DNA of 35,013 nucleotides from assembly GCA_035270125.1 (NCBI GenBank), contig DATFIM010000076.1:1-35013 (forward strand). The letters run 5' to 3'. The DNA is from Halanaerobiales bacterium. Its GTDB lineage: Bacteria; Bacillota; Halanaerobiia; Halanaerobiales; DATFIM01. The notes below the pieces were generated by a model. That model had not been told where the DNA came from and made no database searches. It worked only from the letters and a program-made list of their open reading frames with translations. This document shows positions 1 through 35,013 of the stretch, piece by piece. Made by a program: the position numbers and the translations under genes. The first letter of the stretch is position 1; every line of letters begins with the position of its first letter.

Positions 1-1062
1 ATCAACAAAAGCATCAATTACATTTTCTAAACTCATACCTTTAAATAAAGCTACCAGAATTGCTGAGATTACAGCAAACATAAAGGCTTGAGGTATATAT
101 AATTTTCCGACTATAAATTTAGGAATAACTCCAATTCCTAAGAGGGTTCCAAGTGGAATAAGAAAATCTAAAATACTACTATTATAACCATCAGGAATTT
201 CAGTTTCTGTAAGTTCATCAGAAGATAGAGGTCTTGCTCCATCTCGATTAACTTTTCCAGTTTCTTTAACTCTTTTTATAGCCTTTCTCATTTTTTCACC
301 AATAAAAGGCAGTTTTTCAATTGATAGTAAAAAAGTAAATAGAATTGCTATAAAAGCATAAAAATTGAATGGAATTGCTTTAAAAAAGAAGTTTACTCCG
401 GCCTGTTGATCAGGGATTAAAGGAATTGTTCCAGCTACCAATCCAGCAATATAAATTGGCCAGGCATTAAAAGGAACCAAAGTGGCTATTGGAGAAGCTG
501 TAGAGTCTACAATGTAAGATAATTCTTCATGAGATACTCCTGCTTCGTCACAAACCGGTCTTACTGTACTACCGGCTAAAATTGTACTTATAGTTCCTCC
601 CTGATGAAAAACAACTCCCATAATCCAGGCAAATAATTTGGCTGTTTTTCTTCCTCTTACCATTTTTTTACTGGCCCAAAGGGCAAATTTTTGTGCACCA
701 CCGGTTCTGGTCCAAAGCCCTATTAATCCTCCTAAAAACCAGAGATATACTAATAATATTTTAGAATAATCTGGTGAACCTAAAGATGGTATAAGGTAAT
801 GGCCTACAATATCATAATTTCCTGAAATAATACCGCCAGCAACTATACCTAAAAAAAGTGAAGGAACAACCTGTCTGGTAGCAAAAGCTAAAATTAAGGC
901 TAATGCTGGAGGGATTATAGAATAGATACCATAATGATCTGAAGTGTTATTTTGGGCAAAGCCAACACTACTTAATAAAAATGATAATGCAACAACTAAA
1001 AAAGTTAAAAACAACCATTTTTTCAGAGAATCTTTTGAAAAATTTCCTACTAAATTACTCAT
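1..1062 (-). CDS. NhaC-family Na+/H+ antiporter (C-terminal part cut off)
   Basis: This open frame reads from an ATG at 1062 to the window edge (354 codons, no stop), so the C-terminus lies outside. GGGAGG at 1076-1081 (minus strand) is its ribosome binding site. The product begins with a hydrophobic segment (about residues 15-35) and continues as a polytopic membrane protein. Motifs such as FHQGGTISTILAG and VDSTASPIATLVPFNAWP fit the NhaC ion-antiporter family. A charged cytoplasmic loop lies around residues 255-290. Family members exchange Na+ for H+ or couple ion and organic-substrate exchange; the substrate cannot be read from the sequence. It lies downstream of, and in the same direction as, the two-component pair at 1256-3360, separated by 193 bp, so it could be a target of that pair. 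Family call firm, substrate unknown. Confidence 0.85.
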   Translation of the reverse strand, partial: MSNLVGNFSKDSLKKWLFLTFLVVALSFLLSSVGFAQNNTSDHYGIYSIIPPALALILAFATRQVVPSLFLGIVAGGIISGNYDIVGHYLIPSLGSPDYSKILLVYLWFLGGLIGLWTRTGGAQKFALWASKKMVRGRKTAKLFAWIMGVVFHQGGTISTILAGSTVRPVCDEAGVSHEELSYIVDSTASPIATLVPFNAWPIYIAGLVAGTIPLIPDQQAGVNFFFKAIPFNFYAFIAILFTFLLSIEKLPFIGEKMRKAIKRVKETGKVNRDGARPLSSDELTETEIPDGYNSSILDFLIPLGTLLGIGVIPKFIVGKLYIPQAFMFAVISAILVALFKGMSLENVIDAFVD

Positions 1063-1071
1063 AAATTTTTA

Positions 1072-1197
1072 TATCCTCCCTTAAATATATTTAAAATTTT
1101 AGATTAGTAATAAAAGATTTAGTATAAAAAGTATTCAAAAAATTATAAATAATAATCACTAACTCAAATATTGTAAATTAATTATAAAGGGAGGATA
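1072..1197 (-). promoter_or_regulatory. Leader of the NhaC gene with an 11-bp inverted repeat that includes its Shine-Dalgarno
   Basis: The 11-mer TATCCTCCCTT at 1072-1082 (plus strand) has its exact reverse complement AAGGGAGGATA at 1187-1197. In the minus-strand transcript the 1072-1082 arm is the ribosome binding site of the antiporter gene. The other arm, about 105 nt upstream, is a perfect anti-Shine-Dalgarno. If transcription starts upstream of 1197, the arms could pair and hide the ribosome binding site. No clear sigma-A promoter was picked out, so whether both arms are in one transcript is unknown. Confidence 0.4.
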
Positions 1198-1255
1198 ACA
1201 AAATATATTAAATTGTATCTATTTGTTACATTTTTTTTGTTAATTATCTAACTAT

Positions 1256-2089
1256 TTAACTACAACTATAAAAGAGAATATTATCAATAAACTTTTTAAA
1301 ATTAACTTTTCCTCTTTTATTGTTTTTTTCTCGAATATAATCCATTTCATTTCTGATTTCCTTAAAATCATAGAGGCTATTAGAATATTTTTGAAAGGTT
1401 TTATTCATATAATCCTCTACTCCTAAATGGGCTAAATTTCTTAAACCTTTTAAAGCAGCGCGTCTTATTCTTTGTTCAACAGCTTTATAACTATCATTAA
1501 ACTTACTGCAAATATCTTTTATAGTATAATCATCAATTTCGTTGTCACTTGAGATAAGATAGGAACATATATTAATTATATCTTTACTTCCACTTTCACC
1601 TAAAATACCTATTTCATTTAATATTTTTTTTATTTTTTGTTCATGATCTTTTTTATTATTTAAATTTACATTTAAATTTGTATTGTCAACTAAATCATTA
1701 ATTTGATTAATAACTTTGTTTTCTTCTATTTGCTTAATTTCTTTTTTGATCACATTTTCAACTTCAATAGCATTTATTGGTTTGGAAATATAATATTCTA
1801 CTCCATTTTGATAAGCTTTTGATATCATATCTTTTTCTTGTACCTGAGAAATCATAATAAAATTTATATTTTGATCTTCTTCTTTAATTTCTTTCATAAG
1901 AGTAATACCATCTTTTTTAGGCATCAGTAAATCTATTAAAACAATATCTGGTTTTAATATCAATATATCTTCTTTAGCTTTTTCACTATTTAGTGAGTGT
2001 GAGATAACAGTACCAAGATTTCTATCATTAATTATTTTTTTTAAAAGAGTTACAATATTAAAATCATCTTCTACAATAAAAAACTTCAT
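1256..2089 (-). CDS. GlnL (YcbB)-like response regulator
   Basis: The product is 277 aa. Residues 1-120 form a receiver domain with the acidic pair D8/D9, phosphoacceptor D53 (in VLIDLLMP) and a KP motif near residue 103. After a linker, residues of about 150-270 match the helical YcbB-type output domain seen in Bacillus GlnL, rather than a usual winged helix; phrases such as IGILGESGSKDI and AVEQRIRRAALKGLRNLAHLG support this. Its ATG overlaps the kinase stop as ATGA, and its GGAGG lies inside the kinase's last codons, so the two are translationally coupled. In Bacillus the GlnK-GlnL pair turns on a glutaminase and a glutamine carrier. Here the nearest downstream gene is the NhaC antiporter, so the stimulus may differ. 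Family call good, target inferred. Confidence 0.82.
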   Translation of the reverse strand: MKFFIVEDDFNIVTLLKKIINDRNLGTVISHSLNSEKAKEDILILKPDIVLIDLLMPKKDGITLMKEIKEEDQNINFIMISQVQEKDMISKAYQNGVEYYISKPINAIEVENVIKKEIKQIEENKVINQINDLVDNTNLNVNLNNKKDHEQKIKKILNEIGILGESGSKDIINICSYLISSDNEIDDYTIKDICSKFNDSYKAVEQRIRRAALKGLRNLAHLGVEDYMNKTFQKYSNSLYDFKEIRNEMDYIREKNNKRGKVNFKKFIDNILFYSCS

Positions 2090-3360
2090 TTATTTACCTC
2101 CAGTCTTCTTTTTGGAACTTTTATTTTAAAAGTAGTGCCCTTTTTATATTCTGTGTTTACTATAATTTTACCATTATAAATATCATTAACTATTTCCTGA
2201 GTTATACTAAGACCTAAACCACGATTTACATCACCGGTATCATAATCTATTTTTGTTGAAAATCCTGCAGAAAAAATTAAATCAACATTTTCTTTTTTTA
2301 TTCCACTTCCATTATCAATTATCTTGAAGATATAATTATTGTTTTTTTCTGAACAAATAAATTTAATTTCTCCTTTTTTATTATTTTCAATAGCTTCTAT
2401 TGCATTGTTTATGTAATTTCGGAAAACACATAAAATATAGTAATCTTTTCTTACAATAAAATTATTTTCTATATTACAATTAAATTCAAGTATAATATTT
2501 TTCTTTTCCAATTTATTGTTAAAGCGAAATTTCAAAATTTCTATTATTTCATTAAAATGAATGTTATCACTATTAATATTATGTTCAGTTATATTTTTTA
2601 ACTCATCTAATATGAGAATATTATTCTTTTTTATTTCATGGATTTCTTTTGCAATATTTAATGAAGTTGTAGCCCATTCATTTTTATTATTTTGATTTTT
2701 TATATTTTGATGTAAATTATAAGCAATAGACATTACATTTTCCATACTATTTTTATTTTTTTCCATCCAGTAAAGTTCTGACATTAATTCAGAAGATAAA
2801 ATAACTAAATTTCGATATCTATTTAATTTTTCTTTTCTTATTAATAATATTTTATAATACTTAATTGAAAGTAAAATAAGCCAGATCACTATAGTTCTTA
2901 GAAAAGCAGCTAAAAATACTATAAAAATAATTTTCCACTCTAAATCAATAAGATTTAAAATATATCTAAAGGATATTTCACTCATATTAGAAAAAGCATC
3001 AGCAAAAAATATTAAATTAAAACCTTTAAATTTATTATCTAAAAGATCTTTGTTTAAAAAATAGTAAAAAATTATAGCATATATAATATAAAAAAATGCA
3101 CTGGGTATACAATTAATAAAAGAAGTTAGAAGATGGCCATTATTAAAATAGAAAACTAAAAATCTTAAAATAAAAACACTTATACCAACCTGTAAGCCAA
3201 CAAAAACAATATCAATGTTATCAAATAGGTAAAGAAGCAGGAAAAAAGCTATTACTCCTCCTGAAATTTTAAAAGCAGTTTGATAGATACCTACACTAAT
3301 TTGAGATGCAATAACAGTAGTAATAATAATAAAGAAATATTTTTTTGTTATTTGTGTCAT
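2086..3360 (-). CDS. GlnK (YcbA)-like membrane sensor histidine kinase
   Basis: The product is 424 aa. The first ~170 residues hold about five or six hydrophobic segments with almost no extracytoplasmic domain, followed by a coiled stretch. The likely phosphorylated histidine is H241, in the motif AKEIHEIKK. A GHKL ATPase domain follows (about residues 300-420), with the N box around NNAIEAIENN, G1 at DNGSGI and G2 at RGLGLS. This layout fits sensors of the GlnK/DcuS-like class that read a small molecule within or near the membrane. The downstream partner overlaps by 4 bp. A sigma-A-like promoter lies at 3404-3432. The ligand is not evident; glutamine or another amino acid would be the family-based guess. 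The neighbouring ald gene is divergent. Confidence 0.82.
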   Translation of the reverse strand: MTQITKKYFFIIITTVIASQISVGIYQTAFKISGGVIAFFLLLYLFDNIDIVFVGLQVGISVFILRFLVFYFNNGHLLTSFINCIPSAFFYIIYAIIFYYFLNKDLLDNKFKGFNLIFFADAFSNMSEISFRYILNLIDLEWKIIFIVFLAAFLRTIVIWLILLSIKYYKILLIRKEKLNRYRNLVILSSELMSELYWMEKNKNSMENVMSIAYNLHQNIKNQNNKNEWATTSLNIAKEIHEIKKNNILILDELKNITEHNINSDNIHFNEIIEILKFRFNNKLEKKNIILEFNCNIENNFIVRKDYYILCVFRNYINNAIEAIENNKKGEIKFICSEKNNNYIFKIIDNGSGIKKENVDLIFSAGFSTKIDYDTGDVNRGLGLSITQEIVNDIYNGKIIVNTEYKKGTTFKIKVPKRRLEVNK

Positions 3361-3403
3361 TTTTTTCGATCAACCCCTAAATTTTTTTCTCATTTTATTT
3401 TTA

Positions 3404-3432
3404 ATTATAAGCATAAAGTTGTATCTATGCAA
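3404..3432 (-). promoter_or_regulatory. Sigma-A-type promoter of the GlnK/GlnL-like pair
   Basis: On the minus strand, TTGCAT (3432-3427) and TATAAT (3409-3404) are separated by exactly 17 bp, giving a good -35/-10 pair about 45 bp upstream of the kinase ATG. The -35 lies within an imperfect dyad, GTTGTAT-CT-ATGCAAC (3418-3433), which could be a regulator site. Confidence 0.6.
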
Positions 3433-3444
3433 CTAATTTAACAA

Positions 3445-3485
3445 ATGCAAATATATTTTGCATAAAATATTCAAAAATTTTTGCA
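3445..3485 (+). promoter_or_regulatory. Two upstream activator sites for ald (RocR-like activator)
   Basis: Site 1 is the dyad TGCAAATATATTTTGCA (3446-3462, arms TGCAAA/TTTGCA). Site 2 is the imperfect dyad TTCAAAAATTTTTGCA (3470-3485). Their centres are 23.5 bp apart. The same pair, with the same spacing and site 1 identical at 14 of 17 positions, is found before ord at 7451-7490. They lie about 80-105 bp upstream of the -12 element, as expected for sigma-54 enhancer sites. Assignment to the activator at 6023-7432 is inference from family and position. Confidence 0.68.
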
Positions 3486-3546
3486 TTTAGTAGATAAAAA
3501 AATGGAATTCACCTCTTTAAACCAAATATTAATATATATATTAATA

Positions 3547-3564
3547 TGGCATAAAATATGCAAG
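3547..3564 (+). promoter_or_regulatory. Sigma-54 (-24/-12) promoter of ald
   Basis: TGGCATAAAATATGCAAG has GG at 3548-3549 and GC at 3560-3561, the 12-bp register of a -24/-12 promoter. It matches the two other candidates in this window (7569-7586 and 23859-23876), which share the form GG(A/C)AT-N5-TGCA. The 391-bp region between the divergent kinase and ald otherwise contains the enhancer dyads, a stray Shine-Dalgarno at 3661-3667 and the ald ribosome binding site AAGGAGG near 3738. Confidence 0.72.
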
Positions 3565-3751
3565 TTAATATAATTGAAAACTTTATTAAAAAAATTATAA
3601 TTAATTTTGACAATTTTATATTTTAATAAAATTAGATATTGTGAAAAAAATATAAAAGTGAAGGAGGAATTAATAACTAATCAAAGAATAGGTATATTAG
3701 GTAAAAATATAACAAAAATTTATAAATTTATTTTAAAAGGAGGAAATTTTA

Positions 3752-4876
3752 ATGATTATTGGTGTACCAAAAGAAATTAAGAATAATGAAAACAGAATTG
3801 CTATTGTTCCATCCGGGGTTGAAGCATTAACAAATGCAGGTCATGATGTGATTATTGAAAAGAATGGTGGAGTTGGCAGTGGGATTTCAGATGAACAATA
3901 TATTGAAGCTGGAGCTGAAATGATTGATACAGCAAAAGAAGTTTTTGCTAAAGCCGATATGATAATGAAGGTTAAAGAACCTCTTCCTGAAGAATACGAT
4001 TTATTTAAAGAAGGGCAAATTCTTTATACTTATCTTCATCTTGCAGCTGAAAAAGAATTGACAGAAGCTCTTAAAGAAAAAGGTGTTGTTTCTATTGCTT
4101 ATGAAACAATTCAATTAGATGATGGTTCACTTCCACTTTTAACACCAATGAGTGAAGTAGCAGGAAGATTGGCAACACAAGAAGGAGCAAGATTTTTAGA
4201 AAAACCACAGGGAGGTAGTGGTACTCTCTTAGGTGGAGTTCCTGGAGTTAATCCTGGCAAAGTAGTTGTAATTGGTGGTGGAATTGTTGGTTTGAATGCA
4301 ACTAAGATGGCTGTTGGACTTGGAGCAGATGTAACTATCATGGATATTGATCCTCAAAGAATGAGAGAACTAGATGATATTTTCCGTGGTGAAGTAAAAA
4401 CTGTAATGTCTAATAAATATAATATCATGGAAGAGATAAAAGATGCTGATCTTGTTGTTGGGGCTGTATTAATTCCTGGTGCTAAAGCTCCTCATCTTGT
4501 AACTGAAGATATGATAAAAGAAATGAAAGAAGGATCAGTTATTACTGATGTAGCTATTGATCAGGGTGGATGTGTAGAAACAACTTATCCTACTACTCAT
4601 GATGATCCTGTATTTACCAAACACGGAGTTGTTCACTACTCTGTAGCTAATATGCCAGGAGCAGTAGCAAGAACATCTACTTTTGCTCTAACAAACTCTA
4701 CTCTTCCTTATGCACTTGACCTGGCTAATAAAGGATACAAAAAAGCATTATTAGAAGATGATGCTTTAGCTAAGGGTCTTAATGTATATGAGGGCAATAT
4801 TACTTATAAAGCTGTTGCAGATGCATTTGATATGGAATATACTCCACTTTCAGAAGTTCTTGATTCCTGGAAATAA
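3752..4876 (+). CDS. ald: Alanine dehydrogenase
   Basis: The product has 374 aa, the usual length for Ald, which reversibly converts L-alanine, NAD+ and water to pyruvate, NADH and ammonium in the cytoplasm. The N-terminus [17 protein letters not shown] is typical. Substrate and catalytic residues are at the family positions: K75 in KVKEP and H96 in YTYLHLA. The Rossmann glycine motif [12 protein letters not shown] is near residues 172-183, followed by an aspartate-rich strand (MDID). The ribosome binding site is AAGGAGG, and a perfect 10-bp terminator hairpin follows. It has its own sigma-54 promoter with the same activator sites as ord. Since OrtAB yields D-alanine and alr is encoded in the ord operon, Ald is well placed to finish ornithine breakdown at pyruvate while producing NADH. 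Assignment firm; pathway role inferred from regulation and context. Confidence 0.96.
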
Positions 4877-4917
4877 AAACAATAAAAACATAAGAGATAT
4901 AGTTAAGTAAATAATTA

Positions 4918-4952
4918 AGATGGAAGGATAATACCTTCCATCTTTTTATTTT
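4918..4952 (+). terminator. Rho-independent terminator after ald
   Basis: AGATGGAAGG (4918-4927) and CCTTCCATCT (4934-4943) form a perfect 10-bp stem with a 6-nt loop, followed by a T-rich run. Confidence 0.9.
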
Positions 4953-5032
4953 GCTATTATAATATTATCTTAAATTATGTTATAATAATGATGATGTTAA
5001 AAATTATGATTTTCTAGGAGGAGAGTAGCTAA

Positions 5033-5968
5033 ATGGAAAATTTTATAGTTGATGGTCATAGCGATATATTATTAAATTATTTACGTGATGATAATTATAA
5101 TTTCACAAGTAATACTAAATTTCAAGTTGATTTGCCAAAAATGAAGAAAGCTAATGTAATGTTAGAAGTTTTTGCTGCCTGTCCTTCAATTAGAGGAGAT
5201 AAAGCTTTAAAAAAGACTATAAAAATTATAGATAAATTTAATTATCTTTTAAAAAATACTGAAGAGGTAGAATTAGCTAAAGATTATAAAGAAATTGAGG
5301 ATGTTATTAGCTCTAATAAAATAGCTGCTATTCTGGCAATAGAAGGAGCAGATGGAATATCTAATTTAAGTACTTTGAGAGTTTTTTATGAATTGGGGGT
5401 AAGAATGATAACCCTTACCTGGAATTATAGAAATTATATAGCTGATGGCCTAAATGAAATTGAAGCAAATGGCGGAGTAACTAAATTTGGGAAAAAATTT
5501 ATTAAAGAAATGGATAATTTGGGGATGGTAATAGATTTATCTCATCTTACACCTTCCAGTTTTTGGGATGTAATAGAATATAGTAGTAATCCTGTAGTTG
5601 CCTCTCATTCTAATGTAAAAAACATCTGTAATCACAAAAGAAATTTGGATGATAAACAAATTAAGGCTATTGCTCAATCTGGAGGTTTGGTTGGTATAAA
5701 TTTTTGCCCTGAATTCATAAAAGATAATAAAAAGGTAAAAATTGATGATATAATAGAACATATAAATTATATTAAAAACTTAGTAGGGATTGATTTTGTT
5801 GGTTTGGGGACTGATTATGATGGAATAACTGAAACCCCGGAAAGTTTAGAAAATATATCTAAATTACAAAATTTAATTAAAGGATTGAAAAATGCAGATT
5901 TTTCGGAAGAAGAAATAGAAAAGATAATTAATAAAAATTGGTTGAGAGTATTTAAAAATGTTTTATAA
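5033..5968 (+). CDS. Membrane dipeptidase-type zinc peptidase (M19 family)
   Basis: The product is 311 aa with the M19 (renal dipeptidase) metal-site signature: DGHSDIL at residues 8-14 (HxD), AIEGADG near residue 105 (bridging Glu), DLSHLT and ASHSN (later His ligands), and VGLGTDYDGI near the C-terminus. There is no signal peptide, so it is probably cytoplasmic. Family members cleave dipeptides, often accepting a D-residue at the second position. That would suit a locus handling D-ornithine and D-alanine, but its substrate is unknown. The start is supported by AGGAGGAGAG. It follows the ald terminator and is only 54 bp from the TTG start of the activator gene, so the two may be cotranscribed. 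Family firm, physiological role open. Confidence 0.9.
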   Translation: MENFIVDGHSDILLNYLRDDNYNFTSNTKFQVDLPKMKKANVMLEVFAACPSIRGDKALKKTIKIIDKFNYLLKNTEEVELAKDYKEIEDVISSNKIAAILAIEGADGISNLSTLRVFYELGVRMITLTWNYRNYIADGLNEIEANGGVTKFGKKFIKEMDNLGMVIDLSHLTPSSFWDVIEYSSNPVVASHSNVKNICNHKRNLDDKQIKAIAQSGGLVGINFCPEFIKDNKKVKIDDIIEHINYIKNLVGIDFVGLGTDYDGITETPESLENISKLQNLIKGLKNADFSEEEIEKIINKNWLRVFKNVL

Positions 5969-5970
5969 TA

Positions 5971-5988
5971 TTATTTCCCAGGAAATAA
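5971..5988. promoter_or_regulatory. Perfect 8-bp dyad between dipeptidase and activator genes
   Basis: TTATTTCC-CA-GGAAATAA is a perfect inverted repeat starting 3 bp after the dipeptidase stop and ending about 35 bp before the activator start. No T-tract follows, so it does not look like a terminator. It may be an operator or a weak mRNA hairpin. The controlling protein is unknown. Confidence 0.4.
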
Positions 5989-6022
5989 ATTTAAAATAAA
6001 ATTTATGTTTGGAGGTGTAAAC

Positions 6023-7432
6023 TTGGAATTAAATATAGATAATAATCGTGGAAAGCATCTTGCTGTTATTTTAAATAATATAAATGAAGGAATTCATGTT
6101 GTTAATGAAAAAGGAGAAACAGTTATTTATAATAATAAAATGGCAGAACTTGAAGATATGGACAAAGAATCAGTTATCGGAAAACCATTATTAGATGTTT
6201 TTCCATCATTAGATGAAGAAAATAGTACTCTTTTAAGAACTTTGCATAGTGGAGAAAAAATTGAAAATAAACAACAGGAATATCTAAATAAATATGGGGA
6301 AAAAATAATTACAATTAATAGTACAATTCCGATAAAGTTTGAAAACGGTAAAATATGGGCCTTAGAGGTAGCCAAAGATATTACTGAAATTAAAAATTTA
6401 TACAATAAAATAAATATATTACAGGATAAATTATATAATAATGATGATTTTGAAGATGATGAAGATTCTTTATATACTTTTTCAGATATAAAAGGTGAAG
6501 ATCCAAAACTAAAAAAAGTAATTCAATATGCTAATCAGGCTGCCAAAACAGATTCTTCTATTTTAATTGTTGGAGACACAGGAACTGGAAAAGAATTGTT
6601 TGCCCAGAGTATTCATAATGCAAGTAGGAGAAGGGAAAAACCTTTTATTGCCCAAAATTGTGCAGCTTTACCAGAAAATTTATTAGAAGGTATTTTATTT
6701 GGTACTAGAAAAGGTGGGTTTACTGGAGCAGTTAACAGAAATGGCTTATTTGAACAGGCTAATGGAGGTACTTTGTTATTAGATGAAATTAATTCCATGT
6801 CCCCAACTTTACAGGCCAAACTTTTACGAGTTTTGCAGACAAATAAAGTACGACCTGTGGGTGGAGATGAGGAGATTAAGGTTGATGTAAGAATTATTGC
6901 TACTACTAACACACCACCTATTAAAGCAATAAGAAGTGGTGATTTAAGAGAAGATCTTTATTATCGTCTGGCTGTAGTTTTATTATATTTACCTTCATTA
7001 TCAGAAAGAAAAGAAGATATTGAATTGCTTTCAAATTATTTTATCAAAAAATTCAATAGAAAGTTTGCTACTAGAGTTAAAGGATTAAGTAAAGAAGTAA
7101 TAAATTTATTTAAAAAATATGAATGGCCAGGTAATGTAAGACAATTAGAACATGTAATTGAAGGAGCTATTAATATTTTAGGTAATGATAATTATATTAA
7201 AAAAGAACATGTTGAATCATTTTTAATTGATATAGAAGAAGAGAAAAAAGATTCTAATCAGAAAAAAATCCAAGATGAAGGAAAACTACCTGATATGATA
7301 GATAAATATGAAAAAGAAATAATTATTAATACTTTAGATGAAACAAATTGGAATATAACAAAAGCAGCAGAAAAATTAGGTATAAAAAGACAGAGCTTAC
7401 AATATAGAATTGATAAATATGAACTAAAATAA
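6023..7432 (+). CDS. RocR-like sigma-54-dependent activator (PAS-AAA+-Fis)
   Basis: A longer frame begins with ATG at 6005, but a strong GGAGGTG (6011-6017) lies inside it, 5 nt before TTG 6023, so the TTG start (469 aa) is preferred. Domain order is a PAS sensor (about 10-125), a linker and an AAA+ sigma-54 interaction domain (about 155-385) with Walker A GDTGTGKE at 184-191 and Walker B LLLDEIN. A Fis-type helix-turn-helix lies at the C-terminus (WNITKAAEKLGIKRQSLQYR). The sigma-54 contact loop reads GGFTGA (231-236) instead of the usual GAFTGA. There is no receiver domain, so it probably binds a ligand through PAS, as RocR does with ornithine or citrulline. It lies between ald and the ord operon, both of which have sigma-54 promoters with matching dyads, making it their likely activator. 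Family firm; ligand and targets inferred. Confidence 0.88.
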   Translation: MELNIDNNRGKHLAVILNNINEGIHVVNEKGETVIYNNKMAELEDMDKESVIGKPLLDVFPSLDEENSTLLRTLHSGEKIENKQQEYLNKYGEKIITINSTIPIKFENGKIWALEVAKDITEIKNLYNKINILQDKLYNNDDFEDDEDSLYTFSDIKGEDPKLKKVIQYANQAAKTDSSILIVGDTGTGKELFAQSIHNASRRREKPFIAQNCAALPENLLEGILFGTRKGGFTGAVNRNGLFEQANGGTLLLDEINSMSPTLQAKLLRVLQTNKVRPVGGDEEIKVDVRIIATTNTPPIKAIRSGDLREDLYYRLAVVLLYLPSLSERKEDIELLSNYFIKKFNRKFATRVKGLSKEVINLFKKYEWPGNVRQLEHVIEGAINILGNDNYIKKEHVESFLIDIEEEKKDSNQKKIQDEGKLPDMIDKYEKEIIINTLDETNWNITKAAEKLGIKRQSLQYRIDKYELK

Positions 7433-7450
7433 TAAAAGAAATCAATGTTT

Positions 7451-7490
7451 TGCAAATATTCTTTGCGGTTATGATTCTAATTATTTTGCA
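7451..7490 (+). promoter_or_regulatory. Two upstream activator sites for the ord operon
   Basis: Site 1 is TGCAAATATTCTTTGCG (7451-7467), identical at 14 of 17 positions to site 1 before ald. Site 2 is TTCTAATTATTTTGCA (7475-7490), identical at 12 of 16 positions to site 2 before ald. The centre-to-centre spacing is 23.5 bp in both promoters. The sites lie about 100-125 bp upstream of the -12 element, as expected for enhancer binding by the RocR-like protein. Confidence 0.66.
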
Positions 7491-7568
7491 TAAAACTTAT
7501 TTATTAAGCTTTAAGAAAAATAATATTTAATAGAATAAATAATTATTAAATATTATTTTATTTAAGAG

Positions 7569-7586
7569 TAGGAATGATTTATGCAT
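7569..7586 (+). promoter_or_regulatory. Sigma-54 (-24/-12) promoter of the ord-ort-ora operon
   Basis: TAGGAATGATTTATGCAT has GG at 7571-7572 and GC at 7583-7584, in the exact 12-bp register. It lies 102 bp upstream of the ord ATG and follows the paired activator dyads. The -24 element is AGGAAT rather than TGGCAC, a weaker but acceptable match. Confidence 0.66.
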
Positions 7587-7687
7587 AATTTAATAAAATG
7601 AAGTAAAGTTTTTATAGCATTTTTACTTGAGTGAAAAATAAAAAATTTAAAATTTATTATTATAATTACATTTAAGGGGGAAAAATA

Positions 7688-8707
7688 ATGAGTAATATTA
7701 AGGTTGTTTCCTGGGGCTTAGGAGCTATGGGTTCAGGAGTTGCTAAATTGGTTAATTCTAAAAAAGATATGGAATTGGTTGGAGCAATTGATAAGGATCC
7801 TGAAAAGATCGGTAAGGATTTAGGAGAAATAATTGAAGAAGGTAATTTAGGTGTAGATGTTGTTGAAGAATTTGATTATTCTAAAGATATTGCAGATATA
7901 GTTGTGATTGCAACAAGTTCATTTACAGAAACAGTATTTCCAATGATCAAAAAATCAGTTGAGGCTGGTTTAAATGTTGTTACTATTGCAGAAGAAATGG
8001 CCTATCCACAGGCTCAAAACCCAGAATTAGCAGAAAAAATAAATAAATTGGCAAAAGAAAATAATGTTAGTGTTTTGGGAACAGGTATTAATCCAGGGTT
8101 TGTATTAGATACTTTAATTCTAGCGATGACTGGAGTCTGTCAGGATGTTGAAAAAATTAAAGCTTCAAGAATAAATGATCTTTCACCATTTGGTCCGACA
8201 GTAATGGAAACTCAGGGAGTAGGTACTACTCCAGAAGAATTTGAAAAAGGTATAAAAGAAGGTACAATTGTAGGACATATTGGTTTTCAAGAATCTGTGA
8301 AAATGATTGCTGATAGTCTTGAAATTGATTTAGATGAAATTAAAGAAACTAGAGAAGCTATTATTTCTGAAACACATCGTGAAACTGATCATGTGACTGT
8401 AGAACCTGGAATGGTAGCAGGATGTAAACATATTGCCTATGGTATGAAAGATGGAGAAGAAGTTATTGTCCTAGAACATCCTCAGCAAATCCATCCAGAA
8501 AAAGAAGATGTAGATACAGGTGATTATATAAATATTGTTGGAGATCCAGATATAAACTTAAGCATTAAGCCAGAGATTCCTGGAGGGAAAGGGACTAAAG
8601 CAATTACTGCCAACATGATTCCACCAGTAATGGAAGCTGAATCCGGTCTGGTAACAATGAAAGATTTACGTGTTCCTTATTTTTTACCTAAGAAAATGAT
8701 GGAATAG
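7688..8707 (+). CDS. ord: 2,4-Diaminopentanoate dehydrogenase
   Basis: The product has 339 aa. Ord oxidatively deaminates (2R,4S)-2,4-diaminopentanoate to 2-amino-4-oxopentanoate using NAD(P)+, the third step of oxidative ornithine degradation. The N-terminal Rossmann motif WGLGAMGSGVAKLV (residues 9-22) and the dihydrodipicolinate-reductase-like fold are evident. Later stretches such as GTGINPGFVLD and the glycine-rich TGDYINIVGDPDINLSIKPE fit this family. The start has GGGGG upstream (7675-7680). It is the first gene of a run with the conserved order ord-ortA-ortB-(chaperone)-oraS-oraE, which fixes the assignment. Operon expression probably depends on sigma-54 and the adjacent RocR-like activator. 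Confidence 0.93.
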   Translation: MSNIKVVSWGLGAMGSGVAKLVNSKKDMELVGAIDKDPEKIGKDLGEIIEEGNLGVDVVEEFDYSKDIADIVVIATSSFTETVFPMIKKSVEAGLNVVTIAEEMAYPQAQNPELAEKINKLAKENNVSVLGTGINPGFVLDTLILAMTGVCQDVEKIKASRINDLSPFGPTVMETQGVGTTPEEFEKGIKEGTIVGHIGFQESVKMIADSLEIDLDEIKETREAIISETHRETDHVTVEPGMVAGCKHIAYGMKDGEEVIVLEHPQQIHPEKEDVDTGDYINIVGDPDINLSIKPEIPGGKGTKAITANMIPPVMEAESGLVTMKDLRVPYFLPKKMME

Positions 8708-8768
8708 TTAATTTTTAATAAATCTAGTTAATAAAAGTTGATTATTAATTTAAAGGGGGTAAATATTT

Positions 8769-9074
8769 ATGGAAAAGGTAGCGGCTGGTAAATGGGTTGA
8801 AATTCATAAAATTATCCTGGAAGCAGATGAAAGAGCTCCTCAGGTTCCTGAAGATACAAAAAAGGTACCACTTGAACTTAGAGTTAAAGGTTTTTTAGTA
8901 GAAGATGCTGAAGTTGGAGAAGAAGCAGAAATTGAAACTTTTACTGGGAGAAGACATAAAGGAACTTTAAAAGATTCAGATCCTTCCTATGATCATAAAT
9001 TTGGCAAACCAATCAAAGAATTACAAAAAGTTGGACCCCAAATTCGAAATATAATTAGAGATAAGGAGGTTTAA
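8769..9074 (+). CDS. ortA: 2-Amino-4-oxopentanoate thiolase, alpha subunit
   Basis: The product is a small 101-aa protein, the usual size for OrtA. It associates with OrtB to cleave 2-amino-4-oxopentanoate with CoA into acetyl-CoA and D-alanine. The sequence opens with KWVEIHKIILEADERAPQVP and holds GRRHKGTL and PSYDHKFGKP motifs, without the PLP lysine, which is in OrtB. It lies 61 bp after ord and 3 bp before ortB, with AAGGGGG as its ribosome binding site. Assignment relies on size, family resemblance and position immediately before ortB. Confidence 0.92.
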   Translation: MEKVAAGKWVEIHKIILEADERAPQVPEDTKKVPLELRVKGFLVEDAEVGEEAEIETFTGRRHKGTLKDSDPSYDHKFGKPIKELQKVGPQIRNIIRDKEV

Positions 9075-9077
9075 AAT

Positions 9078-10505
9078 ATGCCTGCAAATGATTATGAATC
9101 AGTAATGGCTAGAAATAATGAAATAATGAAAAAAGCAGTTGGTATAGATTATGATCGTTTTTCTCAGGGAAAAGTTGCTTTTGATTATGAAAGAATGATG
9201 TCAGAAGTGGGTTATAAACTTTCTCAGATTAGAAAGATTCAAAATGAAACTGGTGTTGGTAATACTCCATTATTGGAGATGAAAAATATAACTAAATTAG
9301 CTCGTAAACTTGCACCTGAAGGAAAAGGAGCTAGAATTTTTGTTAAAGATGAAGCTTCTAATCCTTCTGGCAGTTATAAAGCAAGAAGAGCTTCTGTCTC
9401 TGTTTATCATGCCCAGGAAAATGGTTATGATGGAGTAGTAGCAGCTACAAGTGGAAATTATGGAGCTGCTGTAGCATCACAGGCAGTGATGAGAGGCCTG
9501 GATAGCATTATTGTTCAGGAAGTATATGATAGTAGAGAAAAAGGACAGCCAGAAATTTTAGAAAAAGGTAGAAAATGTGAAGCTTATGGTTCTGAAGTTT
9601 TACAGCTTACTGTTGGACCTGAACTTTTTTATACATTTTTACGTGTTCTTGAAGATACTGGTTATTTTAATGCTTCCTTATATACCCCTTTTGGTATTGC
9701 TGGAGTTGAAACTTTAGGTTATGAACTATCTCAGCAAATGAAAGAAAGAGAAGGAAGAAATCCAGATGCTGTTATTGTTACTAATGCTGGTGGTGGTAAC
9801 TTAACAGGTACAGCTCGTGGACTTGAAAAGGCTGGAGCAGATGAAACAGAAATTGTAGCTGCCAGTGTAGATTTGAGTGGTCTTCATATGGCAAGTGATC
9901 ATGATTTTAATCGCAAATCATTTACTACCGGTCATACCGGTTTTGGGATTCCATTTGCTACCTGGCCTGATAGAGCAGATGTACCTTATAATGCTGCTCG
10001 TGCTTTAAGATATATGGATCGTTATGTGACTGTTAAACAGGGTGAGGTTTTCTATTTAACTGAAGCTCTTGCTCAAGTTGAAGGTGTTGAAAGAGGTCCA
10101 GCTGGCAACACTTCTTTAGCAGCAGCTTTTGCTCTTGCGCAAGAAATGGATGAAGATGAAATTATAGTTGTTCAGGAAACTGAATATACTGGTGCAGGAA
10201 AACATCCATATGCTCAATTAAATTTTGCTCGTGAAAATGGAATTGAGGTAAAAAATGGAGATCCTGATCAGGAAAAGGCTGGTGAATCTGTGATAATCCC
10301 AGATCATCCTAAACAGATTAAAGCTCGCGACTTAGATCTAGAAAATATTAAATTATCTTATTTGAAAAATATAGTTAAAAAGACAGAAGTAGAAAAGATA
10401 AATCAAACTGAACTCGAATTCCTTGCTGCTGAAGTTAATAAAACAACTTCAGAAGTAAAAGAAATTATGAAAAAGGAATTTGATGTGGAAGTAAATGGGG
10501 AATAA
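9078..10505 (+). CDS. ortB: 2-Amino-4-oxopentanoate thiolase, beta (PLP) subunit
   Basis: The product has 475 aa and a fold-type II PLP (tryptophan-synthase-beta/threonine-synthase-like) core. The likely PLP Schiff-base lysine is K101 in SNPSGSYKARRAS. A phosphate-binding asparagine/glycine loop, TSGNYGAAV, follows, and NAGGGNLTGTARGLE is also typical. With OrtA it performs the unusual PLP-dependent thiolysis yielding acetyl-CoA and D-alanine. Its ribosome binding site (AAGGAGG) overlaps the end of ortA, which suggests balanced translation. The D-alanine product gives meaning to alr at the end of this operon and to ald with its similar promoter. Confidence 0.94.
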   Translation: MPANDYESVMARNNEIMKKAVGIDYDRFSQGKVAFDYERMMSEVGYKLSQIRKIQNETGVGNTPLLEMKNITKLARKLAPEGKGARIFVKDEASNPSGSYKARRASVSVYHAQENGYDGVVAATSGNYGAAVASQAVMRGLDSIIVQEVYDSREKGQPEILEKGRKCEAYGSEVLQLTVGPELFYTFLRVLEDTGYFNASLYTPFGIAGVETLGYELSQQMKEREGRNPDAVIVTNAGGGNLTGTARGLEKAGADETEIVAASVDLSGLHMASDHDFNRKSFTTGHTGFGIPFATWPDRADVPYNAARALRYMDRYVTVKQGEVFYLTEALAQVEGVERGPAGNTSLAAAFALAQEMDEDEIIVVQETEYTGAGKHPYAQLNFARENGIEVKNGDPDQEKAGESVIIPDHPKQIKARDLDLENIKLSYLKNIVKKTEVEKINQTELEFLAAEVNKTTSEVKEIMKKEFDVEVNGE

Positions 10506-10507
10506 AA

Positions 10508-11899
10508 ATGAAAGTAGATTTACTAATTGCTGAAATTGGGAGTACAACTACTTTAGTTAATGCCTTTAGTGGGATAAATACAGATCAACCTGAATTTGTT
10601 GGCCAGGGTCTTGCACCAACTTCTGTTTTAGATGGAGATGTCATGATTGGTCTCGAAGGGGCTATTGATAACTTAAAAGAAAATTTAGCTATTGATGAAC
10701 TCGATTGGGATGAATTTATGGCTACAAGTAGTGCAGCAGGTGGCTTGAAGATGACGGTTCATGGACTTGTAAAAGATATGACTGTTAAAGCTGCTGAAGA
10801 GGCCGCTCTTGGAGCAGGGGCTGTTATTAGGCAGGTTACAGCTGGTAAACTTCGTGAAAGAAGAATAGAAGAGCTGCTTGATATTCAACCCAATATTATT
10901 TTGCTGGCTGGTGGAGTTAATTATGGCGAAGAAGAAGTTATACTTCATAATGCTCGTAAACTTTGTGAACTTGATCTGGATGTTCCAGTAATCTATGCTG
11001 GAAATAAAGTTTTACAGGATGAAGTAAAAGAAATGTTTGAAGAAGCTGGAAAAGAAATTTTAATTGCTGATAATGTTTATCCTGAGATTGATACTCTAAA
11101 TATAGAAGAAACAAGAAAATTAATACACAATGTTTTTGCTCGTCATATTGTAAGAGCACCTGGAATGAAAAAAATTGAATCTATGCTTTCAATTGATATG
11201 ATGCCTACTCCAGGAGCTGTTATGCAGGGGGCTAAATTACTAAAAGAAAAAATAGGTAATTTAGTAACTCTTGATGTAGGAGGGGCGACAACTGATGTCC
11301 ATTCAGTTACTACTGATTCTGGGGCTATAAAAGAAATACTTTTAAGTCCTGAACCAGAAGCCAAAAGAACTGTTGAAGGAGATTTAGGTGTATTTTTAAA
11401 TGCTCCTCAAGTTTATGAAATGTTGAAAAAAGAATTAGCTGAACAGGGTAAAAAAGTTGAAAAAAGAGAAGATTTGGCTCCATTACCCAGGGATAAAAAG
11501 GAAGAAGAATATATTCAAATTTTAGCTAAAAAAGCAGCTGTTACTGCTGTGAGAAGACATGCTGGTAAAATGAAAGATTATTTTGGGCCTTCCGGAAGGA
11601 TGACAGTTGCCGAAGGTAAAGACCTTACGGCAGTAAAATGGGTTATAGGAACTGGAGGAGCTTTAACAAGATTAACAGATGGAAAAGAAATTTTGAAAAA
11701 AGTTAGAGGAAAAGATAAAAGAATTCTTTTACCGACCAAAGATGCAGTAGCTTTAATAGATAAAGATTATATTATGGCATCTATGGGTCTTATGAGCCAA
11801 AAATATCCAGAAGCTGCCCAAAAATTGTTGCTAAATAGTGTGAAAAACGAAAAAGTTGAAAAATATTTAGAAGATATGAAAGTCAAAAATAAAAGTTAA
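10508..11899 (+). CDS. MutL/GlmL-family protein, likely ornithine aminomutase reactivating factor
   Basis: The product has 463 aa and belongs to the MutL (glutamate mutase-associated) family of actin/Hsp70-fold ATPases, not to DNA-repair MutL. The phosphate-binding motif IAEIGSTTTLVNAF lies near the N-terminus, LLAGGVNYG near residue 140, a second loop LDVGGATTDVHS near residue 255, and WVIGTGGALTRL near residue 380. Relatives accompany B12-dependent aminomutases and are thought to exchange damaged cobalamin. It starts 2 bp after ortB and is followed by oraS and oraE, which need adenosylcobalamin, so the role follows from context. Biochemical evidence for this exact protein type is limited, so the function is an inference. 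Confidence 0.85.
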   Translation: MKVDLLIAEIGSTTTLVNAFSGINTDQPEFVGQGLAPTSVLDGDVMIGLEGAIDNLKENLAIDELDWDEFMATSSAAGGLKMTVHGLVKDMTVKAAEEAALGAGAVIRQVTAGKLRERRIEELLDIQPNIILLAGGVNYGEEEVILHNARKLCELDLDVPVIYAGNKVLQDEVKEMFEEAGKEILIADNVYPEIDTLNIEETRKLIHNVFARHIVRAPGMKKIESMLSIDMMPTPGAVMQGAKLLKEKIGNLVTLDVGGATTDVHSVTTDSGAIKEILLSPEPEAKRTVEGDLGVFLNAPQVYEMLKKELAEQGKKVEKREDLAPLPRDKKEEEYIQILAKKAAVTAVRRHAGKMKDYFGPSGRMTVAEGKDLTAVKWVIGTGGALTRLTDGKEILKKVRGKDKRILLPTKDAVALIDKDYIMASMGLMSQKYPEAAQKLLLNSVKNEKVEKYLEDMKVKNKS

Positions 11900-11911
11900 G
11901 GAGTGATTTTA

Positions 11912-12286
11912 ATGCCTATTGATAGAGATGATAATTTTGAAGAAAGGCGAAAACATCTTCAAGATTTATCTGATAAAGAATTAAAAGAAAGATTTTGGAA
12001 TTTAGCAGAGGAAATTGTTGATCCATTAATTGATACAGCTGAAACTCATACTTCCCAATCAATAGAAAGATCAGTTTTATTGAGGATGGGATTTAATAGT
12101 TTGGATGCAAAAGCAATAGTAAAAAAAGTGGCTGAATCTGATCTTTTAGGTAAGGGAGCAGGTCATGTGCTTCTAAAATTAGCTGAAAAAGAAGAAATGG
12201 AAGTAAAAGAAGCAGGTTTAGCTATTGTTGATGGAGAATTTTCTAAAAAAGATTTAAAAGAACTTTTTAACGGAGGTGAAAAATAA
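11912..12286 (+). CDS. oraS: D-Ornithine 4,5-aminomutase, small subunit
   Basis: An in-frame GTG exists at 11903, but AAGGAG (11898-11903) overlaps it and is well placed (8 nt) for ATG 11912, so the 124-aa form is chosen. This is close to the ~121 aa known for Clostridium sticklandii OraS. The protein is helical, with ERRKHLQDLSDKELKERFW and the segment DTAETHTSQSIERSVLLRMG, and ends in KDLKELFNGGEK. It forms the heterodimeric unit with OraE, which moves the omega-amino group of D-ornithine to C4. Its stop overlaps the oraE start by one base, so translation is probably coupled. Confidence 0.93.
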   Translation: MPIDRDDNFEERRKHLQDLSDKELKERFWNLAEEIVDPLIDTAETHTSQSIERSVLLRMGFNSLDAKAIVKKVAESDLLGKGAGHVLLKLAEKEEMEVKEAGLAIVDGEFSKKDLKELFNGGEK

Positions 12287-14478
12287 TGGGTTTAAAACCA
12301 GATGAAAAGCTAGATATAGAAGAATTGCTAGAAGATATAGAAGATTATAGGCCAAGAAGAAAAGGCTGGACCTGGAGAAATAAGGTTGAAGATAAAAAAT
12401 TAGGTGATTTTACTTATAAAGAAATGAGTGAAGATCTGGAAAATAGTGTACCATTACCTGCTGCCAGTAGTTTTGATGATATAGATCCTCAACCTGAACC
12501 TGTAATTACTACTGAAATTGCTTCTGGTCGTTTTGAAGATGATATAAGGAGAATGAGAATGGCTGCCTGGCATGGTGCTGACCATATTATGGTTATTAGA
12601 ACAGCTGGTCAGAGTCATATGGATGGCTTAATAGAAGGAACTCCTCAGGGTGTTGGAGGAATTCCAATAACTCGTAAACAAATTAGAGTAACCAGAAAAG
12701 CTCTTGATTTAGTAGAAGATGAAGTGGGACGTCCTATTAATTTCCATTCTTATGTAAGTGGAGTAGCCGGTCCTGAGATAGCAGTTTTATTTGCAGAAGA
12801 AGGAGTAAATGGAGCTCACCAGGATCCACAATATAATGTTCTTTATCGTGATGTAAACATGTATCGTTCATTTGTAGATGCTGCAGTAGCCAAAAAATTA
12901 ATGGCCAGTGTTGATATGTTACAAATTGATGGAGCTCATAATGCTAATGCTACTGCCAGAAAAGCCTGGAATGTTATGCCAGAACTTTTTGTTCAGCATG
13001 CTATAAACTCCATGTTTTCAATGAAAGCTGGTATGCCAAAAGATAAGATTGCTCTTTCAACTGTACCACCTGCAGCTCCACCGGCTCCAGATTTAAGAAT
13101 AAATATGCCATATGCAGTTGCATTACGTGATTTATTTGAAGGTTTCCGTTTTAGAGCTCAACAAAACACAAAGTATATGGAATCTTCAGTTAGAGAGGCT
13201 ACAGTTACTCATACTTTAAACCTCCTTATTTCAGAACTTACTTCTGCTGATCTACAGAGTACAATCACTCCTGATGAAGGTAGAAATGTACCATGGCATT
13301 ATTATAATGTCCAGGCAGTTGATACTGCCAAACAGGCCTTTGCAGGTATGGATGGTTTAAAAGAATTATTAGAATTAAAAGATGAAGGTGTCTTAAGAGA
13401 TGATGCACGTGAATTAAAAGAAAGAGCTGTTCTATTTTTAGAAGAAATAAAAGATGAAGGTGGTTATTTCAAAGCTGTTTCTGAAGGCTATTTTGTTGAT
13501 TCTGGTCATTATCCGGAAAGAAATGGTGATGGAATTGTCCGTAAGATGGATGGAGGAGTAGCAGCTAATAGTATTGTACCTCGTGAAGATGATTACCTTG
13601 CTCCAGTTTGTGAGCATTTTGGTTATAATAATCTTCCAGAAGATATTGATAAACCCTGTGATTTAATTGGTGGCTGTACTCTTCATAATCCAGATAAAAT
13701 AGATTTTATAGACGAATTAGATAAAGAAGATAATGTAGAAGAAAGATTAAAAGAAAATAAAGACTTTAGAAAAGGGAATAAGTTAAAGCCTGAAGTCGAA
13801 TGGCTTGGTGATGGCTGGGTCAATACTACCTTATTTTTACCAACCAGTCAGGATATTGCTGAAGTTGCAGCACAAAAAATAGGTGAAAAAATGGGTCTCA
13901 AAAAGGTAGAAGTTATCCATCGGGAAGTTATGCACCCTTCTGAAGGTACCTTAATTGAAATGAAAGGTCAGGTTGATTTTTCAATTGATATTGAAAATCT
14001 AGAAATTCCTGAAAAAGAAGAACCACTTCCTTATGATGAACTTCGTGGTTATGTTGATGATAAACCAATGAATGTTGTTGCTGCTACAGTAGGTGAAGAT
14101 GAACATTCAGTTGGAATGAGAGAAATTATAGATATTAAACATGGTGGAATTGAGAAGTTTGGTTTTGATGTAACTTATCTTGGAACTTCAATACCAATTA
14201 AAAAGGTTGTAGATGCTGCTGTTGAAGTTAATGCTGATGTGATTTTGATCAGTACAATTATTTCTCATAATGATATTCACCGTAAAAATATGCAGAAATT
14301 ACATGATTTATGTGTTGAAAAAGGTATTAGAGATGATGTAATGTTAATTGCCGGTGGTACTCAGGTTACAGATGATATAGCTAAAGATGCTGGTATGGAT
14401 GCTGGATTTGGTCGCGGAACCCATGGTGATGATGTGGCTACCTTTATTGTTAAAAAAGATAGAGGAGAGATTGAATAA
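12286..14478 (+). CDS. oraE: D-Ornithine 4,5-aminomutase, large (B12/PLP) subunit
   Basis: The product has 730 aa, typical for OraE. The first ~550 residues form the substrate/PLP TIM-barrel part (e.g. IRTAGQSHMDGLIEGTPQGV and FHSYVSGVAGPEIAVLFAEEG). A C-terminal Rossmann cobalamin domain begins near residue 590. The cobalamin ligand motif DxHxxG is seen as DEHSVG with H607. The PLP lysine lies exactly 11 residues later (K618, in DIKHGGIEKFG), the same spacing as His618/Lys629 of the C. sticklandii enzyme. The enzyme converts D-ornithine to (2R,4S)-2,4-diaminopentanoate. The gene is preceded directly by oraS and followed after one base by alr. Confidence 0.96.
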   Translation: MGLKPDEKLDIEELLEDIEDYRPRRKGWTWRNKVEDKKLGDFTYKEMSEDLENSVPLPAASSFDDIDPQPEPVITTEIASGRFEDDIRRMRMAAWHGADHIMVIRTAGQSHMDGLIEGTPQGVGGIPITRKQIRVTRKALDLVEDEVGRPINFHSYVSGVAGPEIAVLFAEEGVNGAHQDPQYNVLYRDVNMYRSFVDAAVAKKLMASVDMLQIDGAHNANATARKAWNVMPELFVQHAINSMFSMKAGMPKDKIALSTVPPAAPPAPDLRINMPYAVALRDLFEGFRFRAQQNTKYMESSVREATVTHTLNLLISELTSADLQSTITPDEGRNVPWHYYNVQAVDTAKQAFAGMDGLKELLELKDEGVLRDDARELKERAVLFLEEIKDEGGYFKAVSEGYFVDSGHYPERNGDGIVRKMDGGVAANSIVPREDDYLAPVCEHFGYNNLPEDIDKPCDLIGGCTLHNPDKIDFIDELDKEDNVEERLKENKDFRKGNKLKPEVEWLGDGWVNTTLFLPTSQDIAEVAAQKIGEKMGLKKVEVIHREVMHPSEGTLIEMKGQVDFSIDIENLEIPEKEEPLPYDELRGYVDDKPMNVVAATVGEDEHSVGMREIIDIKHGGIEKFGFDVTYLGTSIPIKKVVDAAVEVNADVILISTIISHNDIHRKNMQKLHDLCVEKGIRDDVMLIAGGTQVTDDIAKDAGMDAGFGRGTHGDDVATFIVKKDRGEIE

Positions 14479-14479
14479 A

Positions 14480-15601
14480 ATGAAAGCCGATATTACTCGA
14501 CCTGTCTGGGCTGAAATTGATCTTGATAATTTCAGCCATAATATTAGGATGATCAAAGAACATGTTTCACAGGAAACATCTATTATGGCTGTAGTAAAAG
14601 CTGATGCTTATGGACATGGATCAATTCCTGTTGCCAGAAAAGCCTTGAATTCTGGAGCAGACAGACTTGCAGTTGCCATTCCAGAAGAAGGGATAGAATT
14701 ACGAAAAGCAGGTTTTGAGATTCCTATTCAAATCTTTGGTGAAATTTTAGAAAATCAGTATCCTTTAATAGTAGATTATGATTTGATACCTACAGTTTGT
14801 AAGAAAAAAACTGTTAATGGATTGGCTAAATATGCCAAAAAGAAAAATAAGAAAGTGAAAATTCATGTTAAAATAGATACAGGAATGGGAAGAATAGGAG
14901 TTTTTCCAGAGGATGCAGTAGAATTTATCAAAGAGGTTAAAGAATATGAAAATATCGAAATAGAAGGAATTATAACCCATCATGCAAAAGCAGATGAAAA
15001 AGATAAGGAATATACTTATAAGCAGTGGGATGAGTTCCAAAGTATAATTAATGAACTTGAAGAAAAAGAAATTGAAATTCCGATAAAACAGGCAGCCAAT
15101 AGTGCAACAATAATTGATCTCCCTAAAATGCAGTTAGATATGGTTAGACCGGGAATTATGCTTTATGGGATGAGACCTTCTCATGAAGTACAGAAATTCC
15201 CCTTAAAACCAGTATTAAGCTGGAAAACGAAAATAGTATACTTAAAAGAAGTTCCACCTGGAACTGGAATAAGTTATGGAGCAACTTTTATAACAGAGGA
15301 AAAAAGAAAAATCGCTACATTGCCTTTAGGATATGCTGATGGATATTTTAGATTACTCTCTAATAAAGGTGAGGTTTTAATTAATGGTCAGAGAGCACCG
15401 ATTAGAGGAAGAGTCTGTATGGATCAGTTCATGGTTGATGTAACAGATATTTCTGATGTAGAAATAGGAGATGAAGTAGTTTTAATTGGAGAACAGGGAG
15501 ATGATGAAATTACTGCAACAGAATTGGCAGATTTAATAGGAACTATCAATTATGAAATAACATGTTCTATAAGTAAAAGAGTACCTCGTGTTTATAAATA
15601 A
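14480..15601 (+). CDS. alr: Alanine racemase
   Basis: The frame is open further upstream (to 14387), but that part lies inside oraE and lacks a ribosome binding site. AGAGGAG at 14461-14467 supports ATG 14480, giving 373 aa, the usual Alr length. The PLP lysine is K40 in AVVKADAYGHGS. The catalytic tyrosine of the second domain is Y266 in GISYGATF. MVRPGIMLYG and RVCMDQFMVD are also standard. The reaction is L-alanine/D-alanine interconversion. Only one base separates it from oraE, so it is in the ornithine operon. There it can turn the D-alanine made by OrtAB into L-alanine for Ald, besides supplying cell-wall D-alanine. A terminator follows. Confidence 0.95.
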   Translation: MKADITRPVWAEIDLDNFSHNIRMIKEHVSQETSIMAVVKADAYGHGSIPVARKALNSGADRLAVAIPEEGIELRKAGFEIPIQIFGEILENQYPLIVDYDLIPTVCKKKTVNGLAKYAKKKNKKVKIHVKIDTGMGRIGVFPEDAVEFIKEVKEYENIEIEGIITHHAKADEKDKEYTYKQWDEFQSIINELEEKEIEIPIKQAANSATIIDLPKMQLDMVRPGIMLYGMRPSHEVQKFPLKPVLSWKTKIVYLKEVPPGTGISYGATFITEEKRKIATLPLGYADGYFRLLSNKGEVLINGQRAPIRGRVCMDQFMVDVTDISDVEIGDEVVLIGEQGDDEITATELADLIGTINYEITCSISKRVPRVYK

Positions 15602-15628
15602 TTTAAAGAAAAATATTATTTAATGAAG

Positions 15629-15662
15629 ATGTCCCTTTAATAGAGGGACATTTTTATTTTTA
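15629..15662 (+). terminator. Rho-independent terminator after alr
   Basis: ATGTCCCT (15629-15636) pairs with AGGGACAT (15644-15651), followed by TTTTTATTTT. It closes the ord-to-alr operon and separates it from orr. Confidence 0.9.
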
Positions 15663-15692
15663 ATAAAGATTCATATTTTTAATATATTAATA

Positions 15693-15714
15693 GAGGAAAT
15701 TGTTGTTTTTCCTC
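15693..15714. repeat. Inverted repeat in the orr leader
   Basis: GAGGAAA (15693-15699) and TTTCCTC (15708-15714) are perfect 7-bp arms with an 8-nt spacer, about 15 bp upstream of the orr ribosome binding site AAAGGAGG. No T-tract follows. It may be an operator, or an mRNA hairpin whose CCTC arm could compete with the ribosome binding site. No convincing sigma-54 promoter was seen here. Confidence 0.4.
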
Positions 15715-15743
15715 GAATTAAGTAGCAAAGGAGGCTATATAAG

Positions 15744-16829
15744 ATGTATCCAAAATTAGAAGTCTATCCTGGAAAAATAAAAAACAATACAGAAATAATA
15801 AAAAAATTATGCAAAAAAAATAATATAAAATTAGCAGTTGTTAGTAAGGGAGCCAATAATATTCCAGAAGTAGTTGAAGCATTAATTGCTGGAGGAGCAG
15901 ATTATTTAGCTGATTCAAGAATAAAGAGATTCAAAAAATTAAGATCATTTGTGAAAAATTTACCGTTAATGTTGCTTAGGATTCCTGGCCCTGGAGAGAT
16001 AAAGGAAGTAATTAAATATGCTGATATAAGTCTTAACTCAGAAATTGAAATTATTAAATTACTTAATGAAGAAGCTAAAATACAAAGTAAAATGCATAAA
16101 ATAGTATATATGCTTGAATTAGGAGATTTAAGAGAGGGAGTTTATCCAGCAGAAAAAGTAATAGAAAAAATTAAAGAGGTAAATAAATTATCGAATATTA
16201 GTTTAGAAGGTATTGGAACAAATTTAAGTTGTTATGGGGGAATTAAACCTGATGAAAAAAATCTTGGTAAACTTTCAGATTTGGCTAAAAAAATAGAGAA
16301 ACAATTTAATCAAAAATTGAATATAGTTTCAGGAGGTTCAACTACAAGTTTACCACTACTTTTAGATGATAAAATGCCTAAAAAAATAAATAATTTAAGA
16401 ATTGGTGAATCAATTTTATTAGGAAGAGATATAGAATCATTATGGGACTATAATATTAAAGGTATTAAAAAAGATACATTTATATTAAAAGCAGAAATAA
16501 TTGAATTAAAAGATAAACCTTCAAAACCTTTTGGGCAACCTTTTGTAGATGCTTTTGGTCATAAACCCAGTTTTGAAGATCATGGAAAGAGAAAAAGGGC
16601 AATTTTGGGAATAGGTAAGGCTGATTTTGTTTACCCTGATCAACTTATACCTTTAAAAGAAGGAATAGAAATATTAGGAGCAAGTAGTGACCATCTTATA
16701 GTTGATGTAGAAGATGTGGAAGAAGATCTTTCACTGGGGGATATTATAAATTTTAATTTATTTTATGGACCAATGCTTTATCTGACAGCATCATCTTTAG
16801 TTGAAAAAGAAATTATAAATTGGAGGTAA
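15744..16829 (+). CDS. orr: Ornithine racemase (alanine-racemase-fold PLP enzyme)
   Basis: The product has 361 aa and the N-terminal domain of alanine/ornithine racemases of the C. sticklandii Orr type, distinct from the Alr at 14480. The PLP lysine is probably K35 in LAVVSKGANNIPEV. GIGTNLSCYGGI, NIVSGGSTTSLPLL and LRIGESILLGRD are typical phosphate- and PLP-binding segments. Its expected role is L- to D-ornithine, the entry step of the pathway. It is separated from the ord operon by a terminator and heads a run of four more genes (gaps 4, 1, 37 and 29 bp). The assignment is supported by both sequence type and locus. Confidence 0.9.
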   Translation: MYPKLEVYPGKIKNNTEIIKKLCKKNNIKLAVVSKGANNIPEVVEALIAGGADYLADSRIKRFKKLRSFVKNLPLMLLRIPGPGEIKEVIKYADISLNSEIEIIKLLNEEAKIQSKMHKIVYMLELGDLREGVYPAEKVIEKIKEVNKLSNISLEGIGTNLSCYGGIKPDEKNLGKLSDLAKKIEKQFNQKLNIVSGGSTTSLPLLLDDKMPKKINNLRIGESILLGRDIESLWDYNIKGIKKDTFILKAEIIELKDKPSKPFGQPFVDAFGHKPSFEDHGKRKRAILGIGKADFVYPDQLIPLKEGIEILGASSDHLIVDVEDVEEDLSLGDIINFNLFYGPMLYLTASSLVEKEIINWR

Positions 16830-16833
16830 TTTT

Positions 16834-18018
16834 ATGGATAATATTAAAAAATTAGTAAAGAAATATGAAGAAGAGGTAATTAAAATAAGAAGAGATCTAC
16901 ATAAGCATCCAGAAGTTGGTTTTGATTTAGCAAGAACTTCTAAAAAAGTTGCAAATATATTAAATGAGTTAGGTTTTGAAGTGAAAACTGAAATCGGCAA
17001 AACAGGAGTAGTGGGGATAATAGAAGGTAATAATGATGGTCCTACTATAGCTTTAAGGGCAGATATGGATGCTCTTCCAATGGAAGAGAAAACTGATTTA
17101 GATTTTGCATCAGTAGAAAAGGGAAAAATGCATGCCTGTGGTCATGATGGACATACAGCTATATTACTTGGAGTGGCAATGGTTTTAGCAGAGATCAAAG
17201 ATAAACTAAGGGGTAATGTTAAATTGATATTTCAACCAGCTGAAGAAGGCCCTGGTGGAGCTGAGCCGATGATTGAAGATGGTGTTATGGATGCACCTAA
17301 AGTTGATGCTATTTTGGGATTGCATATCTGGCTGGAAATGGATGCCGGTAAAGTTGGAGTAAAAAAAGGTCCATTATTTGCATCTATTGATGAAGTTGAT
17401 ATTAAAATCAAGGGGGATAGTTCCCATGGAGCAAGTCCTCATCAGGGAGTAGATGCTATTACTACTGCTGCTGAAGTTATAAATTCTCTACAATCAATAG
17501 TAAGTAGAAAAATTGATCCTATTGATTCAGCAGTAGTAACAATTGGTAAAATTGAAGGTGGTTATGTTCGAAATGTTATTGCTGATGAGGTTAATTTAGA
17601 AGGAACAATAAGGGCTTTAAATCCTGAAGTTAGAAAGCAATTGGAGGATGAAATTCGTAAAAAGGTTAAAAATATATGCCTAGCATCTGATGCTGATTAT
17701 GAAATTGATTATCGTCACATGTATCCACCATTAGTTAATGATAAAGATATTACTGATTTAGTGAAAGAAAATGCTATTAAAGTTATGAAATCTGAAAATG
17801 TAATCGATGTTAAAGAGCCAACAATGGGAGGAGAAGATTTTGCCTATTTTCTTAAAGAAGTACCTGGAACATTTTTTCTTTTGGGAGGAAGAAATGAAGA
17901 AAAGGGAATAACAGCTGCTCACCATAATACCCATTTTACTTTTGATGAAGATATTATGACTGATGGAATAGAAATTATGATAAAATCAGTTTTAGATTTT
18001 TTAGAAAGGAATGAATAA
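16834..18018 (+). CDS. M20D amidohydrolase (N-acyl-amino-acid/hippurate hydrolase type)
   Basis: The product has 394 aa and the complete M20D metal-site pattern: RRDLHKHPEVGFD near residue 20, ALRADMDALPM near residue 72, MHACGHDGHTA near residue 100, QPAEEGPGGAEPMI near residue 133, and a C-terminal MGGEDFAYF. No signal peptide is seen. The family cleaves amide bonds of N-acyl amino acids, hippurate or small conjugates. Its ribosome binding site lies in the last codons of orr. As part of the orr operon it may release ornithine or other amino acids from conjugates. The exact substrate cannot be told. Confidence 0.9.
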   Translation: MDNIKKLVKKYEEEVIKIRRDLHKHPEVGFDLARTSKKVANILNELGFEVKTEIGKTGVVGIIEGNNDGPTIALRADMDALPMEEKTDLDFASVEKGKMHACGHDGHTAILLGVAMVLAEIKDKLRGNVKLIFQPAEEGPGGAEPMIEDGVMDAPKVDAILGLHIWLEMDAGKVGVKKGPLFASIDEVDIKIKGDSSHGASPHQGVDAITTAAEVINSLQSIVSRKIDPIDSAVVTIGKIEGGYVRNVIADEVNLEGTIRALNPEVRKQLEDEIRKKVKNICLASDADYEIDYRHMYPPLVNDKDITDLVKENAIKVMKSENVIDVKEPTMGGEDFAYFLKEVPGTFFLLGGRNEEKGITAAHHNTHFTFDEDIMTDGIEIMIKSVLDFLERNE

Positions 18019-18019
18019 A

Positions 18020-19372
18020 ATGTATGATTTAGTTTTAATTAATGGGAAAATAATTGATCCACTGGATGGAATATATAAGGCAAATATAGGAATTAAAAAT
18101 GGAAAAATAAAAGAAATTACTGAAGATAAGTTAGAGGGAAATAAAATTATAGATATAAATTCTAAATTTATAGTACCAGGTTTTATTGATATCCATATGC
18201 ATGAAGATAATATAAAAGAAGGAAAGATCAAATTTGAAATCTTTAATAATATGGTTCAAATGGGTGTTACTACTGCTATTGGTGGTAATTGTGGTCTGGG
18301 GGATGCTGAGATAGGTAATTATCTTGAAATACTTGAAAAAGAAAATCCTCCTCTTAATTATGGAGGAATGATTGGTCATGGTTCATTAAGAGAAAAAGTA
18401 GGTTGTAATGATAGGTATGGGAAAGCCAGTCAAAAAGAAGTTAAAGAGATGAAAAATCTTTTAAAAAAAGGTCTTGATGCGGGAGCATTGGGACTATCAT
18501 TTGGTCTTGAATATACTCCAGGAGCAACAATTATGGAGATGATTGAATTATGTAAAGTTGTAGCAGAATATCCTGAGCGTTTTGCAGCCGCCCATTATCG
18601 ATTTGATGCTGATCGTTCTTTAGAAGCAATTGCCGAAATGATTATTATTGCCAGAGAAAGTGGAGTTAAATTTCAAATTTCTCATATTGGGAGCTGTTCA
18701 GCTTTTGGTCAGATGGATACAGCTTTAGAAATGATTGATGCAGCCAGGAAAGGTGGAGTAGATATTATGGCAGATGTTTACCCCTATGATGCTTTTAGTA
18801 CTTTTGTTGGTAGTGCTGTTTTTGATGAAGGATGTTTTGAAAAATGGGGAGTAGATTATAGTGCCATAAAAGTAACTGAAGGAAAATATAAAGGGCAGAG
18901 ATGTAATAAAGAGATTTTTGAAGATATTAGAAAAAATGAACCAGACGATTTAGTAGTAGCTTTTGTAATGGAGGAAAGGGAAGTATTAAAAGCTATGAAA
19001 CACCCTGTAGTAATGATAGCAAGTGATGGAATATTAAATGAAGGTCAGGGTCATCCGCGAGCTGCTGGAACATTTCCCAGAGTTTTAGGAAAATATGTGA
19101 GAGAAGAAAATGAACTTGAACTGATTAATGCTATCGAGAAAATTACTAGAATGCCAGCTGAAAGGTTAAATTTAACTAATAAAGGTAGAATCAAAAAAGA
19201 TTTTGATGCAGATATTACCATTTTTGATTATGACCAGATACTTGATAAAGCTACCTTTGATGATCCAGTTAAAGCACCAACTGGTATAGAATATGTAATA
19301 GTGAATGGTAAGTTGGTAGTAAATGAGGGAAATTTAACAGGTGCCAATTCTGGTAAGGTGATTAGGAAATGA
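18020..19372 (+). CDS. N-acyl-D-amino-acid deacylase-type amidohydrolase
   Basis: Two in-frame ATGs exist, 18011 and 18020. AAAGGA (18005-18010) abuts the first and is about 9 nt from the second, so the second (450 aa) is chosen. The amidohydrolase metal site starts with PGFIDIHMHED (HxH), continues with AAHYRFDADRSLEAI and QISHIGS (the carbonyl-side histidines), and has the late IASDGI aspartate. N- and C-terminal strands form the usual small beta domain (NGKIIDPLDG; GKLVVNEGNLTG). The family includes D-aminoacylases acting on N-acyl-D-amino acids. Its position one base after the M20D gene and downstream of a racemase gene fits a D-amino-acid role. Substrate unproven. Confidence 0.86.
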   Translation: MYDLVLINGKIIDPLDGIYKANIGIKNGKIKEITEDKLEGNKIIDINSKFIVPGFIDIHMHEDNIKEGKIKFEIFNNMVQMGVTTAIGGNCGLGDAEIGNYLEILEKENPPLNYGGMIGHGSLREKVGCNDRYGKASQKEVKEMKNLLKKGLDAGALGLSFGLEYTPGATIMEMIELCKVVAEYPERFAAAHYRFDADRSLEAIAEMIIIARESGVKFQISHIGSCSAFGQMDTALEMIDAARKGGVDIMADVYPYDAFSTFVGSAVFDEGCFEKWGVDYSAIKVTEGKYKGQRCNKEIFEDIRKNEPDDLVVAFVMEEREVLKAMKHPVVMIASDGILNEGQGHPRAAGTFPRVLGKYVREENELELINAIEKITRMPAERLNLTNKGRIKKDFDADITIFDYDQILDKATFDDPVKAPTGIEYVIVNGKLVVNEGNLTGANSGKVIRK

Positions 19373-19409
19373 TTCAATGAATAAAATATCACAATAGGGA
19401 GGTGAGATA

Positions 19410-20609
19410 TTGAACTTAGTGAAATTATTGAAAGAAAAAATTTCACAAAAAGAATTGAATAATCTTATTAGTGATTTGGTAAAAATTCCCAGTACCCCAG
19501 ATTCCAAAAATTATGAGAAAGATGTAGCAGAATTTATTCATGATTTTTTTCATAATGAAGGGATTGAATCTAAATTAGTAAAGGTAAAAGATGATCGACC
19601 AAATGTAGTTGCTAAAATCAAAGGGACTAATGAGGGTAAATCATTGATGTTAACAGGTCATATGGATACTGTTCCAGCTTATAATATGGATATTGAACCT
19701 TTTAGTGGAGAAATTAAAAATGGAAAAATATATGGCAGAGGTTCTGTTGATATGAAAGGACCTTTAGCCTGTATGATTTTGGCGTTAGTTGCAATAAAAA
19801 GAGCTAATATTAAATTAAAAGGCGACTTGATTTTTGTGGGAGTAATAGAAGAAGAATATAAAAGTTTTGGAACAGAATATCTGGTTAAAAATGGTCCAAA
19901 AGCCGATGCAGCAATAGTTGGTGAACCTTCAAAGTTGGATATAGCTGCCGGTCATAGAGGGCTTGAATGGCTGGAAGTTACAATTGAGGGAAAGACAGCT
20001 CATGGTGGAACAGCAAGTGAGGGGATAAATGCTATTTCCAAAGCAGCAAAATTCATAAATAAAGTAGAGGAGGTGTTATTACCACAGTTTGCTGAAAGAA
20101 AACATGATTTGATTGGTCCACCAACCCTTAACTTTGGGGTGATAGAAGGTGGAACTCAACCAAGTAGTGTAGCCGGTGAATGTAAAATTCAGATTGATAG
20201 GAGATGGACTCCCTTAGAAACACTTGATCAGGTTTTTTTAGATTTTGAAAAGATTATTGATCAATTAAAAAATGAAGATAAAGATTTTAAGGCAAGGATT
20301 GATAGAATTCCCAGTAATATGGCTACTATGGATCATATGCCAATGGAGATAGCATTAGATCATCCGCTTGTTAGCAAACTAGAAAAAGTTACTGAAAAAA
20401 TAAAGGGTAAAAAAGCAGATGTTGTGTCTTTTCCTGGCTGGACAGATGCTTCTTTGATCAGCAATTTTGCTAATATCGATACAGTTGTATTTGGCCCTGG
20501 GGATATTTCCTGTGCCCATTCTGAAGTAGAATATATTGATTATAAAGAGGCTTATCAGGGATTTTTGATTTATAGTTTAATAGCTATTAATTTTTGTGAG
20601 TTAAAATAA
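19410..20609 (+). CDS. M20 family metallopeptidase/deacylase (ArgE/DapE type)
   Basis: The start is TTG 19410 after GGGAGGTGA; the product has 399 aa. M20 metal ligands are visible: LTGHMDTVP near residue 77, YGRGSVDMKGPLA near residue 110, GVIEEEYKSFGTEY near residue 147, and VGEPSK. A late HSEVEYID supplies the final histidine. The lid domain carries HRGLEWLEVTIEGKTAHGG. Relatives include acetylornithine deacetylase, succinyl-diaminopimelate desuccinylase and YgeY-type enzymes of amino-acid catabolic loci. N-acetylornithine or an ornithine-like conjugate is an attractive substrate given orr upstream, but this is inference. A broken paralogue lies at 31944-32435, sharing FPGW(T/S)DA and the GH(M/I)DT(V/I)P motif. 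Confidence 0.9.
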   Translation: MNLVKLLKEKISQKELNNLISDLVKIPSTPDSKNYEKDVAEFIHDFFHNEGIESKLVKVKDDRPNVVAKIKGTNEGKSLMLTGHMDTVPAYNMDIEPFSGEIKNGKIYGRGSVDMKGPLACMILALVAIKRANIKLKGDLIFVGVIEEEYKSFGTEYLVKNGPKADAAIVGEPSKLDIAAGHRGLEWLEVTIEGKTAHGGTASEGINAISKAAKFINKVEEVLLPQFAERKHDLIGPPTLNFGVIEGGTQPSSVAGECKIQIDRRWTPLETLDQVFLDFEKIIDQLKNEDKDFKARIDRIPSNMATMDHMPMEIALDHPLVSKLEKVTEKIKGKKADVVSFPGWTDASLISNFANIDTVVFGPGDISCAHSEVEYIDYKEAYQGFLIYSLIAINFCELK

Positions 20610-20638
20610 ACATTTAATAAAAAGAGGAGGAATTATTA

Positions 20639-22048
20639 ATGGAGAATAAAGAGAAGAAAAAAGCAGGTATTGGGATCAAGATTCCTCATGTACTGGTATT
20701 ATTATTTGCAATTATTATAATTGCAGCTATTTCTACCTATATTGTAACCCCTGGAGTTTATGATAGAGTGGAAAAAGGGGGAAGGACTGTTATAGAACCA
20801 GGTTCTTATGAAGTGGTAGAAAGAAATGCTGTTGGTGTTTTTGGAATTTTAAAATCTGTACCTAAAGGTTTAAATGAAGTAGCTTATATTGTGTTTTTCA
20901 TATTTATTGTTGGGGGAGCTTTTGGTGTAATTGCTGAAACCGGGGCAGTTGATGCTGGGATTGCAAAATTAACGAGAGTTTTAGAAGGAAGAGAAAAAAT
21001 AATTATACCGGCAGTAATGGGAGTTTTTGCTTTAGGTGGTTCAACTCTTGGGATGGCTGAAGAAACACTCGCTTTTCTACCGGCTATTGTGCCTCTGGCA
21101 ATAGCGCTTGGTTTTGATTCAATTACTGGAGCAGCCATGGTTCTGGTAGGAGCAGGAGCCGGTTTTGCAGGTGCATTTATGAATCCATTTACAGTTGGTA
21201 TAGCTCAGGGAGTAGCAGAATTACCATTGTTTTCAGGTATGGCCTTTAGAGTAGGAGTCTGGGTGGTTATTACTGGAATAGCAATAGCCTATGTTTATAG
21301 ATATGCCAGTAAAATAAAAGAAAATCCTGAATTAAGTCCAGTTTATGAAGATGATCTAAATAAAGAAGACCATGTTGATTTAGAAAAATTTGAGGAAATG
21401 GGAACACATCATAAAAGTGTTTTAGCAGTAGTTGTAATTGTTTTTGGTCTGCTTATTTGGGGAGTAACTCAATATGGCTGGTTTATTACTGAAATATCTG
21501 CTCTTTTTCTTGGAATGGGAATAGCAGCCGGTATTGTTGGTAGATTAGGCCTGGGTGGTACAGCTGATGCCTTTGTTAAAGGAGCTAAGAATTTAACCAT
21601 GGCTGCTTTAATTGTTGGAGTTGCCCGTGGTATTTTAGTAGTATTAAATGAAGGTCACATAATTGATACGATTTTACATTCAGTATCAGTGGCAATTGAA
21701 GGACTACCGTCCTATTTTTCAGCTCTAGGTATGTACTTATTCCAGTGTGCCCTAAATATAATTGTTCCTTCTGGTAGTGGACAGGCTGCGCTAACTATGC
21801 CTATTATGGCTCCTTTATCTGATTTAGTAGGTGTAACAAGACAGACAGCAGTTCTTGCCTATCAATTGGGAGATGGGTTTACAAATATCTGGTCACCAAC
21901 TTCTGGTTATTTTATGGCCGGTCTTGGATTGGCTGGAGTGGCCTGGGGTAAATGGGCTAAATGGTTTTTACCTCTTTTAGGTATTTGGATGGTAGCAGGA
22001 GGAATCTTAGTGACTATAGCTCATTTTATTCAATTAGGTCCATTTTAA
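20639..22048 (+). CDS. YfcC-family (ArcD-like) amino-acid carrier
   Basis: The product is a 469-aa polytopic membrane protein with about 11-12 hydrophobic segments. The family signature is clear: KIPHVLVLLFAIIIIAAIST at the N-terminus, ETGAVDAGI, GMAEETLAFLPAIVPLAIALG, AGFAGAFMNPFTVGIAQG, and the C-terminal FQCALNIIVPSGSGQAALTMP and NIWSPTSGYFMA. This is the YfcC/short-chain dicarboxylate carrier family, whose members include arginine/ornithine exchangers and other amino-acid transporters. It ends the orr operon and is the natural candidate for importing ornithine or the acylated substrates of the enzymes upstream. No terminator is visible after it. Family firm, substrate inferred. Confidence 0.88.
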   Translation: MENKEKKKAGIGIKIPHVLVLLFAIIIIAAISTYIVTPGVYDRVEKGGRTVIEPGSYEVVERNAVGVFGILKSVPKGLNEVAYIVFFIFIVGGAFGVIAETGAVDAGIAKLTRVLEGREKIIIPAVMGVFALGGSTLGMAEETLAFLPAIVPLAIALGFDSITGAAMVLVGAGAGFAGAFMNPFTVGIAQGVAELPLFSGMAFRVGVWVVITGIAIAYVYRYASKIKENPELSPVYEDDLNKEDHVDLEKFEEMGTHHKSVLAVVVIVFGLLIWGVTQYGWFITEISALFLGMGIAAGIVGRLGLGGTADAFVKGAKNLTMAALIVGVARGILVVLNEGHIIDTILHSVSVAIEGLPSYFSALGMYLFQCALNIIVPSGSGQAALTMPIMAPLSDLVGVTRQTAVLAYQLGDGFTNIWSPTSGYFMAGLGLAGVAWGKWAKWFLPLLGIWMVAGGILVTIAHFIQLGPF

Positions 22049-22071
22049 ACATAATATCTCAGTAAAATTAT

Positions 22072-22100
22072 TTGCATTTTATTAGATAATGTATTATAAT
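22072..22100 (+). promoter_or_regulatory. Sigma-A promoter of the serS T-box transcript
   Basis: TTGCAT (22072-22077) and TATAAT (22095-22100) are separated by 17 bp, immediately upstream of the T-box leader. Confidence 0.75.
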
Positions 22101-22120
22101 TATAGAAAATTTAAAAGGAT

Positions 22121-22382
22121 AAAACGATGAACAGGACTAGTAAATTCTTTTTTTGACCTAGAAAGCTAATGATTACTGTAAATTAGCTCAGAAGAAGAAT
22201 TGAATCCACCTGAGAGTGAAAAAGTGAACTTCTAAAATAGCTTTTTAGAAAAGTAGTTTTTTTCGGTAGAAGCCCGTTATAGCTTACCCAGTGGTTAAAA
22301 AACTTAACCATCAGGGTGGTACCGTGGGAAATGAACTCAAACCTCGCCCCTGTCTTAATTGACAGTGGTGAGGTTTTTTTAA
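22121..22382 (+). ncRNA. Serine T-box riboswitch leader (specifier UCC)
   Basis: The leader has the full T-box plan. Stem I begins near CAGGACTAGTA, with base pairing CAGG (22132-22135) to CCTG. The specifier helix AATTCTT/AAGAATT is followed by GAA-TCC-A, placing the specifier codon UCC (serine) at 22205-22207. An upper hairpin AGCTAAT/ATTAGCT is also visible. The T-box consensus AGGGTGGTACCGTGG is at 22313-22327, with the UGGU bulge that pairs with an uncharged tRNA 3' end. The terminator (22340-22382) pairs AACCTC with GAGGTT and CCTGTC with GACAG before a T7 run. Uncharged tRNA-Ser should promote antitermination and serS expression. This region fills the gap between the YfcC gene and serS. 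Confidence 0.93.
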
Positions 22383-22411
22383 TTTTTTCAAAAAATAAAG
22401 GAGGTAATATT

Positions 22412-23692
22412 ATGTTAGACAGAAAATATGTTCGAGAAAATATTGAGGAAGTTCAGGAAGCACTGGAAAATCAAAATATGGAATTAGACCTGGATGAATT
22501 TGAAAAATTAGAGGAAGAAAGAAGAGACTTACTTTATGAAACAGAACAGTTAAGGCATAAGAGAAATGTGGCATCTGATAAAATCGGTGAATTAAAAAGA
22601 GCAGGGGAAGATGCCAGTCAAATAATTGAGGAAATGAGAGAAGTATCAGATCAGATAAGTGAATATGAGGAAAGATTGGATGTTGTTGAAGAAAAATTAG
22701 ATAAAATCTTACTTTCTATTCCTAATGTTCCCCATCCAGATGTTCCAGTTGGATTAGATGAAGATGATAATAAGGAAGTTCGTAAATGGGGTGAACCAAG
22801 AGAGTTTGATTTTGAATTCAAACCTCACTGGGAATTAGGAGAAGAGCTGGATATTTTAGATTTTGAGAGAGGAACAAAAGTTGCAGGTTCGCGATTTACT
22901 TTTTTAAAAGGGGCTGCGGCCAGACTGGAAAGAAGTTTGGTTACTTTTATGATCGATCTCCATACTCAAGAACATGGATATACAGAGGTATTTCCACCAT
23001 TTATGGCTAATTCAGATAGCATGACCGGGACAGGCCAGCTTCCAAAATTTGAGAAAGATATGTTCAAAATTGAGGATAGAGATTACTATTTAATTCCTAC
23101 AGCTGAAGTTCCAGTTACCAATATGTATAGAGATGAGATTTTACAGGCAGATGAATTACCTATATATCATACTGCTTATAGTGCCTGTTTTCGAGCTGAA
23201 GCCGGTTCTCATGGTAGAGATACTAGAGGTATTATTCGCCAACATCAATTTAATAAAGTGGAAATGGTTAAATTTGTTGAGCCAGAAAATTCTTATGATG
23301 AATTAGAAAAGATCACAGCAGATGCTGAAGAGGTATTACAAAAATTAGGTCTTCCTTATCGAGTGGTAACTTTATGTACAGGAGATCTTACTTTTGCATC
23401 AGCTAAAACATATGATCTGGAAGTCTGGATTCCAGCGTATGATACTTATCGTGAAATTTCATCCTGTAGCAACTTTGAGGACTTTCAGGCCAGAAGAGCT
23501 GGAATCAGATATAGGCCGGATGAAGATGCAAGTGCTCGTTATGTCCATACTCTTAATGGATCTGGACTGGCAATCGGAAGAACAGTTGCAGCTATTATGG
23601 AAAATTATCAAAATGAAGATGGTACTATTAATGTTCCGGAAGTATTACAACCATATATGGGTATGAAAAAAATAACACACCCTGAGAAATAA
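22412..23692 (+). CDS. serS: Seryl-tRNA synthetase
   Basis: The frame is open back to 22316, but that stretch is the T-box antiterminator/terminator. The true start is ATG 22412 after AAAGGAGG, giving 426 aa, the normal SerRS length. The N-terminal coiled-coil arm (residues ~30-105, rich in E/R/K) grips tRNA-Ser. The class II catalytic core follows, with motif 2 in [14 protein letters not shown] and motif 3 in [14 protein letters not shown], plus PTAEVPVTN and [13 protein letters not shown]. It charges tRNA-Ser with serine and is controlled by the T-box leader. A terminator follows. Confidence 0.97.
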
Positions 23693-23725
23693 AATTCTTG
23701 AGTTCAATAAAATATCATTGAAATT

Positions 23726-23752
23726 AGCCGTCCTCTGCGGGCGGTTTTTTTA
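23726..23752 (+). terminator. Rho-independent terminator after serS
   Basis: CCGTCC (23728-23733) pairs with GGGCGG (23739-23744) around a 5-nt loop, with one G-T pair, followed by a T-run. Confidence 0.82.
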
Positions 23753-23777
23753 ATTTAGATTGTGAAAAAAAGTTCAA

Positions 23778-23817
23778 ATTGTCTGTAATTACTGAAATGT
23801 AAATGTTTTCAGACAAT
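23778..23817 (+). promoter_or_regulatory. Dyads upstream of the AGCS sigma-54 promoter (probable enhancer site)
   Basis: A perfect outer repeat ATTGTCTG (23778-23785)/CAGACAAT (23810-23817) encloses a second one, CTGAAA (23792-23797)/TTTCAG (23807-23812). They lie about 60-90 bp upstream of the -12 element and differ from the RocR-like dyads. The NtrC-type regulator at 27481-28860 is the best candidate binder. Which dyad is the real site cannot be decided. Confidence 0.55.
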
Positions 23818-23858
23818 AAAGAAAAGGATTTAAATTTATAATAAAATTCTTTTCTGAA

Positions 23859-23876
23859 ATGGAATAGTATCTGCAT
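23859..23876 (+). promoter_or_regulatory. Sigma-54 (-24/-12) promoter of the AGCS symporter
   Basis: ATGGAATAGTATCTGCAT has GG at 23861-23862 and GC at 23873-23874, in the 12-bp register. It lies 66 bp before the ATG and matches the form of the ald and ord promoters. Confidence 0.68.
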
Positions 23877-23941
23877 TTATATAAAATTGAAGATAAATTT
23901 TATTATATTTCATATTTAAAATAAAATTGGGAGGTTCATAA

Positions 23942-25318
23942 ATGGATTTATTAATTAATATTAGTAAAAGCATTAGTAATTTTGTCTGGGGTCCCTATAT
24001 GTTGATTTTACTTGTGGGTACTGGTGTTTTTCTTACTTTGGGTTTAAAAGGTATAACTATCCGAAAAATTGGATATGCATTTAAAATGCTTTTTGAAGGA
24101 AGAGATAAAAACAAACAGGAAGGTGATGGAGATATAACTCCATTTCAGGCATTAATGACTTCCCTAGCTGCAACAGTAGGAACAGGAAATATTGCAGGAG
24201 TAGGAACAGCTATATTTATGGGAGGACCAGGAGCTGTTTTCTGGATGTGGGTTACAGCTTTATTTGGAATGGCTACCAAATATAGTGAAGCAGTTTTGGC
24301 TGTTAAGTATCGTGAAAAAAAGGATACTGGTAAATTTGCTGGTGGTCCAATGTATTATATTAAAAATGGAATGGGAGAAAATTGGAATTGGTTAGGAGGA
24401 GCATTTGCCCTTTTTGCCTCATTTGCTGCTTTTGGAATTGGGAATACAGTACAATCCAATTCAGTTGCTAGAGCAGCTGAACAGGCAATAAATATGCCTT
24501 ATTGGCTTACTGGATTAATATTAATGATTTTAACTTATATTGTTGTAATTGGTGGAATAGAAAGAATTGCTGAAGTTACAGAAAAATTAGTTCCAGCAAT
24601 GGCAATCATCTATGTTTTAGGTTCAATTTGGATTATATTAGTTAATTTTGGGCAATTAGGTGGTGCTTTTTCTTTAATATTTAAAAGTGCTTTTAATGGT
24701 CATGCTGCTGTTGGTGGATTTACTGGAGCTGCAATAGCTCAGGCAGTTAGATTTGGTGTTTCCCGTGGGGTGTTTTCAAATGAAGCAGGACTTGGGAGTG
24801 CGGCTATTGCTCATGCAGCTACTACTACCAAAAAACCTGTACGCCAGGGAATAGTTGGTATGCTAGGTGGATTTTTAGATACAATAGTTGTTTGTACTCT
24901 TACTGCTTTAGTAATAATCATGAGTGGAGCCTGGAGTGTTGGTGAAACCGGAGCTGAACTGACAACAATTGCTTTTAATAAAGGTTTACCTGGCCCCGGA
25001 GGATTAATTGTAGCTTTTGGTTTAATCTTTTTTGCTTTTTCTACAATTTTAACCTGGAGTTATTATGGTGAAAAATCTGTTGAATATTTTTTAGGTTCAA
25101 AAGCAATTAAACCTTATAGATATCTCTGGGTTATTATGGTTTTTGTAGGAGCAGTTGGAAATTTAAAAATTGTATGGGCTATGGCAGATGCTATGAATGG
25201 ATTAATGATTATACCTAATTTAATAGCCTTATTGGCACTAAGTCCGGTTGTTTTTAATGAAACTAAAAAATACTTTAGTGATGAAAAAGATGAAGAAGAA
25301 AGAAAAATGGCGAGTTAG
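23942..25318 (+). CDS. AGCS-family sodium:alanine (or glycine/glutamine) symporter
   Basis: The product is a 458-aa membrane protein with about ten to eleven segments. The AGCS signature is plain: FQALMTSLAATVGTGNIAGVGTA near residue 65, GGPGAVFWMWVTALFGMATKYSEA, FAGGPMYYIKNGMG, and VSRGVFSNEAGLGSAAIAHAA near residue 275. Family members use Na+ (or H+) to take up alanine, glycine or glutamine. Its start has GGGAGG upstream. A sigma-54-type promoter and dyads precede it, and the adjacent SBP-sensor kinase and NtrC-type regulator are likely its controllers. Alanine would tie it to ald and alr, but the substrate is inferred. Confidence 0.93.
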   Translation: MDLLINISKSISNFVWGPYMLILLVGTGVFLTLGLKGITIRKIGYAFKMLFEGRDKNKQEGDGDITPFQALMTSLAATVGTGNIAGVGTAIFMGGPGAVFWMWVTALFGMATKYSEAVLAVKYREKKDTGKFAGGPMYYIKNGMGENWNWLGGAFALFASFAAFGIGNTVQSNSVARAAEQAINMPYWLTGLILMILTYIVVIGGIERIAEVTEKLVPAMAIIYVLGSIWIILVNFGQLGGAFSLIFKSAFNGHAAVGGFTGAAIAQAVRFGVSRGVFSNEAGLGSAAIAHAATTTKKPVRQGIVGMLGGFLDTIVVCTLTALVIIMSGAWSVGETGAELTTIAFNKGLPGPGGLIVAFGLIFFAFSTILTWSYYGEKSVEYFLGSKAIKPYRYLWVIMVFVGAVGNLKIVWAMADAMNGLMIIPNLIALLALSPVVFNETKKYFSDEKDEEERKMAS

Positions 25319-25353
25319 AACTCCTCAAAATCAAAGAGTTTTTAGATACTTTC

Positions 25354-25390
25354 TAGTCTGACAGTTAATACTGTCAGGCTATTTTTATTT
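25354..25390 (+). terminator. Rho-independent terminator after the AGCS gene
   Basis: AGTCTGACAG (25355-25364) pairs with CTGTCAGGCT (25371-25380), a 10-bp stem with one G-T pair and a TTAATA loop, then ATTTTTATTTT. It separates the symporter from the kinase gene. Confidence 0.9.
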
Positions 25391-25439
25391 TATAAAAAAT
25401 TAATAATATGGTAATATTATTAGAGGAGGTGGCTATATT

Positions 25440-27500
25440 TTGAAAAAAAGATATATTTGGACTTTTATTATATTGTTAATAATCGTTTTTATAATTACAA
25501 ATATATTTATACAAAATAAATATAAAATTAATTTAGTAGAATACTTACAATATAGGCAGGGATTGACCAAAAGTGAAAAAAATTATTTAGCAAATAATAA
25601 AAAATTAATCTATAGTTCTGATAGAAATTCACCTCCTATGAGATTTATGGATCCAGAAGATAAACAGTATAAGGGTGGAGTAATAGATTATATGAATAGT
25701 CTTTCAGTTGAATTAGGGGTTGAGATAGATTTCAAACCTCTTGTTTGGGAAGAAGCTTTAAAACAATTAGAAGAAGGAAAAACAGATATATGTGATATGT
25801 TTTATAGTGAAAAAAGAGCTGAAGATTATCTTTTTAGTGATCCTGTTTATTTATTAAGGTCAGTAATTTTGGTAAAAAACTCTAATCAATCCATAAATAC
25901 AATTAATGATCTTGATGGTAAAAAAGTAGCTATGCAAAAATCAGATTATGCTGTAGATTATGTAAAAGATAAAATTGGTCAAAAAGCTAATTATTTTCTT
26001 GTAAATAACATAGAAGAAGCAATAGAATTACTTGTTAATAATAAGGTAGAAGCTGTTGTTGGTGATGAACCTGTAGTTACTTATTTTAGTTCTACTAAAA
26101 ATTTAAATAATGAATTAAAAATTATAAATCCCCCTTTATATGAAAAGTATATAAGATTTGCTGTTCCTAAAGGTGAGGAAAAACTGGTCTCAATTTTAAA
26201 CAAAAGTATTTTTTCTTTAAGAAGAAAAGGAATATTAGAGGGTATACAACAAAAATGGTTTGGGTTATCTGGCTCTATAATGGAAAAGGGAATAAATAGG
26301 TATCTTTCTATAGTTTTTATTAGTATTTCAATATTAATTGTCATTATTACATTGTTTTTTGTTTGGAATTATATTTTAAATAAAAGAATAGAAAAAAGAA
26401 CAAAAGAGTTAAAGGATAGCAAAAACAAACTACAGACTATTTTTGATGGTGTAGAAGACCTAATGATTTTATTGGATAAAAATTATATTATTGATAATGT
26501 AAATAAATCATTTTGTGATTTTTCGGGAGTAAAGAAAGAAGATTTAATTGCTAGAAAATGTTCTAATAATTTACTTTATGATAATGAAAAACTTTTGCTT
26601 AAATATTGTAAAGATAAAAAAATAGAACAATCATTTTTAGATGGAAAAAGAAGAGTAAAAGAGATTAATTTTAAAAATAAAGTCTTTAAAATGGGGATAC
26701 TTCCAATTCAAATAGATACTAAAAATAGTGAGGATAAAAACAGAAAAATATTAGTTGTTTTTAGAGATATTACCAAAGAATTACTTAATGAAAAAAAGTT
26801 ATTTCATGCTAATAAGATGGCCGCTATTGGCCAATTAGCTGCAGGAATGGCTCATGAAATTAGAAATCCTCTGGGATTAATTAGAACATATAATTATTTA
26901 TTAAAAAATAAAATAGATAATAAAAGTGAGGACATGGAAAAACATTTTAAAGAAATTGAAAAATCGATTGAAAAAATAAGCAGAATAATTGATGATTTAT
27001 TAAACACTTCTCATAGTGGTAATGACCAGAAAGAGTGGATAAATATTAATAATTATGTAAAAAGAATTTTTTCTTTACATAAAAATTTGATGGATAATAT
27101 AAATTGGATCATTAATGGAGATAGAGATATAGAAATATATATTAATAAAGATAGACTTGAATATATTCTCTTTAATTTAATATCTAATGCTGTAGATGCA
27201 ATTCAAAAAGATGGTAAAATTAATATAGATTATGGCATAAAAAATGATAAATTTAATATTATTGTTAAAGATAATGGTAAAGGAATAAAAGATAAAAACT
27301 TAGAGAATATTTTCAATCCATTTTTTACAACAAAATCACCAGGAGAAGGTACCGGACTTGGTTTATATATAGTTTATACTGAAGTAGAAAAAATGAATGG
27401 AGAAATTAATGTTGAAAGTGAGAAGGGGAAAGGTACTATTTTTGAAATAACTCTTGAGGTTGAGGTGAGGAGGAAAGCAAATGGAATCTCAAAAAACTAA
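25440..27500 (+). CDS. Sensor histidine kinase with periplasmic SBP domain and PAS domain
   Basis: The start is TTG 25440 behind GAGGAGGTGG; the product has 686 aa. Domain order is a TM helix (~5-25), a solute-binding-protein-3-like domain (~40-280; e.g. [15 protein letters not shown] and [11 protein letters not shown]), a second TM (~288-312) and a PAS domain (~330-445). A HisKA domain follows with H472 in [10 protein letters not shown], then a HATPase domain with [16 protein letters not shown] and GTGLGLYI. The external domain resembles amino-acid-binding proteins, so it probably reads an extracellular amino acid. The last 20 bp overlap the regulator gene, so they are co-translated. Together they probably set expression of the AGCS symporter upstream. 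Ligand unknown. Confidence 0.92.
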
Positions 27501-28860
27501 TATTCTTGTGATAGATGATGAGAAAAAGTACAGAGAAGTATATAAAACTTTGCTTACTGAAAACGGTTATTTTGTTAATACAGCTTCTGAAGCAGAAGAA
27601 GCAATTGGTATCTTAAAAAACAAAAGATATAATTTAGTTTTACTTGATTTAATATTACCAGAAACAAATGGTATTGAAGTTTTGAAAAAAATAAAAGATA
27701 AATTCGGTGATACTTTAGAAGTGATTATGGTTACAGGTTATGGTAGTATTGATAGTGCTGTAAAGGCAATGAAATCTGGAGCATTCGGATATTTTATAAA
27801 GAGTTCGGATCCAGCTTCTCTTCTTTTAGAAATAGAAAAAGCAGAGAAGATGAATAAATTATTAAAAAGCAATAAAGCATTAAAAACTCAAATCAAAGAT
27901 GATGATTATCTGTTAAAATCTAAAAATGAAAAGATGGAGGAAGTCATAGATATTGCCCGCAGAGCAGCGGCAAGTAAAGCCAATATTTTAATAACAGGAG
28001 AATCAGGAGTAGGAAAAGAAGTTATGGCAAAATTTATTCACCAACAGAGTTTGCGAGAGAAAACTCCCTTTGTTACTGTAAATTGTGCTTCTTTTTCCGA
28101 AAATATTTTGGAATCTGAACTCTTTGGTCATGTAAAAGGAGCTTTTACAGGAGCAATAGAAAATAGAAAAGGAAAAATTGAAGAAGCTGATGGTGGGACT
28201 TTATTTTTAGATGAAATAGGTGAGATTCCATTAGAATTACAGGTCAAATTACTTAGAGTACTTGAAGAAAGAGAAATTTCTCCTGTAGGAAGTAATAAAA
28301 GAATACCTATTGATTTTCGTTTAATTAGTGCATCTAAGAGGAATATAAAGAAAATGGTTAAAAATAATAAATTTAGAGAAGATTTGTTTTATAGAATTAA
28401 TACAATATCATTTGAAATATTGCCACTTAGAAAACGAAAAGAGGATTTAAAAGATTTTATAAGTTATTTTTTCAAAAAATTTTCCAGGGAAACTAATACT
28501 AAGATCAGAGACCTTGGAGAGGGACTTGAAAATTTATTAATTGACTATGATTATCCCGGTAATATAAGAGAACTAAAAAACATTATTGAGAGATTAGTAG
28601 TTCTTTCAACAGATGGTAAGATAGATAAAAAATTTTTACCAGTTGAAGTTAAGAAAAATGAAAGAAATTTTACTCAAGAATTAAATTTAAAAAACGGTAA
28701 TTATTCTCTTAAAAAAGCAAGAAAAAAATTTGAAGCGAAATTTATAAAAAAGTCATTAGAAAAAAATGATAATAATATAACTCAAACTGCTAAAAAGCTT
28801 AAAATCAGCAGAAGACATTTGAGTAATAAAATAAAAGAATATAATTTAAAAAATAATTAA
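27481..28860 (+). CDS. NtrC-family sigma-54-dependent response regulator
   Basis: The product has 459 aa. The receiver domain (1-120) has D56 in LLDLILPETNG as phosphoacceptor. The AAA+ domain (~145-380) has Walker A GESGVGKE (173-180), an intact GAFTGA loop (220-225) and Walker B TLFLDEIGEI. A Fis-type helix-turn-helix ends the protein (NNITQTAKKLKISRRHLSNK). Phosphorylation by the overlapping kinase should activate transcription by sigma-54 RNA polymerase. The sigma-54-type promoter and dyads upstream of the AGCS gene are the nearest matching target. The ribosome binding site GAGGAGG lies in the kinase's last codons. The ATP motor and contact loop are complete. Confidence 0.93.
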   Translation: MESQKTNILVIDDEKKYREVYKTLLTENGYFVNTASEAEEAIGILKNKRYNLVLLDLILPETNGIEVLKKIKDKFGDTLEVIMVTGYGSIDSAVKAMKSGAFGYFIKSSDPASLLLEIEKAEKMNKLLKSNKALKTQIKDDDYLLKSKNEKMEEVIDIARRAAASKANILITGESGVGKEVMAKFIHQQSLREKTPFVTVNCASFSENILESELFGHVKGAFTGAIENRKGKIEEADGGTLFLDEIGEIPLELQVKLLRVLEEREISPVGSNKRIPIDFRLISASKRNIKKMVKNNKFREDLFYRINTISFEILPLRKRKEDLKDFISYFFKKFSRETNTKIRDLGEGLENLLIDYDYPGNIRELKNIIERLVVLSTDGKIDKKFLPVEVKKNERNFTQELNLKNGNYSLKKARKKFEAKFIKKSLEKNDNNITQTAKKLKISRRHLSNKIKEYNLKNN

Positions 28861-28908
28861 TAATATTCATTTAGTTAGTTTTTACTATTATCTAAAAATA
28901 AATTTTAA

Positions 28909-28929
28909 ATTCCCTGTTATATAGGGAAT
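28909..28929. repeat. Inverted repeat after the response regulator gene
   Basis: ATTCCCT (28909-28915) and AGGGAAT (28923-28929) form a perfect 7-bp stem with a 7-nt loop. No T-tract follows on either strand, so it is a poor terminator. It may be an operator of nrdJ or a weak mRNA end. Confidence 0.4.
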
Positions 28930-29011
28930 CACTTAAAAAATAAAAAAATTATAATAGAAAATTAACTTTAAAGGAAGGAAAAACCGGTTCAGTTATAGAA
29001 AAAGAAAATAC

Positions 29012-29029
29012 ACCCACAAAAGAGTGGGT
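29012..29029 (+). repeat. Small hairpin in the nrdJ leader
   Basis: ACCCAC (29012-29017) pairs with GTGGGT (29024-29029) over an AAAAGA loop, with a T-rich run a few bases later. It could be a weak attenuator before nrdJ. A poorly matched -10 (TATAAT, 28950-28955) lies upstream without a good -35. Confidence 0.35.
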
Positions 29030-29066
29030 AAGATTTATTTTTGAATAAATGCGAGGGGGTTTTATT

Positions 29067-31463
29067 TTGAATAAAGTTCAAAAGAATTGGACAGTAATAA
29101 AACGTGATGAGAGAGAAGTAGAGTATAGTCGTCAAAAAATAGAAGATGCGATTTATAGAGCAATGGTTGAATCAGGAGAAGAAGCCACAAGAAAAAATGC
29201 CAAAGAAGTGACAAAAGAGGTTGAAAAAAGTCTGGTTGAAAATTTTTATAAAAAAGCTGAAGTACCCAAAGTTGAAGAAATACAGGATTTAGTAGAGGAA
29301 AAGTTAATGAAATCTGCTTATGTCGCAACAGCAAAAGCTTATATTTTATATAGAAGCAAAAGAAATCAATCAAGACCTAAAAGAAAAAAGGAAGAAGAAG
29401 AAAAGAAATTATTAACCAATGATTTTTTAAGCAAATATAAACATCAACCTAATCCTTTTCCTACAGAATTAGGTGAATTTATATATTATCGTACATATTC
29501 TCGCTGGTTAGAGGAAGAGCAAAGAAGAGAATACTGGTGGGAGACAGTAAAAAGAGCAGTAGAATATAATGCCTCTCTTGCCCCTACTACTAGAAAAGAA
29601 GCTGAACTTTTATATGATAATGTATATAATTTAAGAAACTTTTTAGCAGGGAGAACACTCTGGACTGCTTCTACAGAATCAAGTAAAAAATATGGGATGT
29701 CTAATTATAATTGTAGTTTTACTGTAATTGATGAATTTAAAGCATATGAAGATATCTTTTATCTATTAATGATTGGAAGTGGGGTAGGATTTCGTGTACT
29801 TCCTCGTGATGTAGAAAAACTTCCAAAAATAAGAAAAGATGTTGAGATAATTCATAAATATTATGAGCCTGTACCTAAAGAAGAAAGAAGAGAATATACT
29901 AACTTTGATTTTGAAGATAATGTAGTAACTATGAATGTAGGTGATAGTAAAGAGGGTTGGGTACAATCTGTTGAATACTATTTTAAATTTTTAGTAGAAC
30001 ATGATTATCGTGATATAAGTAAAATAATTTTCAATTATGATTCAGTAAGACCTAAAGGTGAAAAAATAAAAACATTCGGTGGAACAGCTTCCGGTCATCA
30101 AAGCTTAAAAAGAATGTTTACTAAAATTGATAAATTATTAAAAGAAAAACCTGATAGAGAAAAAGATAGTACCAATAGAGTAAAGCTAAAACCTATAGAT
30201 GCCATGGATATTGCTAATATTATTGCTGAAAATGTTGTCTCAGGTGGAGTAAGACGTTCTTCTCAGATTTGTCTATTTAGTGAAGATGATCAGGAAATTG
30301 CTAAAGCTAAAAATGACCTATATATTCAAAAAGATGGAGAATGGCAGATAAACCCTGAAATATCACACAGACAAATGAGTAATAACAGTATTTTCTATGA
30401 AGATAAACCTGTTAAAGAACAATTAGAATGGCATGTTAAGCAGATGCGATTTAGTGGAGAACCAGGATTTATTAATACTGAAGAAGCAAAACGAAGAAGA
30501 GAGAACTTTAAGGGAGTTAACCCCTGTGGTGAAGTTCTTTTAGATTCAAAAGGGGTTTGTAATTTAACTTCTGTAAATGTATTTTCTTTTGTTGATGATG
30601 ATAATAATCTAGATACAGAAGGTTTATTTCAAGCTCAAAAATTATCAGCCAGAGCAGGGTATAGAATGTCATTAATTGAGTTTGAACTTCCTGAATGGGA
30701 TCATATAAATAAAAGAGACAGATTAATTGGTACTTCTCTTACTGGCTGGCAGGATATGAAAAATGCTCTTAGTTTAACTAAAGAAGAAGAAGCACAGTTA
30801 TTAAAAGAATTAAGAGAAGTAGCTCATAATGCTGCTGAAGAAATTGCAAATGAAATAGGAGATTCTGAACCTAAATTAGTAACTACCATAAAACCTGAAG
30901 GTACTCAAACTCAGATGCCTACAGTTTCAAGTGGTCTTCATTATTCTCACAGTTCTTATTATATTAGAAGAGTTAGAATCTCTGCTTCTGATCCATTGGC
31001 AAGAGTATGTGAAGAGCTCGATTATCCGATTCATCCAGAAGTAGGTCATGATCCAGAAGACCCAGAAACATTAGTGATTGAATTTCCTGTAAAAGCACCT
31101 GAAGGTAAAACAAAAGGTGATGTATCTGCAATTGAACAGTTGGAGACTTATAAAATGTTCATGGAAAATTATGTAGATCATAATGCATCTATAACTGTTC
31201 ATGTTCGTGATGATGAGTGGGATGATGTTGAAGAATGGTTATGGAATAATTGGGATACAGTAGTAGGCATTACCTTTATTTCTCATACTGATAGTTTTTA
31301 TGATTTAATGCCTTATGAGGAAATTAGTGAAGAGGAATATAATAAACGTGTTGAAGAAATGAATAGATTTAACCCTACTTTAGTATCTAAATATGAATCT
31401 GAGAGAATAGAAAGAGAAATTGAAGATGAAGCTTGTGATACTGGAGTTTGTCCAGTAAGATAA
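29067..31463 (+). CDS. nrdJ: Adenosylcobalamin-dependent ribonucleoside-triphosphate reductase (class II)
   Basis: A longer frame starts at ATG 29049, but GAGGGGG (29052-29058) lies inside it and serves TTG 29067, so 798 aa is preferred. An ATP-cone-like N-terminus (WTVIKRDEREVEYSRQKIEDAI) precedes the ten-strand barrel. The likely thiyl cysteine is C487 in NPCGE, with C498 exactly 11 residues later, the same spacing as C408/C419 in the Lactobacillus leichmannii enzyme. The other redox cysteine lies in NYNCSF. The C-terminal ACDTGVCPVR supplies the C-x4-C re-reduction pair of that monomeric subclass. It makes deoxynucleoside triphosphates without oxygen. It uses B12, as does OraE. No cobalamin riboswitch was seen upstream. 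Confidence 0.94.
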   Translation: MNKVQKNWTVIKRDEREVEYSRQKIEDAIYRAMVESGEEATRKNAKEVTKEVEKSLVENFYKKAEVPKVEEIQDLVEEKLMKSAYVATAKAYILYRSKRNQSRPKRKKEEEEKKLLTNDFLSKYKHQPNPFPTELGEFIYYRTYSRWLEEEQRREYWWETVKRAVEYNASLAPTTRKEAELLYDNVYNLRNFLAGRTLWTASTESSKKYGMSNYNCSFTVIDEFKAYEDIFYLLMIGSGVGFRVLPRDVEKLPKIRKDVEIIHKYYEPVPKEERREYTNFDFEDNVVTMNVGDSKEGWVQSVEYYFKFLVEHDYRDISKIIFNYDSVRPKGEKIKTFGGTASGHQSLKRMFTKIDKLLKEKPDREKDSTNRVKLKPIDAMDIANIIAENVVSGGVRRSSQICLFSEDDQEIAKAKNDLYIQKDGEWQINPEISHRQMSNNSIFYEDKPVKEQLEWHVKQMRFSGEPGFINTEEAKRRRENFKGVNPCGEVLLDSKGVCNLTSVNVFSFVDDDNNLDTEGLFQAQKLSARAGYRMSLIEFELPEWDHINKRDRLIGTSLTGWQDMKNALSLTKEEEAQLLKELREVAHNAAEEIANEIGDSEPKLVTTIKPEGTQTQMPTVSSGLHYSHSSYYIRRVRISASDPLARVCEELDYPIHPEVGHDPEDPETLVIEFPVKAPEGKTKGDVSAIEQLETYKMFMENYVDHNASITVHVRDDEWDDVEEWLWNNWDTVVGITFISHTDSFYDLMPYEEISEEEYNKRVEEMNRFNPTLVSKYESERIEREIEDEACDTGVCPVR

Positions 31464-31492
31464 AAAAATAACTAAAAAATCATAGTTAAAGC

Positions 31493-31521
31493 TTGACATC
31501 TAGAGTTATATATAGTAAAAT
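31493..31521 (+). promoter_or_regulatory. Sigma-A promoter of tRNA-Ser
   Basis: TTGACA (31493-31498) and TAAAAT (31516-31521) are separated by 17 bp, 20 bp before the tRNA. Confidence 0.85.
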
Positions 31522-31541
31522 TTATATCGGACGCAAAAAAC

Positions 31542-31629
31542 GGAGGGATGTCCGAATTGGCTAAGGAGCCGGACTTGAAATCCGGTGAAGCCGAAAGGTG
31601 TCGGGGTTCGAGTCCCCGTCCCTCCGCCA
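31542..31629 (+). tRNA. tRNA-Ser (anticodon UGA)
   Basis: The acceptor arms GGAGGGA (31542-31548) and TCCCTCC (31619-31625) pair perfectly, followed by discriminator G and an encoded CCA. The anticodon stem CCGGA/TCCGG encloses CTTGAAA, so the anticodon is TGA (31576-31578), reading UCA. A long variable arm (class II tRNA) and the T-arm GGGGTTCGAGTCCCC are present. It has its own promoter and terminator and borders an integrase relic, marking it as a past integration site. Confidence 0.97.
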
Positions 31630-31645
31630 TTAATATGACAGTAAT

Positions 31646-31675
31646 AACGTCACTTCGAGAGAAGTGGCGTTTTTT
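31646..31675 (+). terminator. Rho-independent terminator after tRNA-Ser
   Basis: AACGTCACTTC (31646-31656) pairs with GAAGTGGCGTT (31661-31671) over a GAGA loop, followed by a T-run. The same DNA encodes the last residues of the integrase relic on the other strand. Confidence 0.88.
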
Positions 31676-31945
31676 GCATTTTATGTAAACCCCCGAACTT
31701 TCCCCGAACTTTTATCTTTATTTAGTTAAAAACTTCTTCTACCTTTTTTAATTTATTAATAGAATTTTGCTGTATTGATGGGATAACATGTGAATAAGTG
31801 TCTAATGTTAATAATCATATTTTCAAAATCAATGTCATTCCAACTTAATCCTAGACTTTCATTTCGACGCATTCCTAAATACAAAGTGATAACTATAAAA
31901 TTATGGATCTATTCATCATATTCTTTGGCTACATCAAGTAATTTT
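31650..31945 (-). pseudogene. Deleted tyrosine recombinase (phage-type integrase)
   Basis: On the minus strand one frame gives KLLDVAKEYDE, a TAG stop, then TLYLGMRRNESLGLSWNDID, the box I region with the catalytic arginine. A shift into a second frame near 31800 gives TLDTYSHVIPSIQQNSINK, which contains the catalytic tyrosine region, then an in-frame TAA, then KVRGKFGGLHKMQKTPLLSK and a stop at 31650. Most of the core between the two motifs, and the entire N-terminus, are missing. The gene ends 21 bp from tRNA-Ser and points toward it, the usual arrangement of an integrase at its attachment site. The remainder of the element is gone. Confidence 0.85.
31691..31712. repeat. Two perfect tandem 11-bp repeats
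   Basis: CCCCGAACTTT occurs twice in tandem (31691-31701, 31702-31712). It lies within the integrase relic's C-terminal coding end, where relatives often have repeated KFG-like residues, so it may reflect coding repetition or a recombinase arm site. The function is unknown. Confidence 0.6.
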
Positions 31946-32435
31946 TAAAATTGAAGGTAAATATGATGAAATTGAATTGATGTTTAATGGACATATTGAT
32001 ACAATACCTGGTTTTAATATGGATTATTATCCATTTAAACCTTTTATTAAAGAGAATTCAATTTATGCTGCATCTGAGTTTTGCAATATTGTTAGAAAAG
32101 AATTACAAGAAAAAATAGAGAAAAAAAGTTAGATATTAATTGGTTATCCGACAATTAATGTTGGATTTTTTCATGGGGGAGATTATGAAGTTTGACCATT
32201 AAGAGAATTAACTGCTTCTATGATAAATGCTCCTCACAGTCTTAACAAAAATGATAATTTTGTAAAAGAAACCATATCTGCAGTTGAAAAAGTAACTTCT
32301 AAAAAAAAGGAAACAGTAGCTTTTCCAGGATGGAGTGATGCTGGAATCATAAGTAATCATACTCCTGCTAAAAGTATTATTTTAGGACCGGGTAATATTG
32401 ATCAGGCTCATGCAAATATCCATTATCCCTGCTAA
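31944..32435 (+). pseudogene. Broken M20 (ArgE/DapE-type) peptidase
   Basis: All pieces are in one frame. KIEGKYDEIELMFNGHIDTIP holds the M20 metal-site histidine and continues to KENSIYAA. There the equivalent of ~100 residues is missing, and the reading resumes at SEFCNIVRKELQEKIEKK, followed by a TAG stop. Next come LIGYPTINVGFFHGGDYEV, a TGA stop and a second deletion. The end is EKVTSKKKETVAFPGWSDAGI and [17 protein letters not shown] before a TAA. Compared with the intact protein at 19410, the N-terminus, part of the metal centre and much of the lid are missing. An ATG at 32220 gives a 71-aa open frame, but it is only a fragment. It abuts the integrase relic at ~31944, so an excision or deletion may have joined them. 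Confidence 0.88.
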
Positions 32436-32562
32436 TTGGCCAGAAAATGAATTAGTTGGAGATAAAGGAATTATTGAACCTGCTTCTGATGAAGAAACAG
32501 CTAAAAAAAGAGAAAAAGAATATGATTGTTATGATTGGTGGTTCTGTCACAAAGAAATATAA
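32422..32562 (+). pseudogene. C-terminal tail of an unidentified protein
   Basis: After a frame change from the M20 relic, an open stretch encodes [16 protein letters not shown], then [19 protein letters not shown], and ends [12 protein letters not shown] before TAA (32560-32562). It has no start codon or ribosome binding site, so it is the end of a lost gene. The DWWFCHK ending may recall the tails of some flavodoxin-like proteins, but I cannot confirm this from sequence alone. Confidence 0.6.
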
Positions 32563-32616
32563 AATTTACTTAAAAAAATATTTAAATTATATTTTTATCT
32601 TAAGCTTTTTAATAGT

Positions 32617-32652
32617 AATGCCCTGGAGTATTTAAAACTTCAGGGCATTTTT
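32617..32652 (+). terminator. Rho-independent terminator after the relic region
   Basis: ATGCCCTG (32618-32625) pairs with CAGGGCAT (32641-32648), with the stem extended by GAGT/ACTT, followed by TTTTTT. It probably ended the gene whose tail is at 32422-32562. Confidence 0.85.
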
Positions 32653-32754
32653 TATGCATACTCAGTATATATATAAAAATATGCGTATAAATATTATTTA
32701 TATAGTATAGATAACATTTATTTGAATCTATTTATTATTCATTATAAACTTATG

Positions 32755-32770
32755 TCACAAAATATTGTGA
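32755..32770. promoter_or_regulatory. Dyad upstream of the YeeE/YedE gene (possible operator)
   Basis: TCACAA-AATA-TTGTGA is a perfect 6-bp dyad just after a weak promoter-like TTGAAT (32722-32727)/TATAAA (32743-32748, 15-bp spacer). It ends 25 bp before the AGGAGG of the transporter. This is a typical place for a repressor. The regulator is not known. Confidence 0.45.
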
Positions 32771-32806
32771 AATAAATATCTAAATATTAATTTCAGGAGG
32801 CAAAAA

Positions 32807-34119
32807 GTGGAAATAGCGACGAAAAAAGCAAAAAATAATTTTAGCAAAAAAAACAATTTTTTATTGCTGTTATTGGAATGGTTTTATTAGTATTATTAGG
32901 TTCATATTTAGCGAATACTGATGTTATGCTATCTATGTATTTAGTTGCTGGTTTATTATTTGGTTATATTCTAACTAGAGCAAGATTTGGTTTTGCCGGG
33001 GGAGTTAAAGAACCATATATGACCGGAAACTCAAGTCTTGCAAAAGCGTTATTATTTACTTTTGCAGTTACTATAATTGCAACAGCAGGTGTCCACTGGG
33101 GAACAATGGTATTAGATGGTGCTTCAGTTGCGGAAGTTGCAATAAAAGGAGGAGCCCATCCTGCACCAGGTAGTAATGCAGTTAAACCTCTTAATTTAGC
33201 AGTTATTACCGGCGGCTTTATCTTTGGTATGGGAATGATAATGGCCGGTGGTTGTGCATCAGGTTCTTTAACTGATGCGGGAGAAGGTGCTGTAAGATCA
33301 TTTATTGCATTATTTTTCTTTGCTATTGGAGCGGTTTTTGGTCGTGGTGCAAGAGTCATCTTTGATCAATCTGCTTTAGCTGACTTTTCAACAACTGTTT
33401 ATTTACCAGAAAAAATAGGATATTTAGGGGCAGTTTTACTTTCCTTTTTATTTTTATTGATTTTGTATGTAATAGTTAAAAAATATGAGGCTATGAGAAA
33501 AAAAGAAGGAAGTTATCATGAAATTGAATATAGTCCTGATCAGAAATCACTAGATGAATCAAAAGGATTCAGCCTCTTTAGTTATGAAACCTATCATAAA
33601 TTTTTTGTGGAAAGATGGAATTATATAACAGGTGGTTTATTAATTGCCATAATGTTTATTTTTACAATGAACACCACTGGTACAGATTGGGGAGTTACAG
33701 GGGCATATACTTATTGGGGTATAGGAATCTTACAAAATTTAGGTATCAACTTTACTAATAGTTCTATTTATTCTGGAATCGCAGAAACAGTAAATAATGG
33801 TTTATTGTATCATGCTGGAACTTTAAGAAATGTTGGAATTATTTTTGGTTCTGCTATTGCAATGTTATTAGCAAGTAAATTCAAATTTGATTATGATTTT
33901 AATTTTTATGATGTATCGATTTATGCTTTAGGAGGATTATTAATGGGTTTTGGAGCAAGGTTTGCAAAAGGATGTAATATTGGAGCTTTATATGCAGCAA
34001 TCAGTAGTTTTTCTCTACATGGCTGGTTTTTCTTAATTGCTCTTTCTTTAGGAGGGATTGTTTCTTTAATGTATTTTGAAGGGAAATTAAATATAGTACC
34101 TGACAGAAATAATAAATAA
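32807..34119 (+). CDS. YeeE/YedE-family sulfur/selenium transporter with apparent N-terminal frameshift
   Basis: The main frame from ATG 32878 gives 413 aa. It has about ten membrane segments in two related halves, each with the conserved glycine/cysteine motif: MIMAGGCASGSLTDAGEG near residue 120 and GFGARFAKGCNIGALYAA near residue 360. This matches YeeE/YedE (thiosulfate or selenium-related uptake). ATG 32878 has no ribosome binding site. A strong AGGAGG (32795-32800) precedes GTG 32807, whose frame encodes MEIATKKAKNNFSKK and hits a stop after the A8 run at 32846-32853. One extra A there would fuse it to QFFIAVIGMVLLVLLGSYL, restoring the first membrane helix. So this is a frameshift, a sequencing error or slippage. 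A strong terminator follows. Family certain, N-terminus uncertain. Confidence 0.88.
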
Positions 34120-34144
34120 CAAAATCAAAAAGAATAAGTCTATT

Positions 34145-34177
34145 AAAAGGGGCCAATATAAAAATTGGTCCCTTTTT
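34145..34177 (+). terminator. Rho-independent terminator after the YeeE/YedE gene
   Basis: AAAGGG-GCCAAT and ATTGG-TCCCTTT pair around an ATAAAA loop (G-T pair in the middle), then T-rich sequence. Confidence 0.88.
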
Positions 34178-34271
34178 CTATGTCTTTTTTGAAATATTAT
34201 TAAAATATTTATGATGTTAATAATTATGAATTTAAATTATTTCTAATATTAATTACACATAAAGTATAAAT

Positions 34272-34290
34272 GACTGAAATAAGACTGAAA
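34272..34290 (+). repeat. Two GACTGAAA repeats, 11 bp apart
   Basis: GACTGAAA at 34272-34279 and 34283-34290 are direct repeats with one-helical-turn spacing, upstream of a TATACT -10-like box at 34351-34356 and the gene at 34412. Such spacing suits an OmpR/PhoP-type regulator, but two copies are weak evidence. Nothing else recognisable is in the 34178-34411 gap. Confidence 0.35.
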
Positions 34291-34411
34291 GTAAATTAGT
34301 ATCAAAGCTAAAGATGACTTATAGGTGACCGATAAAAGTAAAATTAATGGTATACTTTTTATAGAAAGAGAACATATATATTTTGGAGAAGGAGTAATAA
34401 GGGGTGATATA

Positions 34412-35013
34412 GTGATTAAGAGAATAAAAATCTTAGGTAGTTTTATTTTTTTCATTATCATATTTATTTTATTTTTTTCCTTATCACTATCTGCTCAAAA
34501 TCCAGGAGTATTAAATTTTCATTCAATAAAAGCTAATGGTCAAAATCAAATAGAAATGATCACTTTAGCTTTACCTTTAATTGATGAAAATACAGAAAAA
34601 ATTTTTTTAAGATTAAATAATAAATTTTTTGTTGAATCTAATGGCAGGAAAATTAATTCTGATAGTTTAAGTATTATAACAGCCAAAAAAGAACATTTAT
34701 TAAAAAATAAAAATATTGAAATTCCCATTAGAGATAATTTAATTAAACATAATAATAAATTAAAGGTTTTGTTACAAATCAATATTTTAATAAAACCAGA
34801 GGATCCACCTGGAAGATATCAAAATGAATTAATAATTACCCAAAAAAACCAAAAAGGAGAATTTGTAGAAACAGAAATACCAGTTGAATTTAAAGTAGAG
34901 CCCTGGATTAAAATGTTTATAAACACAGATTTTTATGAAATTTCACAAACTGATTTTGATAATAATAATTTGGAAAGTATTATACCCGGACAAATAGAAA
35001 TAAGAAGTAATTG
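34412..35013 (+). CDS. Exported protein of unknown function (C-terminal part cut off)
   Basis: The frame begins with GTG 34412 after AAGGGGTGAT (34399-34408) and is open to the window end (200 codons). Residues 1-28 form a signal peptide (basic MIKRIK start, long hydrophobic run, LSLSA then Q). The mature part is rich in Asn, Lys, Glu and Ile with alternating hydrophobic residues. Segments such as NVLLQIN-like strands and IKPEDPPGRYQNELIITQ suggest beta-sandwich domains. I recognise no family and give no function. It might be a surface-layer or pilus-assembly-like component, but this is only a guess. Several minus-strand frames overlap it and appear spurious. Confidence 0.75.
   Translation, partial: MIKRIKILGSFIFFIIIFILFFSLSLSAQNPGVLNFHSIKANGQNQIEMITLALPLIDENTEKIFLRLNNKFFVESNGRKINSDSLSIITAKKEHLLKNKNIEIPIRDNLIKHNNKLKVLLQINILIKPEDPPGRYQNELIITQKNQKGEFVETEIPVEFKVEPWIKMFINTDFYEISQTDFDNNNLESIIPGQIEIRSN

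Follow-up and report, generated by a model that had tools for sequence, protein, structure and literature searches.

Organization of the locus

The window analysed in this study (the whole stretch of DNA, 35,013 nucleotides, from a Halanaerobiales bacterium) carries the following features:

5033..5968, plus strand: M19 (renal dipeptidase family) peptidase (PF01244, 357 bits)
6005..7432, plus strand: PrdR-like sigma-54-dependent activator, candidate regulator (NF041552, 395 bits, cut-off 795)
7688..15601, plus strand: ord-ortA-ortB-or4-oraS-oraE-alr operon (NF040740, NF040739, NF040741, NF040744 and NF040743, over their cut-offs)
15622..15665, plus strand: intrinsic terminator in the alr/orr gap (hairpin TGTCCCT/AGGGACA plus T-tract)
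15744..16829, plus strand: orr, Orr-family PLP enzyme (ornithine/alanine racemase), first gene of the unit (NF040742)
16834..18018, plus strand: M20D amidohydrolase, predicted cytosolic N-acyl-L-amino-acid/peptide hydrolase (TIGR01891)
18011..19372, plus strand: AHYD, amidohydrolase of the D-aminoacylase/N-acyl-D-glutamate deacylase fold (PRK09061)
19410..20609, plus strand: ArgE/DapE-type M20 deacylase (TIGR01910), start codon TTG behind a good GGGAGGTGA site
20639..22048, plus strand: YfcC-type carrier of the DcuC/basic amino acid antiporter superfamily (PF03606, PRK11588)
22118..22354, plus strand: T-box leader of serS, the right-hand border of the unit (RF00230, 119 bits)

The genes of the upstream operon were identified as those of oxidative ornithine degradation, with ord, ortA, ortB, or4 and oraE contiguous and scoring above the curated cut-offs. 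Homologues of the PrdR-like activator adjoin ornithine operons in relatives. The alr gene, located after oraE, is the sole alanine racemase gene in the genome, and the oxidative ornithine pathway yields D-alanine (PMC3091704); for both reasons Alr was not our first choice as a second ornithine racemase.

The five genes between positions 15744 and 22048 (orr, M20D, AHYD, ArgE/DapE-type M20 and YfcC) lie on the same strand and are closely packed, with successive spacings of +4, -8, +37 and +29 bases. Each is preceded by a Shine-Dalgarno-like site (a strong AGGAGG site in the case of orr), all five frames are intact, and the family match spans most or all of each length. The E-values against the best NCBIfam models, from orr to YfcC, were 7e-129, 5e-129, 3e-98, 3e-92 and 1e-122. 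The nearly gapless five-gene unit described in the first-pass annotation was borne out by these gene calls, spacings and profile matches. Three of the names are weaker than they look, since the Orr, PRK09061 amidohydrolase and YfcC matches lie below NCBIfam's own cut-offs.

The terminator between alr and orr has a dG of -20.6 kcal/mol (z -5.6 over 15602-15665) and is followed by TTTTTATTTTT. The presence of a strong terminator at this site suggests that the five genes form their own transcription unit rather than the end of the oraE operon; separate transcription is, on this evidence, the most likely arrangement. An Rfam scan of the window for riboswitch control revealed the serS T-box and one tRNA, and nothing else. 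No sigma-54 promoter was found directly before orr or ord at ≤2 mismatches, and sigma-70 promoter matches were not above the chance level. The gap between the ornithine operon and serS is a slot whose content varies among relatives. The G+C content of orr is 27%, and that of the other four genes is 33-38%, like their neighbours; recent transfer judged by GC was rejected, because the shift is not consistent across the unit.

Probable links of the racemase and the M20D hydrolase to ornithine metabolism

The orr product matches NF040742 over its full length with 429.8 bits, below the curated cut-off of 480. In the racemase tree it was placed with oraE- and arginase-linked racemases (99/99), apart from the clade of racemases encoded beside lysine 5,6-aminomutase (kamDE), to which the only orr paralogue of the genome belongs. 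The exception is the oraE-linked racemase of G095, which lies at the base of the kamDE-linked clade. At locus L140, a racemase of the same clade as the window orr adjoins a gene identified as arginase, and the layout is the same at L144 and L150. The earlier name of ornithine racemase, although short of the profile threshold, gains support from this clade, and the window enzyme looks ornithine-type and ornithine-linked. A metabolic cluster around some of the racemases was dropped from consideration, since rpsD, rpoA and rplM, genes of the ribosome and of RNA polymerase, are among the shared neighbours.

The M20D protein matches TIGR01891 with 418.6 bits (cut-off 153.75), and its relatives in the PDB include YxeP (1ysj) and ILL2 (1xmb). 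It groups with the M20D proteins encoded directly upstream of ord in four relatives (G006, G008, G012 and G028). In a first tree, with long and partial rows kept, the window gene fell in a polytomy; after their removal, it formed a clade with the ord-linked M20Ds (100/99). An AU test with the long and partial rows kept did not reject this clade (p 0.49), a neutral outcome. The window M20D therefore looks ornithine-linked, as judged from its tree position.

Of 21 genomes, 6 have an M20 gene immediately before ord, compared to 0.09 expected (3 of 13 families, P ~3e-5). Other sets of hydrolases and carriers were found at the ornithine operons of relatives, namely (i) TRAP, an amidohydrolase and an ArgE-type gene in G040 and G002, and (ii) AgcS, a large M20 and orr in G001 and G041. 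The exact five-gene set occurs only here among the genomes checked, and an M20 hydrolase and/or a carrier near the ornithine operon recurs.

The AHYD amidohydrolase, the ArgE-type M20 and the YfcC carrier

The AHYD protein matches PRK09061 with 329.6 bits, short of the cut-off of 340, and has 3gip and 1m7j as relatives in the PDB. Its metal ligands are kept (HxH, the Cys in GNCG, H195, H225 and the Asp in SDG). The subfamily to which it belongs, of ∼450 aa, carries SHIGSC where the classical enzymes have SHHK. The lysine that contacts the alpha-carboxylate, present in 16/16 classical enzymes compared, is absent from AHYD and from all of its ∼450-aa relatives; in OngB this residue, Lys254, is strictly conserved and binds the alpha-carboxylate (PMC12017989). 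The first-pass description of an N-acyl-D-amino-acid deacylase-type enzyme is thus upheld as to fold and metal ligands, but with the lysine missing it is a fold assignment and not an activity. The YfcC-linked amidohydrolase subfamily represents a recurrent enzyme group, which likely stands under a wrong name in databases.

The D-aminoacylase fold of AHYD, together with the M19 peptidase at 5033-5968, the racemase and alr, would fit a system that exploits peptides of D-amino acids or fragments of the cell wall, with AHYD, the M20 enzymes and the M19 dipeptidase freeing D-residues and the racemase converting them. We consider this highly improbable: AHYD lacks the lysine of the D-aminoacylases, a muropeptide-type carrier is absent from the unit, and the D-alanine arising from ornithine oxidation accounts for alr and ald (PMC3091704).

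The ArgE/DapE-type M20 scored 309.8 bits against TIGR01910 (cut-off 217.6) and 197.1 bits against the acetylornithine deacetylase equivalog TIGR01892, below its cut-off of 297.7. Its orthologues are linked to YfcC, and a related group is linked to ornithine operons. The carrier scored 397 bits against PF03606 (DcuC superfamily), above the cut-off, and 409.9 bits against PRK11588 (YfcC equivalog), below the cut-off of 500; a weak ABG_transport match was also obtained. Carrier orthologues adjoin AHYD and/or ArgE-type genes, and AHYD adjoins YfcC in 13 further loci. AHYD-YfcC, often with an ArgE-type gene, is therefore a recurrent cassette. AHYD-YfcC is present in five genomes lacking oraE (G019, G026, G079, G231 and G389), and two of the nearest orthologues of the carrier (77-78% identical) come from genomes without oraE. 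Since the cassette also turns up where ornithine aminomutase is lacking, it may itself act on a substrate other than ornithine.

These distributions bear on the view that a general conjugate-scavenging cassette lies beside the ornithine operon by chance and frees, for example, basic, acidic or D-residues, with ornithine being incidental. The cassettes found without oraE and without orr nearby, the variable slot before serS, the terminator that separates the unit from the ornithine operon and an AHYD relative (L168) that adjoins oligopeptide-type ABC transporter genes are all consistent with it. However, the unit combines an ornithine-clade orr with an M20D of the ornithine-operon clade, and M20 genes repeatedly sit directly before ord, so that we give a chance association a real but lesser probability.

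A role in basic amino acid exchange was also considered, in which an ArcE-like Arg/Orn/Lys exchanger would act with M20 dipeptidases on Arg/Orn/Lys peptides, in parallel to arcE-arcT. It is suggested by another contig of the same genome (C116), which holds arcA, a YfcC paralogue, an M20 and ornithine carbamoyltransferase, by the S. pneumoniae arcA-B-C-E-T genes and the specificity of ArcE (PMC5300872), and by the control of yfcC-M20D by a lysine riboswitch in C. difficile (PMC11477304). It appears unlikely: the role is already taken by the C116 set, and the window carrier, ∼39-41% identical to its own-genome paralogues including the arcA-linked one, falls in the AHYD/ArgE-linked group.

Proposed role of the five-gene unit

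The reading that we favor, at about even odds, is that the five genes make up a composite salvage unit adjoining the locus of oxidative ornithine fermentation and serve to import and hydrolyse N-acyl or peptide conjugates. An amino acid in N-acylated or peptide-bound form would enter through the YfcC-type carrier, perhaps in return for an exported product, and three metallohydrolases predicted to be cytosolic, namely the L-type M20D, the ArgE-type M20 and the amidohydrolase with the barrel fold, would split different conjugates. We infer L- and D-acyl amino acids as substrates and ornithine as the released product. The racemase would equilibrate the freed L- and D-ornithine, making it usable by the D-ornithine-specific OraSE; Ord and OrtAB would then give acetyl-CoA together with D-alanine, the latter being open to recycling by alr and ald. 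The racemase and the M20D would be the part dedicated to ornithine, and AHYD-ArgE-YfcC a borrowed general cassette, with ornithine conjugates perhaps among its substrates but probably not the sole ones.

Several observations count against the salvage reading. AHYD-YfcC is found in genomes without oraE, the terminator leaves co-regulation with the ornithine operon without support, and orr is grouped in one unit with AHYD, ArgE and YfcC in no other genome among those checked. The ornithine-directed import and release system proposed in the first-pass annotation is supported for the racemase and the M20D, but the remaining genes occur elsewhere without ornithine genes. The comparative neighbourhood analysis was likewise divided between the M20 genes preceding ord above chance, with the other hydrolase-plus-carrier sets, and the oraE-less genomes. 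It seems rather doubtful that the unit is a dedicated route for taking up and cleaving both L- and D-conjugates of ornithine (or arginine), in which a new amidohydrolase subfamily holds its substrate without the D-aminoacylase lysine, acts on an undescribed conjugate and so supplies ornithine fermentation.

Amino-acid fermenters are usually described as users of amino acids in free form. Should ornithine operons regularly bring amide-cutting enzymes and carriers of their own, ornithine in bound form (acetylated, peptide-linked or conjugated in another way) would be an overlooked substrate, and gene neighbourhood a direct route to identifying which bound ornithine is used.

Comparison with known systems

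In the orr-oraSE-ord-ortAB-or4 cluster of Clostridium sticklandii and C. difficile, the same pathway genes are found as those adjoining the window unit, which starts with an Orr-family racemase. In contrast to that cluster, the window orr belongs to a unit of its own that also holds three hydrolases and a YfcC-type carrier, alr comes after oraE, and the M19 peptidase and ald genes lie upstream.

AHYD shares with D-aminoacylase, N-acyl-D-glutamate deacylase and OngB (1m7j, 3gip, 9kb1) the fold, the metal ligands and the substrate-side Tyr and Arg, but it is shorter, has the SHIGSC-type signature and has lost the conserved alpha-carboxylate Lys.

AbgT, AbgA and AbgB of E. coli serve in p-aminobenzoyl-glutamate use, in which M20D hydrolases split the imported amide. 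The window unit resembles this system in pairing M20D-type hydrolysis with a carrier, AbgT being distantly related to YfcC, and differs in carrier family, substrates and the presence of a racemase.

ArcE and YfcC are members of one superfamily. ArcE (TC 2.A.118) transports arginine, ornithine and citrulline, and in the streptococcal arcE-arcT pair a carrier of the basic amino acid antiporter superfamily is likewise followed by an enzyme gene around ornithine metabolism (PMC5300872). However, the window unit is without arc genes, and the arcA-YfcC-M20 set of this genome is on C116.

Finally, CD3100-3099 of C. difficile comprises yfcC and M20D in an apparent operon under a lysine riboswitch (PMC11477304). 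The racemase, AHYD and the ArgE-type gene are not reported there, and a lysine riboswitch was not found in the window, whereas an M20D hydrolase together with a YfcC-family carrier is common to both.

Organization of the locus

The tight set of orr, M20D, AHYD, ArgE/DapE-type and YfcC genes described in the first-pass annotation at 15744-22048 was confirmed: all five genes are intact, co-oriented and densely packed (spacings of +4, -8, +37 and +29 bases), and each is preceded by a ribosome-binding site.

7688-15601, + strand: ornithine operon (ord, ortA, ortB, or4, oraS, oraE, alr), upstream of the unit
15744-16829, + strand: orr, Orr-family racemase, first gene of the unit
16834-18018, + strand: M20D amidohydrolase
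18011-19372, + strand: AHYD, amidohydrolase of the D-aminoacylase/N-acyl-D-glutamate deacylase fold
19410-20609, + strand: ArgE/DapE-type M20 enzyme
20639-22048, + strand: YfcC-type carrier

Curated cut-offs were exceeded by Ord, OrtA, OrtB, Or-4 and OraE. Genes for a PrdR-like sigma-54-dependent activator, an M19 (renal dipeptidase family) peptidase and Ald lie 5' of the ornithine operon. The M19 gene (5033-5968), between ald and the activator gene, could encode a further enzyme able to free D-residues from dipeptides. Since a strong intrinsic terminator lies in the alr-orr gap (-20.6 kcal/mol, z -5.6), the five genes most likely form a transcription unit separate from the ornithine operon, both calls being sequence-based. 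The right-hand border is a T-box leader followed by serS.

Among relatives, which belong to the same order at best, serS directly follows the ornithine operon in G004, follows the operon and alr in G011, and is separated from the operon by one or a few unrelated genes in G005, G012, G013, G017 and G020. The unit, found here in a draft genome of 243 contigs, therefore occupies a position whose gene content varies.

Phylogenetic placement of orr and M20D

The genome carries two Orr-family genes. In a tree of 37 members, with contexts taken from a survey of 101 genomes, an oraE-/arginase-linked clade was separated from a lysine 5,6-aminomutase-linked clade (support 99/99). The orr of the unit falls in the former and its paralogue, adjoining kamDE on contig C124, in the latter. 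Context and clade agree imperfectly, as the oraE-linked racemase of G095 is placed at the base of the lysine 5,6-aminomutase-linked clade. The score of orr against the NCBIfam Orr model (429.8) is below the cut-off of 480; the gene likely encodes the ornithine racemase of this genome. The kamDE-side genes (C124, locus L012, 10477-11547, and relatives), a separate clade, are candidate lysine racemases carrying an ornithine-racemase annotation. At loci L140, L144 and L150, an Orr-family racemase gene is followed by a predicted arginase gene (model match for L140 only), directly 3' of an rpsD-rpoA-ECF-truA-rplM region.

The presence of an M20D gene is by itself little informative, because the genome contains about seven of them and 18 M20-family matches. 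However, M20D genes are located directly 5' of ord in G006, G008, G012 and G028 (50-63% identity to the M20D of the unit), and exactly these proteins, with one G003 copy that has no ord beside it, form a clade with the M20D of the unit (support 100/99, long or partial rows removed). With all rows except two outgroup rows included, this group was neither resolved nor rejected (p-AU 0.49). An M20 gene of any kind directly precedes ord in 6 of the 21 genomes in which that position is visible (0.09 expected, assuming 950 genes per Mb); these cases come from 3 of the 13 families (P about 3e-5), relatedness being handled by the family counts alone.

Active site of AHYD

Among solved structures, those closest to AHYD belong to N-acyl-D-glutamate deacylase (3gip) and D-aminoacylase (1m7j), and every metal ligand is retained, together with the carboxylate-site Tyr and Arg. 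According to a structural study (PMC12017989), D-aminoacylases, D-glutamate deacylases and OngB share a strictly conserved Lys (Lys254 in OngB). This Lys is kept in 16 of 16 classical relatives compared and absent throughout the ~450-aa subfamily of AHYD, whose loop in the unit reads SHIGSC versus SHHK; substrate anchoring must therefore differ from that of D-aminoacylases. The proposed N-acyl-D-amino-acid deacylase name describes the fold rather than an established activity: by its sequence AHYD is not a plain D-aminoacylase, database names for it are unreliable, and it represents an uncharacterised enzyme subfamily worth assaying.

Distribution of the AHYD-YfcC cassette

Among about 400-500 genomes surveyed, AHYD adjoins a YfcC-type carrier gene in G002, G003, G019, G026, G079, G084, G102, G109, G231 and G389, and on three further contigs (L072, L074, L075); an ArgE-type or another M20 gene frequently accompanies the pair. 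The cut-offs of this and the racemase survey miss distant members. The nearest relatives of the carrier (77-80% identity) are in G002, G019 and G026. No orr was found near any of these loci, and G019, G026, G079, G231 and G389 lack oraE; the cassette is independent of ornithine operons. In another recurrent context of the AHYD subfamily (L161, L162), its members lie between a sensor kinase gene and genes for an AtuA-family-sized protein (AtuA confirmed for L161), a small protein and a response regulator. Two further YfcC paralogues in the genome that carries the unit occur in arcA-YfcC-M20, adjoining ornithine carbamoyltransferase (C116, L174), and in M20D-DUF1028-YfcC-carbamoylase-type amidase (C192, L173).

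The exact five-gene set was found only in this genome among those surveyed, but other hydrolase-plus-carrier sets recur at ornithine operons, with different parts each time. G325 has a YfcC and ArgE-type pair ~6 kb from or4/oraE. ArgE-type genes of a related group lie directly 5' of ord in G040 (L221, 3862-5076, intact), with genes for a TRAP transporter and for an amidohydrolase whose fold is broadly that of AHYD, and in G049 (L192, 11287-12500, split by a frameshift). G002 has a set of the G040 kind on a contig ending in an oraE fragment, and in G001 and G041 genes for AgcS, large M20 proteins and Orr precede ord.

Proposed role and comparison with known systems

In the proposed system, the carrier would bring in bound amino acids, the hydrolases would free them and Orr would supply OraSE with D-ornithine; the pathway would give acetyl-CoA and D-alanine, with recycling by alr and ald. 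The ornithine-feeding part is favored by the phylogenetic ties that orr and M20D show to ornithine operons, but the occurrence of AHYD-YfcC in genomes without oraE weakens the case for the whole. The interpretation given in the first-pass annotation is partly supported. The locus is read as one for ornithine fermentation to which a unit that hydrolyses conjugates has been added.

D-alanine is a product of ornithine oxidation (PMC3091704), with which the position of alr (14465-15601, the sole alanine racemase gene of the genome) at the end of the operon and the recurrence of oraE-alr pairs in many relatives are consistent. ArcE, a related carrier, exchanges arginine, ornithine and citrulline (PMC5300872), and in C. 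difficile yfcC is paired with an M20D gene under a lysine riboswitch (PMC11477304); by analogy, basic amino acids or their conjugates are at most a reasonable guess for the substrates of the carrier.
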